From Steroidobacteraceae bacterium (GTDB taxonomy: Bacteria; Pseudomonadota; Gammaproteobacteria; Steroidobacterales; Steroidobacteraceae): 64,000 bases of DNA. Under the pieces are notes generated by a model. It worked only from the letters and a program-made list of their open reading frames with translations. It had not been told where the DNA came from and did not search any database. Both the position numbers and the translations under genes were made by a program. Shown piece after piece: positions 1 through 64,000 of this stretch; position 1 is the first letter of the stretch, and the number at the start of each line of letters is the position of its first letter. The stretch is from contig JAPZRU010000017.1 in assembly GCA_027531255.1 (NCBI GenBank), forward strand, positions 62,001 through 126,000, read 5' to 3'.

Positions 1-1
1 A

Positions 2-163
2 TCGCAGCTCGTCGAGCCGGCGGACGTGCCGTGGAGCGACATCGCCTTCCCGAGCATCGAGTTCGCGCTGCGCCGCTACCTCGAGGACCGGGCGCTCGGC
101 GTCGAGCGGCACCACTTCACCGACTTCGACCGGCCACTCTGGCGTCGCTTCGCCACGGGTTGA
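2..163 (+). CDS. NUDIX-like hydrolase, C-terminal fragment (5' end outside window)
   Basis: Only the last 53 codons are present; the reading frame is open from the window edge to a TGA. The translated tail reads ...PWSDIAFPSIEFALRRYLED... and resembles the C-terminal helix region of proteobacterial NUDIX hydrolases, in which a W-x-E/D-[IL]-AF-P pattern follows the Nudix box. The Nudix box itself lies outside the window, so the assignment rests on this tail only. The gene ends about 110 bp before fdxA and runs in the same direction. It could be another hydrolase with a similar tail. Confidence 0.45.
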   Translation, partial: SQLVEPADVPWSDIAFPSIEFALRRYLEDRALGVERHHFTDFDRPLWRRFATG

Positions 164-201
164 GCCGCGGCGCCCCCCCGCGCCGGCCGCCCGGCGCGGT
201 G

Positions 202-216
202 TGGCAGAATGATTGC
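202..216 (+). promoter_or_regulatory. Candidate promoter of fdxA (sigma-54-like, or extended -10)
   Basis: TGGCA (202-206) and TTGC (213-216) place GG and GC exactly ten bases apart, as in -24/-12 sigma-54 promoters, although the consensus CG after TGGCA is missing. The same bases also form GTGGCA...TGCCAC (201-219), an inverted repeat, and could serve as an extended -10 (TGGCAGAAT) for sigma-70. The fdxA start lies about 60 bases downstream. The two readings cannot be separated by eye. Confidence 0.3.
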
Positions 217-274
217 CACCGCGCACCCGCGGCCTCCAAACTATCGCGACAGCGTTTCGAACCGGGATCGATCC

Positions 275-598
275 ATGACCTTCGTCGTGACCGAGAACTG
301 CATCAAGTGCAAGTACATGGACTGCGTGGAGGTCTGCCCCGTGGACTGCTTCCACGAGGGCCCGAACTTCCTGGTCATCGATCCCGACGAGTGCATCGAC
401 TGCACGCTGTGCGAGCCCGAGTGCCCGGCCGAAGCGATCTATTCGGAAGAGGAAGTGCCGGCCGGCCAGGAGCAGTTCAAGCAGCTGAACGCCCAGCTGG
501 CGAAGCAGTGGCCGGTGATCACCGAGAAGAAGCCGGCGCCCGCCGACGCGGACCAGTGGAAGGGCAAGCCGGGCAAGCTCGCCCTCCTCGAGAAGTAA
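275..598 (+). CDS. fdxA: 7Fe ferredoxin FdxA ([3Fe-4S][4Fe-4S])
   Basis: Small soluble electron carrier of 107 residues, the usual length of the Azotobacter FdI/FdxA family. Cysteines 9, 17, 21 and 50 fit the [3Fe-4S] cluster and 25, 40, 43 and 46 the [4Fe-4S] cluster; Cys12 is the extra free cysteine common in the family. The C-terminal half (about residue 60 on) is the charged extension typical of FdxA rather than of short bacterial 2[4Fe-4S] ferredoxins. The ATG at 275 is chosen over an in-frame upstream start at 209 because the FdxA family begins MTFVVT directly before the first cysteine motif. It converges on dsbC with six bases between the stops. Its redox partner is not identifiable here. 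Confidence 0.93.
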
Positions 599-604
599 CC
601 GCGC

Positions 605-1447
605 TCAGTTCGGCTGCGGCGCGCCGCCCTGCGCCGCGGCCTCGAGCGCCTGCAGGCGCTCGAGCATGCGGTCCGGGGGCAGGTAGCCCTTGATGTAGTC
701 GCCGCGCTCCGTGTAGATGCCCGGTGTGCCCTGGACGCCCAGGCGGCCGCCGAGTTCGTAGTCCTTCGGCACCGCGCTGTCCTTGCAGTTGCGGGTCGGC
801 ATCGCCTCGCCGTTCTTCGCGCGCGTCATCGCGTCCTGGCGGTTCGGCGCGCACCAGACCGACTGCGCCTTCGCCCATGCCTCGCTGCCCGGGCCGCCGC
901 GCGGGTACGCGAGGTAGCGCACGCGGATGCCGAGGCCGTTGTACTGCTCGACTTCCTGGTGGAGCTTGCGGCAGAAGCCGCAGTCGATGTCCGTGAACAC
1001 GGTGATCGTGTACTTCGCGTCCTTCGGGCCGAAGGAAATCGCGTCCTCTTCCCGCACCGCCGCCAGCGCGGCGACGCGGGCGCCGGCGCGACGCTCCTCG
1101 GAGACGTTGGCGCGGCGGTCGAGGTCGTAGAGTTCGCCGTCGAACACGAAGCGGGCGTCGGCGGTCGCGTACAGCACCTCGGCGCCGTGCACGACTTCGT
1201 AGATGCCCTCGATCGGGCCCGGCTTAACCGCGTCGACCGGCACCTCGAGCTTGCCCGCGATCGCGGCCCTCGGATCGGCCGGAGCCGCCTTCGACGCGGC
1301 CTTGGCGTCCGTCGCGGCGGGCTGGGCCGCGCCCTGGCCCGCGCCCTGGCCCGCGCCGGGCGCGGTGGACTGTGCGCAGGCGGCGCTGCCGAACGCTAGC
1401 GCGGCCAGCAACGGCAGCAGGCGGATCGAAGCCCTGTGGATCGTCAT
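605..1447 (-). CDS. dsbC: Thiol:disulfide interchange protein DsbC
   Basis: Periplasmic disulfide isomerase of 280 residues. A hydrophobic N-terminal signal (residues about 7-22) is followed by a Gly/Ala/Gln-rich linker, a DsbC N-terminal dimerisation region (IEGIYEV, YDL) and a thioredoxin fold with active site C156-G-F-C159 and the cis-Pro loop GTPG. E. coli DsbC has CGYC, so Phe replaces Tyr. The linker is encoded partly by a tandem 12-bp repeat (1329-1352), giving GAGQGAGQ. The ATG at 1447 is preferred to the upstream in-frame ATG at 1486 because it places the signal peptide at the N terminus. xerD lies directly upstream on the same strand, the order known from E. coli xerD-dsbC, though a 153-bp gap with its own -10 suggests a separate promoter. 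Confidence 0.92.
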   Translation of the reverse strand: MTIHRASIRLLPLLAALAFGSAACAQSTAPGAGQGAGQGAAQPAATDAKAASKAAPADPRAAIAGKLEVPVDAVKPGPIEGIYEVVHGAEVLYATADARFVFDGELYDLDRRANVSEERRAGARVAALAAVREEDAISFGPKDAKYTITVFTDIDCGFCRKLHQEVEQYNGLGIRVRYLAYPRGGPGSEAWAKAQSVWCAPNRQDAMTRAKNGEAMPTRNCKDSAVPKDYELGGRLGVQGTPGIYTERGDYIKGYLPPDRMLERLQALEAAAQGGAPQPN

Positions 1448-1497
1448 CGGCAGACTCCGTACTCGGCCCCGGGGACGCGGGGGCACGGTGCGGGGTC

Positions 1498-1506
1498 AGT
1501 CTAGCA
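1498..1506 (-). promoter_or_regulatory. Extended -10 element upstream of dsbC
   Basis: On the minus strand the sequence is TGCTAGACT, a TG-n-TAGACT extended -10, 51 bases upstream of the dsbC ATG. The identical nine bases lie upstream of icmF. No convincing -35 is visible at 17-18 bases, as is common for extended -10 promoters. Confidence 0.4.
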
Positions 1507-1600
1507 GAGGGGTGCCGTGGCGACCGTGAGCGGGCCGCGGCGGCGCGGGACGCCGGGCGCTCGCGCGGCGGAAGAACACGCGGGCCGGGAGGCGCGCGGC

Positions 1601-2530
1601 TCAGCCGCGCGGATGATGCTGCGCGTGCAGTTCCTTCATGCGCTCGCGGGCCACGTGCGTGTAGATCTGCGTCGTGGACAGGTCGCTGTGGCCGAGCAGC
1701 ATCTGCACCACGCGCAGGTCCGCGCCGTGGTTCAGCAGGTGCGTCGCGAACGCGTGCCGCAGCGTGTGCGGCGACAGTTCCTTCTGGATGCCCGCCTTGC
1801 GCGCGTAGCGCTTGATGATGTGCCAGAAGGCCTGCCGCGTCATGCGGTCGCCGCGGCGCGTCGGGAACAGGTAGTCGGTCTGGCGCTCGAGCAGGATCTC
1901 GGCGCGCGGGCCGCGGACGAACTCCGCCAGCCACCGCACGGACTCCTCGCCGAGCGGGATCAGCCGCTCGCGGTTGCCCTTGCCGACGATCCGGATCACG
2001 CCCTGGTTCAGGTTCACCTGCGAGTGCGCGAGCGCGACGAGCTCCGACACCCGGAGCCCGGTGGCGTAGAGCACCTCGAGCATCGTGCGGTCGCGGTGGC
2101 CGAGCGGGTCCGTGACCTCGGGCGCCGCGAGCAGCGCCTCGACCTCGTCCTCGGTGAGCGACTTCGGCAGGCTGCGGCCGATCTTCGGCATCGCGATCTG
2201 CGAGGTCGGATCCTCGCGCAGCAGGCCCTCGCGCACGAGGTAGCGGAAGAAGCGCCGGAAGCTGGAGAGCTGCCGCGCCGTCGAGCGCGGCCGCGCGCCC
2301 GCCTCGACGCGCGAGGCGATGAAGCCGAGCAGGTCCGTGCGCGACGTGCGCGTGACGGCGACGTGCCGGTCGTCGAGCCACCGCGCGAGCGCGGTCAGGT
2401 CGGCGCGATAGGCCGCCAGCGTGTTCTGCGACAACCCGCGCTCCATCCACACCGCGTCGAGGAACCGGCCGATGGCCGGGTCCGCTTCCGGGGTGCTGGT
2501 CGGGGTCGGTCGTGCCACCTTCGCGTGCAT
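1601..2530 (-). CDS. xerD: Tyrosine recombinase XerD
   Basis: Site-specific recombinase that, with XerC, resolves chromosome dimers at dif during FtsK-dependent segregation. The 309 residues contain the N-terminal SAM-like core-binding domain (about 20-105) and the catalytic domain (about 120-300) with all six active residues: R160 (TGLRVSEL), K184 (GKGNRE), H255 and R258 (HTLRH), H281 (GHSDLST) and the nucleophile Y290 (QIYTH). Spacing matches E. coli XerD throughout. About 15 residues before the core are family-variable, so the start could be slightly internal. It lies upstream of dsbC on the same strand, the gammaproteobacterial xerD-dsbC arrangement, and diverges from plsC. No integrase-like cargo or att site is seen, so this is the housekeeping enzyme. 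Confidence 0.96.
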   Translation of the reverse strand: MHAKVARPTPTSTPEADPAIGRFLDAVWMERGLSQNTLAAYRADLTALARWLDDRHVAVTRTSRTDLLGFIASRVEAGARPRSTARQLSSFRRFFRYLVREGLLREDPTSQIAMPKIGRSLPKSLTEDEVEALLAAPEVTDPLGHRDRTMLEVLYATGLRVSELVALAHSQVNLNQGVIRIVGKGNRERLIPLGEESVRWLAEFVRGPRAEILLERQTDYLFPTRRGDRMTRQAFWHIIKRYARKAGIQKELSPHTLRHAFATHLLNHGADLRVVQMLLGHSDLSTTQIYTHVARERMKELHAQHHPRG

Positions 2531-2753
2531 CGGAATCCTGGTCTCGCGCGGCGCGGACCGCCGCGGCCCGCTCGCTGGGCAGTCCGGAGGTGCTCGGGCA
2601 GAATGCCCGCCACCTGGACCGCACCGTTGCAGGCCGAGTATGGGAACGCGCCCGACCGGTCGGCGTGACTCACCTCACGATTGATCCGCCGGGTTGACAT
2701 AAAGAGAACCAAGTCACAGTGAACTCGTCTTCCGCCGCGGGCGCCGCACACCG
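2531..2753. other. Divergent xerD/plsC intergenic region
   Basis: Holds TTGACA at 2694-2699 facing plsC, a perfect -35 hexamer, but the bases 16-18 positions downstream form no good -10. A short hairpin CGGGCA-GAA-TGCCCG occurs about 2594-2608. No further gene is visible. Confidence 0.3.
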
Positions 2754-3482
2754 ATGAAGCGCCTCGCGCAGATCCTGTACGGCATCTGGTGCTGGGCGGC
2801 GTTCCTGCCGCTGGCGCTCGGCACCCTCGCGCTCGTGCTGGTCGCGCCGGGGCTCGAGCGCCGCCGCTCGATCGCGCGCGCCGGCGCCCGCGGTTTCCTC
2901 GCGCTCGCCGGCATCCCGCTCGCGGTGCGCGGCCTCGAGCACCTGCCGCCCGGGCCCTGCGTCGTCGTCGCCAACCACGCCAGCTATCTCGACGGCGTGG
3001 TGATGCAGGCCGCGCTGCCGCCGCGCTTCGCGTTCGTGATCAAGAAGGAGATGGTGCACGTGCCGCTGGCGAGCCTGCTGCTGCGGCGGCTCGGCTCGGA
3101 ATTCGTGGACCGGTCGAAGCGGGAGTCGCGCGCCGCCGACGCCCGGCGGGTGCTGAAGCGCGCGGCCAACGGCCAGGCGATCGGTTTCTTCCCCGAAGGA
3201 ACGTTCACGCCCGCGCCGGGCCTCGGCCCGTTCCACGCGGGGGCGTTCGTCACCGCGGCGCGCGCCGGCCTGCCGGTGGTGCCCATCGCGCTGCGCGGCA
3301 CGCGCGCGATCCTCCCGGCCGAGGCCGCCCTGCCGCAACCGGGCCGGATCGAAGTCGAACTCCTGCCCGCGCTCGCCCCGGGAACCCCCGATGAGCCCGA
3401 CCGCGCGGACCGGCTGCGACGCGAGGCGCGAACGGCGATCCTCGCGCGCGTCGGCGAACCGGACCTGACCGAGGCGACCTGA
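2754..3482 (+). CDS. plsC: 1-acyl-sn-glycerol-3-phosphate acyltransferase (PlsC family)
   Basis: Membrane-associated acyltransferase that converts lysophosphatidate to phosphatidate in phospholipid synthesis. The 242 residues start with one hydrophobic segment (about 9-31). The HX4D catalytic motif is NHASYLD (H75, D80), the glycerol-phosphate-binding motif is FPEGT (146-150), and a VVPIALRGTR block follows near 185. The size and motif order match PlsC. It stands alone between the divergent xerD and the convergent icmF, and has a TTGACA upstream. Some family members acylate other lysolipids or ornithine lipids, so the exact substrate is not certain. Confidence 0.88.
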   Translation: MKRLAQILYGIWCWAAFLPLALGTLALVLVAPGLERRRSIARAGARGFLALAGIPLAVRGLEHLPPGPCVVVANHASYLDGVVMQAALPPRFAFVIKKEMVHVPLASLLLRRLGSEFVDRSKRESRAADARRVLKRAANGQAIGFFPEGTFTPAPGLGPFHAGAFVTAARAGLPVVPIALRGTRAILPAEAALPQPGRIEVELLPALAPGTPDEPDRADRLRREARTAILARVGEPDLTEAT

Positions 3483-3629
3483 CGCGACCGCCGCGCCGCG
3501 GGCGTCCTGCGGCAGCCCACGGTCGCGACCGGGAGCGACCGGCACACCGCGGCGCCCGCCGCGGGCAGCCTGTGACGTCCATCGCCGGAGTCACCCTGAT
3601 GCCCGCGGCGCGAGGCCGCCACCGAGTCG

Positions 3630-6600
3630 TCACATGTTGCGCCGGTACTGCCCGCCGACCGCGTAGAGCGCGCGCGAGATCTGGCCGAGCGAGGCGACCT
3701 TCACGGTCTCCATCAGCTCGGCGAACACGTTGCCGCCGCTCGCCGCGACTTCCTGCAGGCGCGCCAGCGCGACCTCGGCCTTCGTCGCGTTCCGCTGCTG
3801 GAACGCGCGCACCGCCGCGACCTGCAGGTCCTTCTCCTCGTCGGTCGAGCGGATCAGCTCGGCGCCCTTGATCTCGTCCTCGTTCGCCTTGTCCGGCAGG
3901 AACGTGTTGACGCCGATGATCGGCAGCGTGCCGTCGTGCTTCAGGTGCTCGTAGTGGAGGCTCTCCTCCTGGATCTTGCCGCGCTGGTACATCGTCTCCA
4001 TCGCGCCGAGCACGCCGCCGCGCTCGGAGATCGCCTCGAACTCCCTGTAGACCGCCTCCTCGACCAGGTCGGTCAACTGCTCGAGCGCGAACGAGCCCTG
4101 CCACGGATTCTGCACCTTGTTGAGGCCGAGCTCGCGATTGATGATCAGCTGGATCGCGACCGCGCGCCGCACGCTCTCCTCGGTCGGCGTCGTCAGCGCC
4201 TCGTCGTAGGCGTTCGTGTGCAGCGAGTTGCAGTTGTCGAACAGCGCATACAGCGCCTGCAGCGTCGTGCGGATGTCGTTGAACTGGATCTCGCGCGCGT
4301 GCAGCGACCGGCCGCTGGTCTGGACGTGGTACTTGAGCATCTGCGAGCGCGGGCCGGCGCCGTAGCGCTCGCGCATCGCGCGCGCCCAGATCCGGCGCGC
4401 GACGCGGCCGATCACCGCGTACTCCGGGTCCATGCCGTTCGAGAAGAAGAACGACAGGTTCGGCGCGAAGTCGTCGACCTTCATCCCGCGCGAGAGGTAG
4501 TACTCGACGATCGTGAAGCCGTTCGCGAGCGTGAACGCGAGCTGGCTGATCGGGTTCGCCCCCGCCTCGGCGATGTGGTAGCCCGAAATAGACACCGAGT
4601 AGAAGTTGCGGACGTCCTTATCGATGAAGTACGCCTGCACGTCGCCCATCATCCGCAGCGCGAACTCGGTCGAGAAGATGCAGGTGTTCTGCGCCTGGTC
4701 TTCCTTCAGGATGTCGGCCTGCACGGTGCCGCGCACCGCGGCGAGCGCCTCGTCGCGGATACGCTCGTAGGTCGCGCGGTCGATCACGCCGGCGTCGGCG
4801 AGGTCGCTGCCCGTGACGCCCAGCATGCCGAGGCCGCAACCATCGTTGGTCCCCGGCAGTTCGCCGCGGTAACTCGGCCGCGCGCCGCCCTGCCAGAGCT
4901 GCGCGGTCTTCCTCTCGGCGTCCGCCCACTTCCCGCTCTCGCGGAGGTACCGCTCGACGCGCTGGTCGATCGCGGTGTTCATGAACATCGCGAGGATCAT
5001 CGGCGCAGGGCCGTTGATCGTCATCGACACCGAGGTCAGGGGCGCGCACAGGTCGAAGCCGGAGTACAGCCGCTTCATGTCGTCGAGCGTCGCGATCGAC
5101 ACGCCCGAATTGCCGATGCGGCCGTAGATGTCCGGGCGCTCGTCCGGATCCTCGCCGTACAGCGTCGTCGAGTCGAACGCGGTCGACAGCCGCTTCGCGG
5201 CGCTGCCCGCGGCGAGGTAGTGGAAGCGCTTGTTGGTGCGCTCCGGCATGCCTTCGCCCGCGAACATCCGGATCGGGTCCTCCTCCTCGCGGCGGTACGG
5301 GTAGACGCCGGCCGTGAACGGGTACGCGCCCGGCAGGTTCTCGTTCGCGAGGAACGCGAGCAGGTCGCCCCACGCGCGGTACTTCGGCACCGCGATCTTC
5401 GGGATCGACTGGTGCGACAGCGAGGTCGTGTAGTTCTCGCCCCGCAGTTCCTTGCCGCGGACGACGTAGGTGTACTGCGCGTCGGTCGCGTTCTTCGCGC
5501 GCGCAGGCCAGTCGCGCAGCAGCTTGACACCGTCGACGCCGACGGCGTCGAGCGCGTCGTTGTACGAGCGGCGGAGCTTCGCGAGCGAGGCGTCGGCGTC
5601 GTGCAGGTCGGCGTCGGCGTAGCGCTCGAGCGCGGCCGGCCGCTTCGGGTCGCCGACGGCCTCGAGCGCCTCCCAGCAGCCGTGCGCGCGGTTCGCCATG
5701 CGCGCGGCGCGCTCGATCTCGGCGCGGATCCTGCGGCCCTCGGCCGAGATCTCGGCGAGGTAGCGCACGCGCTCGCCGGGGATGATCGCCGCGCGCTTCG
5801 GCAGGGAGAGCGGCGCGAGGCCCTCGACCTTCCACGGCTTCACGCGGCCCCAACCCTCGTCGAGACGGGTCGCGATCGCGGCGAACAGCCGGTTCACGCC
5901 CGCATCGTTGAACTGGCTCGCGATCGTCGGGAACACCGGCACCTGCTCGTCCGCGAGCCTGAAGCGGTCCGGGTGGTTGCGCTTCCACTGCTTGCGCACG
6001 TCGCGGAGCGCGTCCTCGGCGCCGCGCTTCTCGTACTTGTTCAGCACGACGAAGTCCGCGAAGTCGAGCATGTCGATCTTCTCGAGCTGGCTCGCGGCGC
6101 CGTACTCGCTGGTCATCACGTAGAGCGCGACGTCGACGAGGTCGACGATCTCGGTGTCGCTCTGGCCGATGCCGGCGGTCTCGACGACGATCAGGTCGAA
6201 GCCCGCGTACTTCAGCAGCTGGATCGTGTCGGACAGCACCGCGCTCGTGGCGAGGTGCTGCCGGCGGGTCGCCAGCGAGCGCATGAAGATCCGCTCGTTC
6301 GCGAGCGAGTTCATCCGGATGCGGTCGCCGAGCAGCGCGCCGCCGCTGCGCCGGCGCGTCGGGTCCATCGCGACCACCGCGACCTTCCGGTCCGGGAAGA
6401 AGCGCAGGAAGCGGTTGAGCAGCTCGTCCGTCAGCGAGCTCTTGCCCGCGCCGCCGGTGCCGGTGATGCCGACCACCGGGGGGCGGTTCAGGGTCTTCTG
6501 GGACGCCGCGCGCAGCGGCTCGACCAGCGCCGGCTCGCCGTCCTCGAGCACCGAGATCGCCTGCGCGATGCGCTGGTGGTCGGCCGGCGTCAGCGCCGCG

Positions 6601-7082
6601 CCGCTGGCTTCCCATGCCGGCTTCGCGAAGCCGCGCACGCGCGCGAACACGTCCTCGATCATGCCGTTCAGACCGAGCCGCAGGCCGTCGTCCGGCGTGT
6701 AGATCTTCTCGACGCCGTGCGCCTCGAGCATCTCGATCTCGTGGGGCGCGATCGTGCCGCCGCCGCCGACGACGACGCGGATGTGCTCCGCGCCGTGGCT
6801 GCGGAGCATGTCCACCATGTACTTGAAGTACTCGTTGTGGCCGCCCTGGTACGAGCTGACCGCGATGCCGTCCGCGTCCTCCTGGATGGCCGCGCGAACG
6901 ATCTCGGCGACCGAGCGGTTGTGCCCCAGATGCACGACTTCCGCACCGTGCGACTGCAGGATGCGGCGGATGATGTTGATGGCCGCGTCGTGGCCGTCGA
7001 AGAGCGAGGCCGCGCTGACGAACCTCAACCGGCGCTGCTCATCCGGGGTCGGCAGTTCGATGCGCTCGGCGGTCGTGCTCAT
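3630..7082 (-). CDS. icmF: Fused isobutyryl-CoA mutase IcmF (B12-dependent, with G-protein chaperone)
   Basis: Adenosylcobalamin-dependent carbon-skeleton mutase, classically interconverting isobutyryl-CoA and n-butyryl-CoA. The 1150 residues show the IcmF order: N-terminal B12 domain (DGHD, cobalt ligand H31; SYQGGH about 77-82), MeaB-like GTPase domain (P-loop GTGGAGKS about 208-215; ETAG 301-304; NKYE 348-351), then the TIM-barrel mutase from about 560. The fusion distinguishes it from split methylmalonyl-CoA mutases. Q798 (QAQNT) sits where methylmalonyl-CoA mutase has the carboxylate-binding Arg, arguing against methylmalonyl-CoA. Y594 (GVYPY) sits where I recall Phe in characterised IcmF. 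Neighbouring thiolase and SDR genes and the downstream branched-chain cluster fit C4-C5 acyl-CoA metabolism. Pivalyl/isovaleryl-CoA activity is also known for the family. Confidence 0.9.
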
Positions 7083-7109
7083 GGGCGGTCCCCTTCGGAG
7101 GTCGCCGGA

Positions 7110-7118
7110 AGTCTAGCA
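7110..7118 (-). promoter_or_regulatory. Extended -10 element upstream of icmF
   Basis: On the minus strand the bases read TGCTAGACT, 28 bases before the icmF ATG. They are identical to the element before dsbC. No clear -35 is present. Confidence 0.4.
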
Positions 7119-7267
7119 GCGCCCCCGGCGGAGCGACCATAACAATCAGGCCTGCCTGTTTTTTTCTGCCCTGCCTCGCTATCCTAACTCTTGACCAGGC
7201 TTGAGGTTTCTGGTCGCGGGCACCGTTTCACGACCGCCGATTCGGCGCGGTTGCAGCCCAGGGCACC

Positions 7268-7314
7268 TGTCCGGACAAGTTGCGTTGCACTGCACAAATC
7301 GCCGGGCGTAGACT
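7268..7314 (+). promoter_or_regulatory. Palindrome and promoter candidate of the thiolase gene
   Basis: TTGCAC (7285-7290) and TAGACT (7309-7314) are separated by 18 bases. Directly upstream lies the perfect 10-bp palindrome TGTCCGGACA (7268-7277). Its core GTCCGGAC also occurs twice beside the TetR gene at 44.1 kb, but an 8-mer this GC-rich is expected a few times by chance in the window. Confidence 0.35.
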
Positions 7315-7387
7315 CGCCGCGCCCCGGGTCGCGCCACGCTGGCCCGGGCGGTCCGTCACTCGCACGCAGATCCCGGGGGATAGTTCC

Positions 7388-8569
7388 GTGAGCCAAGAAT
7401 CGATCGTGATCCTGAGCGCCAAGCGCACACCCATCGGCGCCTTCCAGGGTGTCCTCGCCCCCGTTTCCGCGCCGCAGCTGGGCGCCGTCGCCATCAAGGG
7501 CGCACTCGACGCGTCGGGCCTCGCGCCCGCGGACGTCCAGGAAGTGGTGATGGGCTGCGTGCTGCCGGCGGGCCAGGGCCAGGCGCCGGCGCGCCAGGCG
7601 GCGATCGGCGCCGGCATTCCGGCGGCCACCCCCGCCACCACCATCAACAAGATGTGCGGTTCCGGCATGAAGGCCGTGATGATGGCGGCGGACGGCCTGC
7701 GCAACGGCGACGTCGACTTCGCGGTCGCCGGCGGGCTCGAGTCGATGACCAATGCGCCGTATCTGCTGCTCAAGGCGCGCGGCGGCTTCCGCATGGGCCA
7801 CGGCGAGATCCTCGACCACATGTTCTACGACGGCCTGCAGAGCCCGTGGGACGGCCAGCTGATGGGCTGCTTCGCCGAGAACGCCGCGCAGAAGTACGGC
7901 TTCACCCGCGCACAGCAGGATGCCTACGCCACCGAATCGGTCCGCCGCAGCATCGCCGCCATCCAGTCCGGCGCGTTCGCCAGGGAAGTCGTCCCGGTCA
8001 CGGTCAAGGGCCGCAAGGGCGAGACGGTGGTCGACCAGGACGAGACCCCGTTCACCTGCGACGTCCAGAAGATCCCCTCGCTCAAGCCCGCCTTCCGCAA
8101 GGACGGCACCGTCACCGCGGCGAGTTCCTCGTCGATCTCGGACGGCGCGGCCGCGGTCGTGCTGGCGCGCGAGAGCGCTGCCCGCGCCAAGGGCCTGAAG
8201 CCGGTCGCACGCATCGTCGCGTACGCGAGCCACGCGCAGGCGCCGGAGTGGTTCACCACGGCGCCGGTCGGCGCGATCGAGAAGGTGCTCGCCAAGGCCG
8301 GCTGGCAGGCCGCCGACGTCGACGCGTTCGAGATCAACGAGGCCTTCGCCGCGGTCGCGATGGCGGCGATCCACGACTGCAAGCTCGATCCCGCGAAGGT
8401 GAACGTGAATGGCGGCGCGTGCGCGATGGGCCACCCCGTCGGCGCGACCGGCGCCCGCATCCTCGCGACGCTGATCGGCGTGCTGCAGGCGAGCGGCGGC
8501 AAGCGCGGCGTCGCTTCGCTCTGCATCGGCGGCGGCGAGGCCACCGCGATCGCGATCGAGCTGGCCTGA
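7388..8569 (+). CDS. Acetyl-CoA C-acetyltransferase (biosynthetic-type thiolase)
   Basis: Condenses two acetyl-CoA to acetoacetyl-CoA or cleaves 3-ketoacyl-CoA in the reverse direction. The 393-residue length and the catalytic positions C90 (NKMCGSG), H349 (GHPVGATG) and C379 (CIGGGEAT) match the tetrameric PhaA/AtoB-type enzyme almost residue for residue; the NEAF motif lies near residue 317. GTG at 7388 is taken as start because the family begins a few residues before IVILSAKRTPIG; the upstream ATG at 7280 would add a non-homologous arginine-rich leader. It faces away from icmF and is followed by an OsmC-like gene and two SDRs. It could serve ketone-body/leucine carbon, isoleucine degradation or polyhydroxyalkanoate synthesis; the sequence cannot decide. 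Confidence 0.92.
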   Translation: MSQESIVILSAKRTPIGAFQGVLAPVSAPQLGAVAIKGALDASGLAPADVQEVVMGCVLPAGQGQAPARQAAIGAGIPAATPATTINKMCGSGMKAVMMAADGLRNGDVDFAVAGGLESMTNAPYLLLKARGGFRMGHGEILDHMFYDGLQSPWDGQLMGCFAENAAQKYGFTRAQQDAYATESVRRSIAAIQSGAFAREVVPVTVKGRKGETVVDQDETPFTCDVQKIPSLKPAFRKDGTVTAASSSSISDGAAAVVLARESAARAKGLKPVARIVAYASHAQAPEWFTTAPVGAIEKVLAKAGWQAADVDAFEINEAFAAVAMAAIHDCKLDPAKVNVNGGACAMGHPVGATGARILATLIGVLQASGGKRGVASLCIGGGEATAIAIELA

Positions 8570-8650
8570 AGCGCCTGCGGCCGGCGGGGTGCGCCTCCCC
8601 CGCCGGCCCGGCTCGCTTATGCTCGCGTCTCCACCAGCGCGGAGACGACG

Positions 8651-9316
8651 ATGAAGGAAGGCGCGAAGTATCCCGAGTACGTCGGCATCTCCGACGTCAC
8701 CACCCGCTCGTTCGAGCACATGCGCGTCGAGGCCTGCTTCGAGGGCCAGCCGACGCTGATGTTCGACGAACCCGAAGGCTTCGACATCGGCGACCCGCCG
8801 GACCTGCGCGGCCGCTCGCGCGGCTGGACGCCCGTGCACGCGCAGCTAGCCGCGCTTTCCGGCTGCACCTCGATCACGATCGCGGTGGTCGCGCGCGACC
8901 AGAAGTTCCGCTACGCGGGCCTGCGCACGAAGCTGCGCTCGCTGATCGACATCCGCGGCTTCTTCTTCGACCTGCACCTGCGCCCGCAGTACGAGCAGCT
9001 CAACTTCGACCTGCACCTCGACACGCGCGAGAGCGTGGCGAAGCTGCTCGCGCTCGCGCAGGAGACGCACCGCCGCTGCCCGCAGCTCGCGCTGTTCGAC
9101 AGGGCGCGCATCCCGATGGTCGTGTCCTGGTTCCGCGAGGGCGTCGCCGAGCCCGTGCTCGTCGAGCGCCTGCACGTGCCGGACGGACCGACGCCGGAGG
9201 AACGGCTCGAGGCCGCGGCACGGCGTGCCGCGCGCAAGCCCCGGACCGCACGTACGACCGTAACCGCGCGGCGCGGCGCGGCGCCGCGGCGCGGCAAGCC
9301 GACCGCGCGCGGCTGA
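8651..9316 (+). CDS. OsmC-family protein
   Basis: OsmC/Ohr superfamily, a cytoplasmic fold whose characterised members reduce organic hydroperoxides through two cysteines. The 221 residues include C72 in LAALSGCTS, the usual helix motif, and C143 in ETHRRCPQ, the usual position of the second cysteine, so the peroxidatic pair is present. The C terminus from about residue 180 is an Ala/Arg-rich tail without domain similarity and may be disordered. TATGCT at 8618-8623 is a possible -10, 33 bases before the ATG. The gene follows the thiolase by 81 bases. The substrate is unknown; close homologues are mostly annotated only as OsmC family. Confidence 0.8.
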   Translation: MKEGAKYPEYVGISDVTTRSFEHMRVEACFEGQPTLMFDEPEGFDIGDPPDLRGRSRGWTPVHAQLAALSGCTSITIAVVARDQKFRYAGLRTKLRSLIDIRGFFFDLHLRPQYEQLNFDLHLDTRESVAKLLALAQETHRRCPQLALFDRARIPMVVSWFREGVAEPVLVERLHVPDGPTPEERLEAAARRAARKPRTARTTVTARRGAAPRRGKPTARG

Positions 9317-9630
9317 GCACGGCCGGGCGCGACGCTCGCCGAACGACGGGCGACTTCGCGTTCGCGAATCGCCCGTCGCCACTTCGAGCTCGCGCGGCGC
9401 CGCGCGCGACGCACACCGTCACGCCTGCTTTTTTTGCAGCGCAGTACCCGCTACCATCCGCCGCGGCTTGAGTTTTCGCAGCCGCTTCGCGGCAGTGCAA
9501 AGGCGAGCTCCGTGCGCAGGGATGCGAGCGCGTTCGAAGCAGGACGCAGTGCCCGTTCGCGGGCCGGGCCGGTCGCACGCGACCGGGTACATGCACACGC
9601 CCTGCGCGACGGGGCCAACGAAGAGTAGCC
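9317..9630. other. Intergenic region between OsmC-like gene and SDR (314 bp)
   Basis: No gene recognised. It contains a T7 run (9429-9435) framed by CTGC and GCAG, and a near-perfect palindrome CCGGTCGC-AC-GCGACCGG (9569-9586) about 45 bases before the SDR start, which could be an operator. TACCAT at 9452-9457 is a weak -10 with no good -35. Confidence 0.35.
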
Positions 9631-10392
9631 ATGCAGATCAACGGCAAGACGATTGCTATCACGGGCGGCGGACGCGGCATCGGCCGCGCGATGGCGCTGG
9701 CCTTCGCGGACAAGGGCGGCCACCTCGCGCTGCTCGACATGAACGCGCAGGACCTCGAGGAGACGCAGCGACTGGTCGAGGCGAAGGGCGTGACCGCGCG
9801 CACCTACGTCTGCAACGTCACGAACGAGGAGCAGGTGGCGGCGGCGATGGACGGCATCGTGCGCGACTTCGGCCGGCTCGACGTGCTCGTCAACAACGCC
9901 GGCATCGTCAAGGACGGGCTGTTCCTCAAGGTCAAGGACGGCCAGGTCGTCGGCAAGATGGGCCTCGACGCGTGGAACGCCGTGATCGGCGTGAACCTGA
10001 CCGGCGTGTTCCTCTGCGGCCGCGAGGCGGCCGAGCGGATGGTGAAGCTCGGCAACGGCGGCGTGATCATCAACATCTCGTCGATCTCGAAGGACGGCAA
10101 CGTCGGCCAGACGAACTACACGGCCACCAAGGCCGGCGTCGCGGCGATGGCGGTCGTCTGGGCGAAGGAACTGGCGAAGTTCGGCATCCGAAGCGGTGCG
10201 ATCGCGCCGGGCTACGTCGCCACGGACATCCTCGCCGGCATGACGCCGGAGACGCTCGCGAAGGTCACCGCGCCGGTGCCGCTGAAGCGCCTCGGCGAGC
10301 CGACCGAGATCGCGCAGACCGCGATCTTCATCGTCGAGAACGACTTCTTCACCGGCCGCACGATCGCCGTCGACGGCGGCCTGCGGATCTGA
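9631..10392 (+). CDS. Short-chain dehydrogenase/reductase (FabG-like)
   Basis: NAD(P)-dependent oxidoreductase of 253 residues with the classical SDR set: TGGGRGIG cofactor motif (11-18), NNAG (88-91), catalytic S150/S151, Y163 and K167 (YTATK), and a PGYVATDI loop. D36 after the second beta strand (LLDMN) suggests NAD(H) preference. It is co-directional with the next SDR seven bases downstream, so the two are probably co-transcribed, and both sit between the thiolase and the M16 pair. This suggests a 3-hydroxyacyl-CoA or 3-ketoacyl reductase role in acyl-CoA turnover, but SDR substrates cannot be read from sequence alone. Confidence 0.85.
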   Translation: MQINGKTIAITGGGRGIGRAMALAFADKGGHLALLDMNAQDLEETQRLVEAKGVTARTYVCNVTNEEQVAAAMDGIVRDFGRLDVLVNNAGIVKDGLFLKVKDGQVVGKMGLDAWNAVIGVNLTGVFLCGREAAERMVKLGNGGVIINISSISKDGNVGQTNYTATKAGVAAMAVVWAKELAKFGIRSGAIAPGYVATDILAGMTPETLAKVTAPVPLKRLGEPTEIAQTAIFIVENDFFTGRTIAVDGGLRI

Positions 10393-10399
10393 GGCGCGC

Positions 10400-11167
10400 A
10401 TGGAACTCTCGACCGCGAAGGCGATCGTCACCGGCGGGGCGTCGGGCCTCGGGCTCGCGGTCGCGGAGCGCGTGATCGCGGCCGGCGGCCGCGTCGCGCT
10501 GCTCGACGTGCAGGAGGACGCCGGGCGCGCGCAGGCCGCGCCCCTCGGCGAGCGCGCGAGCTTCCACCGCTGCGACGTGACCGACGAGGCGAACGTGAAC
10601 GCGGCGGTGAGCGCCGCGCACGCCGCGCTCGGCGGCCTCACGCTCGTCGTGAACTGCGCCGGCGTGATCGGCGCCGGCCGGCTGCTCGGCCGCGACGGGC
10701 CGATGAGCGGCGCGTTCTTCACCAAGGTGGTGCAGATCAACCTGGTCGGCACGCTGCTGGTCGACAAGGCGGCGGCGGCGCTGATGCAGCACGAGCCGGC
10801 GAACGCGGACGGCGAGCGCGGGCTGCTCGTGCACACCTCCTCCGTCGCGGCCTACGAGGGCCAGATCGGCCAGATCGCCTACAGCGCCACCAAGGCCGGC
10901 GTGATCGGCATGGTGCTGCCGATGGCGCGCGAGCTCGCGCGCTTCGGCATCCGCGTGATGGCGATCGCGCCCGGCATCTTCGAGACGCCGATGGCGGCCG
11001 GCATGACCGACGAGCTCCGCGCTTCGCTCGGCGCCCAGGTGCCGTTCCCGTCGCGGCTCGGGCGCCCCGCGGAGTTCGCGGAGCTGGTCGCCGCGATCTA
11101 CGCGAACCCGATGCTGAACGGCGAGACGATCCGCCTCGACGGCGCGATCCGGATGCAGCCCAAGTAG
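10400..11167 (+). CDS. Short-chain 3-hydroxyacyl-CoA dehydrogenase (HSD10 type)
   Basis: SDR of 255 residues resembling the type II 3-hydroxyacyl-CoA dehydrogenase (HSD17B10-like) family, which oxidises 2-methyl-3-hydroxybutyryl-CoA and other short 3-hydroxyacyl-CoAs with NAD. Visible motifs are TGGASGLG (11-18), LLDVQ after beta strand 2 (NAD-type Asp36), NCAG (85-88), S147/S148, Y161 and K165, and the APGIFETPM substrate loop. The family hallmark FFTKVVQINLVGT and the C-terminal IRLDGAIRMQPK support the HSD10 assignment over FabG. With the upstream thiolase it would complete the last two steps of isoleucine degradation. It starts seven bases after the preceding SDR. Confidence 0.82.
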   Translation: MELSTAKAIVTGGASGLGLAVAERVIAAGGRVALLDVQEDAGRAQAAPLGERASFHRCDVTDEANVNAAVSAAHAALGGLTLVVNCAGVIGAGRLLGRDGPMSGAFFTKVVQINLVGTLLVDKAAAALMQHEPANADGERGLLVHTSSVAAYEGQIGQIAYSATKAGVIGMVLPMARELARFGIRVMAIAPGIFETPMAAGMTDELRASLGAQVPFPSRLGRPAEFAELVAAIYANPMLNGETIRLDGAIRMQPK

Positions 11168-11231
11168 CGGCGGCGCGGACCGCCCGTCGGCGCGATAATC
11201 GGGAACCCCACCCTGACCGGCGCGAGTCCCG

Positions 11232-12683
11232 ATGAGCCCACGTCCCGTAGCCGCAGGCGCCCTGCTCGCGACCCTGACCTTCCTCGCCGGCTGCGCGGCG
11301 ACGCCGCGCGCGGCCGCGCCGGGCCCGGCGCCCGAGCCCGCTCCCGTGGCATCGACCGCCGCGCCGGCGGGCCTGCAGCTCCCGGTCCAGTACTCCCGGC
11401 TCGACAACGGGCTGCGCGTCGTGCTGGCGCCCGATTCCTCGGTGCCGACCGCGACGATCGCGGTGTACTACCACATCGGCTTCCGGCTCGAGCCGAAGAG
11501 CCGCACCGGCTTCGCGCACCTGTTCGAGCACCTGATGTTCCAGGAGACGCCCAACCTCGCGAAGGGGGAGGCCGACCGCATCGTCAGCGGCAACGGCGGC
11601 CTCGCGAACGGCTCGACGCGCTTCGACTTCACGAACTACTTCCAGGTCGTGCCGAGCCACGTGATCGAGCCGGTGCTGTGGGTGGAGGCGGACCGGATGC
11701 GCGGTCTCGTGGTCTCGCCGTCCAGCCTGCAGAACCAGAAGGACGTCGTGAAGAACGAGGTGCGCGTTAACGTGCTGAACCGCCCGTACGGCGGCTTCCC
11801 GTGGCTCGACCTGCCGCAGTACGCGAACACGAACTGGTTCAACGCGCACAACTTCTACGGCGAGCTCGCCGACATCGACGCGGCCACGCTCGAGGACGTG
11901 AACGCGTTCTACGAGACCTACTACGTGCCGAGCAACGCGGTGCTGGTCGTGGCCGGCGACTTCGACCCGGCCACGGTGCGAGGCTGGATCCAACGGCAGT
12001 TCGGCCCGCTGCCGACGCGCCCGGAGCCCGCGAAGCCCGACGTCTCGGAGCCGCGCCAGGCCGCCGAGCGGCGCGCCGCCCGTTCCGACCGGCTCGCGCC
12101 GCGGCCCGCGCTCGCCTACGGCTACCACGTGCCCGCGCGCAACACGCCGGAGTGGTACGCGTTCGGCCTGCTCGACCAGATCCTGCTGCAGGGCGAGGAC
12201 AGCCGCCTGTGGCGCCGACTCGTCAACGAGAAGGGCTACACCGACTCGGTGTCCGGCGGCATCAACCTGCTGGGCAACATGTTCAACTACGAGGGGCCGA
12301 TCCTCTGGTCCGCCTCGCTCGTGCACGACGCGGCGACCCCGGAGGCCGCCATCACGCGCGAGGTCGACGACGTGATCGCCCGCCTGCAGTCGGAGCCCGT
12401 GCCGCCGGAGGAACTGGCGCGCGCACTGACGAAGATCCGCTCCGCGCTGTACGACGTCGCCGGCGACCCGACGCGCTTCGGGCTCGTCGACCTGCTCGCC
12501 TCGTTCGCGCTCTTCGACGACGACCCGGCGCGGATCAATCGTCTCGAGGAGGGATTCCGCGCCGTGACGCCCGAACTGCTGATGCGCACCGCGCGCGAGT
12601 ACCTGCGCCCGACCAACCGCACGGTGCTGACCATCGAACCCGGCCGCACCGTCGGCGTGCCCGCTGCGGGAGGTGCGCCGTGA
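11232..12683 (+). CDS. M16 family zinc metallopeptidase, catalytic subunit (lipoprotein)
   Basis: Pitrilysin/insulinase-type peptidase of 483 residues, exported as a lipoprotein: LAG-C21 is a good lipobox after a hydrophobic signal. The inverted zinc motif HxxEH is H96-LFE-H100, with the third ligand E176 in KNEVR, 76 residues on, so the site is complete. Two M16 halves are visible (about 50-240 and 250-470). Its stop overlaps the start of a second M16 gene (GTGA), which indicates translational coupling and a heterodimer like the mitochondrial processing peptidase or periplasmic M16 pairs. GATAAT at 11194-11199 may be its -10. The natural substrate is unknown; a periplasmic peptide-degrading role is inferred. 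Confidence 0.88.
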   Translation: MSPRPVAAGALLATLTFLAGCAATPRAAAPGPAPEPAPVASTAAPAGLQLPVQYSRLDNGLRVVLAPDSSVPTATIAVYYHIGFRLEPKSRTGFAHLFEHLMFQETPNLAKGEADRIVSGNGGLANGSTRFDFTNYFQVVPSHVIEPVLWVEADRMRGLVVSPSSLQNQKDVVKNEVRVNVLNRPYGGFPWLDLPQYANTNWFNAHNFYGELADIDAATLEDVNAFYETYYVPSNAVLVVAGDFDPATVRGWIQRQFGPLPTRPEPAKPDVSEPRQAAERRAARSDRLAPRPALAYGYHVPARNTPEWYAFGLLDQILLQGEDSRLWRRLVNEKGYTDSVSGGINLLGNMFNYEGPILWSASLVHDAATPEAAITREVDDVIARLQSEPVPPEELARALTKIRSALYDVAGDPTRFGLVDLLASFALFDDDPARINRLEEGFRAVTPELLMRTAREYLRPTNRTVLTIEPGRTVGVPAAGGAP

Positions 12684-14212
12684 GCGTGCTGGCACGAGTC
12701 GCGCTGCGGCAGCGTCCGCGCCGGCTCGCGGCCTGCGCCGCGCTCGCGATCGGCGCGGGAACCGCGGTGCTCGCCGCCGCGCCCGCGACCGCGGCGACGC
12801 CGGCCTCTTCCACCAGCGCTCCCGCCTCGACCACCGCCGTGGCGCCGGCACCGCGCCCGCTGATCCGCCAGCCGGCGCCGGCGGTCGGGACGCCGCGCGA
12901 CTTCGCCCTGCCCGCGAAGTCCGAGATCCGCCTGGCCAACGGCATTCCCGTCACGCACGTGCCGTTCGGCACGGTGCCGAAGGCGACCATCCTCGTGGTC
13001 GTGCGCACCGGCAACATCGACGACGGTGCCCGCACCGGCCTCGCCGACATCGCCGTCGAGATGCTGAAGGAAGGCGCCGGCGCGCGCAGCGCCGCCGAGG
13101 TCGCGCAGTTCGCCGCCGACATGGGCGGCGCGCTCGCGATCGGCGCGGGAGCGGACCAGACGAGCGCCGCGCTCGACGTGCTCGCCGAGCGCGCGCCCGA
13201 CGCGGTCGCCCTGCTGGCCGACGTGCTGCGGCGCCCGCGGCTGCCGGAATCGGAGCTGCCGCGCCTGCAGGCCAACGCGCTGCGGCAGCTCGCGGTCGCG
13301 CGCGCTCAGCCGCAGGCGATCGCCCGCGACGCCCTCGCCCGCCGTCTCTGGGGCGACCACCCCTACGGCCGCGGCCTGCCCACGGACGCCGACGTGCAGG
13401 GCCACACGATCGAGGACGTGCGCCGCTTCGTGGCGGACAACTTCGGCGCGGCACGCACGCGCATCTACGTCGCGGGCCGCTACGACCTAGCCGCCGTGGA
13501 CCGCGCGCTCGAAGCGGCGCTCGGGGACTGGGCCGCCGGCCGCCCGCCCACCGAGAACGTGCCGACCGGCACGCGCACGCGCCAGGTGGTGCTGATCGAC
13601 CGCCCGGACGCGGCGCAGTCCACGCTGCTGCTCGGCGTGCCGTCGATCTGGCCGGGCGTACCCGGCTACCTGCAGTTCACGGTCGCGAACACGCTGCTCG
13701 GCGGCAGCCTGATCTCGCGGTTGAACCAGAACCTGCGCGAGGAGAAGGGCTACACGTACGGAGCGAACAGCAGCCTGTCGCTGCGCTTCCGCAGCGGCTC
13801 GTGGGTACTCGCCACGGACGTCAACACGCCGGACACCGCGGCTGCACTCCGCGAGATCTACTTCGAGCTCGACCGCCTGCGCCGCGAGCCGCCCTCGGCG
13901 GAGGAGCTGCGCCGCATCCAGAACCTGCGCGCCGGCAACTTCGTGATCGGGACCTCCAGCGCCGCCGGCCTCGCCGGCCAGATGCAGTTCCTGGACTTCC
14001 ACGACCTGCCGGACGACTGGCTGACGAACTGGGTCCGGAACGTCTACGCGGTGACGCCCGAGCAGGTCAGCGAAGTCACGCGCCGCCACCTCGACCCCGC
14101 GCAGATGACGCTGATCGTGGTCGGCGACGCGCAGAAGATCGGCGCGGAGCTGCGCAGTCTCCCGGCTCTCCAGGGCGCGCAGTTCCTGACGCCGGCGCCG
14201 CAGCGCCCGTGA
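12680..14212 (+). CDS. M16 family peptidase-like protein, non-catalytic partner
   Basis: 510 residues with an N-terminal signal (about 15-38) and an Ala/Pro/Thr-rich linker, then two M16-like domains. The position of HxxEH reads ADIAVE (about 115-120), so zinc ligands are missing, while the C-terminal substrate-binding hallmark RLNQNLREEKGYTYG is intact. This is the pattern of the non-catalytic chain of heterodimeric M16 peptidases. It starts with GTG at 12680, overlapping the stop of the catalytic chain by four bases, which argues for equimolar production. It should act in the periplasm with its partner. It converges on the frameshifted membrane-protein gene, 27 bases away. Confidence 0.87.
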   Translation: MSVLARVALRQRPRRLAACAALAIGAGTAVLAAAPATAATPASSTSAPASTTAVAPAPRPLIRQPAPAVGTPRDFALPAKSEIRLANGIPVTHVPFGTVPKATILVVVRTGNIDDGARTGLADIAVEMLKEGAGARSAAEVAQFAADMGGALAIGAGADQTSAALDVLAERAPDAVALLADVLRRPRLPESELPRLQANALRQLAVARAQPQAIARDALARRLWGDHPYGRGLPTDADVQGHTIEDVRRFVADNFGAARTRIYVAGRYDLAAVDRALEAALGDWAAGRPPTENVPTGTRTRQVVLIDRPDAAQSTLLLGVPSIWPGVPGYLQFTVANTLLGGSLISRLNQNLREEKGYTYGANSSLSLRFRSGSWVLATDVNTPDTAAALREIYFELDRLRREPPSAEELRRIQNLRAGNFVIGTSSAAGLAGQMQFLDFHDLPDDWLTNWVRNVYAVTPEQVSEVTRRHLDPAQMTLIVVGDAQKIGAELRSLPALQGAQFLTPAPQRP

Positions 14213-14239
14213 CCGCGGGCGCGGCCGCGTCGCGCTCGG

Positions 14240-14655
14240 TCAGGACGAGCGCGACGCCGGCGCGGTGCGCGCCTCCGCGCCGTTCGCGTCGCGATCCTGC
14301 GCGTCCATCGTGAACACCAGCGGGTAGTGCAGCGACGGGAACCTCGCGTCCGGCCCGCGGTAGTCCCGGCGCAGCGCGTTCGGGATGTTCGTGTAGTGCA
14401 CGCCTATGTTGATCGGCCAGAGCGCGAGCAGCGTCGGCGAGTGGCCGCCGAGGTGGCGTCGACCACCAGCGCGAGCAGCGGCAGCAGCAGCCCGACCACC
14501 CAGATCACGACGAGCCAGGCCTTGAACACCGGGCCGACCGGCCGCGGGCCGGGGAACTTCGCGCAGGGGACGATCAGCCTGCACTGTGCCCAGTACACGT
14601 AGGCGATCGCGACGGCGAGGAACGCCGCCTCCTGCAGCAGCACTGGTCCGGTCAT
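14240..14655 (-). pseudogene. Small integral membrane protein gene with a -1 frameshift
   Basis: From an ATG at 14655, preceded by a purine-rich GGGGGAG, the frame encodes two hydrophobic helices (about 6-24 and 44-66) and then runs into arginine-rich nonsense near 14445. The neighbouring frame resumes with a coherent protein: helix-like LLALWPINIGVHYT, then YRGPDARFPSLHYPLVF, ending at 14240. The total of 416 bases is one short of a multiple of three, and restoring one base near 14440-14450 gives a continuous 138-residue protein. No homopolymer lies at the junction. Either the gene is broken or the assembly has a one-base error. I do not recognise the family; the product looks like an inner-membrane protein of unknown function. 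Confidence 0.6.
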
Positions 14656-14815
14656 CCCGCTCCCCCACGGGCCGCGCCGCCGGCCCCCTTCCCCGCTGTC
14701 GAACCACACTCCCGCGTGCCGCCGGAGACCCGCGGCCGGCCGGCGTCCACCTGTCGGTTCGTGTACGATTCCGCGCGGAAAATCCGTGGTTGCCGCAACG
14801 AGAGACCCGGCGGAC

Positions 14816-16429
14816 ATGAGCGACCAGATCGAACGCGACCAGATGGAGTACGACGTCCTGATCGTCGGCGGCGGCCCCGCGGGGCTGGCCTGCGCGATCC
14901 GGCTCAAGCAGGTCAAGCCCGAGCTCGGCGTCTGCGTCCTCGAGAAGGGTGCGGCCGTCGGCGCGCACTCGCTGTCCGGCTGCGTGCTGGAACCCGGCCC
15001 GCTCGACGCGCTGCTGCCCGAGTGGCGCAACGACCCGCCCGCGATCTGCGTGCCGGCGAAGCGCGACGAGTTCCGGCTGCTGACGCGCACGGGTTCGTAC
15101 CGGCTCCCGACGCCGCCGCAGATGGAGAACCACGGCAACTTCATCGTCTCGCTCGGCATGCTGACGCCCAAGCTCGCGGCCGCGGCCGAGAAGCTCGGCG
15201 TGGACGTGTTCGCGGGTTTCGCCGCGGCCAAGGTGCTCTACGACGACGCGGGCGCGGTCTGCGGCGTGCAGATCGGCGACATGGGCATCGAGAAGAACGG
15301 CGAGCCCGGTCCGAACTACGCGCCCGGTCCCGAGGTGCGCGCGAAGATCACCGTGCTCGGCGAGGGTGCGCGCGGCAGCCTGACGAAGACGCTGATCGCG
15401 AAGTACGGCCTCGACCGGGACTGCGACCCATCGACCTTCGGCCTCGGCTTCAAGGAGCTGTGGCAGCTGCCGCCGGGGCGCGTGGAGCCGGGCCTCATCC
15501 AGCACACGGTCGGCTATCCCGTGGACGGCCAGACCTACGGCGGCAGCTTCCTGTACCACCTGGACCAGGACCGCGTGTACGTCGGCTACGTGGTCGGCCT
15601 CGACTACCAGGACCCGCGCTTCAAGCCGTTCGAAGCGTTCCAGCAGTTCAAGAACCACCCCGAGATCAGGCGGCTTCTCGAGGGCGGCGAACTCCTCACC
15701 TACGGCGCGCGTACGATCGCCGCGGGCGGCTGGCAGTCGCTGCCGAAGATGGAGATGCCGGGCGCGCTGCTCGTCGGCTGTGCGGCCGGCCTCGTGAACG
15801 TGCCGAAGATCAAGGGCGTGCACCAGGCGATCCGCTCGGGCGTGCTCGCGGCCGAGCACATCGCGGAGACCGCGGGCACGGCGGGCTTCGATGCGAAGTG
15901 GCGCGCCTCGCCCGGCGGCCAGGAACTGAAGAAGGTCCGCAACTTCAAGCCGGGCTTCAAGAAGGGCCTCTGGGGCGGGATCACCATCGGCGCGATCGAG
16001 ACCGTCACCGGCGGCAAGCTGCCCTACACGCTGCACAATCGCGCGGACGGCCCGGCGCTGAAGCCGCTCGACGCGTTCGTCTCGCCCGATCGCGGCTGGG
16101 CCGCGGAGCGCGAACTGAAGCCTCGCGACCGCCTGTCCGCGGTGTTCTACGCGAGCACGCAGCACGACGAGGCACAGCCCGTTCACCTCAAGGTGACGGA
16201 CACGAACGTCTGCGTCACGCGCTGCGCGCAGGAGTTCGGCAACCCCTGCCAGAACTTCTGCCCGGCGAACGTCTACGAGATGGTGCCGGACGAGAACGGC
16301 GGCCGCCGCCTGCAGATCAACGCGGCCAACTGCGTGCACTGCAAGGCCTGCGACATCAAGGACCCCTACGGCATCATCAACTGGGTGACGCCGGAGGGCG
16401 GCTCGGGCCCCAACTACCCGAACATGTGA
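14816..16429 (+). CDS. Electron transfer flavoprotein-ubiquinone oxidoreductase
   Basis: Membrane-bound FAD/[4Fe-4S] enzyme that passes electrons from acyl-CoA dehydrogenases, via ETF, to ubiquinone. The 537 residues carry the FAD motif IVGGGPAGL (16-24), the GEGARGSL block and the GCAAGLVNVPKIKG membrane-anchor/ubiquinone region. The C-terminal cluster ligands lie in NFCPA (about 482) and NCVHCKAC (506, 509, 512). It ends in the family-typical PEGGSGPNYPNM. ATG 14816 is chosen because it places the FAD fold at residue 12; a GTG at 14786 is possible. The thioesterase gene overlaps its stop (GTGA). It would serve LiuA and other acyl-CoA dehydrogenases; etfAB are not in the window. Confidence 0.95.
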   Translation: MSDQIERDQMEYDVLIVGGGPAGLACAIRLKQVKPELGVCVLEKGAAVGAHSLSGCVLEPGPLDALLPEWRNDPPAICVPAKRDEFRLLTRTGSYRLPTPPQMENHGNFIVSLGMLTPKLAAAAEKLGVDVFAGFAAAKVLYDDAGAVCGVQIGDMGIEKNGEPGPNYAPGPEVRAKITVLGEGARGSLTKTLIAKYGLDRDCDPSTFGLGFKELWQLPPGRVEPGLIQHTVGYPVDGQTYGGSFLYHLDQDRVYVGYVVGLDYQDPRFKPFEAFQQFKNHPEIRRLLEGGELLTYGARTIAAGGWQSLPKMEMPGALLVGCAAGLVNVPKIKGVHQAIRSGVLAAEHIAETAGTAGFDAKWRASPGGQELKKVRNFKPGFKKGLWGGITIGAIETVTGGKLPYTLHNRADGPALKPLDAFVSPDRGWAAERELKPRDRLSAVFYASTQHDEAQPVHLKVTDTNVCVTRCAQEFGNPCQNFCPANVYEMVPDENGGRRLQINAANCVHCKACDIKDPYGIINWVTPEGGSGPNYPNM

Positions 16430-16926
16430 AGCGGCGTCCCGTGCACACCGACGTCGTCGCGGTCGCGCCCGACGACGTCTCCTGGGACCTGCCCGCGCCG
16501 TTCGTCGAGCGCCGCACGGTCGTCGCGGAAGAGATCGACGAGTACCGCCACGTCAACAACGCGGTATACGTCGAGTGGTTGGACCACGTCGCGTGGGCGC
16601 ACTCGGCCGCGCTCGGGCTGCCGCTGGAGCGCTGCCTCGAACTGGACCGCGGGATGGCGGTCGTGCGGTCGACCGTGACGTACGCGAAGCCGGCGCTGCT
16701 CGGCGAAGTCGTCGACGTCGCGACGTGGCTACTGCCGACGGACGGGCGCCTGCGCGCGAAGCGCCGCTTCCAGGTGAAGCGGCCCGCGGACGGCGCAACG
16801 CTCGCGCGCGCCGAGATCGAGTACGTGTGCCTGCAGCTCTCGACCGGCCGCCCCGTGCGCGCGCCGGCCGAGTTCACGGCGCGCTATGCGCCCCTGGCCG
16901 GGTTGCCGGAGTCACCCCCGCTCTGA
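16426..16926 (+). CDS. Acyl-CoA thioesterase, 4HBT hot-dog family
   Basis: Cytoplasmic hot-dog-fold thioesterase of about 166 residues. The 4-hydroxybenzoyl-CoA thioesterase-type motif is D38-EYRH-VNN-AVYVEW, with D38 the candidate nucleophile or base and N44 in the thioester site. The start is taken as GTG at 16426, overlapping the TGA of the ETF-QO gene; GTG at 16441 in the same frame is an alternative, both before conserved sequence. Coupling to ETF-QO places it in fatty/branched acyl-CoA oxidation, perhaps to release CoA from dead-end acyl-CoAs. Chain length specificity cannot be read. It converges on ilvE. Confidence 0.83.
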   Translation: MKRRPVHTDVVAVAPDDVSWDLPAPFVERRTVVAEEIDEYRHVNNAVYVEWLDHVAWAHSAALGLPLERCLELDRGMAVVRSTVTYAKPALLGEVVDVATWLLPTDGRLRAKRRFQVKRPADGATLARAEIEYVCLQLSTGRPVRAPAEFTARYAPLAGLPESPPL

Positions 16927-16998
16927 GGCTCGCGCTCGCCGTCGCGTCGGAACGGCTGGGGATGCGCGCGGGTGAGCGATCGCCGCGGCCATCCCGGC

Positions 16999-18006
16999 TC
17001 AGACGTACTCGAGCCAGCCGCGGGTGTCGGGGTTCTCGCCGGTCTGGATGCCGACCAGCGCGGCACGCAGCCGCCGCGTGACGGGGCCGACCTCGCCGGT
17101 GCCGGCGACGCGGTGCTCGCCGTCGCGCGTGACGAGCGTGCCGACGCCTGCGAGCACCGCGGCGGTGCCCGAGAGCGCCGCCTCGCCGTCCTTCACCCAC
17201 GCCAGCATCTCGGCGACGGTGAACACGCGCTCCTCGACCTGGAAGCCCAGGTCGCGCGCCATCGTCAGCAGCGAGTCGCGCGTCACGCCGTGCAGGAACG
17301 TGGAGTCGAGGCTGCGCGTCAGGATCTTCCCTTCGCGGATCAGCAGGAAGTTCGCGGCGCCGGTTTCCTGCACTTCGCCACCCGGGCAGAACAGCACCTG
17401 GTCGACGCCGTACTCCCTGCGGGCGGCGAGCGTGGGCCCGAGCGCGGCGGCGTAGTTGCCGCCGGTCTTGACGACGCCGAGGTGCGAGGCCGTTCGCGTG
17501 GTGCGCTCCTCGACGAAGATCCTGAGCGGCTTCATGCCGCCGGCGAAGTAGTCCCACACCGGGCTCGCGAGCACGATGAACAGCGCCTCCCCCGACGGCG
17601 TGGCGGCCGCGCCGATGTTCTGCGTGGTGCCGATCAGCATCGGCCGCAGGTACAGCGCGCCCGGCGCCTCCGGCACCTGCGCGCGGTCGCGATCGATCAC
17701 CGCGCGGACCATGTCCGCGAACTGCTGCGGGTCCGGCTCGGGCAGCACGAGCTGGCGCGCGCTCTGGCGCATCCGCTCGACGTGCCGGCTCATCCGGAAG
17801 ATCGCGATCCTCCCGTCCGGCCGGCGGTACGCCTTGAAGCCCTCGAAGCACTCGCTGCCGTAGTGGAGTACGTGCGCGGCCGGGTGCATCGGCAGCGGCC
17901 CGACGGGCCGGACCTCGAACGGGGACCACTGCCCGTCCCTGAACTCCGCCACCGCCATGTGATCCGTCAGGACCGTGCCGAAGGCCGGTCGTGCCTGCGT
18001 CGTCAT
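16999..18006 (-). CDS. ilvE: Branched-chain amino acid aminotransferase
   Basis: Class IV PLP-dependent aminotransferase, interconverting Leu/Ile/Val and their 2-oxo acids with 2-oxoglutarate. The 335 residues include the PLP lysine K180 (GVVKTGGNYA), the LHYGSECFEGFKAYR block (about 47-61), and the EVQETGAANFL glutamate loop near 210. Its length and motifs match the BCAT subfamily rather than D-amino-acid transaminase or 4-amino-4-deoxychorismate lyase. It starts 88 bases after the bkdB stop on the same strand and is probably the last gene of a bkdA1-bkdA2-bkdB-ilvE operon, which assigns it a mainly catabolic role: supplying 2-oxo acids to the BKD complex. It could still serve biosynthesis. 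Confidence 0.93.
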   Translation of the reverse strand: MTTQARPAFGTVLTDHMAVAEFRDGQWSPFEVRPVGPLPMHPAAHVLHYGSECFEGFKAYRRPDGRIAIFRMSRHVERMRQSARQLVLPEPDPQQFADMVRAVIDRDRAQVPEAPGALYLRPMLIGTTQNIGAAATPSGEALFIVLASPVWDYFAGGMKPLRIFVEERTTRTASHLGVVKTGGNYAAALGPTLAARREYGVDQVLFCPGGEVQETGAANFLLIREGKILTRSLDSTFLHGVTRDSLLTMARDLGFQVEERVFTVAEMLAWVKDGEAALSGTAAVLAGVGTLVTRDGEHRVAGTGEVGPVTRRLRAALVGIQTGENPDTRGWLEYV

Positions 18007-18094
18007 CGAATGCTCCCGTCGGGCGTGCCCCGCCCGCCATTGTCGCTCACGGACCCGCGCCCCGCCAAAACGGCCGGGTACGCGGCCGCGCCAC

Positions 18095-19369
18095 TCACAT
18101 GAAGATCGTCGCGGGGTGTTCGAGGCGCTCCTTCAGCGCCTGGATCATCGCGGCCGCGTCGAAGCCGTCCACGAACCGGTGATCGAACGACGACGACAGG
18201 TTCATGATCCGCCGCACCGCGATCGCACCGTGGTGGACCACCGGCCGTTCTACCGCCTTGTTCAGCCCCACGATCGCGACCTCGGGCGCGTTGATCACCG
18301 GGGTCGAGGCGATGCCGCCGAGCTTGCCGAGGCTCGTGATCGTGATCGTCGAGCCCCCGAGCTCCTCGCGGGTCGCCCTGTTGGTGCGCGCCCGCTCGGT
18401 GACCGCGCGGATCGCGTCGGCGAACTCGTACAGCGTCATCGCCTCGGCGTGCCGCACCACCGGCACCTTCAGGCCGTCCGGCGTCTGGGTCGCGATGCCG
18501 AGGTGCACGCCCGCGTGGCGCAGCAGCACGTTGCGCTCGGCGTCGTAGAGGGCGTTGCACTGCGGGAAGCTCTCGAGCGTGCGCGCGAGCGCGAGCCCGA
18601 CGAACGGCAGGTACGTGAGCGCCGGCGTGCCCTTCGGGAGCTTCGAGTTCAGGTGCGCGCGCAGCGACTCGAGCTCGGTGACGTCGCACTCCTCGACGTA
18701 GGCGAAGTGCGGGATGTTGCGCTTGGCCTCCGTCATCCGCTGCGCGATCACGCGGCGCACGCCGATGACCTTGACCTCGGTAACGGTCGTGCGGCGAACG
18801 CCCGCGGCGCGGGGCGTCGACGGCACGGCCGGCTCCGCGCTCGCGCTGCCCGGGGCGGAGGCGCCCTGCGCCACCGCGGCCTCGAGGTCCGCTCGAGTGA
18901 TGCGACCGCCGGGGCCGCTGCCGGCGACGCACCCGAGGTCGATGCCCGCCTCCTTCGCGCGCCGGCGCGTGGCCGGCGAGGCCATCACGCGGCCGCCGCG
19001 CGGTGCGCCAGCGCCGGCGGCCGCGGGCGGCGTCGCCGCACCGGGCGAGCCCGCACGCGGGCTCCCCACGGCGCTGGCCGGCGCGGTGGCCGCGACCGCC
19101 GGCTGCGCCGCCGCGGCCGGCGCCTCGGCGCCCGTCTCGAACACGATCAGTGCGGCGCCGACCGCGACCATGTCCCCGGGCTGGCCGTGAATCGACACGA
19201 CGCGGCCGGACACCGGTGCCGGCACCTCGATCGCCGCCTTCTCGGTCATCACCTCGGCGATGACCTGGTCTTCCTGCACGACGTCGCCCGGCTGCACGTA
19301 CCACTTCAGCACTTCCGCGCTGACGGTGCCCTCGCCGAGGTCCGGCATCTTGAAGACGTAGCGGCTCAT
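18095..19369 (-). CDS. bkdB: Branched-chain 2-oxo acid dehydrogenase E2 (dihydrolipoyl acyltransferase)
   Basis: Core of the BKD complex, transferring the acyl group from E1 to CoA. The 424 residues have one lipoyl domain (1-77, lipoyl K44 in TEKAAIEV), an Ala/Pro-rich hinge, a peripheral-subunit-binding domain (about 130-170, RVMASPATRRRAKE), a second linker and the catalytic domain with H397 and D401 (DHRFVDG). TEKA instead of TDKA is usual for oxo-acid E2 proteins. Its ATG overlaps the stop of bkdA2 (ATGA), indicating coupled translation. The neighbours E1alpha, E1beta and ilvE identify the substrates as branched-chain 2-oxo acids. Confidence 0.93.
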   Translation of the reverse strand: MSRYVFKMPDLGEGTVSAEVLKWYVQPGDVVQEDQVIAEVMTEKAAIEVPAPVSGRVVSIHGQPGDMVAVGAALIVFETGAEAPAAAAQPAVAATAPASAVGSPRAGSPGAATPPAAAGAGAPRGGRVMASPATRRRAKEAGIDLGCVAGSGPGGRITRADLEAAVAQGASAPGSASAEPAVPSTPRAAGVRRTTVTEVKVIGVRRVIAQRMTEAKRNIPHFAYVEECDVTELESLRAHLNSKLPKGTPALTYLPFVGLALARTLESFPQCNALYDAERNVLLRHAGVHLGIATQTPDGLKVPVVRHAEAMTLYEFADAIRAVTERARTNRATREELGGSTITITSLGKLGGIASTPVINAPEVAIVGLNKAVERPVVHHGAIAVRRIMNLSSSFDHRFVDGFDAAAMIQALKERLEHPATIFM

Positions 19370-20382
19370 GCGGCCTCCATCAGCGCCTTGAGCGCCGCGC
19401 CGACCCGCCGCTGGCCGGGGAAGTACTCCCACTCGAACGCGTGCGGATACGGCGTGTCCCAGCCCGCGACGCGCGCGATGGGCGCCTCGAGGTTCCAGAA
19501 GCACTCCTCCTGGATCGTGGCCGACAGCTCGCCGCCGAAGCCGCCGAAGCGCGTCGCCTCGTGGACGATCAGGCACCGACCGGTCTTCTTCACCGACGTG
19601 AACAGCGTGTCCACGTCGAGCGGCGCGATCGTGCGCAGGTCGACGATCTCGGCGTCGACGCCCTGCGCGCGCGCCGCGGCCTCCGCGACGTAGACCATCG
19701 TGCCGTACGCGACGATCGTGCAGGCGCTGCCAGGGCGCACGATTTCCGCCTTGCCGAGCGGCACCGTGTAGTAGCCCTCGGGCACCTCGCCCTTCGGATG
19801 CGCGCTCCACGGCACCGCCGGCTGGTCCGGGTTGCCGTCGAACGGGCCGTTGTAGACGCGCTTCGGCTCGAAGAAGATCACCGGGTCGTCGTCCTCGATC
19901 GCGGCGATCAGCATGCCCTTGGCGTCGTACGGGTTCGACGGCATCACGGTCTTGACGCCCGAGACGTGCGCGAAGATCGCTTCGGGGCTCTGCGAGTGCG
20001 TCTGCCCGCCGCGGATGCCGCCGCCGCACGGCGTGCGGATCGTCACGGGCGCGTGGAACTCGGACGCCGAGCGGTAGCGGATGCGCGCGAGCTCGCTGAC
20101 GATCTGGTCGTAGCCCGGGTAGATGTAATCGGCGAACTGGATCTCGGCCACCGGTCGCAGCCCGTTCACGCCCATGCCGATCGCCGCGGCGACGATCCCC
20201 TGCTCGCTGATCGGCGTGTCCAGCACGCGCTGTTCGCCGTACTTGCGCTGCAGGCCGTCGGTGGTGCGGAACACGCCGCCGAAGTAGCCGACGTCCTCGC
20301 CCATCACCACCACGCTCGGGTCGCGCCCGAGCATGATGTCCATCGCCGAGTTCAGCGCCTGGATCATGTTCATCTTCGGCAT
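19366..20382 (-). CDS. bkdA2: Branched-chain 2-oxo acid dehydrogenase E1 beta subunit
   Basis: Forms the alpha2-beta2 thiamine-diphosphate E1 with the upstream alpha subunit, decarboxylating 2-oxoisovalerate, 2-oxoisocaproate and 2-oxo-3-methylvalerate. The 338 residues contain the transketolase pyrimidine-binding domain (GEDVGYFGGVFR, about 28-39; TPISEQGIVAAAIG) and the C-terminal domain (VDLRTIAPLD). The GGVFR and HSQSPEA stretches are typical of the branched-chain rather than the pyruvate enzyme. It lies four codons or less from both partners: three bases after bkdA1 and overlapping bkdB. No E3 gene accompanies the operon. Confidence 0.93.
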   Translation of the reverse strand: MPKMNMIQALNSAMDIMLGRDPSVVVMGEDVGYFGGVFRTTDGLQRKYGEQRVLDTPISEQGIVAAAIGMGVNGLRPVAEIQFADYIYPGYDQIVSELARIRYRSASEFHAPVTIRTPCGGGIRGGQTHSQSPEAIFAHVSGVKTVMPSNPYDAKGMLIAAIEDDDPVIFFEPKRVYNGPFDGNPDQPAVPWSAHPKGEVPEGYYTVPLGKAEIVRPGSACTIVAYGTMVYVAEAAARAQGVDAEIVDLRTIAPLDVDTLFTSVKKTGRCLIVHEATRFGGFGGELSATIQEECFWNLEAPIARVAGWDTPYPHAFEWEYFPGQRRVGAALKALMEAA

Positions 20383-20385
20383 GGC

Positions 20386-21660
20386 TCAGCCCCGCTCCGC
20401 ACCGCGCTCGGCCGCCGCCGCGGCCAGCTCCGCCCGCAACTGCGCGCGCTGCTTCTCGAGGTGCGGCGGCATCTCCTTGTAGACGTCCTCGAACATCAGG
20501 TCGGGGTCGAGCTTCGGGCCCTCGGTCAGCGTCCCGAACTTCGTCGCCTCCTTCCAGCTCTTCGTCACGTGCTCCTCGAGTTCCTTGGCGAGCGCGGCGT
20601 GACGCTCCTCGCTCCACTCGCCGAGCGCGACCAGGTGGCTCTTCAGCCGTTCGACGGGATCGCCGAGCGGCCAGCGCTCGTACTCGTCCTTCGGGCGGTA
20701 GCGCGACGGGTCGTCGCTGGTCGAGTGCGCCGCCGCGCGGTAGGTCACGTGCTCGATCAGCGTCGGGCCGCTACCCGTGCGGGCCCGCTCCGCCGCCCAC
20801 TGCGTGACCGCGTACACCGCGAGGAAGTCGTTGCCGTCGACGCGGATGCCCGGGATGCCGTAGCCGGGGCCGCGCGCGGCGAAGGTCGCCTGCTCGCCGC
20901 CCGCGAAGCCCTGGAACGTGGAGATCGCCCACTGGTTGTTGACGACGTTCAGGATCACGGGCGCGTTGTAGACCTCCGCGAAGATCATCGCGCTGTGGAA
21001 GTCGCCCTCGGCGCTCGAGCCCTCGCCGATCCACGCGCAGGCGACGTCGTCCTGGCCCTTGATCGCGGCCGCCATGGCCCAGCCGACGGCCTGCGGGAAC
21101 TGGGTGGCGAGGTTGCCGGAAATCGAGAAGATGTTGCCGTCCTTCCAGTGGTACATCACCGGCAGCTGGCGGCCCTTGCACATGTCCCGCGTGTTGGACA
21201 GCAACTGGCACATCAGGTCGACCAGCGGCCGGCCGCGCACCATGTAGATGCCCTGGTTGCGGTAGGACGGGAACAGCATGTCGCCGGGGCGCAGCGCCAT
21301 CGCCTGCGCGACCGACACCGCTTCCTCGCCGAGCGAGCGCATGTAGAAGGAGATCTTCCCCTGCCGCTGGGTGCGCTGCATGCGCTCGTCGAACAGCCGC
21401 GTCAGCAGCATGTGGCGCAGGCCGACCTGCAGCACGTCCGGCTCGAGGTGCGGGTCCCACGCGCCCACGGCGCGGTGGTCGTCGCCGAGCACCCGCACCA
21501 GCTCGTTCGCGAGCGGCGCGAGCGTGGCGACGGGCGCGGCGACCTCCGGGCGAGGCATCTCGCCCGCGGGCGAGGTGCGCACGTAGCTGAAGTCGACCGG
21601 ATCGCCGGGACGCGCGGGCGGATGGGGGACGTGCAGACGCGAACGGGGACGTGGGGCCAT
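20386..21660 (-). CDS. bkdA1: Branched-chain 2-oxo acid dehydrogenase E1 alpha subunit
   Basis: Thiamine-diphosphate-binding subunit of 424 residues. The TPP motif starts GEG (212-214) and ends NN (241-242), about 30 residues apart; the phosphorylation-loop-like YRAAAHSTSDDPSRYR is the BKD-type signature (HSTSDDP). The long N-terminal extension (about 1-70) is as in Pseudomonas BkdA1. Alternative internal ATG codons exist, but 21660 gives the full extension. It is the first gene of bkdA1-bkdA2-bkdB(-ilvE) and diverges from an Lrp-type regulator across 126 bp, exactly the arrangement of bkdR-bkdA1A2B in Pseudomonas putida, which supports activation by branched-chain amino acids. Confidence 0.94.
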   Translation of the reverse strand: MAPRPRSRLHVPHPPARPGDPVDFSYVRTSPAGEMPRPEVAAPVATLAPLANELVRVLGDDHRAVGAWDPHLEPDVLQVGLRHMLLTRLFDERMQRTQRQGKISFYMRSLGEEAVSVAQAMALRPGDMLFPSYRNQGIYMVRGRPLVDLMCQLLSNTRDMCKGRQLPVMYHWKDGNIFSISGNLATQFPQAVGWAMAAAIKGQDDVACAWIGEGSSAEGDFHSAMIFAEVYNAPVILNVVNNQWAISTFQGFAGGEQATFAARGPGYGIPGIRVDGNDFLAVYAVTQWAAERARTGSGPTLIEHVTYRAAAHSTSDDPSRYRPKDEYERWPLGDPVERLKSHLVALGEWSEERHAALAKELEEHVTKSWKEATKFGTLTEGPKLDPDLMFEDVYKEMPPHLEKQRAQLRAELAAAAAERGAERG

Positions 21661-21757
21661 CGGGTCACTCCGTCGGGCAGGACAGCGGCGCCGCTCGACT
21701 ATGCGACGGAGCCGACGGTGCGCGCATTGCAAACGGTGCGCCGCGCGCCCAGAATCC

Positions 21758-21811
21758 GGAACGATTGTTCCACTGAACGATTGCTGATGAAACAATCCGT
21801 TCGTACCGAAC
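21758..21811. promoter_or_regulatory. Cluster of palindromes at the bkdR start (candidate Lrp-type operator)
   Basis: Three inverted repeats stand side by side: GGAAC-GATT-GTTCC (21758-21771), GAACGATTG...CAATCCGTTC (21775-21783 and 21793-21802), and GTTCG-TAC-CGAAC (21799-21811). Their shared half is GAACG or CGTTC. They span the bkdR start codon at 21787, so binding would block bkdR expression and could wrap toward the bkd promoter, as Lrp-type proteins do. Confidence 0.5.
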
Positions 21812-22272
21812 TCGACCGCACCGACCTCCGCATCCTTGATGCGCTGCAGCGCGACGGCGCACTGTCCGCCGCTGAACTGGCGGAGCGAGTCGGCCTCGCG
21901 GTCACCACCTGCTGGCGGCGGGTCAGGCGACTCGAGGACACCGGCGTGATCCGCGGCCGAGTCGCACTGCTCGACCGCGAACAGGTCGGGCTCGGCGTCA
22001 CGGTATTCGCGCACGTGAAGCTCTCGGCGCACGGGCGCGACAACCTCGCGCGCTTCGACCAGGCGATCCGGAAGCACCCCGAGGTGCTGGAGTGCTACAC
22101 GCTGATGGGCGATTGGGACTTCCTGCTCCGGATCGTCGCGCGCGACATCAAGGGCTACGAGGCCTTCTTCCTCGACCACCTGTCGAAGATCGCAGGCGTG
22201 CAGTCCGTGAGTTCCTCGATCGCGATGACCGTGGTCAAGGAGACGACGCAGCTGCCGCTGAACCTGCGGTAG
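21787..22272 (+). CDS. bkdR: Lrp/AsnC-family transcriptional regulator (BkdR-like)
   Basis: DNA-binding regulator of 161 residues: N-terminal winged helix-turn-helix (about 12-58; AAELAERVGLAVTTCWRRVRRL) and C-terminal RAM ligand-binding domain (about 70-150, VLECYTLMGDWDFLLRIV). It lies divergent to bkdA1, as bkdR does in Pseudomonas, where it activates the operon in response to branched-chain amino acids; the function is inferred from this synteny. ATG at 21787 follows an unremarkable leader with no strong ribosome site. The start codon is embedded in palindromes, which suggests autoregulation. Its stop faces liuD. Confidence 0.88.
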   Translation: MKQSVRTELDRTDLRILDALQRDGALSAAELAERVGLAVTTCWRRVRRLEDTGVIRGRVALLDREQVGLGVTVFAHVKLSAHGRDNLARFDQAIRKHPEVLECYTLMGDWDFLLRIVARDIKGYEAFFLDHLSKIAGVQSVSSSIAMTVVKETTQLPLNLR

Positions 22273-22327
22273 ACGCACCGGCGCACGCCGCCCGGGCCCG
22301 GTCCGCTGCAGGCCGGGCACGAGGCCG

Positions 22328-22346
22328 GGACCCGTGACGCGGGTCC
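22328..22346. terminator. Hairpin between convergent bkdR and liuD
   Basis: GGACCCG-TGACG-CGGGTCC, a 7-bp GC stem in the 80-bp gap between two convergent stops. There is no T tract on either side, so it is at best a weak bidirectional terminator. Confidence 0.3.
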
Positions 22347-22352
22347 GGCGCC

Positions 22353-24334
<1,982 letters not shown>

Positions 24335-24335
<1 letters not shown>

Positions 24336-25165
24336 CACTCCCTCCAGGCCGGCGCGCGCTTCTCGAGCGCGGCCAGGAATCCTTCCTGCCCCTCGGTGCC
24401 GGCCCTGAGCTCCGCCAGCAGCGCGGCCGTCGCGTGGGCGGTCCCGGCGGACGCGGGTTCGCGGGCGAGTCCGGCCAGCAGCGCCTTGCACGCCGCCAGC
24501 GCACCGGGGGCGCCGGCGGCGATCGCGCGGGCGAGTTCGACGCCGCGCGTCGCCAGCTCCATCGCCGGCACCACCTCGTGCAGCAGGCCGAGCGCACGGG
24601 CGCGCTCCGCGTCGATCGGCTCGCCCGACAGGAACCAGCGCCGCGCCTCGCGCGGGCCGATCGCTTCGACCACGTACGGCGAGATCACGGCCGGCACGAT
24701 GCCGAGCTGGACTTCGGGCAGCCGGAACCTCGCCGCGTCGCTGCCGATCGCGACGTCGCATGCGGTGGCGAGCCCGACGCCGCCGCCGAACGCGGCGCCC
24801 TGCACGAGCGCGACGCTGGGCTTCGGGCACTCGCGGATCGCGAGCAGCATCTCGGCCAGCGCGCGAGCGTCGGCGAGATTCGCCTCGCCGCCCGCACGGC
24901 CGCGCTCGAGCATGTTGCGCAGGTCGGCACCGGCGCAGAACGCCGGGCCCTCGGCGGCGATCAGGAGCACGCGGGTCGCGGGTTCGGCCGCGTGGCGGCG
25001 CACCGCTTCGTGCAGCGCGGCGATCAGCGACTCGTCCAGTGCGTTCCGGCTGGACGGCCGGTTCAGCGCCAGCCGCACGACCCCGGGCGCGACCTCGCCC
25101 TCGAACAGCGCCGGGGCGGTCGCCCCGCCCCGCGCGTCGGAGTTCCCTCCGGCCGATCCGCTCAT
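24335..25165 (-). CDS. liuC: 3-methylglutaconyl-CoA hydratase
   Basis: Crotonase-family enzyme of 276 residues adding water to 3-methylglutaconyl-CoA to give HMG-CoA. The oxyanion-hole regions are AFCAGADL (about 75-82) and GAAFGGGVGL (about 123-132), and the catalytic Glu is in RLPEVQLGIVPAVISPYV, a stretch characteristic of LiuC. The first 20 residues are low-complexity (Gly/Ser/Ala). It lies between liuB (25 bases upstream) and liuD (overlapping). The next enzyme, HMG-CoA lyase (liuE), is not in the window. Confidence 0.9.
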
Positions 25166-25190
25166 GCCGTGCCCTCCGCGCTCGCCCGGC

Positions 25191-26795
25191 TCACATCCGG
25201 AACACGCCGAAGCGTGTCTCCGGCACCGGGGCGTTGCGCACCATCGCGAGCGCGAGGCCGAGCACGCGGCGCGTGTCGAGCGGGTCGATCACCCCGTCGT
25301 CCCACAGGCGCGCGCTCGCGTAGTACGGGTGGCCCTGGTCCTCGTACTGGCGGCGAATCGGCGCCATGAACTCGGCCTCCTCGTCCGCCGGCCACTCGCG
25401 GCCGGCGGCCTGCAACTGCTCGCGGCGGATGGTCGCGAGCACCGTCGCGGCCTGCTCGCCGCCCATCACCGAGGTGCGCGCGTTGGGCCACTGGAACAGC
25501 AGCCGCGGCGAGTACGCGCGGCCGCACATCGCGTAGTTGCCGGCACCGTAGCTGCCGCCGACGATCACCGTCAGCTTCGGCACCTGCGCGCAGGCCACCG
25601 CGGTGACCATCTTCGCGCCGTCCTTCGCGATGCCGCCCGCCTCGGCGCGGCGGCCGACCATGAAGCCCGTGATGTTCTGCAGGAACAGGAGCGGAATGCC
25701 CTCGCGCGCGCACAGCTCGACGAAGTGCGCGCCCTTCTGGGCGCTCTCGGAGAACAGGATGCCGTTGTTCGCGACGATGCCGACCGGGTACCCGTGAACG
25801 TGCGCGAAGCCGGTCACCAGCGTGGTGCCGAACAGCTTCTTGAACTCGTCGAACTCGGAGGCGTCGACGAGCCTCGCGATCAGCTCGCGCGCGTCGTACG
25901 GCTTCTTGAGCGAGGCCGGCACGACGCCGTAGAGCTCGGCCGGGTCGTAGTGCGGCTCGCGCGGCGCGACCGGCGGGCGCGTGTCGGGCGGCGGGCGCAG
26001 GTGCCCGACGATCCGGCGCGCGATCGCCAGCGCGTGCGCGTCGTTCTCGGCGTAGTGGTCGCAGACGCCGGACTCGCGGCAGTGCACGTCCGCGCCGCCG
26101 AGGGACTCGGCGTCGATGCTCTCGCCGGTGGCCGCCTTCACGAGCGGCGGGCCGCCGAGGAACACCTGTCCCTGGTTGCGGACGATCACGTTCTCGTCCG
26201 ACATCGCCGGCACGTAGGCACCGCCGGCGGTGCAGCTGCCGTGCACGACCGCGATCTGCGCGATGCCGGCGGCCGACAGGTTGGCCTGGTTGTAGAAGAT
26301 CCGGCCGAAGTGCTCGCGGTCCGGGAACACGTCGTCCTGCGCGGGCAGGAACGCGCCGCCGCTCTCGACGAGGTACACGCACGGCAGCCGGTTCTCGCGC
26401 GCGATCTCCTGCGCCCGCAGGTGCTTCTTGACGGTCGACGGGTAATAGGTGCCGCCCTTCACGGTCGGATCGTTCGCGACCACGACGCACTCGCGGCCGG
26501 CGATCCGGCCGATGCCGGTGACGATGCCTGCCGCGGGCACCTCGTCGCCGTACAGGCCGTGGGCCGCGAGAGCCGAGAGTTCGAGGAAGGGCGCGCCCGG
26601 GTCGAGCAGCAGGTCGACCCGTTCCCGGGCCAGCAGGCGACCGCGCGCGCGGTGCTTCTCGACCGCCCTCGCCGGACCGCCGGCGGCGGCGGAGGCGACC
26701 TTCGCCTTGAGGTCGAGCACCAGCGCGGCCATGGCCGCCCGGTTCGCGGCGAACTCGGCGCTCCGCGGATCGAGTTGCGAGTGGAGACGCGTCAT
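25191..26795 (-). CDS. liuB: 3-methylcrotonyl-CoA carboxylase beta (carboxyltransferase) subunit
   Basis: Carboxyltransferase of 534 residues transferring CO2 from biotin on LiuD to methylcrotonyl-CoA. It has the two crotonase-like halves of acyl-CoA carboxylase beta chains: [14 protein letters not shown] near the N terminus, [24 protein letters not shown], and in the second half [16 protein letters not shown] and [17 protein letters not shown]. These last blocks are diagnostic for MCCase beta rather than propionyl-CoA carboxylase. It is the first gene of a liuBCD transcript and is divergent from liuA over 68 bp holding a perfect palindrome. Confidence 0.95.
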
Positions 26796-26812
26796 CCTTG
26801 TTCTCGGCGGCC

Positions 26813-26829
26813 CGATTGTCGGACAATCG
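26813..26829. promoter_or_regulatory. Perfect 17-bp palindrome in the liuB/liuA divergent promoter
   Basis: CGATTGTC-G-GACAATCG, an 8-1-8 perfect inverted repeat in the middle of the 68-bp intergenic region between the divergent liuB and liuA starts. It is well placed to control both transcripts. The CGATTG core resembles that at bkdR. A TetR- or MerR-type Liu regulator would be expected, but none lies adjacent except the downstream GntR gene. Confidence 0.55.
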
Positions 26830-26863
26830 TATCATCAACCCACCCCGGCACCGGAAGACCCCC

Positions 26864-28024
26864 ATGCACGCCGACACCGCGCTCGACTTCCCGCTCGACG
26901 ACGAGATGGACGAGCTGCGCCGCCAGGTGCGCCGCTTCGCGACGGAGCGGATCGCCCCGCTGGCGGCCGAGATCGACCGTACCGACCGCTTCCCGCGCGA
27001 ACTCTGGCCGCAGCTCGGCGAACAGGGCCTGCTCGGCGTGACCGTGCCCGAGCAGTACGGCGGCACCGGGCTCGGCTACCTCGCCCACGTGATCGCGATG
27101 GAGGAGATCTCCCGCGCCTCGGGCTCGGTGGGCCTGAGCTACATCGCGCACAGCAACCTCTGCATGAACCAGTTGCGGCTGAACGGCAGCGAAGCTCAGC
27201 GCAACCGCTGGCTGCCCGCCCTTTCCACCGGCGAGTACGTCGGCGCGCTCGCGATGTCGGAGCCGGGCGCCGGCTCCGACGTGGTCTCGATGAAGCTGCG
27301 CGCCGAGAGGCGCGGCGACCACTACGTGCTGAACGGCCGCAAGATGTGGATCACGAACGGCCCCGACGCGGACGTGCTGGTGGTCTACGCGAAGACCGAC
27401 CCGGACGCGGGGCCGAGGGGCATCTCGGCGTTCGTCGTCGAGCGCGGCACGCCCGGCTTCTCGGTCGCCCAGAAGCTCGACAAGCTCGGCATGCGCGGCT
27501 CGTCCACCGGCGAACTCGTGTTCGACGACTGCCGGGTGCCGGCCGAGAACCTGCTCGGCGCCGAGAACGCGGGCGTGCGCGTGCTGATGAGCGGGCTCGA
27601 CTACGAGCGCGTGACGATCGCGGGCGGCCCGCTCGGGCTGATGGCCGCGGCACTCGACGTCGTGCTGCCCTACGTGCGCGAGCGCAGGCAGTTCGGCCAG
27701 CCGATCGGCACGTTCGAGCTGATGCAGGGCAAGCTCGCCGACATGTACACGGACCTCGGCTCGAGCCGCGCCTACGTCTACGCGGTCGCGAAGGCCTGCG
27801 ACGCCGGCCGCACCTCGCGGCGCGACGCGGCCGCCTGCCTGCTGCACGCCTCGGAGCGGGCGACGAAATGCGCGCTGGAAGCCATCCAGGCGCTCGGCGG
27901 CAACGGCTACGTGAACGACTATCCGACCGGTCGCCTGCTGCGCGACGCGAAGCTCTACGAGATCGGCGCCGGCACGCAGGAGATCCGCCGGATGCTGATC
28001 GGGCGCGAGCTGTTCGGGGTCTGA
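26864..28024 (+). CDS. liuA: Isovaleryl-CoA dehydrogenase
   Basis: FAD-dependent acyl-CoA dehydrogenase of 386 residues, oxidising isovaleryl-CoA to 3-methylcrotonyl-CoA and passing electrons to ETF. Visible are [11 protein letters not shown] and [10 protein letters not shown] (FAD/substrate), the C-terminal [18 protein letters not shown], and E249 in [12 protein letters not shown]: placement of the catalytic Glu at this helix, rather than near residue 370, is the hallmark of isovaleryl-CoA dehydrogenases. ATG 26864 is preferred over 26798, which would overlap the operator. It leads a probable transcript liuA-gntR-aacS-zapE with gaps of 11, 11 and 0 bases. Confidence 0.95.
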
Positions 28025-28035
28025 CGCGGCGCCGC

Positions 28036-28782
28036 ATGAGCACGCCGTTTCCCCCGCTCGCGTACGAGCCGAGCTACCGCCGGGTCGCGGCCGCGATCGC
28101 GGCCCGGATCCACGCGCGCGCCCTCAGGGACGGCGAGCCGCTGCCGCCGGAAACGGAGCTCGCGAGCCAGTTCGCGGTGAACCGTTCGACGATCCGCGAG
28201 GCGCTCCGCGAACTCGAGAGCGAGGGACTGGTGGAACGCCGGCGCGGCACGAAGCGGATGGTCGTCACGCGGCCGGGCGCGGGACACGTGGCCGGCCGCG
28301 TCGGGCACGCGCTCGCGCTGCAGGACGTGACGATCCGCGAGGTATGGGAGACGCTGACCATCGTCGAGCCCCCGCTCGCCGAGCTCGCCGCCCGGGCGCG
28401 CCAGGCGCCCGGCCTCGAAGCCGTGCGCGCGGCCGTGGACGCGTTCGAGGCCTCGGGCGCCGACACCGCGCGCGCGGTCGACGAAGTGGGCGCGTTCTTC
28501 CGCGCCGTGGCGTCCGCCGGGGGAAACCGCGTGCTGCGCCTCGCGCAGGAACCGCTGCTGCTGCTGCTGCAGTCGGCGCTGCGCGTGATGATCGACCGCG
28601 TGCCCCAGGCCCGCGCCCGCATCGCCTCCGCCCAGCGACGCATCCTCGCGGCACTGGAGGCCCGCGACGCCGAGACGGCGCGCACCTGGATGCTGAAGCA
28701 CGTGCGCGACTTCCGTCGCGGCTTCGAGGTCGCCGGGATCGACCTTGACACGCGTGTGCCGCACCCGGGCGAGGCACAGTAA
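28036..28782 (+). CDS. GntR-family (FCD-type) transcriptional regulator
   Basis: 248 residues: N-terminal winged helix (about 15-80; [24 protein letters not shown]) and an all-helical FCD-like domain (about 95-225). Typical FCD proteins hold a metal with Asp and three His; here the FH pair position reads AFF and the next His position reads RRI, and only the last KHVRDF His is evident, so the metal site looks lost. It lies between liuA and aacS with 11-base gaps, hence co-transcribed with leucine catabolism. It could repress this operon or sense an acyl-CoA or ketoacid, but its ligand is not known. Confidence 0.85.
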
Positions 28783-28793
28783 ACTGCCGCGCC

Positions 28794-30776
28794 ATGAGCG
28801 CCCCTCTCTGGACTCCCTCGCCCGCCCGCATCGCGGCGACCCACCTCGCCTGCTTCGCCGAACTCGCCCGCACCCGCGGGGCCCCGCCGGCCACCGGCTC
28901 GCCTGCGGACGACTACCGCGCGCTGTGGGCATGGTCCGTGACGGACCGCGAGGCGTTCTGGTCCGCCGTGTTCGAGTTCGCCGGCGTGATCGCGAGCCGC
29001 CCGCCGGGCGGCCCCGTGCTCGAGCAGGGCGACCGGATGCCCGGCGCCCGCTGGTTCCCGGGCACCGAACTGAACTTCGCCGAGAACCTGCTGGCGCGCC
29101 GCGACACCCATCCCGCGCTCGTGTTCGTCAACGAGCGCGGGGATCGCCGCGAACTCACCTACCTCGACCTGCACGCCCGCGTCGCCCGCGTCGCGGCCGG
29201 CCTGCGCGCGAGCGGCGTCGGGCCCGGCGACGTCGTGGCCGGCTACCTGCCGAACCTGCCCGAGGCCGTGATCGGCATGCTCGCGACGACGAGCCTCGGC
29301 GCCACGTGGACCTCGTGCTCGCCCGACTTCGGTCTCGCCGGCGTGCTCGACCGCTTCGGCCAGGTGCGGCCGAAGGTGCTGTTCACGGCCGACGGCTACT
29401 TCTACGCCGGGAAGACGCTGGATTCGCTCGGTCCCATCACGCGCGTCCTGGAGAAGCTCGATTGCGTCGAGCGCGTCGTCGTCGTGCCGTACGTGACGGC
29501 CGAGCCCGACGTGACGGGCCTCCCGAACGCGGTGCGGCTGCGCGACTTCGAGCGCGACGGCGATCTCCAGTTCGTGCGCCGCCCGTTCGACTCGCCGCTG
29601 TACGTGATGTACTCGTCCGGCACGACCGGCGTGCCGAAGTGCATCGTGCACGGCGCCGGCGGCACCCTGCTGCAGCATCGGAAGGAGCACCTGCTGCACG
29701 TGGACCTGCGCCCCGACGACCGCCTGTTCTTCTTCACCACCTGCGGGTGGATGATGTGGAACTGGCTGGTGTCCGGACTCGCGAGCGGCGCGACGCTCGT
29801 GCTCTACGAGGGCTCGCCATTCCACCCGGGGCCCGGCGTGCTCTGGGAGATGGCGGCGCGCGAGCGCGTGACGATCTTCGGCACGAGCCCGAAGTACCTC
29901 GGCGCGCTCGAGAAGGCGGGCTACCGCCCGAACGCGCAGCACGACCTGTCCCGGCTGCGCACCGTGCTGTGCACCGGGTCGCCGCTCGCCGCCGAGCAGT
30001 TCGACTACGTGTACGAGGCGATCGCCGCGCCGGCCGCGGACGGCACGCGCGACCTGCACCTGGCCTCGATCTCCGGCGGCACCGACATCATCTCCTGCTT
30101 CTGCCTCGGCAGCCCCTGGCTGCCGGTGCGACGCGGCGAGATCCAGGCGCGCGGGCTCGGCATGGCGACCGACGTCTGGGACGACCAGGGCCGGCCCGTG
30201 CGCGGCGAACGCGGCGAACTGGTCTGCACGAAGGCGTTCCCGTCGATGCCGCTCGGCTTCTGGGACGACCCTGACGGCGCGAAGTACCGCGCCGCCTACT
30301 TCGAGCGTTTCGCCAACGTCTGGCACCACGGCGACTACGCCGTGCTGACGGAGCACGACGGGCTCGTGATCCTCGGCCGCTCCGACGCGGTGCTGAACCC
30401 GGGCGGCGTCCGGATCGGCACGGCCGAGATCTACCGGCAGGTCGAGAAGCTGGACGAGGTGCTGGAATCGCTCGCGATCGGGCAGGAATGGGAAGGCGAC
30501 GTCCGCGTCGTGCTGTTCGTGCGGCTGCGGCCGGGCGCGGCACTCGACGCGGCGCTCGAGAAGCGGATCCGCGACACGATCCGTGCGAACACGACGCCGC
30601 GGCACGTACCGGCGAAGATCGTGGCGGTGCCGGACATCCCGCGCACGATCTCGGGCAAGCTGGTCGAACTCGCGGTGCGCAACGTCGTGCACGGGCTCCC
30701 CGTCAGGAACACCGACGCGCTCGCCAATCCGGAGGCGCTCGAGCACTTCCGCGACCGCCCCGAGCTGAGGGCCTGA
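28794..30776 (+). CDS. aacS: Acetoacetyl-CoA synthetase
   Basis: ANL-superfamily ligase of 660 residues that activates acetoacetate with ATP and CoA. Motifs: [14 protein letters not shown] (family-specific N-terminal block), the phosphate-binding [10 protein letters not shown] (about 272-281), [32 protein letters not shown], and the catalytic lysine in ISGKLVE (about 622). Length and the AACS-specific WMMWNW distinguish it from acetyl-CoA synthetase. It sits downstream of liuA and the GntR gene, which makes sense because leucine degradation ends in acetoacetate and acetyl-CoA; the thiolase at 7.4 kb would then split acetoacetyl-CoA. zapE follows with no gap. Confidence 0.93.
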
Positions 30777-31880
30777 GTGCCGCTCGGGGACCGCTACCGC
30801 CGCGCGCTGGCGGAACACGGCTACGCATCCGACGCGGCGCAGGAAGCGGCGATCGCGGCGCTCGACGACCTGCGGCTCAGGGTTCGCCGGGCCGCGCGCC
30901 GCGAGTCCACCTGGCTCGCGCGCGCGAAGGCGCGCCTCGGCGCGGGCGCCCCGCCGGAGCGCATCCACGGGGTCTATCTCTGGGGCGGCGTCGGGCGCGG
31001 CAAGACCTTCGTGATGGACCTGTTCCACGCGGCGCTCGACGTGCCGGCGCGCCGCAGCCACTTCCATCGCTTCATGCAGGACGTCCACGCACGGTTGCGC
31101 GACCTGCGCGAACTGGAGCTCGAGGACCCGCTCGCGCGCGTCAGCGCGGATCTGGCGCAGGACGCACGCGTGCTGTGCCTCGACGAACTGCACGTGTCCG
31201 ACATCGCGGACGCGATGCTGCTCGCGGGCCTGTTCGAAGGCCTGGTGTCCCGGGGCGTCGCGCTGGTCTTCACGTCCAACGTGCCGCCGTCCGGGCTGTA
31301 CCGCGACGGCCTGCAGCGCGCCCGCTTCCTGCCCGCGATCGCGCTGCTCGAGACCCACACCGACGTGCTGGAGCTCGACGCGGGCACGGACTACCGGCTC
31401 CGCCAACTGGAGCGCGCACCGCTGTACGTGGACAGCACCTCGGCCGACGCGGACGCCGCGCTCGAGCAGCGGCTGTACGCGATCGCGGGCGAGGCCGGCA
31501 CGCCCGGCGGCGACGTCGAGATCGAGCACCGCCGCATCCCGGTCCGCCGCCGCGCCACGGGCGCCGTGTGGTTCGACTTCGCGGCGCTGTGCGAGGGACC
31601 GCGCAGCGCGGCCGACTACATCGAGGTGGCGCGCACCTTTCACACGGTAGTCGTCTCGGGCGTCCCGGTGTTCGGCCCCGGTCGCGACGACCCGGCGCGA
31701 CGCTTCATCGCGCTGGTGGACGAATTCTACGACCGCGGCGTGAAGCTGGTGCTCTCGGCCGCCGCCGAGCCCGAGGCGCTGTATCGCGGCGAGCGGCTCG
31801 CGTTCGAGTTCCGCCGCACCGCGAGCCGGCTGACCGAGATGCAGAGCCACGAGTATCTGGCGCGTCCGCACCGGCCGTGA
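30777..31880 (+). CDS. zapE: Cell division protein ZapE (AFG1-like ATPase)
   Basis: P-loop ATPase of 367 residues of the AFG1/ZapE family, associated in E. coli with the Z ring during constriction and under low oxygen. Visible are YLWGGVGRGKT (Walker A, 70-77), FHRFMQDVH, LCLDELHVSDIADAM (Walker B and following), LVFTSNVPPSGLY (sensor 1) and, near the C terminus, FIALVDEFYDRGVKL. The start is a GTG immediately after the aacS stop. The link with the leu/acetoacetate operon is positional only; the gene is usually near metabolic dehydrogenase genes without a shared pathway. Confidence 0.92.
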   Translation: MPLGDRYRRALAEHGYASDAAQEAAIAALDDLRLRVRRAARRESTWLARAKARLGAGAPPERIHGVYLWGGVGRGKTFVMDLFHAALDVPARRSHFHRFMQDVHARLRDLRELELEDPLARVSADLAQDARVLCLDELHVSDIADAMLLAGLFEGLVSRGVALVFTSNVPPSGLYRDGLQRARFLPAIALLETHTDVLELDAGTDYRLRQLERAPLYVDSTSADADAALEQRLYAIAGEAGTPGGDVEIEHRRIPVRRRATGAVWFDFAALCEGPRSAADYIEVARTFHTVVVSGVPVFGPGRDDPARRFIALVDEFYDRGVKLVLSAAAEPEALYRGERLAFEFRRTASRLTEMQSHEYLARPHRP

Positions 31881-31929
31881 CGTTCCGCTAACATCCCGTC
31901 GACCGCAACACCCGGGACGCGCACCGCCG

Positions 31930-32841
31930 ATGGAGTACGCCGACGACCCCGCCGCCGCCGCCGCGCGCGTGCTGGAGGAGCATCCGGACTACCGAGTACT
32001 GCGCCGGCTGGTGCCGCGCGACGAATTCGGCCCACGGCCGGCGGCTCCGGCCGTGGGCGTCGTCATCGACACCGAGACCACGGGCACGGATCCGCGGCAG
32101 GACCGCATCGTCGAGCTGTCGGTGCTGCGCTTCGAATACTGTCCCGCGACCGGCGTGCCGTCGCGCGTACTCGAGGTCTACTCGTCGCTCGAGGATCCCG
32201 GCCGCCCCATCCCGCCGGAGTCCACGGCGATCCACGGCATCACCGACGAGATGGTGAAGGGCCAGCGGATCGACGACGCGCGCGTCGAGGCACTGCTGTC
32301 GGGCGCGACCCTCGTGATCGCGCACAACGCCGCGTTCGACCGGCCGTTCCTCGAAGCGCGACTGCCTGCCTTCGCGGCGAAGCCGTGGGCCTGCTCGCAC
32401 GTGCAGGTGCCGTGGTCCGAGGAGGGCCTCGCGGGCTCGAAGCTCGAGTACCTCGGGCTGCACTGCGGTTTCTTCTACGACGCCCACCGCAGCGAGTCGG
32501 ACTGCCGCGCGCTGCTCGAAGTGCTGCGGACGCCCCTGCCGAAGAGCAGGCGCACGCCGCTGCTCGTGCTGCTCGAGCAGTCCAGGGTGCCGGGACTGGA
32601 ACTGTGGGCGACCGGCTCGCCGTTCGAGTCCAAGGACACGCTGAAGGCGCGCGGCTACCGGTGGAACCCGGAGAAGCGCTGCTGGTACCGGCGCGTGACC
32701 AGGGAGCAGCTGCCGGACGAATGCGCGTGGCTGAAGAACGCCGTGTACGGCGGGCGTCCCGCGCAGGTCGAGCTCGAGATCCAGGATGCGACGGTGCGCT
32801 TCTCCGGCCGTCCGGGCGCGCGGCGCCAGCGCGTGCTCTGA
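31930..32841 (+). CDS. 3'-5' exonuclease, DnaQ-like (DEDDh), with C-terminal extension
   Basis: 303 residues. The exonuclease domain (about 40-200) has D47 and E49 (DTETTG), the HNAAFD motif near 134-139 and HRSESDCRALLE near 186-197, so all DEDDh metal and catalytic residues are present. An unusual C-terminal region (about 215-290) includes LKARGYRWNPEKRCWYRRV, a small basic-aromatic domain seen attached to some bacterial exonucleases. The protein could be a stand-alone proofreading or RNA/DNA processing nuclease; it lacks the polymerase-binding tail of DNA polymerase III epsilon. It begins 49 bases after zapE and may be read through from the same operon. Confidence 0.85.
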   Translation: MEYADDPAAAAARVLEEHPDYRVLRRLVPRDEFGPRPAAPAVGVVIDTETTGTDPRQDRIVELSVLRFEYCPATGVPSRVLEVYSSLEDPGRPIPPESTAIHGITDEMVKGQRIDDARVEALLSGATLVIAHNAAFDRPFLEARLPAFAAKPWACSHVQVPWSEEGLAGSKLEYLGLHCGFFYDAHRSESDCRALLEVLRTPLPKSRRTPLLVLLEQSRVPGLELWATGSPFESKDTLKARGYRWNPEKRCWYRRVTREQLPDECAWLKNAVYGGRPAQVELEIQDATVRFSGRPGARRQRVL

Positions 32842-33024
32842 CGCCGCCCAGGCACGTCGCCCGGTTGCCTCGCGGCGCCGCACGGACGCGCGTGCCGCAC
32901 CGGCGTCGCGTCGGTCACCGCGATCCACTGCCCGTGCAGCGAGTCGTCGCCGGCGCGCACCACGACCAGATTGCGCGGGTGGCGGGCCCGTCCGTCGGAC
33001 GCGCCTGCCCACCGCCGCTCGGCT

Positions 33025-34125
33025 TCAGATGACGCCCCGGCGTTCCTGGTCGAGTTCGATCGACTCGAACAGCGCCTTGAAGTTGCCTTCGCCGAAGCCT
33101 TCGTTGCCCTTGCGCTGGATGATCTCGAAGAAGATGGGGCCGATCGCGTTCTTCGTGAAGATCTGCAGCAGGATGCCCGACTCCGCGGAGCCGTCGATCA
33201 GGATGCGTCGCTTCTGCAGCTCGGCGAGCGATTCGCGGTGGCCGGTGACACGGGCGTTCACGCCCTCGTAGTACGTGTCCGGCGTGTCCTGGAAGTCCAC
33301 GCCGCGCGCCCGCAGCACGTCCACCGTCCGGTAGATGTCCGCCGTGCTGAGCGCGATGTGCTGGATCCCCTCGCCCCGGTACTCGCGCAGGTACTCCTCG
33401 ATCTGGCTCCTGTCGTCCTGGCTCTCGTTGATCGGGATCCGGATCTTGCCGCACGGGCTCGTCATCGCCCGCGAGAACAGGCCCGTCTTCTTGCCCTCGA
33501 TGTCGAAGTAGCGGATCTCGCGGAAGTTGAACAGCTTCTCGTAGAAGCCCGCCCACACGCTCATGTTGCCGCGGGCGACGTTGTGCGTCAGGTGGTCGAT
33601 CTCGACCAGCCCCGCCCCGGTGTCCGTCTCCGCGCCCGGCACCGCGACGAAGTCCACGTCGTAGATCGTCCGCTCGCCGTAGCGGTCGACCAGGTACACG
33701 AGGCTCCCGCCGATGCCCTCGATGCACGGAATGTTCAGTTCCATCGGTCCGGCCGTGGCCGGGCCCGGCTTCGCGCCCAGCGAGAGCGCGCGCCTGTAGG
33801 CGTACGCCGCGTCCCTGACCCGGAACGCCATCGCGCACGCGCTCGGACCGTGCTCGCGCGCGAAGCGCTGCGCGAAGCCTTCCGGCTCCGCGTTGATGAT
33901 GAAGTTCACGTCGCCCTGGCGGTGCAGCGTGACGTTCTTCGAGCGGTGGCGCGCCACGGCCGGGAAGCCCAGGCGGTCGAACACGCGCCGCAGCAGCTCC
34001 GGGTCCGGCGCCGTGTACTCCACGAACTCGAAGCCGTCCGTGCCCATCGGGTTCTCGAAAGCGACCGGCTGCCGCGCCGGTTGCGCGGCCGCCCGCGGGC
34101 CCGCAGTGTGGTCAGCGACACTCAT
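33025..34125 (-). CDS. hpd: 4-hydroxyphenylpyruvate dioxygenase
   Basis: Non-heme Fe(II) dioxygenase converting 4-hydroxyphenylpyruvate to homogentisate in tyrosine degradation. The 366 residues have two VOC domains; the iron ligands are H178 (IDHLTHNV), H256 (GIQHIALS) and E334 (IFFEIIQRKG), and the C-terminal GFGEGNFKALFESIE gate helix is intact. ATG 34125 is preceded by GGGAG at good spacing on the minus strand and is chosen over 34221. It diverges from a MarR gene, with an operator-like repeat in between. Homogentisate dioxygenase and later steps are not in the window. Confidence 0.96.
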   Translation of the reverse strand: MSVADHTAGPRAAAQPARQPVAFENPMGTDGFEFVEYTAPDPELLRRVFDRLGFPAVARHRSKNVTLHRQGDVNFIINAEPEGFAQRFAREHGPSACAMAFRVRDAAYAYRRALSLGAKPGPATAGPMELNIPCIEGIGGSLVYLVDRYGERTIYDVDFVAVPGAETDTGAGLVEIDHLTHNVARGNMSVWAGFYEKLFNFREIRYFDIEGKKTGLFSRAMTSPCGKIRIPINESQDDRSQIEEYLREYRGEGIQHIALSTADIYRTVDVLRARGVDFQDTPDTYYEGVNARVTGHRESLAELQKRRILIDGSAESGILLQIFTKNAIGPIFFEIIQRKGNEGFGEGNFKALFESIELDQERRGVI

Positions 34126-34175
34126 CTGTACACTCCCGTCCCGGCCGCCCCGGCGCGCTTCGCCGAACGGCCGAT

Positions 34176-34198
34176 TAGTTACAGTTGCAACCATCATA
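34176..34198 (-). promoter_or_regulatory. hpd -10 with overlapping operator-like repeat
   Basis: On the minus strand TATGAT (34193-34198 on the plus strand as ATCATA) is a good -10 about 70 bases before hpd. Next to it lies an imperfect 8-2-8 inverted repeat, TAGTTACA-GT-TGCAACCA (34176-34193, 6 of 8 pairs), containing the palindrome GTTGCAAC (34184-34191). This AT-richer spot lies between hpd and the MarR gene and is the likely MarR binding site. Confidence 0.45.
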
Positions 34199-34245
34199 GC
34201 GCTCCCGCGCCCGCCCTGCACGGCCCGTCAGGAATCACGCCTCCG

Positions 34246-34800
34246 ATGTCGCCTCGCCCCCCGCGCCCGCGCCCCGACCCCGCGCCGCCCCCGACGCGTG
34301 CGCCGCAGCCGGGCCCACCGGCCGGCCCCGACCTGCCGCAGGCGCTGGAGCTCGGCCGGTTCCTGCCCTACCGGCTGTCGGTGCTCGCGAACACGATGAG
34401 CGGCGCGATCGCGACCGCCTACGCCGAGCGCTTCGATCTCTCCATTCCCGAGTGGCGCGTGATGGCCGTGCTCGCGCTGGAACCCGGGCTGTCGGCCGCG
34501 AAGGTCGCGGAGCGCACGGCGATGGACAAGGTCGCCGTCAGCCGCGCGGTCGCTTCGCTGCTGCGCGCCAAGCGCGTCGAGCGCAGCGTGGAGGCGTGCG
34601 ACCGCCGGCGCTCGCAGCTGCAGCTCACGGCGCGCGGCCACGCGGTCTACCGCGAGGTCGTGCCCTTCGCGCTCGCGTACGAAGAGGCCGTGCTGCGCGG
34701 CCTGCCGCCGCGCACGCGCGAGAAGCTCGACGAACTGCTCGAAGAGCTGCTACGGCGAGCCCGGGCCCTCCGGCTCGACCGCCTCGCGCCCAGCAGGTGA
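34246..34800 (+). CDS. MarR-family transcriptional regulator
   Basis: 184 residues with a Pro/Arg-rich N-terminal 30 residues and then a MarR fold: helices, winged helix-turn-helix (GLSAAKVAERTAMDKVAVSRAVASLLRAKRVERS, split across about 84-118), the DRRRSQLQLTARG wing, and C-terminal dimerisation helices. ATG 34246 is the first start giving the full domain. Divergent from hpd, so it most likely controls tyrosine catabolism; MarR proteins of this context usually sense an aromatic intermediate. The glutamate dehydrogenase gene starts 29 bases downstream in the same direction. Confidence 0.87.
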   Translation: MSPRPPRPRPDPAPPPTRAPQPGPPAGPDLPQALELGRFLPYRLSVLANTMSGAIATAYAERFDLSIPEWRVMAVLALEPGLSAAKVAERTAMDKVAVSRAVASLLRAKRVERSVEACDRRRSQLQLTARGHAVYREVVPFALAYEEAVLRGLPPRTREKLDELLEELLRRARALRLDRLAPSR

Positions 34801-34829
34801 CCGGGCACCGTCCCACGGAGAACTCCAGA

Positions 34830-37800
34830 ATGCTCGGCAAGGTCCCCGCGAGCCGACTCCGGCTCATCGAGAAGATCGTCCAGTGCGTACCGGCGAGCGC
34901 GCGCCGTACGCGCGACGCCGGCGTGCCGCCGAAGGACGTCAGCGCGTTCCTGCGCCACTACTTCCGCGGCGTCGGCGACGAGGACCTCGAGGTGCGCGCG
35001 CCCGCCGACCTCGCGGGCGCGGCGCTCGCGCACCTCGCGGGCGGCGCGCGCCGGCGGTCCGGCGCCCCTTGGGTCCGGGTGTTCAACCCCGACCTCGCGA
35101 GCGACGGCTTCGCGTCCGTGCACACGGTGGTGCTGGTCGTCTGCGACGACATGCCGTTCCTCGTCGACTCGCTCGGCATGGCGCTGAACCAGTCCGGCCA
35201 TGCGATCCACCTGATCGTCCACCCCGTGCTCGCGGTGGCGCGCGACGGGCGCGGCCGGCTCAAGCGGCTCGGCGCGGAGCCCGCCGCGGGCACGCGGCTC
35301 GAGTCCTGGCAGCTGTTCGAGATCGACCGCGAGATCGACCCGGCGCGGCTCGCGGAACTCGAGGCGCGGCTGCGCGTCACGCTCGGCGACGTCGGCGTGG
35401 CGGTGGCCGACTGGCAGGAGATGCGCCGGCGCGCGCGCGAACTCGCGGCCGAGCTCGGCACGCGCTCGCTGCCGCTCGCCTCGGCCGACGTGCTCGAGGG
35501 CCGCACGCTGCTCGAGTGGATGGAGAACAATCACTTCACCTTCCTCGGCTATCGGCATGCGAAGCTGCAGCGTGGCCGCGGCACCGACCGCCTGTCGCCC
35601 ACGCCCGGCACGGGCCTCGGCATCCTGCGCGACGGCCACCGGGGCAGGCCCGCGAAGCCGACCGAGCTGACGGGCGCCGTGCGCGAGCACGTGCGCGACC
35701 GCGAACTGCTCGTGATCACGAAAGCGAACAGCCTCTCGACCGTGCACCGCGCGGCGTACCTCGACTACGTCGGCATCAAGACCTTCGACGCCCGCGGCGA
35801 AGTGGACGGCGAGCACCGTTTCCTGGGGCTGTGGACCTCGACCGCCTACAGCCGCAGCCCGCGCGACATCCCGGTGCTGCGGCACAAGGTGCAGAAGGTC
35901 ATCGCGCACTTCGGCCTGAACCCGTCGAGCCACGACGGCAAGGCCGTGCTGCACGTGCTCGAGACCTACCCGCGCGACGAGCTGTTCCAGGCCTCGACGC
36001 AGGACGTCATCCGGATCGTGCGCGGCATCGTCAACGTCTACGACCGCCAGCAGGTGCGCCTGTTCGTGCGCCGCGACGCGTTCCACCGGTTCTGGTCGTG
36101 CCTGCTGTTCGTGCCGCGCGACCGCTACGACACCGAGACGCGCCACCGCATCGAGTCGATCGTCCGCGAGGCCTTCGCCGGGACCGCGATCGATTCGCAG
36201 GTGCAGTTGTCCGAGTCCGTGCTGGCCCGCGTGCACCTCGTGGTGCACGCGTCGCCCGACGCGCCGGTGCCGGACCCGGCGATGCTGGAGAGGCGCATCG
36301 CCGCGGCCGTGCTGACCTGGACCGACGGCCTGCGCACCGCGCTGACCGAGCGTCACGGGGAGGCGGAGGCCCTGCGCCTGCTCGGGCGCCATCGCGACGC
36401 GCTGCCGGCCGCCTACCGCGAGGACACCGCGCCGACCGAGGCGGTGGTCGACCTCGGCGAACTCGAGTCGCTGCTCCGCGAGCCGGGCAGCCTGCACCTG
36501 CGCTTGTACCGCCCGTCCGGCGCGGCCGCGGCGCGCGTCAACCTCAAGCTCTACCGCACGGGCCGCCCGATGGCGATCTCGGACGTCCTGCCGACGCTCG
36601 AGAACCTGGGCCTGCGGCTGATCAGCGAGCGGCCGTACGAACTGAACGGACTCGCCGGCGCGGATTCGGGGTGGATCCAGGACTTCGAGCTGGAGCAGTC
36701 CACGGGCGTCGCGATCGACCTCGACAGCGACGGTCCGCGGCTGCGCGATGCGATCGCCGCGGTCTGGCGCGGGCAGGCCGAGAACGACGGCTTCAACCGG
36801 CTCGTGCTGGCCGCCGACCTGACGTGGCGCGAGGCGACCGTGCTCCGCGCCTACGCGCGCTGGTGCCTGCAGACCGGCATCCCGTTCAGCCAGGGCTACA
36901 TCCAGTCGGTGCTGGCGGCGAACGCGAAGACCGCCGGCCGCCTCGCACGCCTGTTCGTCGCGCAGTTCGATCCCGCGCTGGCGCCGAAGCGGCGCGAGGC
37001 CGAGGCCGCGCGCCTGAAGCGCGCGATCGAGGGCGACCTGGCGCAGGTCGCACGGCTCGACGAGGACCGCATCCTCCGCGCACTCAAGGCCGCGATCGAC
37101 GCGACCCTGCGGACCAACTACTTCCAGCTCGGCCGCACGTCGCCGAGCAAGCCCTATCTTTCGCTGAAGCTGGACCCGGCGCGCATCCCCGGTCTGCCCG
37201 AGCCGCGGCCGGTCTACGAGATCTGGGTGTACTCGCCGCGCGTCGAGGGCGTGCACCTTCGCAAGGGCAAGGTGGCGCGCGGCGGCCTGCGCTGGTCCGA
37301 CCGGTACGAGGACTTCCGCACCGAGATCCTCGGCCTGATGAAGGCGCAGAACGTCAAGAACACGCTGATCGTGCCGGTCGGCGCGAAGGGCGGCTTCGTC
37401 TGCCGCCGGCTGCCGGCCGCCCGCGACGAGGTGCAGCGCGAAGTCGTCGCCTGCTACCAGGACTTCATCCGGGGCCTGCTCGACCTCACGGACAACATCG
37501 TCGACGGCAGGGTCGTGCCGCCGGAACGCACGGTGCGGCGCGACCCCGACGACACCTACCTGGTGGTCGCCGCGGACAAGGGCACCGCCACCTTCTCGGA
37601 CGTCGCGAACGCCATCGCCCGCGAGTACGGCTTCTGGCTCGACGACGCGTTCGCCTCCGGCGGCAGCGCCGGCTACGACCACAAGAAGATGGCGATCACC
37701 GCACGCGGCGCCTGGGAGTGCGTGAAGCGGCACTTCCGCGAGCTCGGCGTCGACACGCAGTCCCAGGAGTTCACGGTCGCCGGCATAGGCGACATGGGCG

Positions 37801-39665
37801 GCGACGTGTTCGGCAACGGCCTGCTGCGCTCGAAGCACATGCGCCTCGTCGCCGCGTTCAACCACCAGCACGTTTTCATCGATCCGGATCCGGACGCGGC
37901 GAAGGGCTTCCGCGAGCGCGAGCGCCTGTTCCGTCTGCCGCGCTCCACCTGGGCCGACTACGACCGCAAGGCACTGTCGAAGGGCGGCGGCGTCTGGTCG
38001 CGCGCCGAAAAGGCACTGAAGCTCTCGGCGGAGGCGCAGGCGCTCCTCGGCCTCGACGGCGAGAGCTTCCCGCCGAACGACGTGGTCCGCGCGATCCTGA
38101 AGCTGCCGGCGGACCTGCTGTGGAACGGCGGCATCGGCACCTACGTCAAGGCGACCGACGAGACGCACGCGCAGGTCGGCGACCGCGCCAACGACGCGGT
38201 GCGGGTCGACGGGCGCGAACTGCGCTGCAAGGTGGTCGGCGAAGGCGGCAACCTCGGCTTCTCGCAGCGCGGACGCATCGAGTACGCGCTGCACGGCGGC
38301 CGCATCAACACCGACTTCGTCGACAACTCCGGTGGCGTGAACTGCTCCGACGTCGAGGTCAACATCAAGATCGGCCTCGCGCTGGCGGCGCGCAGGCGGG
38401 GCCTGCGGCGGCCTGCGCGCGACCGCCTGCTCGCGCGGATGACGGACGACGTCAGCGCGCTGGTGCTGCGCAACAACTACCTGCAGAGCCAGGCGATCAG
38501 CCTGATCGAGGCGCGCGCCCGCACTGCGCTCGGCGAGCACGCGCACGTGATCCGCGCGCTGGAACGAGGCGCCGACCTGGACCGCGCGCTCGAGTTCCTG
38601 CCGTCGGACGAGCAGATCCAGGAGCGCCTGCAGCAGGGTCGCGGCCTGACTCGTCCGGAGCTCGCGATCGTCCTCTCGTACTCGAAGATCTGGCTCTACA
38701 ACCAGATCATCCAGTCCGACGTGCCCGAGGACGCCTATCTCTCGAACGAGCTCGATCGCTACTTCCCGGCCGCGATCCGCGCGAAGTACGGCGACCTGCT
38801 GCGCGAGCACCCGCTCCGTCGCGAGATCATCGCGACCGCCACCACGAACAGCCTGGCGAACCGCATGGGCCCGGTGTTCGCGCTGCGCGCCCAGGAAGAC
38901 ACCGGCGCCGGGATCGGCGCGATCGCGCGCGCGTTCGCGATCGCGCGCGAGGCGACCGGCATGCGCGAACTGTGGGGCGACGTGGAGGCGCTCGACAACC
39001 GCGTGCCCGCGGCCGTGCAGTACGAGATGACCGCGCGCAGCACGCGCGTGCTGCGCCACGCGACCTACTGGGTGCTGGCGCATCGCGACCGCGACCTCGA
39101 CGTCGAGCGCGTGGTCGGCTGGCTGCGGCCCGGGCTCGCCGAGCTCACCGCCGCGGCGCCCAAGCTGCTGACCGGGCGCCTCGGCGAGCGCATCCAGTCG
39201 CAGCGACAGCGGCTGCTCGAATCGGGCGTGCCCGACCGGATCGCGACGCGCGTCGCGACGCTCGAGATGCTGCCGTCCGGCCTCGACGTCGTCGACATCG
39301 CCTTCCGCCAGCGTGCGCCGATCGAGACGGTCGCCCGCGCGTACCTGCACCTCGGCGCCGCGCTCGACCTCGACTGGCTGCGGCAGCAGGTCGAAGAACT
39401 GCCCGTCGAGGGCCACTGGCAGTCGGTGGCCTGCGGCACGCTGCGCGACGGCGTGTACGCACTGCACCGGCTGCTCGCCGACCGCGTGGTCGGCACCGCG
39501 AAGCGCGGCAACGCCGTGCGCGCCGCCGAAGCGTGGCTGGCGTCGCGGCCGGGGCCGGTCGAGCACCTGCGCCGCACCTTCGCCGACATGAACGCGCTGG
39601 CGCGCGTCGACCACCCGACGCTCTCCGTCGCGGTGCAGTCGCTGCGGCGGCTCGCGGAGGCCTGA
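34830..39665 (+). CDS. gdhB: NAD-dependent glutamate dehydrogenase, 180-kDa class
   Basis: Large catabolic NAD-GDH of 1611 residues, oxidising glutamate to 2-oxoglutarate and ammonium. The N-terminal half (about 1-720) holds the ACT-like regulatory regions ([26 protein letters not shown]), and the catalytic domain (about 740-1250) contains [28 protein letters not shown] (read in pieces; substrate and coenzyme lysines), [10 protein letters not shown], and [16 protein letters not shown]. The helical C terminus (about 1250-1611) is typical of the class. It has a CGGAG ribosome site. The length and motifs exclude the 50-kDa NADP enzyme. It takes up the glutamate formed by IlvE and tyrosine transamination, which fits the neighbourhood. 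Confidence 0.96.
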   Translation: [1611 protein letters not shown]

Positions 39666-39675
39666 GCGGCAGCCC

Positions 39676-40470
39676 GTGCGCGTCGGGCTCCTCGTCACCA
39701 CGTACGAGCGTCCCGACGCGCTCGCCCGCGTGCTCGCCTCCGTCGAGGCGCAGACGCGGCCACCCGACTGCGTCGTGGTCGCAGACGACGGCTCCGGGCC
39801 CGCGACGGCGGCCGTAGTCGCCGCGTTCGCCGCGCGCTCCCGCGCGCCGGTGCGCCACGCCTGGCAACCCCACGACGGCTTCCGTGCCGGCCCTGCACGC
39901 AATCGCGGCCTGCGCGAACTCGAGGCCGATTACGCGCTCCTCGTCGACGGCGACATGGTGCTGGACCGCGAGTTCGTCGCGGATCACCTGCGAGTCGCGC
40001 GGCCGGGCGCGTGGGTCCAGGGCTGCCGCCTGCCGCTGCCGCCGGCAGCGAGCGACGCGGTGCTGGCCGGCGCGGATCCGGCCGGGTACGCGAACGACCT
40101 CGATCTGCGCCACCGCTGCCAGGCGGTGCGGCGCCCCCGGCTCGCCGCGGCGCTCGCCCCCGTCTCGCACCGGCTGCTGGCGGTGAAGGCCTGCAACCAG
40201 GGCTTCTGGATTCGCGACCTGCGGCGCGTGAACGGCTACGACGAGCGGCTGGTCGGCTGGGGGGCCGAGGACAAGGAACTCTGCGCCCGCCTCGTCCACG
40301 CGGGGGTCCGGCCGCGCGGCCTGCTGTACGGCGCGCTCGCCTGGCACCTGCACCACCCGGCTGCGGCGCGCGACGGACTGGCCGCCAACCTGGAACGGCT
40401 CGGGGAAACGCGGCGGTCGCGCCGCGTCCGCGCGACCGCCGGGCTGGACCGTCACGAGCCGAACCGCTAG
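39676..40470 (+). CDS. Glycosyltransferase family 2 with C-terminal galactosyltransferase-like motif
   Basis: 264 residues, GT-A fold. N-terminal [20 protein letters not shown] is the GT2 nucleotide-sugar block; [10 protein letters not shown] (DGD at 91-93) is the metal-binding Dx[17 protein letters not shown] (about 188-202) resembles the galactosyltransferase GWGxED acceptor motif. No transmembrane segment is seen, so it acts at the cytoplasmic face. The start is GTG at 39676, ten bases after the gdhB stop. Its acceptor is unknown; family members of this layout decorate lipopolysaccharide or capsule sugars. It stands isolated from other envelope genes. Confidence 0.82.
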
Positions 40471-40473
40471 CCT
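40445..40473 (+). promoter_or_regulatory. Candidate gpmA promoter inside the GT2 3' end
   Basis: TGGACC (40445-40450), a 17-base spacer, and TAGCCT (40468-40473). The -10 contains the stop codon of the glycosyltransferase. The gpmA GTG lies 48 bases downstream. The -35 match is weak. Confidence 0.3.
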
Positions 40474-40520
40474 CCCCCGGCTCTACCGCGCGGTGCGCGG
40501 CTCGACGGGAGACGACACAC

Positions 40521-41279
40521 GTGGGCGACAAAGCGGGCCGGCTGGTTCTCGTCCGGCACGGCCAGAGCACCTGGAACCTCGAAAACCTGTTCACCGGCTG
40601 GAAGGACATCGACTTGACGGAACTCGGCCGTCGCGAGGCCGAGGACGCCGGCAAGCTGCTGATGGCCGAAGGCTTCGCGTTCGACGTCGCGTTCACCTCG
40701 GTGCTGAAGCGCGCGATCCGCACGCTCTGGATCGTGCTCGACACGATGGACCTGATGTGGATCCCGGTGGAGCGCAGCTGGCGCCTGAACGAGCGCCACT
40801 ACGGCGCGCTGCAGGGCCTCGACAAGGCGCAGACCGTGGAGCGCCACGGCGCCGAGCAGGTGAAGATCTGGCGCCGCAGCTACGACATCCCGCCGCCGCC
40901 GCTGCCGCTCGACGACGAGCGCCACCCGCGCTTCGACCGCCGCTATGCCGGGCTGGCCCCGGCGGAGATCCCGTCCGCCGAGTCGCTCAAGGACACGCTC
41001 GCACGCGTGCTGCCGTTCTGGGAGCAGCGGATCGCACCGGAGCTCCGCGTCGGCCGCGACGTGCTGGTGGTCGCGCACGGCAACAGCCTGCGCGCACTCG
41101 TGAAGATGCTCGACGGCATGTCGGAGTCCGACATCGTCGAGTTCAACATCCCGACGGGCGTCCCGATCGTCTACGACCTCGACCCGCAGCTGCGCTCGCG
41201 CGGCCGCCGCTTCCTCGGCGACCCCGCCGCGGTCGCCGCGGCCGCGGAGGCGGTGCGCCGGCAGGCGGAGAAGCGCTGA
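40521..41279 (+). CDS. gpmA: 2,3-bisphosphoglycerate-dependent phosphoglycerate mutase
   Basis: Glycolytic enzyme interconverting 3- and 2-phosphoglycerate through a phosphohistidine. The 252 residues include [10 protein letters not shown] (phosphorylated H13), [19 protein letters not shown] as [24 protein letters not shown] (Glu near 93), and [13 protein letters not shown] with the second histidine near 188. Length and the insertion around YDIPPPPL match dPGM rather than the cofactor-independent enzyme or small histidine phosphatases. The GTG start is preceded by GGGAG at suitable spacing. Confidence 0.95.
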
Positions 41280-41330
41280 CCGAAGGAGCGTCCGCGCGCG
41301 CGTCGCCCCGTGGCGGAAGCGCGGCGACGC

Positions 41331-41351
41331 CGCGACCCGCGACCCGCGACC
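41331..41351 (+). repeat. Three tandem copies of CGCGACC
   Basis: Three perfect head-to-tail 7-bp units in the gap between convergent gpmA and the M20 gene. Probably simple slippage sequence; no function is apparent. Confidence 0.7.
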
Positions 41352-41359
41352 ACCTGTCG

Positions 41360-41384
41360 GAAAGAGGAGACTGACGCCTCTTTC
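41360..41384. terminator. Hairpin between gpmA and the M20 amidohydrolase
   Basis: GAAAGAGG-N9-CCTCTTTC, an 8-bp stem whose right arm overlaps the stop codon of the minus-strand amidohydrolase. There is no long T tract, but the symmetric A/T flank of the stem could act in both directions. Confidence 0.4.
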
Positions 41385-42549
41385 AGGAGAGTTCTTGCTC
41401 GACGAGCTTCACCCAGTAGCTCGCGCCGAGCGGCAGCACCTCGTCGTTGAAGTCGTAGCGCGGGTTGTGGAGCATGCAGCCGCCGATCTCGCCGTCGCCG
41501 TTGCCGACGAAGATGTAGGCGCCCGGACGCGCCTGCAGCATGTAGGCGAAATCCTCGGCGCCCATCACCGGCGCGACCGCCGTATCGACGTTCGCGTCGC
41601 CGGCGACCGCGCGTGCGGCGCGCGCCGCCGCTTCGACCTCGCGCGCGGTGTTGACCGTGGCCGGGTAGCCCTCGTGGTACTCGTACTCGATCCGCGCACC
41701 GCAGGCCTCGGCCACGCCGCGCGCGACGCGTTCGATGCCGGCACGCAGCGTCTCGCGCACGTCCGCGCGCAGGTAGCGGATGCAGCCGCCGAGCGTGACG
41801 ACTTCCGGCAGCACGTTGTAGTTCTGGCCGCCGTGCACCTGCGTGATCGAGACCACCGCCGCCTCGAGCGGGTCGACGTTGCGCGCGACCAGCGACTGCA
41901 GCGCGGTGACGATCTGCGCCTGGACGAGCACGGCATCCACCGCGCGGTGCGGGAACGCGGCGTGACCGCCCCGCCCGATCACTCGCAGGTCGAAGCGATC
42001 CACGCCGGCCATGATCGGACCGACGCGCATCGCGAACTGCCCCGCCGGGATGCCGGGCATGTTGTGCATGCCGTAGACGGCGTCCACCGGGAACTGCTCG
42101 AAGAGCCCCTGCTCGACCATCACGCGGCCGCCGCCCGCGCTCTCCTCCGCGGGCTGGAAGACGAAGTGGACGGTGCCGTCGAAACGCCGCGTGGCGGCGA
42201 GGTGCTTGGCGGCGGCCAGCAGCATCGCGGTGTGGCCGTCGTGGCCGCACGCGTGCATCAGGCCCGCGTGCGCGGAGGCGTACGCGAAGCCGTTCAGTTC
42301 CTGGAGCGGCAGTGCGTCCATGTCGGCGCGCAGGCCGATCGACCGGGCGGACGTGCCGGTCCGCAGCGTACCGACCACGCCGGTGCCGGCGAGCCCGCGC
42401 GAGACCGCGATGCCGTAGGACGCGAGCGCGGCGGCGACCACGTCCGAGGTACGGCGCTCCTCGAACGCGAGTTCGGGATGCCGGTGCAGGTCGCGGCGGA
42501 GCCGGACGAGTTCCGGTGCGATCGCGAGGATCTCGGGCAGCGCGCTCAT
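41383..42549 (-). CDS. M20 family metallo-amidohydrolase (hippurate hydrolase type)
   Basis: 388 residues of the M20D aminoacylase/amidohydrolase family, cleaving N-acyl or other amide bonds on small molecules. It has LHRHPELAFEE (H24 region), LRADMDALP (catalytic Asp), ACGHDGHTAM with metal ligands C101 and H103, QPAEESAGGG (E135/E136), MHNMPG, the lid-domain RGGHAAFPHRAVD and APVMGAEDFAYM near the C terminus. The mononuclear/dinuclear Mn site is complete. The start at ATG 42549 is chosen because upstream codons lack homology. It is 16 bases downstream of the enoyl-CoA hydratase and likely co-transcribed. The substrate is not determinable: IAA-amino acids, hippurate and N-acyl amino acids are all possible. 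Confidence 0.88.
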   Translation of the reverse strand: MSALPEILAIAPELVRLRRDLHRHPELAFEERRTSDVVAAALASYGIAVSRGLAGTGVVGTLRTGTSARSIGLRADMDALPLQELNGFAYASAHAGLMHACGHDGHTAMLLAAAKHLAATRRFDGTVHFVFQPAEESAGGGRVMVEQGLFEQFPVDAVYGMHNMPGIPAGQFAMRVGPIMAGVDRFDLRVIGRGGHAAFPHRAVDAVLVQAQIVTALQSLVARNVDPLEAAVVSITQVHGGQNYNVLPEVVTLGGCIRYLRADVRETLRAGIERVARGVAEACGARIEYEYHEGYPATVNTAREVEAAARAARAVAGDANVDTAVAPVMGAEDFAYMLQARPGAYIFVGNGDGEIGGCMLHNPRYDFNDEVLPLGASYWVKLVEQELS

Positions 42550-42565
42550 CGGGCGGCCTCCGGCC

Positions 42566-43360
42566 TCACTTCCACGCGGCCTTGCGCTTCTCCAGGAATG
42601 CGGCGATGCCCTCGGCACCTTCGGCCGAGGCACCCTGCCGCGAGATCGTGCGACCCTCGCGCGCCAGCTGCGCCTCGAGGCCGGGCTCCGCGTCGGCGAG
42701 CAGGCGCTTGACCTGCCCGAACGCGCGCACCGGACCCGCCGCGAGCCGCTCCGCGAGCCTCTGGGCCGCGGCCGCGAGTTCCTCGTCGGGCACCACCTGG
42801 TTCACGAGTCCCCAGGCCAGCGCCTCGTCGGCGCCGAGCACGCGGTTGGTGAGGAACATCTCCATCGCCCGCTTGTAGCCGACCGCGCGGGGCAGCAGGA
42901 ACGAGGTGCTGCCGTCCGGCGTGAGGCCGACGCCGGTGTACGCCGGCGCGAACTTGGCACCCGCCGCCGCGATCGCGAGGTCCGCCATCAGCACCAGGCC
43001 GAGGCCGGCACCCGCGGCCGTGCCGTTGACCGCGGCGATCACCGGAGCGTCCATCCGCGTGAAGTGCACGATCGCCGCGTGCAGGTGCGTGGTCAGCTCG
43101 CGCAGGTAGCCTTCCACGTCGCCGCCGCTGCCCATCATCCCGCGCAGGTCGCCGCCGAAGCAGAAGTTCTTGCCGGCCCCGGTCAGGATCACGGCACGCA
43201 CGTCAGGATCCGATTCGACCTTCAGGGCCGCGCCCAGCAGGTCGTGGCCGAACTGCAGGTTCATCGTGTTCGCGACGTCGGGACGCGCGAGCGTGACGCG
43301 GGCGATGCCGTTCTCGACGGCGACGGTGACGGTGGAAGCGGGTGCGGTCGGCGTGCTCAT
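42566..43360 (-). CDS. Enoyl-CoA hydratase/isomerase family protein
   Basis: Crotonase-fold protein of 264 residues. The oxyanion-hole stretches are NFCFGGDLRGM (about 71-81) and GTAAGAGLGLVLM (about 114-126). At the site where hydratases carry the catalytic Glu the sequence reads AYTGVGLTPDGSTSFLLPRAVG, with Asp in the position used by PaaG/isomerase-type members, so isomerase or a PaaG-like activity is more likely than classical hydration. It is followed by the M20 gene and preceded by the TetR gene on the same strand; all three may form one unit. Confidence 0.82.
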   Translation of the reverse strand: MSTPTAPASTVTVAVENGIARVTLARPDVANTMNLQFGHDLLGAALKVESDPDVRAVILTGAGKNFCFGGDLRGMMGSGGDVEGYLRELTTHLHAAIVHFTRMDAPVIAAVNGTAAGAGLGLVLMADLAIAAAGAKFAPAYTGVGLTPDGSTSFLLPRAVGYKRAMEMFLTNRVLGADEALAWGLVNQVVPDEELAAAAQRLAERLAAGPVRAFGQVKRLLADAEPGLEAQLAREGRTISRQGASAEGAEGIAAFLEKRKAAWK

Positions 43361-43425
43361 GGGCCGTGCGGTGCTCCGGGCAGTGGGTTCGGGAACGGCC
43401 GCGCGAGTCGAGCGCGGCCGGCGAT

Positions 43426-44091
43426 TCAGTCGGCGGCGGCCGGCTGGCCGTAGAGTTCGCGCAGCTTCGCCTCGAGGAAGCGCAGGAGGCGCTTGTCGCG
43501 CTCGGTTTCCTTGTGCGTGAGGAAACTCACGGCCATGCCTTCCATCACGTAGCGCACGAGGTCGAGCGCGACGTCGAACTGCTCGCCGCGGCCCTGCCAC
43601 TGCGGGAAGACCTCGCGCGCGGTCCGGTACCACTCGCGCTCGAAGGCCTCCTGCGCGGGCAGCAGGATCGCGGACAGTTCCGAATCCGTGCGGGCCGCGA
43701 CCGACAGTTCGAAGAATGCGACGTACATCGGGTGGCGCACGTGCGCCCAGTAGGCCTCGACGGACTGGCGCACGAAGTCGCCGTCGGCCGCCGCGGGGCG
43801 CTGGACCGCCTTGCGGAAGGCCTTGAGCCGCTTGCCGTGCAGGTAGTCGACCGCGGCGCGCACGATGTCGATCTTGGACGGGAAGTGATGGAGCATGGCG
43901 CCGCGCGACAGCCCCGCCTTCTCCGCGATGGCCGTGGTCGTGGTCTGCGCGTAGCCGAGTTCCACGAAGCACTTGATCGCCGCCTCGACGATCAGGTTGC
44001 GCGTGGCCGCGCTCTTCTGGGCCTGCCAGCCGGCCGGCTCCTGGGTGGCCGCGACGTCGGCCGATTCGGTGCTCATCTCGCTCGCCTGCAT
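43426..44091 (-). CDS. TetR-family transcriptional regulator
   Basis: 221 residues. The N-terminal HTH (about 30-75) reads AAIKCFVELGYAQTTTTAIAEKAGLSRGAMLHHFPSK, quoted here as the HTH span with core TAIAEKAG and MLHHFPSK; the C-terminal helical ligand domain is unremarkable. Two in-frame starts are possible, ATG 44091 and 44076; GAAGG lies too close to the first and far from the second, so the choice is uncertain. It diverges from an SDR, and two GTCCGGAC palindromes lie directly upstream, so it probably represses itself and the SDR. The downstream enoyl-CoA hydratase suggests an acyl-CoA ligand. Confidence 0.85.
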   Translation of the reverse strand: MQASEMSTESADVAATQEPAGWQAQKSAATRNLIVEAAIKCFVELGYAQTTTTAIAEKAGLSRGAMLHHFPSKIDIVRAAVDYLHGKRLKAFRKAVQRPAAADGDFVRQSVEAYWAHVRHPMYVAFFELSVAARTDSELSAILLPAQEAFEREWYRTAREVFPQWQGRGEQFDVALDLVRYVMEGMAVSFLTHKETERDKRLLRFLEAKLRELYGQPAAAD

Positions 44092-44116
44092 CCCTTCGCC
44101 CGGCGCCCTTCTTGAC

Positions 44117-44136
44117 GTCCGGACGAGGGTCCGGAC
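44117..44136. promoter_or_regulatory. Paired GTCCGGAC palindromes (candidate TetR operator)
   Basis: GTCCGGAC at 44117-44124 and again at 44129-44136, twelve bases apart centre to centre (about one helical turn), 26 bases before the TetR ATG. The pairing and position fit cooperative binding by two TetR dimers. Confidence 0.5.
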
Positions 44137-44196
44137 CCGGGGCTGTACGGCTCTGCGCGGCAGGATGGAACCCTGCCCAGAAAAAGTCAAAGATGA

Positions 44197-44225
44197 TTGA
44201 AACCGGCAGTGCTGACTGCTAGCGT
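44197..44225 (+). promoter_or_regulatory. Promoter of the TetR-divergent SDR
   Basis: TTGAAA (44197-44202), 17-base spacer, TAGCGT (44220-44225) with TG-C before it (extended -10). It lies in a locally AT-richer stretch about 77 bases before the SDR start, facing away from the TetR gene. Confidence 0.5.
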
Positions 44226-44302
44226 CGCGCCACTTTCGCCCGGTCCGTCGTGCACTTGCACGGCGCGCGCCGGGCGCTCCACGACGCAAAGGCGGAGGTC
44301 GC

Positions 44303-45061
44303 ATGGGACGTGTATCGGGCAAGGTCGCCATCGTCACGGGTGGTGCTTCGGGTCTCGGCCGCGCGGACTGCATCGCGCTGGCGCGCGAAGGCGCGAAGGT
44401 GCTGATCACCGACGTCAACGAGGCCGGCGGCACCGCGCTCGCCGCGGAGATCAACGCCGCCCATCCCGGCAGCGCGCACTTCGTGAAGCACGACGTGCGC
44501 GACGAGCAGCAGTGGATCGACGTGATCGCCGAAGCGAAGCGGCGCTTCGGCGGCCTGCACGTGCTGGTCAACAACGCGGGCGTCGTCCGCATCGTCACGC
44601 CCGAGACGTGCACGCTCGAGGAGTTCCGCTTCCAGAACGCGGTGATGAGCGAGGGAGTGTTCCTCGGCTGCAAGCACGCGATCCCGGCGATGAAGGACAG
44701 CGGCGGCGGCTCGATCATCAACATGTCGTCGACCGCGTCGCACCTCGGCTACCCGGTCTACTTCGCCTACTCCGCCGCGAAGGGCGCGGTGCGCGCGATG
44801 ACCAAGGCGATCGCGGTGCACTGCCAGCAGAACAAGTACAACGTCCGGTGCAACTCGCTGCACCCGGGCGCGATCGAGACGCCGATGGTCGCGAACTCGA
44901 CCAAGGACCTCGGTCTGCAGATGGAGGTGTGGCAGCAGACGCCGTGGGGTCTCGGCAAGCCCGAGGATGTCGCGAACGTCGTGGTCTTCCTCGCCTCCGA
45001 CGAGAGCCGGTTCGTCAACGGCGCCGAGATTCTTGTCGATAACGCAGTCACCATCCAGTAG
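44303..45061 (+). CDS. Short-chain dehydrogenase/reductase
   Basis: Classical SDR of 252 residues with TGGASGLG (12-19), ITDVN after beta strand 2 (NAD-type Asp37), NNAG (90-93), S142/S143, Y156 and K160 (YSAAK), and PGAIETPM. Similar to cyclopentanol/3-alpha-hydroxysteroid-type dehydrogenases, but the substrate is open. It has a GGAGG ribosome site. It is divergent from the TetR gene, which probably controls it, and its stop codon lies inside a perfect 15-bp hairpin. Together with the nearby crotonase and amidohydrolase it may act on an acyl or cyclic alcohol substrate. Confidence 0.85.
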   Translation: MGRVSGKVAIVTGGASGLGRADCIALAREGAKVLITDVNEAGGTALAAEINAAHPGSAHFVKHDVRDEQQWIDVIAEAKRRFGGLHVLVNNAGVVRIVTPETCTLEEFRFQNAVMSEGVFLGCKHAIPAMKDSGGGSIINMSSTASHLGYPVYFAYSAAKGAVRAMTKAIAVHCQQNKYNVRCNSLHPGAIETPMVANSTKDLGLQMEVWQQTPWGLGKPEDVANVVVFLASDESRFVNGAEILVDNAVTIQ

Positions 45062-45083
45062 CGGCTTCGCCGCTACTGGATGG
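45051..45083 (+). terminator. Strong hairpin over the SDR stop codon
   Basis: A perfect 15-bp inverted repeat with a TTC loop: left arm 45051-45065, right arm 45069-45083. The TAG stop of the SDR (45059-45061) lies in the left arm. No T tract follows, so termination would not be classical; the structure may instead protect the mRNA 3' end or be a REP-like palindrome. Confidence 0.5.
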
Positions 45084-45095
45084 CGACTGCTGCAC

Positions 45096-45512
45096 GGAGT
45101 CGCCTGCCGGCGCTCCGTGCACGCGAACCCCGGGGCGGCCCGGGGTTCGCTCGCTGAAGGGCGTTCTGCATGCGGCATGGGCGGGTGACGCGTACCGCCC
45201 GTCAGTGATGCGGGCCGCGTGACGGGCTCTGCCGAACGTCACGACGGTGGGGTGCGTCGAGCCTGCGAGGCGGGGAGCGCAGGAGCGCCTGCGCTCCGCA
45301 GGGTGCGTCCTTTCTCAAGGCAACTCGGCATGGCGCCCTCGTGCCGAGGCGCACGACGTCGCCATGTTCCTCCTCGGCTCCTCTTCGGCGCGCCGGAAGC
45401 GCGCAGATCACCGCGGCCTCCGCCGCAGGAACCCGCCCATCGCAGTAGCCCTTCAGGAGCGAAGCGCAGCTCCGCTGCGCTTCGCGGGTCGGGAGCGCCG
45501 GCAGGCGACTCC
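45096..45512. repeat. 417-bp hairpin-rich segment bounded by 21-bp perfect inverted repeats
   Basis: The 21 bases at 45096-45116 recur as an exact reverse complement at 45492-45512. Between them lie further perfect stems: 45123-45134/45139-45150 (12 bp, GCGG loop), 45274-45283/45288-45297 (10 bp, AGCG loop), and 45459-45470/45474-45485 (12 bp, TCC loop); the left end also has a 9-bp stem TGCACGGAG/CTCCGTGCA. It fills the gap between convergent SDR and ferredoxin genes. Short ORFs inside have no domain-like features. It could be a miniature non-autonomous element, a REP/BIME-like cluster or a structured RNA. No target-site duplication is obvious. Confidence 0.55.
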
Positions 45513-45523
45513 CGACGATCGAA

Positions 45524-45838
45524 CTATTCGTCCGGGGCGATCGCGACCTTGAGGCCGTCGAGAGCTTCGGTGAACTGCACCTGGCAGCTCAGGCGGCTCG
45601 TCGGCTTGTAGCCCGACAGTTCCTGCAGCAGTTCCTGCTCGTCGCCCTGCTTCGCCGGCAGCTTGTCCGCGAACGCCGGGTCCACGTAGACGTGGCAGGT
45701 GGCGCAGGAGCACATGCCGCCGCAGATCGCCGCGACGCCGTAGTCGAGCTCGCGCAGGGTCTCCATGACCGAAACGCCGACCTTGCCCGCCACGCGGTGT
45801 TCCTTGCCGTCGCGGTCCACGATCACGAGCTCTGCCAT
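45524..45838 (-). CDS. [2Fe-2S] ferredoxin, adrenodoxin/plant-type
   Basis: 104-residue electron carrier. Cluster ligands follow C-x5-C-x2-C...C: C39, C45, C48 (CGGMCSCATC) and C85 (RLSCQV); C43 is extra. ETLRELDYGVAAICGG is typical of ferredoxins serving cytochrome P450 or Rieske oxygenases. ATG 45838 is chosen since the family begins directly before this beta strand; an upstream start at 45931 would add a non-homologous leader. It is divergent from the SDR-ThuA-Rieske-OYE operon and shares its 262-bp control region, so it is the likely electron donor to that Rieske oxygenase. No ferredoxin reductase gene is adjacent. Confidence 0.9.
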   Translation of the reverse strand: MAELVIVDRDGKEHRVAGKVGVSVMETLRELDYGVAAICGGMCSCATCHVYVDPAFADKLPAKQGDEQELLQELSGYKPTSRLSCQVQFTEALDGLKVAIAPDE

Positions 45839-46009
45839 CCCGGACTCCTGCACGAAACGAAAGGGGTGCTGCGGCGCCGCATGCCGATGCAGCGAGCGCG
45901 CGATCTTGCGGGGGGTGCCGCAGCGTTGCAACCCGGGGCGCTCGGCCCGCGCGACGCTCGGCAGGCCGCGGCTCCGAGGATCGCGAGTCTGAACCGGATC
46001 GATGCAAAA

Positions 46010-46027
46010 AAACAGTCATGACTGTTT
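46010..46027. promoter_or_regulatory. Perfect 18-bp palindrome AAACAGTCATGACTGTTT
   Basis: An uninterrupted 18-bp palindrome in the ferredoxin/SDR divergent region, and the right arm overlaps the -35 of the SDR operon. At 70% G+C such an AT-rich perfect palindrome is very unlikely by chance. Size and symmetry fit a TetR-type operator, and the position predicts repression. The regulator gene is not adjacent; the TetR gene at 43.4 kb has different palindromes. Confidence 0.7.
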
Positions 46028-46051
46028 ATCGCCGTGACACCTTCCTATAAT
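46023..46051 (+). promoter_or_regulatory. Promoter of the SDR-ThuA-Rieske-OYE operon
   Basis: A consensus -10 TATAAT (46046-46051) with TGTTTA (46023-46028) 17 bases upstream as -35. It is the best sigma-70-type -10 in the window. The -35 lies inside the palindromic operator. The SDR ATG is 50 bases downstream. Confidence 0.65.
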
Positions 46052-46100
46052 CGGGTGACCGCGGTCCTCCGGCCGCGCCCAAGACCCCAAGGAGCAGACG

Positions 46101-46862
46101 ATGGATCTCGGACTTCGCGGCAAGAAAGCGATCGTGACCGGCGCCACCAAGGGCATCGGCCGGGCCATCGTCGAGCTGCTCGCCGCCGAGGGCGCCGACG
46201 TCGGCTTCTGCGCGCGCAGCGAGGAGGAAGTCGAGGAGACCGCCAAGTCGTTGCAGGCCAGGGGCGTGAACGTGGTCGGCGGCCCCGTGAACGTGCGCGA
46301 CGGCGAGGCCTACAAGGCCTGGCTCGAGAAGACCGCGGCCGAACTCGGCGGCTGCGACATCTTCGTGCCGAACGTCAGCGCCGGCGGCGGCATGGATTCC
46401 GAGAAGAACTGGTGGAAGAACTTCGAGATCGACGTGCTGCACACCGTGCGCGGCTGCGAGGCGCTGATGGAGCACCTGAAGAAGTCGGGCTCGGGCTCGA
46501 TCGTGATGATCTCCTCCACCAACGCGATCGAGACCTTCGCGGCGCCGATGGCCTACAACGCGATGAAGGCGGCGCTGATCACCTACGGCAAGCAGCTGTC
46601 GCAGTTCGTGGGCCGACACAACGTGCGCGTGAACACCGTCTGCCCCGGCCCGATCTACTTCGAGGGCGGCGCGTGGGAGATGATCAAGAACACGCAGCAG
46701 AAGTTCTACGACGCGACGCTGCGCGCGATGCCGAACGGCCGCTTCGGTACGCCGGAGGAGGTAGCGCGCGTGGTCGCGTTCCTGGCGAGCCCCGCAGCGA
46801 GCCTCGTGACCGGCGCGAACGTCGTGGCCGACAACGGCTTCACGAAGGGCGTGCGGTTCTAG
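46101..46862 (+). CDS. Short-chain dehydrogenase/reductase, divergent NNAG motif
   Basis: 253 residues. Cofactor motif TGATKGIG (13-20), catalytic S138/S139, Y152 and K156 (YNAMK), CPGPIYFEGG loop. Instead of the SDR NNAG the sequence reads PNVSAGGG (90-97), a variant found in some SDRs whose central strand is otherwise intact. CARS after beta strand 2 (R39) suggests NADP(H). It is the first gene of a four-gene operon: ThuA follows after 4 bases, then the Rieske oxygenase after 36 and the OYE-type enzyme after 4. It may oxidise the alcohol produced by, or the substrate of, the oxygenase. Confidence 0.84.
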   Translation: MDLGLRGKKAIVTGATKGIGRAIVELLAAEGADVGFCARSEEEVEETAKSLQARGVNVVGGPVNVRDGEAYKAWLEKTAAELGGCDIFVPNVSAGGGMDSEKNWWKNFEIDVLHTVRGCEALMEHLKKSGSGSIVMISSTNAIETFAAPMAYNAMKAALITYGKQLSQFVGRHNVRVNTVCPGPIYFEGGAWEMIKNTQQKFYDATLRAMPNGRFGTPEEVARVVAFLASPAASLVTGANVVADNGFTKGVRF

Positions 46863-46866
46863 GCCG

Positions 46867-47712
46867 ATGACCGACCCCGCCGCGCCGGCCGCCGCCTCAC
46901 CCTCCGCCCCCACCGCCGCGGGCGCTGCCGGCGCGTCCGGCGGCGCGGAGGCCGCGGCCGGTGCGCCGCCCGCGAAGCGCCGCACGCGCGCCTGGTTCGT
47001 CTGCGGCGGCAAGTTCCACGACATCGACTACGCTCGCCTCGAACTGCTGAAGCTGCTCGGCGAGCACGACCACGTGCGCACGCGCGTGTCCGAGGACTAC
47101 TCGGACCTCGACGGCATCGAGCAGTCGGACTTCCTCGTCACCTACACCGTGGACGTGGTGCCGGACGAGGCCCGTGCGCAGCGGCTGCGCGACTGGGTGG
47201 CGAGCGGGAGGCGCTGGCTGGCGCTGCACGGCACGAACTCCGTGCTGCGCCTCAACGGCAAGCGCTGGGAGGCGCCGCGCGAACACCGCACGTTCATGGA
47301 GACGGTGGGCTCCCAGTTCCTGGCCCACCCGCCGATCGCGCCGTATCGCGTGGAGATCACGCAACCGGAGCACCCGCTGGTGCGCGGGATCGAGCCGTTC
47401 GACGCCGACGACGAACTGTATCTTTCCGAACTGCACGGGCCGATCGAGACGCTGCTGCACACCCGCTGGGCCGGCGAGACCCGGCTGTTCACCGACCGCG
47501 ACTGGACGCAGGACGAGCCGCGGCCGGTGCTGTACCTGAAGCGCGTGGGCGCGGGCGAAGTGCTCTACTTCACGCTCGGGCACGCGCGCGGGCGCTGGGA
47601 CATGCTGCCGCTGATGGACGAGTACCCCACGCGCGAACTCGGCAGCTGGAAGCAGCCGGCGTTCCACGAGATCCTGCGGCGCGGCCTGCGCTGGGCCGCG
47701 CGCATCGACTGA
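46867..47712 (+). CDS. ThuA-like domain protein
   Basis: 281 residues. The first 40 are Ala/Gly/Pro-rich and probably disordered, then a ThuA (trehalose-utilisation, glutamine-amidotransferase-like fold) domain: AWFVCGGKFHDIDYARLELLK (in parts), LALHGTNS, HPPIAPYRVEI, EHPLVRGIEPFDADDELY and FTLGHARGRWDM. The class-I amidotransferase Cys is not visible. ThuA proteins act in disaccharide or glycoside catabolism, some on 3-keto sugars, but many remain uncharacterised. Placement between an SDR and a Rieske oxygenase is unusual and suggests a role in the same substrate pathway. Confidence 0.8.
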   Translation: MTDPAAPAAASPSAPTAAGAAGASGGAEAAAGAPPAKRRTRAWFVCGGKFHDIDYARLELLKLLGEHDHVRTRVSEDYSDLDGIEQSDFLVTYTVDVVPDEARAQRLRDWVASGRRWLALHGTNSVLRLNGKRWEAPREHRTFMETVGSQFLAHPPIAPYRVEITQPEHPLVRGIEPFDADDELYLSELHGPIETLLHTRWAGETRLFTDRDWTQDEPRPVLYLKRVGAGEVLYFTLGHARGRWDMLPLMDEYPTRELGSWKQPAFHEILRRGLRWAARID

Positions 47713-47748
47713 GACGGCGCCGCGACCGCCGCGCCCGAGGACACGACG

Positions 47749-49161
47749 ATGGCGACGAATCCCACCGATCCGATCCTGCCCGCGGGCGAGGCGGGCGCCG
47801 AGCCCTCGTTCGAGGCGCGCCTGCTCGAGGTCTCGCGCGCGCCGAAGTTCAGGCCGCTGCGCCGCTGCAAGCCGGAGGAGAGCCCGGTCACGCCGGTCGC
47901 GAAGGAGCCGGACCCGGACCTCGGCCACGCGATCATCCCGAAGGAGCGCTACTACTCGAAGGAGTTCATGCGCCTCGAGTGGGAGAAGATCTGGACGAAA
48001 GTGTGGCTGCTCGGCGGGCTCGAGAGCGACATCCCCGAGGCCGGCGACTACATCTGCACCGAGATCGGCCCGGAGTCCGTGCTGCTGGTGCGGCAGCAGG
48101 ACGGCTCGGTGAAGGGCTTCTACAACGTGTGCATGCACCGCGGGAACCGGCTGCGGCCCACCGGCGTGTCCACCGCGAACTCGTTCAAGTGCCAGTACCA
48201 CCACTGGGAGTACGATCTCGACGGCACGTTCAGGCGCATCCCGGACCTCGACACCTTCCCGCAGGGCGCGCCGAAGTGCCGCGGCATTCCGCAGATCAGG
48301 GTCGGGCTCTGGGGCGGCTTCGTCTGGTACACGCTGAACCCCGAGCCGCAGCCGCTCGAGGAGTTCCTGGCGCCGGTGAACCGCCACCTCGACCCGTACA
48401 ACTTCCACAAGATGGCGATCACGCGCGACGTGACCGTCGAGTGGGACTGCAACTGGAAGACCTCCGTGGACGCCTTCAACGAGACGTACCACGTGCAGGG
48501 CATCCACCCTCAGCTGATGTACTACCTGCACGACCTCGACGTGCAGATCGACTGCCTCGGCATCCACAGCCGCTACCTGATCCCGTTCGGCACGCTCAGC
48601 CCGCGCATCAAGAAACCGCCGACGATCCCCGAGCCGATCAAGGTGATCATGAAGGCCGCCGGCATGGACCCGGCGGACTACGACGAGCCGATCGAGAACA
48701 TCCGCCGCGACGTGCAGCGGTGGAAGCGGAAGCACGGCCCGGCGCAGGGCAAGGACTACTCGAAGCTGAACGACGACCAGCTCACCGACGACTACCACTA
48801 CCTGATCTTCCCGAACGTGTCGGTGAACGTGCACGCGGACGACCTGATGCTGTTCCGCCAGCGCCCCCACCCGACCGATCCGGACAAGATGTACTACGAC
48901 GTCTGGACCCTCGACCTCGTGCCGGACGGCCACGAGCGGCCGCCGCGCCCGAAGCACCAGCACTTCAGGTACGGCGACAAGTCGATCGGCCTCGTGCTCG
49001 ACCAGGACGCGCAGAACCTGCCGGGCGTGCAGGCCGGCATGCACTCGCGCGCGTTCGAGGGCCTGTGGATCGGTTCGCAGGAGCTGCGGATCCGGCACTT
49101 CCACAAGGTGATCGACGACTTCGTGTACGGGCCCGGGCAGAAGCCCGAGGGCGCGCTCTGA
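47749..49161 (+). CDS. Rieske non-heme iron oxygenase, alpha subunit
   Basis: 470 residues. Rieske [2Fe-2S] domain ligands are C128-x-H130 (NVCMHRG) and C148-x2-H151 (KCQYHHW). The mononuclear iron site in the C-terminal SRPBCC domain has H248 and H253 (NETYHVQGIH) with an Asp in LDQDAQN (418-420). The bridging residue before the first His, Asp in naphthalene dioxygenase, is Glu here (E245), as in carnitine monooxygenase CntA. No beta subunit gene is present, so an alpha-only oligomer is expected. It lies in an operon with SDR, ThuA and a flavin/FeS oxidoreductase, and has a divergent ferredoxin as likely donor. The substrate is unknown. Confidence 0.9.
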   Translation: MATNPTDPILPAGEAGAEPSFEARLLEVSRAPKFRPLRRCKPEESPVTPVAKEPDPDLGHAIIPKERYYSKEFMRLEWEKIWTKVWLLGGLESDIPEAGDYICTEIGPESVLLVRQQDGSVKGFYNVCMHRGNRLRPTGVSTANSFKCQYHHWEYDLDGTFRRIPDLDTFPQGAPKCRGIPQIRVGLWGGFVWYTLNPEPQPLEEFLAPVNRHLDPYNFHKMAITRDVTVEWDCNWKTSVDAFNETYHVQGIHPQLMYYLHDLDVQIDCLGIHSRYLIPFGTLSPRIKKPPTIPEPIKVIMKAAGMDPADYDEPIENIRRDVQRWKRKHGPAQGKDYSKLNDDQLTDDYHYLIFPNVSVNVHADDLMLFRQRPHPTDPDKMYYDVWTLDLVPDGHERPPRPKHQHFRYGDKSIGLVLDQDAQNLPGVQAGMHSRAFEGLWIGSQELRIRHFHKVIDDFVYGPGQKPEGAL

Positions 49162-49165
49162 GGCC

Positions 49166-51172
49166 GTGACTCCCGCCGCGCTCGCGCCATTCCGGCTCGG
49201 GAACGTCGAACTGCGCAACCGGATCGTGCGCACCGCGCACGGCACGAATCTCGGTCGCGGCGAGCTGAATGAAGCGCTGATCGCGTACCACGAGTCGCGG
49301 GCTCGCGGCGGCGTCGCGCTGACGGTGCTCGAGGCCACCGGCGTCCACCCGTCCTGCCCGATGACGCTGAACGCGTGGGACGATGCGATCGTGCCGCGCT
49401 ACCGCGAGCTCGCGACCCGGCTGCACGCGCACGGCATGCGCGTGTTCAGCCAGCTGAACCACCTCGGCCTGGACGGCCACGCACGCGGTGCGCGGCCCTG
49501 GTCCGCGTCGGCGCTCGTCGCACCGTGGTCGGGGCTGCGCGCGGTCGCGATGGACGCGACGCAGATCGACGCGGTCGTCGATGGCTTCGCGCAGGCCGCG
49601 CGTCGCGCCCGCGAAGGAGGCCTGGACGGCCTCGAGGTGCACTGCGCGCACGGCCACCTGCTGCAGCAGTTCCTCTCTCCGCTCACGAACCGGCGCGACG
49701 ACGAGTACGGCGGCGACGACGAGCGCCGGCGGCGCTTCGTCGAGCGCGTGCTGCGCGCGTGCCGCGCGGCGGTCGGCACCGACTTCGTGCTCGGCATCCG
49801 CGTCGGGCCACAGCCCACGCCGGGGGGCCTCGACGTCGCATCGCAGGTGGCGCTGGTGCGCTGGCTCGAGGCGGAGCACCTCGTGGACTACGTCAGCGTG
49901 TCGCGCGGCGATCTCCGGCGGCCGGACGAGATCATCGGCGCGATGCACGAGCCGGCCGGCTACGAGCTTGCCGACGCTCGACCGATCACCGCAGCCACGC
50001 GGCTGCCGACGATGGTGGCGGGCCGCATCCGCACGGTCGCCGAAGCGAGCGAGGTGGTCGGCAGCGGGATCGCGGATCTCGTCGGCATGACGCGCGCGCA
50101 CATCGCGGACCCGGACCTGATCGCGAAGACGCTCGCCGGACGCGCGCACGAGGTGCGCCCGTGCATCGCCTGCAACCAGGGCTGCGTGGGCGGCCTCGCG
50201 CGCGGACGGCTCGGCTGTTCGGTCAATCCACTCGCGGGACGCGAGACGGAGTTCGCAACCGCGGCGCCGTCGCGAGCCGAGACGAGTGCGACCGAGGCTC
50301 GGTCAGCGCCTGCACGGCGCGACGCCCGTCCGCGCGCGGCCAGCCCGGTACTGGTCGCCGGCGGCGGGCCGGCCGGCCTCGAGGCGGCGCGGACTCTCGC
50401 GGAGCGCGGGGTGCGCGTAGTCCTCGCCGAGGCCGGCCCCGAGCTGGGCGGCGCGCTGCAGCTCGCGCGCCGCGCGCCGCGCCACGCGGCGATCGGCGAG
50501 ATCGCGGACTGGCTGGCGCGCGAGGTGCACCGGCTCGGCGTCGAGGTCCACACCGGCACTCCCGCGACGCCGGCGTTCGCGCGGGAGCTCGGCGCCACGC
50601 GCGTGATCGTCGCGGTCGGCGGCCGCGCCGCACCGCCGCTCGAGCAGCGGCACCGGCCGGGCGCGGACCAGCGCGGCGCGACGGACGCCGTGCCGGTGAT
50701 CGGCGCGCGCGACCTGCTGCGTGCCCCGCCCGCGCGGCTGCCGCGACGCGCCGTGGTGCTCGACGAACTCGGCACCTACGAGGCGATCGGCGCGGCGGAA
50801 TGGCTGCTCGAGCACGGCGTCGCGGTCTGCTTCGTCACGCCGCTGCGGACGATCGGGCCGCGGCTCGAAGCCGCACTGGTGGTCGGCCCCGCGCTGGAGC
50901 GGCTGCGGTGCGGCACGTTCGCGCTGCAGGCGCGCGCGCAGGTGCTGGGCGTGGACGCGCACGGTGCGCGGCTCGCCTGGCTGGAAGGCGGACAACCCTG
51001 GCACGAGCCGGCCGAACTCGTGGTCGGCGCGGTGACCGCGCTACCGGCGGATGATCTCGTACGGGCTTTCGAGCTCGGCAGCTGCCGGGCGATCGCGGTC
51101 GGCGACGCCCGGCATCCCGGTACGCTGGAAGAGGCGATCCGGAGTGCGCACGAGATCGCCGCGCGACTCTGA
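49166..51172 (+). CDS. NADH:flavin oxidoreductase, trimethylamine dehydrogenase/dienoyl-CoA reductase type
   Basis: 668 residues, three-part architecture: FMN TIM barrel of the old yellow enzyme family (about 1-325; HGLEVH-type motif as EVHCAHGHLLQQFLSPLTNRR), a [4Fe-4S] site C333, C336, C340, C351 (CIACNQGC...GCSVNP), and an FAD/NAD(P)-binding region (VLVAGGGPAGLEAA, about 390). This is the layout of trimethylamine dehydrogenase, 2,4-dienoyl-CoA reductase and N-demethylases. GTG 49166 starts four bases after the Rieske stop. It could reduce an enone intermediate, demethylate an amine, or even pass electrons to the oxygenase; position in the operon favours the same pathway. Between about 362 and 385 the linker is low-complexity. 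Confidence 0.88.
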   Translation: MTPAALAPFRLGNVELRNRIVRTAHGTNLGRGELNEALIAYHESRARGGVALTVLEATGVHPSCPMTLNAWDDAIVPRYRELATRLHAHGMRVFSQLNHLGLDGHARGARPWSASALVAPWSGLRAVAMDATQIDAVVDGFAQAARRAREGGLDGLEVHCAHGHLLQQFLSPLTNRRDDEYGGDDERRRRFVERVLRACRAAVGTDFVLGIRVGPQPTPGGLDVASQVALVRWLEAEHLVDYVSVSRGDLRRPDEIIGAMHEPAGYELADARPITAATRLPTMVAGRIRTVAEASEVVGSGIADLVGMTRAHIADPDLIAKTLAGRAHEVRPCIACNQGCVGGLARGRLGCSVNPLAGRETEFATAAPSRAETSATEARSAPARRDARPRAASPVLVAGGGPAGLEAARTLAERGVRVVLAEAGPELGGALQLARRAPRHAAIGEIADWLAREVHRLGVEVHTGTPATPAFARELGATRVIVAVGGRAAPPLEQRHRPGADQRGATDAVPVIGARDLLRAPPARLPRRAVVLDELGTYEAIGAAEWLLEHGVAVCFVTPLRTIGPRLEAALVVGPALERLRCGTFALQARAQVLGVDAHGARLAWLEGGQPWHEPAELVVGAVTALPADDLVRAFELGSCRAIAVGDARHPGTLEEAIRSAHEIAARL

Positions 51173-51265
51173 GCGACCGCGCCGACGCAGCGCGGCGCCG
51201 AGGTTCACCGCGAGCACCAGTGCGAACGTGACGAGCGCCACCCAGTCGAGCCAGCCGGTGTCCAT
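51041..51265 (-). CDS. Possible small single-helix membrane protein (74 aa), overlapping the OYE 3' end
   Basis: ATG 51265 opens a frame whose first 31 residues, all encoded in the non-coding gap, read as a membrane helix (VALVTFALVLAVNLGAAL) flanked by WLDW and RRRGR. The remaining 43 residues overlap the OYE gene antisense by 132 bases and look unstructured. No strong ribosome site is present. It may be a real short protein, a truncated remnant, or chance. Confidence 0.25.
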   Translation of the reverse strand: MDTGWLDWVALVTFALVLAVNLGAALRRRGRSESRGDLVRTPDRLFQRTGMPGVADRDRPAAAELESPYEIIRR

Positions 51266-51526
51266 GTCGGTCGCCGTTGCGAGACCCGCGGCAACCGTAC
51301 CCACGCGACGTCCCGGCCGCCAAGAACCAGCCGTCATGGAGCCATGACGACGCGTGGCGATGCTGGCGGCCAGGCCCTGCGTCAGTGCCCTCCGAGCCCC
51401 GCCTTCGCGGGCGCCCACGTGCGCGTCGGCGCCGCCGGGCGTCCGAATGCCCGCTGCGCCGGTGCTGCGGAAGGCGTCGATTCCCGACACTGCGGAGCCC
51501 GGGCGGCGTTCGCCCGCCACCGCAGG

Positions 51527-51628
51527 ATGCAGGTCATGGACAACTCGACGGCCGGCGCGCTCCTCTGTATCTGGCTGCTGGGCGCACCGCTGATCTTCGC
51601 GATCGTCTCGAAGTTCACCGGGCGCTGA
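51527..51628 (+). CDS. Possible 33-residue membrane microprotein
   Basis: Starting at ATG 51527 (or ATG 51536) the frame encodes a single hydrophobic helix (ALLCIWLLGAPLIFAIVS) with a short polar N terminus and FTGR at the C terminus. The size and layout recall single-helix accessory subunits such as CydX or KdpF. GCAGG and AGG lie just before the two starts. It converges on the DUF454 gene, 60 bases away. The rest of the 51.17-51.69 kb gap shows no other gene. Confidence 0.35.
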   Translation: MQVMDNSTAGALLCIWLLGAPLIFAIVSKFTGR

Positions 51629-51688
51629 GCGCGCGATCGCACCGGCGCCGGAGCGGGGCGGCGAGGAGTGGTGGCGGCGTGCGGCTGG

Positions 51689-52042
51689 TCAGGCGTCCGG
51701 GCGCGTCCAGCACCAGGCGAGCACCGGGACCGCGATCGCCGCGGGCAGCCACTGCACCGGGCCGTCCGTGAAGGCGAGCGCGGTGAGCGTGCCGATCCCC
51801 ATCAAGCCGGTCGCGAGCCACTTGCCGCGCCGGGGGATGGCACCCCTCGTCCGCCACGCACGGATGTGCGGCCCGAAGCGCGGGTCTTCGAGCAACCGCC
51901 GCTCCCAGGCCGGGTTCGAGCGCGCGAAGCAGAACGCCGCCAGCAGCATCAGCGGCACCGTCGGGATCAGCGGCAGGAGGATCCCCACGAACCCGGTAGC
52001 GAACGACAACACTCCGAGGGCGAGGTAGAGCGGTCGGGTCAT
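51689..52042 (-). CDS. YbaN-like DUF454 inner-membrane protein
   Basis: 117 residues with hydrophobic segments about 4-20, 27-41 and 74-110, matching the YbaN/DUF454 family: GVLSFATGFVGILLPLIPTVPLMLLAAFCFARS followed by the charged ERRLLEDPRFGPHIRAWR block, quoted here by its parts GILLPLIPTVP and RFGPHI. Function of the family is unknown. It is transcribed toward the microprotein and away from the aco-like genes. Confidence 0.88.
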   Translation of the reverse strand: MTRPLYLALGVLSFATGFVGILLPLIPTVPLMLLAAFCFARSNPAWERRLLEDPRFGPHIRAWRTRGAIPRRGKWLATGLMGIGTLTALAFTDGPVQWLPAAIAVPVLAWCWTRPDA

Positions 52043-52170
52043 CGGCTACCGGGCGGTCATGGACGCCACCGCAGTGTTCCCGATGCGGCCCGCGGGCGCC
52101 ACCCCGGCGCCGCGCACCCGGAATGTCGGCCGTGTTGCCGAGCGGGATCGGCACCGCCACGTCCCAGAAC

Positions 52171-52386
52171 GACGCGGTCGAGGCGCTGCGGCGCCGGGTG
52201 CTGCCACCGACGATGCACCTCGACGTGCCGGACCCGGACTGCGACCTCGACTACGTCGCCGGGCGGGCGCGCGAGGTAGCGCCGTTCGCCGCCGCGGCCT
52301 CGAACTCGTTCGCGTTCGGCGGCACGAACGCGGTGCTCGTCGCGACTCGCGCGACGCTCGGTCCGGCGGTGCCGGGACCGACATAA
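52171..52386 (+). pseudogene. 3' remnant of a beta-ketoacyl synthase (FabF/KAS) gene
   Basis: The frame encodes the C-terminal end of a beta-ketoacyl-ACP synthase: VLPPTMHLDVPDPDCDLDYV, then ASNSFAFGGTNAVLV, which correspond to the well-known LPPT, DLDYVP and SNSFGFGGTN stretches. About 70 residues are recognisable, up to a TAA at 52384; the active-site Cys and both His are absent, and the sequence before about 52171 shows no homology. A start at 52123 is possible but would not make a functional enzyme. This is therefore a truncated leftover. The adjacent AT-rich spacer and aco-like operon may mark an old insertion or deletion junction. Confidence 0.8.
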
Positions 52387-52416
52387 AAAAATCAAACCTG
52401 CCGGTTTCCGGCACGA

Positions 52417-52461
52417 TTGCTTGTTTTTCCCCGGTCCCGTACAGTGAGTGAAACGATCGTT
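52417..52461 (+). promoter_or_regulatory. Promoter and palindrome of the acoABC-like operon
   Basis: TTGCTT (52417-52422), 17 bases, TACAGT (52440-52445) in an AT-rich dip (52381-52430). Seven bases downstream is the palindrome AACGATCGTT (52452-52461), a possible repressor site. Upstream, TGCCGG-TTT-CCGGCA (52399-52413) forms another short inverted repeat. Confidence 0.5.
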
Positions 52462-52528
52462 CGGGTCCCGCCCGCCGCTGCGCGCGACCGTCACCGGGAC
52501 CCGGACCCCGACCGCAGGAGTCCCCGCC

Positions 52529-53530
52529 TTGGCTACCGCGCCCGCCTCCAGCGCGCCGCACGCACCGCTCGCGCGCGAGCAGTTGCTCCGCGCGTACCGC
52601 ACGATGAAGACGATCCGCGAGTTCGAGGAGCGTCTGCACGTCGAGATCCAGACCGGCGAGATCCCCGGCTTCACGCACCTCTACGCGGGCCAGGAAGCGG
52701 TCGCGGTCGGCGTCTGCGAGCACCTCTCCGACCGGGACTACATCGTCAGCACGCACCGCGGCCACGGGCACTGCCTCGCCAAGGGCTGCGACGTGCAGGG
52801 CATGATGTACGAGATCTACGGCCGCGCCGCCGGCCTTTGCAAGGGCAAGGGCGGCTCGATGCACATCGCCGACGTGACGAAGGGCATGCTCGGCGCGAAC
52901 GCGATCGTCGGCGGCGGTCCGCCGCTCGCGGTCGGCGCGGCGATCGCCTGCCGCAACCGCAAGGACGGCACCGTGTCGGTGGCGTTCGGCGGCGACGGCA
53001 GCGCGAATCAGGGCACCGTGTTCGAGGCGATGAACATGGCCGTGGTGCTGAAGGTGCCGGCGCTGTTCGTGTTCGAGAACAACGGCTACAGCGAGCACAC
53101 CGGCGCGGACTACGCGGTCGGCTCGAAGGACATCGCGGGCCGCGCGCGCGGCTTCGGGATGCCCGCCGAGAAGTGCGACGGCTCGGATTTCTTCGCGGTG
53201 TACGAGGCCTTCGGGCGCCTGTGCGCGCACGCGCGCGCGGGCGGCGGGCCCGCGACGCTCGAGCCCGTGATCACGCGCTACTACGGCCACTTCGAGGGCG
53301 ACCCGCAGCTCTACCGCGCGAAGGACGAGGTCAAGCGCCTGCGCGAGACGATGGACTGCCTGAAGAAGTTCCGCGCGCGCGTCGAAGGCGAAGGCTGGCT
53401 GAAGGCCTCCGACCTGGACCCGATCGACGAGCAGGTGCTCGCGCAGATCGACGTCGCGGTGAAGAGCGCGCGCAGCGCGCCACCCGCGCCCGAGTCCGAA
53501 GTGACCACCGACGTCTACGCGACTTACTGA
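52529..53530 (+). CDS. acoA: Acetoin/2-oxo acid dehydrogenase E1 alpha subunit (AcoA-like)
   Basis: TPP-dependent E1 alpha of about 333 residues. TPP motif GGDGSANQG (GDG 155-157) to ENN (about 183-185). The start is taken as TTG 52529, preceded by AGGAG eight bases upstream and giving the AcoA-type N terminus; a GTG at 52448 would lie in the promoter palindrome. THRGHGHCLAKG and the short C terminus resemble acetoin dehydrogenase AcoA and the related cleavage complexes rather than BKD. It heads acoA-acoB-acoC-PQQ dehydrogenase. The substrate could be acetoin, another acyloin or a 2-oxo acid. Confidence 0.85.
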   Translation: MATAPASSAPHAPLAREQLLRAYRTMKTIREFEERLHVEIQTGEIPGFTHLYAGQEAVAVGVCEHLSDRDYIVSTHRGHGHCLAKGCDVQGMMYEIYGRAAGLCKGKGGSMHIADVTKGMLGANAIVGGGPPLAVGAAIACRNRKDGTVSVAFGGDGSANQGTVFEAMNMAVVLKVPALFVFENNGYSEHTGADYAVGSKDIAGRARGFGMPAEKCDGSDFFAVYEAFGRLCAHARAGGGPATLEPVITRYYGHFEGDPQLYRAKDEVKRLRETMDCLKKFRARVEGEGWLKASDLDPIDEQVLAQIDVAVKSARSAPPAPESEVTTDVYATY

Positions 53531-53581
53531 GCGACGGCCGCCCGCCGCTCCCGCCCCGAATCACGAGGTCCGAGAGTTCCC

Positions 53582-54592
53582 ATGGCCCAGATGACGATGC
53601 GCGACGCGATCAACGCCGCGCTGCACCTCGAGATGGCCCGCGACCCGCGCGTGATCGTCCTCGGCGAGGACGTCTCCGGCGGCGCCGGCGGCACGTCAGG
53701 CAACCGCGAGGCCTCCGGCGGCATCTTCGGTGTCACGAAGGGGCTGTGGCCCCTGTACGGCGACGAGCGCGTGATCGACACGCCGATCTCCGAGTCCGCG
53801 ATCGTCGGCGCCGCCGCCGGCGCCGCGCTCGCCGGCCTGCGCCCGGTCGCGGAGCTGATGTTCGCCGACTTCGTCGGCGTGTGCATGGACCAGATCTTCA
53901 ACCAGGCGGCGAAGTTCCGGTACATGTTCGGCGGCAAGAGCTCGTGCCCGGTCGTTATCCGCGCCGCGATGGGCGCGGGCATGAACATGGGCGCGCAGCA
54001 CTCGCAGACCATCTACCCGTTCATCACCGCGGTGCCCGGCATCAAGGTAGTGGTGCCGTCGAACGCCTACGATGCGAAGGGCCTGATGCTGCAGGCGCTG
54101 CGCGACGACGACCCGGTGATGTTCTTCGAGCACAAGGCGCTGTACCCGCGCAAGGGCGAGGTGCCGGACGGCGACTACACGATCCCGTTCGGCGAGGCGG
54201 CGCTCGTGCGCGAGGGCGAGCACGTCACCGTCGTCGCGCTCGCGCGCATGGTGCCGTTCGCGGAGAAGGCGATCGACCTGCTCGCGAAGGAAGGCATCAC
54301 CTGCGACCTGATCGACCCGCGCACCACCTCCCCGCTCGACGAGGAGACGATCCTCGAGAGCGTCGAGAACACCGGTCGGCTGGTGGTCGTGGACGAGTCG
54401 CCGCCGCGCTGCAGCGTGGCCTCCGACATCGCCGGCATCGTCGCCTCGAAGGGCTTCCACGCGCTGAAGGCGCCGATCGTGCAGGTCACCGCCCCGCACG
54501 CGCCGGTGCCGTTCGCGCGCGAGCTCGAGCGTGCGTACGTGCCGGGGCCGCAGAAGATCGAGACGGCCATCCGCCAGGTATTGAAGGACTGA
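53582..54592 (+). CDS. acoB: Acetoin/2-oxo acid dehydrogenase E1 beta subunit (AcoB-like)
   Basis: 336 residues, partner of AcoA. Transketolase-type pyrimidine-binding domain with VLGEDVSGGAGG (about 22-33), the AcoB-characteristic GGTSGNREASGGIFGVTKGL insertion (quoted by ends), TPISESAIVGAAAG, and the C-terminal domain with DLIDPRTTSPLDEETI. The GEDV loop insertion separates it from the bkdA2 product. It lies 51 bases after acoA and 11 before acoC. Confidence 0.87.
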   Translation: MAQMTMRDAINAALHLEMARDPRVIVLGEDVSGGAGGTSGNREASGGIFGVTKGLWPLYGDERVIDTPISESAIVGAAAGAALAGLRPVAELMFADFVGVCMDQIFNQAAKFRYMFGGKSSCPVVIRAAMGAGMNMGAQHSQTIYPFITAVPGIKVVVPSNAYDAKGLMLQALRDDDPVMFFEHKALYPRKGEVPDGDYTIPFGEAALVREGEHVTVVALARMVPFAEKAIDLLAKEGITCDLIDPRTTSPLDEETILESVENTGRLVVVDESPPRCSVASDIAGIVASKGFHALKAPIVQVTAPHAPVPFARELERAYVPGPQKIETAIRQVLKD

Positions 54593-54603
54593 GAAGCAAG
54601 CAC

Positions 54604-55902
54604 ATGAGCCACCGCATCTTCGCCATCACGATGCCCAAGTGGGGCATCGAAATGCAGGAAGGGACGATCACGGACTGGCACGCCGCGCCAGGCGCGACGC
54701 TCGGCAAGGGCGACCCCCTCCTCGACGTCGAGACCGAGAAGATCGTCAACTCGGTGGAGGCGCCGATCGCCGGCACGCTGCGGCGGATCGTCGCGGACAA
54801 GGGCGCGACCGAGAAGGTCGGCGCGCTGATCGGCGTGTTCGCGGAAGCCGACGTCACCGACGCCGAGATCGACGCGTTCGTCACGGGCTTCCAGCCGGCG
54901 GACACGAGCTTCGAGCCGGACGCGGGCACCTCCGAGGCCGCGGTCGCGGCGCCCTCGGTGCCGGCGAGCACCGGCCCGGCCCCGACGCCGGCGGATTCAG
55001 GCAGTGACGGCGAGGCGCGCGTCAGCCCGATCGCGCGGCGCGTCGCCGAGCGGCTCGGCGTGGACGTCACGAAGGTCAAGGGCACCGGCCGCAACGGCCG
55101 GGTGTCGAAGGAGGACGTCGAGGCCTACGCGGCCGCGCACGGCCTCGGCGGTGCGGCCGGCACGGGCGCAGCACCGGGTGCGGCGGCGACCGGCGCCCCG
55201 GCCGCGACCGGCGCGGCGGGTCCGGCGAACGAGCCCGCGCGCAGGAAGATGACCTCGATGCGCGCGACGATCGCGCGCCGCCTGCTCGAGTCGAAGCAGG
55301 GCATCCCGCACTACCGGCTCGCGATCGACGCCGACCTGACCGCCCTGCTCGCGCACCGCGCGCGCCTCAACGCGGCCGGCGGCACGAAGGTGTCCGTGAA
55401 CGACCTGCTGGTGCGCGCCTGCGCCCTCGCGCTCGTGAAGCACCCGACCGTGAACGCGCAGCTGCACGGCGACGAGGTGCACGAGTTCCCGCACGCGGAC
55501 GTCTGCGTCGCGGTCGCGACCGAGAACGGCCTGACGACGCCCGTCGTGCGCGCGGCGGACACGAAGACGGCGGCGCAGGTCGCCGCCGAGGTCGCCGACC
55601 TCGCCGAGCGCGCACGCACCGGCAAGCTGGTCCGCGAGGAGATCACCGGCGGAACGTTCACGATCTCGAACCTCGGCATGTTCGGCGTGGACCGGTTCGA
55701 CGCGATCGTCAATCCGCCGCAGGTGGCGATCCTCGCGGTCGGCGCGGGCGCCGACCGGGTGATCACGAAGAACGGCCAGCCGACGGTCGCGAAGGTGGCG
55801 ACGCTGACGCTGTCGTGCGATCACCGGGTCGTCGACGGCGCGGTCGGCGCGCAGTTCCTCGCGACGCTGCGCGCGCTGCTCGACGCGCCGGAGGCGCTGT
55901 GA
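54604..55902 (+). CDS. acoC: Dihydrolipoamide acyltransferase E2 (AcoC-like)
   Basis: 432 residues: one lipoyl domain (1-80, lipoyl K46 in ETEKIVNSVEAP), Ala/Pro/Thr linker, peripheral-subunit-binding domain (about 138-175, RVSPIARRVAERLGV), second Ala-rich linker, and the catalytic domain with H407 and D411 (DHRVVDG). The MPKWGIEMQEGTITDW start is typical of the acetoin/AcoC-like class. Unlike some AcoC proteins it has the ordinary E2 acyltransferase domain, not an alpha/beta-hydrolase. Its stop overlaps the next ATG (TGATG), coupling it to the PQQ dehydrogenase. No E3 gene follows. Confidence 0.87.
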   Translation: MSHRIFAITMPKWGIEMQEGTITDWHAAPGATLGKGDPLLDVETEKIVNSVEAPIAGTLRRIVADKGATEKVGALIGVFAEADVTDAEIDAFVTGFQPADTSFEPDAGTSEAAVAAPSVPASTGPAPTPADSGSDGEARVSPIARRVAERLGVDVTKVKGTGRNGRVSKEDVEAYAAAHGLGGAAGTGAAPGAAATGAPAATGAAGPANEPARRKMTSMRATIARRLLESKQGIPHYRLAIDADLTALLAHRARLNAAGGTKVSVNDLLVRACALALVKHPTVNAQLHGDEVHEFPHADVCVAVATENGLTTPVVRAADTKTAAQVAAEVADLAERARTGKLVREEITGGTFTISNLGMFGVDRFDAIVNPPQVAILAVGAGADRVITKNGQPTVAKVATLTLSCDHRVVDGAVGAQFLATLRALLDAPEAL

Positions 55903-57860
55903 TGCGCCGCGGGGCGCTGCTCGCGATCGCCGCGGCGGCGATCGCGTGGTTCGTACCGGCGGCCTTCGCCGCCGAGCCGGCCGCCGCGCACCCGGGCGCT
56001 CGCGTGTACGCGCAGCACTGCGCGAGCTGCCACGAGGGCGGCGTACCCAAGTCGCCGCACAAGATGTTCCTGCAGCTGATGGCCACCGACGCCATCCACG
56101 ACGCGCTCACGGTCGGCGTCATGCAGGCGCAGGCGGCGGCGCTGTCCGCGGAGCAGCGCCAGGCGGTGGCGGAATACCTCACGGGCACGCCGCTCGCCGA
56201 GGCCCGCAACCGCCCGCCGCTCGCGCGCTGCACGGGCGCCGCCGCGGAGTTCGACCTGCGCGACTCGCCCGCCAAGGCGGGCTGGGGCATGGACGGCGAC
56301 AACTCGCGCTTCATCCCGACCGACGTCGCGGGGCTCGGCGCCGCCGACGTGCCGCGGCTGCAGCTGCGCTGGGCGTTCGCGTTCCCGCAGGCGCAGCGCG
56401 TGCGCTCCCAGCCGCTGGTCGCGCTCGGTGCGGTCTACGTCGGCAGCCAGAACGGCACCGTGTACGCGCTCGACGCGGCCACCGGCTGCGTGCGCTGGGA
56501 GTTCCGCGCCAGCGCGGAGGTCCGCACGGGGCTCGTGATGGCGACGTGGCCCGCCGGCGAGGCGCCCGGCGAGCGACCGCTGCTGCACTTCGGCGACCTG
56601 ATGGCGCGCGTGTACGCGGTCGACGCGCGCACCGGCGAGCTCGTCTGGAGCGTCAAGGCCGACGATCACCCGAATGCGACCGTCACCGCGACGCCGGCGC
56701 TGCACGACGGCCGCCTCTACGTCGCGGTGTCCTCGCTAGAGGTCAGCACCGCCGCCGACCCGAAGTATCCCTGCTGCTCGTTCCGCGGCTCGATCCTCGC
56801 GCTGGACGCCGCGACCGGCGCGACCGCGTGGAAGAGCTACACGATTCCCGAGGCGCCGCGCGAAGTCGGCCGCACGCGCGTCGGCACGCCGATCCTCGCG
56901 CCGTCCGGCGCGCCGATCTGGAACACGCCGGTGGTCGACGCGCGACGCGGGCTGCTGTACGCCGGCACGGGCGAGAACTACTCGTCGCCCGCCGGCCCGA
57001 CCAGCGACGCGCTGCTCGCGTTCCGGCTCGCCGACGGCGCGCTGGTCTGGGCGCGGCAGAAGACCGCGGGCGACGCCTGGAACGTCGCGTGCATGCTGCC
57101 CGACAACCCGAACTGCCCGGTCGAGGACGGCCCGGACTACGACTTCGGCGCGGCCACGATCCACGCGCGGCTCGGCGAGCGCAGCCTGCTGCTGGCCGGC
57201 CAGAAATCGGGCGAGGTGTTCGCGCTCGACCTCGACCGCGGCGGCGAGCCGGTTTGGCGGCGCAAGGTGGGCCGCGGCGGCATCCAGGGCGGCGTGCACT
57301 TCGGCATGGCGCTCGGCGGGGACCGGCTGTTCGTGCCGATCTCCGACAAGGACATGGCGGCGCGGGTCTACGAGCAGCCGGCACGTCCCGGTCTCTACGC
57401 GCTCGACGCGCTCACGGGTCGCCTGCTGTGGGAGAGTCCGGCGAACGACGTCTGCGGCGGGCGCCCGTTCTGCTCGCCCGGCATCGGCCAGGCGATCACC
57501 ACGATCCCGGGCGTGGTGTTCGCCGGGCACATGGACGGGCGGCTGCGCGCGTACGCGGCGGACACCGGTCGCGTGCTCTGGGAGACGGACACCACGCGTG
57601 AGGTGTCCGCCGTGAACGGCATGCGCGCCCGCGGCGGCTCGTTCGGCGGCGGGGCCGGGCCGGTGGTGCGGCGCGGCCTGCTGCTCGCCAGTTCCGGCTA
57701 CGGCATCTACGAGCACATGGCGGGCAACGTGCTGCTCGCGTACTCGGTGGGCACGCCGGCGGCGAGCACGGCAGCCACGGCCGGCGCGGCGACCCCGGTC
57801 GGCACGACGAGCTCTGCGACCGCACCGGCGGCCGCGCCCGGGTCCTCCGCCGCGCCTTGA
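55902..57860 (+). CDS. Periplasmic cytochrome c-PQQ dehydrogenase, polyvinyl-alcohol-dehydrogenase type
   Basis: 652 residues with a Sec signal (about 4-23), an N-terminal cytochrome c domain (C40-AS-C43-H44) and a PQQ beta-propeller (about 110-625) with repeated W-docking motifs (LYALDAATG, VYALDAATG, LLWES). The N-terminal heme, YPCCSFRG, and the C-terminal SGYGIYEHMAGNVLLAY match polyvinyl alcohol dehydrogenase and related secondary-alcohol enzymes rather than methanol dehydrogenase. The C terminus is Ala/Thr-rich. It is translationally coupled to acoC. It should oxidise secondary alcohol groups in the periplasm and donate electrons to cytochrome c. Identification of the true substrate needs more than sequence. 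Confidence 0.85.
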   Translation: MRRGALLAIAAAAIAWFVPAAFAAEPAAAHPGARVYAQHCASCHEGGVPKSPHKMFLQLMATDAIHDALTVGVMQAQAAALSAEQRQAVAEYLTGTPLAEARNRPPLARCTGAAAEFDLRDSPAKAGWGMDGDNSRFIPTDVAGLGAADVPRLQLRWAFAFPQAQRVRSQPLVALGAVYVGSQNGTVYALDAATGCVRWEFRASAEVRTGLVMATWPAGEAPGERPLLHFGDLMARVYAVDARTGELVWSVKADDHPNATVTATPALHDGRLYVAVSSLEVSTAADPKYPCCSFRGSILALDAATGATAWKSYTIPEAPREVGRTRVGTPILAPSGAPIWNTPVVDARRGLLYAGTGENYSSPAGPTSDALLAFRLADGALVWARQKTAGDAWNVACMLPDNPNCPVEDGPDYDFGAATIHARLGERSLLLAGQKSGEVFALDLDRGGEPVWRRKVGRGGIQGGVHFGMALGGDRLFVPISDKDMAARVYEQPARPGLYALDALTGRLLWESPANDVCGGRPFCSPGIGQAITTIPGVVFAGHMDGRLRAYAADTGRVLWETDTTREVSAVNGMRARGGSFGGGAGPVVRRGLLLASSGYGIYEHMAGNVLLAYSVGTPAASTAATAGAATPVGTTSSATAPAAAPGSSAAP

Positions 57861-57864
57861 CGAC

Positions 57865-57895
57865 GACCTCCGCGGCCATACTGGCCGCGGAGGTC
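57865..57895 (+). terminator. Hairpin after the aco-PQQ operon
   Basis: A perfect 13-bp inverted repeat with loop ATACT (arms 57865-57877 and 57883-57895), directly after the PQQ gene stop. It is GC-rich and lacks a T tract. Confidence 0.5.
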
Positions 57896-57899
57896 CAGG

Positions 57900-58001
57900 G
57901 TGCGCGTACTCGTCACCGGCGCGTACCGATTCGTCGGCCGCCACGTCGTCGCGGCCCCGCTCGCGCGCGGCCACGCGGTCGTCGCGACCGTCCCAGCCGC
58001 T
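57900..58001 (+). pseudogene. N-terminal scrap of an NAD-dependent epimerase/dehydratase gene
   Basis: From GTG 57900, preceded by GGAGG, the frame gives VRVLVTGAYRFVGRHVV... then ARGHAVVATVPA: the first beta strand, the GxxGxxG-like loop (TGAYRFVG, first Gly site partly altered) and the second strand of an extended-SDR epimerase. After about 34 codons the resemblance ends and the frame continues as arginine-rich sequence into the antisense of the next gene. It is probably a deletion remnant. Confidence 0.5.
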
Positions 58002-58066
58002 CGCGCTCGCGCGGGCGTGCGTCGCGGCCGGCGTCGGGTCGCACCCGCCGACAGCTTCGGCGGACC

Positions 58067-58873
58067 CTACTGCGCGGTGTACCCGCCGTCCACGACCAGC
58101 TCCGAGCCGGTCATGAAGCGCGACTGGTCCGAGGCCAGGAACACGATCGCGTCCGCGATCTCGTCCGCGTCCGCCATGTGCCCGATCGGGTGGGCCCGCG
58201 CGATCGCCGCGCGCGCCTCGTCGGGCGACGGCGCGAAACCGACCTCGCCTAGCTCCTTGAGGCACTGCGCGGCGAACGCGGTGTCCACCGTGCCGGGGTG
58301 GATCGAGTTGACGCGGACCTTGAGGCCGAGCGCCGAGTACTCGAGCGCCTGCGCCTTGGTGTAGAGCCGCACCGCGCCCTTCGAGGCGCAGTACGCGGTC
58401 TGGAACGCGACGCCGATCAGGCCACAGATCGAGGACATGTTTACGATCGAGGCGTGACGGCCGCGCCGCTCCGCTTCGGCGTGCAGGTCGCGCGCGAACG
58501 CGCGCGAGCCCAGGTACATGCCCTTGACGTTGACGGCGAAGATCCGGTCCCACTCGTCCGGCGTGGTCGCGAACGAGTCCTTCACGACGTCGATGCCGGC
58601 GTTGTTGACGAGCACCAGCGGTGCGCCGTGCTCGGCCAGCACGTGCTCGCGGAGCGCGTTCCACGCCGCCTCGCTGGCGACGTCGAGGTCGCGGTAGGTG
58701 GCCTCGAGGCCCTCCCCGCGCAGCGCCTGCGCGAACGCCTCGCCGCGCTCCCGGGTGACGTCCGTGATCACCACGCGATAGCCCGCGCGGCCGAGCTGCC
58801 GGCACGTCGCCGAACCGATGCCACCCGCACCGCCGGTGATGATCGCGACCGGCTTTCCGCTTGCTGCACTCAT
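58067..58873 (-). CDS. Short-chain dehydrogenase/reductase
   Basis: 268 residues. TGGAGGIG (about 13-20), ITDV after beta strand 2 (Asp, NAD-type), NNAG (about 98-101), SSICG serine and YCASK (about 153-169), PGTVDTAF loop and the C-terminal TGSELVVDGGY. A typical classical SDR. Its gene follows the PQQ dehydrogenase and TonB receptor genes on the minus strand with a 72-bp gap, so it may be co-transcribed and act on the product of the same alcohol pathway. Confidence 0.85.
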   Translation of the reverse strand: MSAASGKPVAIITGGAGGIGSATCRQLGRAGYRVVITDVTRERGEAFAQALRGEGLEATYRDLDVASEAAWNALREHVLAEHGAPLVLVNNAGIDVVKDSFATTPDEWDRIFAVNVKGMYLGSRAFARDLHAEAERRGRHASIVNMSSICGLIGVAFQTAYCASKGAVRLYTKAQALEYSALGLKVRVNSIHPGTVDTAFAAQCLKELGEVGFAPSPDEARAAIARAHPIGHMADADEIADAIVFLASDQSRFMTGSELVVDGGYTAQ

Positions 58874-58945
58874 CCCCGCTCCTCCGTCGTCGATGTTCGT
58901 GGCCGCACCGGCGGCCGCGGCCTCACGCCCGTCCGCTGCTCCGCC

Positions 58946-61138
58946 TCACCGGCCGACCGCACCGGCCGGCGCCGCCGCGGGCGCCTTCGCCGCGGCCAGC
59001 GATTCGCGCGCCCGCGCGCGCAGGTAGTGCCGCAGCGTCTCGAGGTCGGCCGGCGTCAGCTCCTCGAAGCGCGGCATGTTCCGCGACATCATCGAGCCCT
59101 GCCGCACCACCGAGTCGAACGCCTCGGCCGACAGCGCCACCGCGGACGCGCGCAGGTCCGGCGCGTAGCCGGCAGCGACGGCGGCGAGTCCGTGGCAGCC
59201 GACGCAGCGACCGGCGTACAGCTGCGCGCCCGCCTCGGCCTTGGCCGCGTCGACGACGAACGCGGGGTCGTCGATCGGCACTTCGCGTCCCGGCGGCGGC
59301 GTGGGCGGCAGCTGCGCCTTGCCGTCGAGCACGAAGGTCAGCAGGCGGTGCGGGTGACGCCGCGCCACCCAGCCGTGCTGCGCCGTCAGCGAGCCGAGGT
59401 ACGCGGGACCCGCGGCGCCCCAGCCGGCGACGACGGAGACGTGCTGGCGGCCGTTCACGCTGTAGGTGATCGGCGCGCCGCTGATGCCCATCTTCGCGTC
59501 GAAGCTCCAGAGCTTCTTCCCGGTCTCCGCGTCGTAGGCGTTGAACGCGCCGTCGGCCTGCCCCTGGAACACGAGCCGGCCCGCGGTCGTCATCGTGCCG
59601 CCGTTCCAGAAGCCGGGCGTCGGCGCGCGCCAGCGCTCGCGCTGCGCGAGCGGGTCCCACGCGACCAGCGCGCTCGTGCCAGCGTTCTCGGGCGCGTCGG
59701 ACGTGCCGCCGTCGATGCCGGTGTTCAGCTGGTTCGGCACCGGGCGCCAGGTCGCGCGGTCGAAGCTCGCGTCGCCGAACAGGCCCGGCATCTCGAGGGT
59801 CGGGATGTAGACGAGCCCGGTCCAGCGGTTCCACGACATCGGGTGCCAGTTGTGCGCGCCGATCGTCGACGGCCAGACCAGCGTCGGCCCCGACTCGTAG
59901 CGCGCGCCGGGCACCTCGACCGGCCGGCCGGTAGCGAGGTCGACGTGCGAAGCCCAGGTGACCTTGCCGAACTTCTCCGCCGACAGCAGCTTCCCGGTGT
60001 CGCGGTCGATCACGTAGAAGAAGCCGTTCTTCGGCGCGTGCAGCAGCACGCGGCGCTCCCTGCCGTCGATCTCGACGCGCGCGAGCGCGATGTCCATCGC
60101 GCTGTTGTAGTCCCACGTCTCGCCCGGCACGGTCTGGTAGTGCCAGACGTACTCGCCGGTCTTCGCGTCGAGCGCGACGATCGAGCAGAGGAACAGGTTG
60201 TCGCCGCCGTCGGGACTGCGCAGCCGCTGGTTCCACGGCGCGCCGTTGCCGGTGCCGATGTAGACGCGGTCGAGTTCCGGGTCGTAGGTGATCGCGTTCC
60301 ACACCTGCCCGCCGCCGCCCCGCGCCCACCAGTCGCCGGTCCACGTCTTCGCCGCCATCTCCATCGCGGCGTTCTCGAAGCCGTCCGCGGGATTGCCGGG
60401 GATCACGTGCCAGCGCCAGCGCTGCGCGCCCGTCTTCGCGTCGTAGGCGGTGACGTAGCCGCGGCTGGGCCCCCACTCGGACCCGCCGTTGCCGATGATC
60501 ACGAGCCCGCCGAACACGCGCGGCGCGCCGGTGATCGTCATCGCGTCGGTAGGCGCGACCGTGAGCGTGCTCCAGACCGGCTCGCCGGTCTTCGCGTCGA
60601 GCGCGATCAGCCGGCCGTCCGTCGTGCCGACGTAGAGCTTGCCGTCCCAGTACGCGAGCCCGCGCGGGCCCCAGGTCTTGCGCAGCTTGCGGCCCGCGAC
60701 CTTCCAAACCTCGGGGTCGTACCGCCACAGCAGCCGGCCGCTGCGAGCGTCGACCGCGTGCACGAGACTCTGGCCGGCGGTGAGGTATATCACCCCGTCC
60801 ACCGCGAGCGGCACCGTCGCGCCGTTCTGCACGTCCGCGAGGTCGAGCGACCACGCGAGCCCGAGGCGCGCGACGTTGCCGCGGTCGATCTGGTCGAGCG
60901 GACTCGAATGCGTGCCCTCGTGGGTACGGCCGAACGCCACCCAGTTGCGGCCGTCCGCCTCGCTGGTCGGGAAGCGCGGATCGAGCGCGCCCGCGGCGCC
61001 GATCGACCCGCCGGCCGCACCCGCCGCCCCGGCGGCCGTCGCCGGCCCGGCCGGCAGCGCCGCGAGTCCCCCGGCGAGCACCAGCACGCCGGCCGTCCCA
61101 CCGACGAGCGCGCTCGCGCGCTCGAGCCACTTCGTCAT
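58946..61138 (-). CDS. PQQ-dependent quinohemoprotein alcohol dehydrogenase (type II)
   Basis: 730 residues with an N-terminal signal (about 8-36), a PQQ beta-propeller (about 60-590) and a C-terminal cytochrome c domain (C645-VG-C648-H649). GNGAPWN and GGDNLF hold the Ca-ligand Asn and catalytic Asp of the type II enzymes. The vicinal Cys-Cys disulfide next to PQQ, usually in CCDVVNRG, is missing: the aligned sequence is KTWGPRG. It should oxidise primary or secondary alcohols in the periplasm. It is 75 bases downstream of the TonB receptor gene (with a terminator between) and upstream of the SDR. Confidence 0.9.
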   Translation of the reverse strand: MTKWLERASALVGGTAGVLVLAGGLAALPAGPATAAGAAGAAGGSIGAAGALDPRFPTSEADGRNWVAFGRTHEGTHSSPLDQIDRGNVARLGLAWSLDLADVQNGATVPLAVDGVIYLTAGQSLVHAVDARSGRLLWRYDPEVWKVAGRKLRKTWGPRGLAYWDGKLYVGTTDGRLIALDAKTGEPVWSTLTVAPTDAMTITGAPRVFGGLVIIGNGGSEWGPSRGYVTAYDAKTGAQRWRWHVIPGNPADGFENAAMEMAAKTWTGDWWARGGGGQVWNAITYDPELDRVYIGTGNGAPWNQRLRSPDGGDNLFLCSIVALDAKTGEYVWHYQTVPGETWDYNSAMDIALARVEIDGRERRVLLHAPKNGFFYVIDRDTGKLLSAEKFGKVTWASHVDLATGRPVEVPGARYESGPTLVWPSTIGAHNWHPMSWNRWTGLVYIPTLEMPGLFGDASFDRATWRPVPNQLNTGIDGGTSDAPENAGTSALVAWDPLAQRERWRAPTPGFWNGGTMTTAGRLVFQGQADGAFNAYDAETGKKLWSFDAKMGISGAPITYSVNGRQHVSVVAGWGAAGPAYLGSLTAQHGWVARRHPHRLLTFVLDGKAQLPPTPPPGREVPIDDPAFVVDAAKAEAGAQLYAGRCVGCHGLAAVAAGYAPDLRASAVALSAEAFDSVVRQGSMMSRNMPRFEELTPADLETLRHYLRARARESLAAAKAPAAAPAGAVGR

Positions 61139-61159
61139 GCTCCGCTCCTCGAAACGAAA

Positions 61160-61190
61160 CGGGGGACCGGCACGCCGTGCCGGTCCCCCG
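61160..61190 (-). terminator. Rho-independent-like terminator after the TonB receptor gene
   Basis: A perfect 13-bp stem, CGGGGGACCGGCA/TGCCGGTCCCCCG, with a CGCCG loop. On the minus strand it is followed by GTTTCGTTTCG, a moderately T-rich tail. It separates the receptor from the PQQ alcohol dehydrogenase gene. Confidence 0.65.
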
Positions 61191-61213
61191 CGGTGTCGCC
61201 TATGCGCCGGACC

Positions 61214-63766
61214 TCACTTGAAGTTGAAGTTCAGAGTCACGCCGAACGAGCGCGGCGGCCCGTAGTTGGTGAAGTTCCACAGCCCCGCCACCGGCAGCGC
61301 CGCGACGCGGTAGACCTCGTCCGACAGGTTCGCGCCGTAGAGGGTCGCGGACCAGCGGTCGTTCGGGTCGTGGTAGGTCACCGAGGCACCGAGCAGCGTG
61401 CGCTCCTCCATCTGCGTGTTCAGGCCGTTGAACACGTCGGTCTCGGCCTCCGCCTGATGGTTCACGTCGGCCTGCCACGTCAGGCGCGAGCCCGCCGCCA
61501 GCGCCATGTCGTAGGCGAGCGTCACGCCGGCCTTGAGCTCCGGCGAGAACGGCACGTCGAAGCGCGTCAGGTCGACCGGCTGGTTCGTGCCGCGCAGGTC
61601 CGGCAGCACCGAGCCCGAGCCGTAGCTGTGGTCGAGCCAGTTGACGCTGAGCCCGATGCGCAGGTTGTCGGTCGGCACCCAGGTCGCCTCGACGTCGACG
61701 CCGGTCGCCTCGGAGGTGCCGGTGTTGACCGTCACGGTCTCCTGCTGGCTCGAGCCGTCCGCCGACTGGTACACGGCGACGACCGCGCGCTGCAGGTTGT
61801 CGTACTCGGTGTAGTACGCCGCGACGTTCAGGCGCAGCCGGTTGTCGAACAGGTCGGCCTTGTAACCGAGCTCGATGTTGGTGTTGGTCTCGGGGTCGTA
61901 CGCGCAGCGCGACACCGTGGCGCAGGTCTCGGAGAAGCCGCCCGACAGGAAGCCCGTCGCGTAGCTCAGGTACCAGAGCTGGCCGTCCACCGGCTTGTAG
62001 TCGAGCACGGCGCGCCACGTCACCTCGTTCCACGAGTCGCTCGTCAGCACGTCCGTGCCGAAGCTGGAGCGCGGCAGCGGCTCCGAGCGGCCGTCCCACT
62101 GCTTCGGCAGGATGCCGGCTCGCGAGATGTTCTGCGAGCGCACGTCGCGGCAGACGCCGTTGACGGTGCGCCGATCCTGCGCGGGCGTGAACGAGTTGCA
62201 GAGGCCGCCGCCGTCGACCAGCCGGTCGAAGTCCTTCTCGTCCTTGCTGAAGCGCACGCCGGCCGTGAGCGTGAACTTGTCCGTGAGGTCGTAGTTGCCG
62301 TCCCAGTAGACCGCGTACTCCTTGCGGTTCTGCTTGGTGGTCTGCAGCTGGTAGTCCTGGAACACGCTCGTGTCGAGGTTCACGCGCCCGTCGGGGCGCA
62401 GCGCGGTGCCCGTCGTCGAGTTGATCGACGGGATCAGGCCGACGAGGCCGACCTGGAAGAACGCGCGGAAGTTGAACGTGTCTTGGAAGTAGTTCGCGCC
62501 GGTCACGAAGTTGAACGGCCCGTCGAAGTCCGACGCGAAGCGCAGTTCCTGCTGGAACGTGAAGCGCTCGGTGTTGCGCGTCGAGTCGAACAGCGTCAGG
62601 AAGGCCTCGCCCGTGTAGGTGCTCGGCAGCCGCTGCTGCTCCTGGCGGTAGCCGGTGATCGACTTGATCTCGCCGGCCGCGAGCGACAGCGTCTGCGTCA
62701 GGTACAGGCCCTCGGTGTCGACCTTGTGGCCCTGGTCCATCTTGATGTCGGCGTTGCCGGTGATCGCCGTGCTGAACACGTCGCGCTGGCGGGCGAGCTG
62801 GATGCCCGGGAAGCCGAGCGCCGTCAGCAGGTCGGTCGCCGTGCTCTCGTTGACGCCCGGCGGGCTGTCGGAACGGTCGCGCACGACCTCGCCGATCAGG
62901 TAGGCGGAGTACGAGTCGTTCGGCTGCCACAGCAGCTTCGCCTTCGAGGCGATCACGTCCTTGCCGCCGAGCCGGCCGCCGGTGCCGCGGTTGTTGAGGT
63001 CGATGCCGGCCGGCGGCAGCGTGCCCGCGGGGATGCCGAAGGCGCCCCAGATCGGCACGTTGCGCGGATAGGTCGCGGTGGCCTTGTCGTTCGTGTAGTA
63101 GCCCTGGTCGGTGTCGTAGATCGCGGCGACGCGCAGCGCGAGCGTCTCGCCGAGCGGCACGTTGATCGCGGCCTTGACGCTCGCGTTGTCCGCGCCGTTC
63201 CTGTACTGGCCGTAGGAGAACTGCGTCTCCGCGCCGTACTCGCCGAGCTCCGGTCGCTTCGAGGTCACCGCGATCACGCCGCCGGTCGTGTTCTTGCCGA
63301 ACAGCGTGCCCTGCGGGCCGCGGTAGACCTCGATCTGCTGCGTGTCGAACAGCGTCAGGAACTGCGAGGTCACGTGGCTCAGCACGAACTCGTCCATCAG
63401 GAAGCTGACGGGCGCGTCCTGCGTGACCAGGATGATGTTGGTGCCGGTGCCGCGCATGCCGCCGCCGGTGGCGTTGAAGCCGGCGGGGTTCGACAGCACG
63501 AGGCCGGGCGCGAGGTTCGCGAGGGCGCGGACGTCGTTGATCGGCGAGCGCTGGAGGTCGGCGGCACTGATCGCGGAGATCGCGATCGGCACGTCCTGGG
63601 AGGCTTCCTGGCGCTTCGTGCCGGTGACGATCACTTCCTCGAGCGCGCCCACGGACGCGGGCTGCGAGCCACCCGTTTCGGCCGCGAGCGCGGTCCCCGA
63701 GAGCGCCGTCGCCACGGCGACGGCGAGCAACCGGCTGCGGGTCGACGCGAGGTTTCTACTATTCAT
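61214..63766 (-). CDS. TonB-dependent outer membrane receptor
   Basis: 850 residues. A signal peptide (about 1-28, ending ALA-AE) precedes a TonB-box-like EEVIVTGTKR, the plug domain (about 40-165, with DVPIAISAISAADL, YRGPQGTLFGKNTTGG) and a 22-strand barrel. The VTGTKR...QDVPIAI pattern is typical of the large receptor families in Sphingomonadales and Steroidobacterales-type bacteria. The last residues are FNFK rather than ending in an aromatic. No siderophore synthesis genes are near; its location beside two PQQ dehydrogenases suggests import of an organic substrate (polyol, terpenoid, steroid or similar) or of PQQ. Confidence 0.93.
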   Translation of the reverse strand: MNSRNLASTRSRLLAVAVATALSGTALAAETGGSQPASVGALEEVIVTGTKRQEASQDVPIAISAISAADLQRSPINDVRALANLAPGLVLSNPAGFNATGGGMRGTGTNIILVTQDAPVSFLMDEFVLSHVTSQFLTLFDTQQIEVYRGPQGTLFGKNTTGGVIAVTSKRPELGEYGAETQFSYGQYRNGADNASVKAAINVPLGETLALRVAAIYDTDQGYYTNDKATATYPRNVPIWGAFGIPAGTLPPAGIDLNNRGTGGRLGGKDVIASKAKLLWQPNDSYSAYLIGEVVRDRSDSPPGVNESTATDLLTALGFPGIQLARQRDVFSTAITGNADIKMDQGHKVDTEGLYLTQTLSLAAGEIKSITGYRQEQQRLPSTYTGEAFLTLFDSTRNTERFTFQQELRFASDFDGPFNFVTGANYFQDTFNFRAFFQVGLVGLIPSINSTTGTALRPDGRVNLDTSVFQDYQLQTTKQNRKEYAVYWDGNYDLTDKFTLTAGVRFSKDEKDFDRLVDGGGLCNSFTPAQDRRTVNGVCRDVRSQNISRAGILPKQWDGRSEPLPRSSFGTDVLTSDSWNEVTWRAVLDYKPVDGQLWYLSYATGFLSGGFSETCATVSRCAYDPETNTNIELGYKADLFDNRLRLNVAAYYTEYDNLQRAVVAVYQSADGSSQQETVTVNTGTSEATGVDVEATWVPTDNLRIGLSVNWLDHSYGSGSVLPDLRGTNQPVDLTRFDVPFSPELKAGVTLAYDMALAAGSRLTWQADVNHQAEAETDVFNGLNTQMEERTLLGASVTYHDPNDRWSATLYGANLSDEVYRVAALPVAGLWNFTNYGPPRSFGVTLNFNFK

Positions 63767-63840
63767 TCAAATTCCCCCTCTGCTGACAGTCTTGCGGCGC
63801 GCGGGCGCCGCGGATGCGATGCGGATGCGGTGCGTCGGCG

Positions 63841-64000
63841 CTAGGCGGTCCCGGTCCTGACCGTGACGGCCTGCAGCGACTCGCCGGCGACGAGGCGCTC
63901 CAGGAACTCGGCGTCGAGCACGAAATCGATGCGACCGTCGGGGCCCGGATAGGCGACCGCGCCGCGGCCGAGGAACAGGTACTCCGTGAGCTCGTCGGCA
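63841..64000 (-). CDS. C-terminal fragment of an unrecognised protein
   Basis: The minus-strand frame is open from the window edge to TAG at 63841-63843 and gives the last 52 residues, including YLFLGRGAVAYPGPDG, RIDFVLDAEFLERLVAG and the end TVRTGTA. It looks like a genuine protein tail (regular codon use, mixed beta/alpha pattern) but I do not recognise a family. It lies 74 bases upstream of the TonB receptor start and may be in the same operon. Confidence 0.5.
   Translation of the reverse strand, partial: ADELTEYLFLGRGAVAYPGPDGRIDFVLDAEFLERLVAGESLQAVTVRTGTA

Follow-up and report, generated by a model that had tools for sequence, protein, structure and literature searches.

Gene content, conservation and promoter sequences indicate that the Rieske oxygenase operon described here is part of a real, conserved and co-regulated catabolic gene cluster, and, on balance, we favour a model in which a TetR-controlled regulon serves a Rieske pathway for a ring compound. 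In the window (the whole 64,000-nucleotide stretch of DNA analysed), the gene for a putidaredoxin/FdVI-type [2Fe-2S] ferredoxin (PF00111; (-) strand, start ATG at 45838, stop at 45524) diverges from a (+) strand operon that encodes an SDR dehydrogenase as its first gene (SDRb, 46101-46862), a ThuA-family protein (ThuA, 46867-47712; PF06283, class I GATase-like fold), a Rieske oxygenase alpha subunit (RO1, 47749-49161; Rieske and Ring_hydroxyl_A domains) and an OYE/FadH/BaiCD-like flavoenzyme with FMN, 4Fe-4S and FAD (OYE, 49166-51172; GTG start, Oxidored_FMN and FAD domains). The original prediction had described this gene order correctly, and Pfam confirms each family; the gaps of 4 (SDRb-ThuA), 36 (ThuA-RO1) and 4 (RO1-OYE) bases, the consensus -10 box TATAAT (46046-46051, (+)) and the perfect 18-bp palindrome AAACAGTCATGACTGTTT (46010-46027), which overlaps the expected -35 region, are likewise all present. 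Beyond that description, we found a TetR-family regulator (43426-44202, (-); PF00440, 52 bits), a second SDR dehydrogenase divergent from it (SDRa, 44303-45061, (+)) and, at 52448-55902 (+), the E1 alpha (52448-53530), E1 beta (53582-54592; orthologues 66-90%) and E2 (lipoyl acyltransferase, 54604-55902, start MSHRIFAITMPK) genes of a 2-oxoacid dehydrogenase. Further along lie a PQQ beta-propeller dehydrogenase with an N-terminal cytochrome c domain (55815-57860, (+); assigned in part from the domain content of orthologues), an SDR dehydrogenase within the cluster (58067-58873, (-)), a PQQ-dependent alcohol dehydrogenase with a C-terminal cytochrome c (58946-61138, (-); TIGR03075, 532 bits against a cut-off of 480; 54% identical to the RAC03 cluster enzyme) and a TonB-dependent outer-membrane receptor, probably for substrate uptake (61214-63766, (-)).

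The operon is one unit of an approximately 50-kb supercluster on its own contig (C32:105-155 kb), of which the window (C32:62001-126000) covers the left part. The other members include two more Rieske oxygenases (RO2 and RO3), a Rieske ferredoxin, an acyl-CoA dehydrogenase, a CoA-transferase, a thiolase, PQQ dehydrogenases and a TonB receptor. When the proteins of Sphingobium RAC03 were projected on this contig, the shared core fell entirely within C32:105-155 kb, with identities of 43% for TetR, 58% for SDRa, 55% for SDRb, 47% for ThuA, 67% for RO1, 63/70% for E1 alpha/beta, 54% for the PQQ dehydrogenase, 72% for the acyl-CoA dehydrogenase, 60% for RO3 and 48-50% for RO2. In annotated records, the cluster that surrounds the operon spans 30-40 kb and adds a Rieske-type ferredoxin and two or three more Rieske oxygenases, along with acyl-CoA dehydrogenase, CoA-transferase III, an OB-fold protein, a Cys-less thiolase, AMP ligases, TonB receptors, PQQ dehydrogenases, and MaoC, VOC and ABM proteins.

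The supercluster holds a further E1 alpha/beta pair (L032:8497-11812, i.e. C32:134.5-137.8 kb) with an operator-like site (13/16) at L032:11832. The window also encodes a fused isobutyryl-CoA mutase, IcmF (3630-7082, (-); 1680 bits, cut-off 1500), with an operator-like site (13/16) at 7144; IcmF lies about 30 kb or less from RO1 in several relatives but is present in 176 of the 296 genomes of the order, so we rejected it as a pathway-specific enzyme and take its linkage in the window as no more than a weak indication. A second 2-oxoacid dehydrogenase E1 beta/alpha pair (19366-23409, (-)) and an acyl-CoA dehydrogenase (26798-28024, (+)) possibly serve branched-chain catabolism. An open reading frame at 34452-39665 (+), found upstream in several loci along with a phosphoglycerate-mutase-like gene, is suggested by its length (1737 aa) to be a candidate NAD-glutamate dehydrogenase. 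In the Niveispirillum cyanobacteriorum cluster, four consecutive tryptophan-halogenase family genes adjoin the TonB receptor (L099:28838-34962).

RO1 orthologues (E below 1e-170) were found in 32 of the 296 genomes of the order, at 55-77% identity; nearly all 32 carriers have a second Rieske gene (35-40% identity) that usually lies on the RO1 contig, and RO2-type genes share one contig with RO1 in most of them. A scan of 84,980 species genomes yielded 53 loci, from Steroidobacteraceae-type MAGs, Niveispirillum, Sphingomonas, Novosphingobium and Sphingobium. Plasmid records gave further loci in Paracoccus, Croceicoccus, Terrarubrum and Sphingobium RAC03, which, together with Niveispirillum, are the named records with the same module. 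Overall, identity to RO1 was 53-79% across Steroidobacterales-type MAGs, sphingomonads, Niveispirillum, Paracoccus and Terrarubrum. Cluster orthologues of 72-77% also lie on the MAG contigs L064, L066, L067 and L091; the record titles of these contigs (Klebsiella pneumoniae, Candidatus Planktophila lacus or Janthinobacterium lividum) are probably wrong.

The neighbourhood around RO1 is conserved over 58 loci, mostly MAG contigs. Neighbours were counted by tblastn of the window genes on RO1 loci, and only loci with enough flanking sequence entered each count. SDRb lies at most 1.5 kb upstream of RO1 in 45 of 54 loci, ThuA lies between the two in 29 of 54 (elsewhere it is often close by in another position), and E1 alpha follows within 6 kb downstream in 36 of 47, with E2 orthologues 3' of E1 in many loci. 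Orthologues of SDRa (54-77%) and TetR (40-78%) are present in most loci, and TetR adjoins SDRa in most. Of the 34 loci that extend 6 kb to either side, 11 have the ferredoxin, which is thus often unlinked. OYE lies downstream of RO1 at a single locus (L061) out of 47 with at least 2.5 kb of downstream sequence; among 31 carrier genomes, its orthologue is confined to G000 and G010 (65%; the G010 locus is L061), and the remaining genomes hold nothing closer than unlinked paralogues (at most 38% identity). The comparison of clusters around Rieske genes, which the original prediction had set as its test, therefore upheld SDR and ThuA as partners of the oxygenase but not OYE. On this distribution, we regard OYE as an accessory, lineage-specific local add-on rather than a conserved partner.

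The distribution of the palindrome AAACAGTCnnGACTGTTT marks it as a genuine regulon signal. Its 16-bp core has no second copy in the window at three or fewer mismatches, and 0 of 100 shuffles reproduced the palindrome. The window copy of the exact site AACAGTCnnGACTGTT is the only one in its own 4.2-Mb genome, which also holds five sites with two mismatches; two of these (C32:148468 and 153529) stand immediately before RO3 and RO2. Across 1.13 Mb of cluster DNA, in which some loci are near-duplicates, we counted 97 sites matching at 13 or more of 16 positions (23 perfect), compared with a mean of 1.6 and a maximum of 13 (none perfect) for 60 controls with shuffled half-sites. These sites precede SDRb-RO1, RO2, RO3, the Rieske ferredoxin/ABM pair and E1 alpha as well as TonB, AMP-ligase, acyl-CoA dehydrogenase and TetR genes. 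The operator stands before each of the three Rieske genes. The idea of a regulated pathway with a palindromic operator was right, and the case for it is stronger than had been supposed. Of the 32 genomes of the order with RO1, 19 have exact sites, as opposed to 3 of the 264 others (Fisher P about 1e-18). These three are G003, G055 and G197; the 40% Rieske homologue in G197 suggests that the regulons are related. Further, the palindrome is kept upstream of SDRb in diverged orthologues, and the distance from its start to the -10 box is near-constant (about 36-40 nt) in orthologous promoters.

One operator thus precedes many cluster promoters and co-occurs with the regulator gene. In the sphingomonad loci L097 and L098, two 15/16 copies lie between TetR and the SDR gene, i.e. 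in the TetR promoter, and the site is missing from the long loci without a TetR gene (L080, L083, L085, L093 and L099-L101, comprising Niveispirillum, Paracoccus, Terrarubrum and L093); both observations make the adjacent TetR the likely DNA-binding protein. One short contig (L071) has sites and no visible TetR gene, and the site between TetR and SDRa in the window is degenerate (11/16). From the co-occurrence, the adjacent TetR (43426-44202) most likely binds the palindrome and is a likely repressor of the regulon. The palindrome is centred some 40 nt ahead of the expected start site and overlaps the -35 region, which fits repression, although the position alone would also allow activation.

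The ThuA-family protein scores 67 bits with PF06283 (gathering cut-off 33.4) and has invariant H, D and E residues. Its AlphaFold model (pLDDT 90.5) has a ThuA/GATase-1-like fold, with 4e5v (E 3e-11) and the ThuA-like 4jqs as the best Foldseek matches. The named cluster records hold no sugar gene conserved alongside ThuA, and our literature search found nothing relevant on ThuA paired with a Rieske protein.

From these results we infer the following route, in which a large catabolic regulon would have this operon at its promoter-proximal end. TetR would bind AAACAGTCnnGACTGTTT over the -35 region until released by a pathway ligand. A hydrophobic natural compound might enter by the TonB receptor and be pre-oxidised by the periplasmic PQQ dehydrogenases; inside the cell, RO1 would hydroxylate an intermediate as an alpha-only Rieske monooxygenase, supplied with electrons by the ferredoxin together with an NAD(P)H ferredoxin reductase encoded elsewhere, and SDRb would oxidise the resulting hydroxyl group. 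The presence of E1 and E2 implies a 2-oxo acid or alpha-diketone intermediate, and ThuA and the 2-oxoacid dehydrogenase could act on this oxo product to give an acyl-CoA, which would pass to the regulon's own acyl-CoA dehydrogenase, CoA-transferase and thiolase. OYE would tap into the route as a strain-specific enone reductase or dehydrogenase.

With its three Rieske oxygenases, the cluster probably degrades a ring-shaped natural compound. Our reading of the substrate class draws on gene families in the clusters of distant relatives: flavoenzymes resembling KstD/4-oxocyclohexanecarboxylate dehydrogenase are encoded in the L100 and L101 clusters (Paracoccus and Terrarubrum), and, apart from glyoxalase-type VOC proteins, no aromatic ring-cleavage dioxygenase was found in the cluster. 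Together with OYE, this points to an alicyclic keto ring, and our best guess is a natural product that contains such a ring, for instance an isoprenoid or apocarotenoid. It is possible, if doubtful, that the regulon represents an undescribed but widespread aerobic ring opening of alicyclic isoprenoids (e.g. abscisic acid or another gem-dimethyl apocarotenoid), in which three Glu-bridged Rieske monooxygenases, ThuA and the 2-oxoacid dehydrogenase would be the tools, IcmF would finish the branched acyl-CoA, and one TetR operator would be common to alpha- and gammaproteobacteria. Abscisic acid itself is a guess; the accounts consulted describe dehydrovomifoliol formation by Rhodococcus P1Y and abscisic acid degradation by Novosphingobium P6W but give no gene cluster for comparison.

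Alternatively, the substrate could be an aromatic acid degraded by an ibuprofen-like route, in which the CoA ester would undergo Rieske oxygenation and then lose its side chain in a retro-aldol reaction. A CoA-transferase/OB-fold/Cys-less thiolase trio, whose enzyme types match ipfDE (PMC11347016), does adjoin RO1 in alphaproteobacterial clusters; however, the window's own cluster lacks it (the closest homologue, at 47%, is on another contig), and the missing ring-cleavage dioxygenase and the absence of a beta subunit gene near RO1 also make this route unlikely.

In RO1, the Rieske ligands (C128, H130, C148 and H151) and the iron ligands (H248, H253 and D420) are all conserved; the C-x-H...C-x2-H motif, the 2-His-1-carboxylate triad and the PF00355 and PF00848 domains identify it as a Rieske non-haem iron oxygenase alpha subunit. 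Its bridging residue is E245 in place of Asp, with F243 two residues earlier, and a bridging Glu with an aromatic residue two positions before it defines group V, the group of CntA (PMC7948474); RO1 has both features. This residue pair (Phe occupying the position of CntA Y203), CntA as the nearest fold and GbcA as the best NCBIfam match would fit a group-V quaternary-ammonium oxygenase and a cluster that degrades a betaine- or carnitine-like compound. We consider this quite improbable, as the GbcA score is 143 bits against a cut-off of 670, the margin by which CntA leads is small (the biphenyl dioxygenase fold scores nearly equal), the Glu is also present in RO2 and RO3 and hence marks the entire cluster, and the annotated cluster genes around RO1 include none for an N-demethylation pathway but, instead, CoA-ester, TonB and PQQ genes. 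Quaternary-amine chemistry is possible for RO1 alone, but its neighbours are those of CoA-ester catabolism. The CntA-like residues and near fold, taken with the low GbcA score, make an alpha-only monooxygenase the most likely model for how RO1 works.

Electrons for RO1 most likely come from the ferredoxin of the window and an unlinked BphA4-type reductase. The phmmer matches of this ferredoxin are 3lxf, 1e9m and putidaredoxin. As had been noted, no classic ferredoxin reductase is nearby; the genome's one BphA4-type ferredoxin reductase is unlinked (C35:289 kb; gene L112:4329-5558), and in the Terrarubrum cluster (L101) a BphA4/HcaD-type reductase adjoins a 2Fe-2S ferredoxin. That OYE is instead the dedicated reductase of the oxygenase, as the original prediction proposed from the 4-base gap, the family-expected FMN/FeS/FAD cofactors and the want of a reductase nearby, is very improbable, and we rejected it on conservation: OYE is missing from 46 of the 47 orthologous loci and has no orthologue in their genomes, a BphA4-type reductase serves, or can serve, orthologous clusters, and enones are the substrates of OYE-family enzymes. 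Its description as TMADH-like came down to a remote fold relation, with FadH as the best solved match, and we rejected a closer one. OYE (NRIVRTAHGTNLG) has Gly at the position of TMADH Cys30, which we take to be that of the 6-S-cysteinyl FMN. PF00724, the CIACNQGC...C 4Fe-4S motif and the FAD/NAD domain place it in the OYE/2,4-dienoyl-CoA reductase superfamily, where its best family is mycofactocin OYE_2 (TIGR03997; 450.8 bits against a cut-off of 793) and the BaiCD model gives 309 bits against 825.

Overall, a regulon, its operator and its gene set are defined for a conserved pathway whose carriers come from lake, phycosphere and soil and include cultured strains. The operator allows searches for the regulon, the substrate can be put to a direct test in the cultured carriers, and the cluster offers a setting for finding a role of ThuA outside sugar metabolism.

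Compared with known systems, OYE shares with FadH, BaiCD and mycofactocin OYE_2 one domain order, Oxidored_FMN, the 4Fe-4S cysteines and an FAD/NAD domain, but His (HGHLLQQF) replaces the catalytic Tyr that FadH has in 'GYL'. RO1 resembles the group-V enzymes CntA, GbcA and Stc2 in its alpha-only fold, bridging Glu and preceding aromatic residue, but is only about 17-18% identical to them on fold alignment, with the GbcA model far below its cut-off; their pathway neighbours are other ones, and a ferredoxin here replaces the CntB-type reductase. The ipfABDEF ibuprofen cluster similarly combines a Rieske oxygenase, CoA activation and a thiolase-like and OB-fold pair, whereas the window's cluster lacks both the aromatic ring-cleavage module and the trio. 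The steroid/bile-acid clusters of Sphingobium Chol11 and its relatives share with ours CoA-ester logic, SDRs, Rieske oxygenases, and KstD-like and OYE-type Delta4-ketosteroid dehydrogenases (PMC8399759). The part of the review consulted describes no matching cluster for the Chol11 bile-acid pathway, and no KshA-named structure is among the PDB matches of RO1-RO3. In contrast to the Chol11 clusters, ThuA, the 2-oxoacid dehydrogenase and the palindromic regulon are features of the cluster described here.
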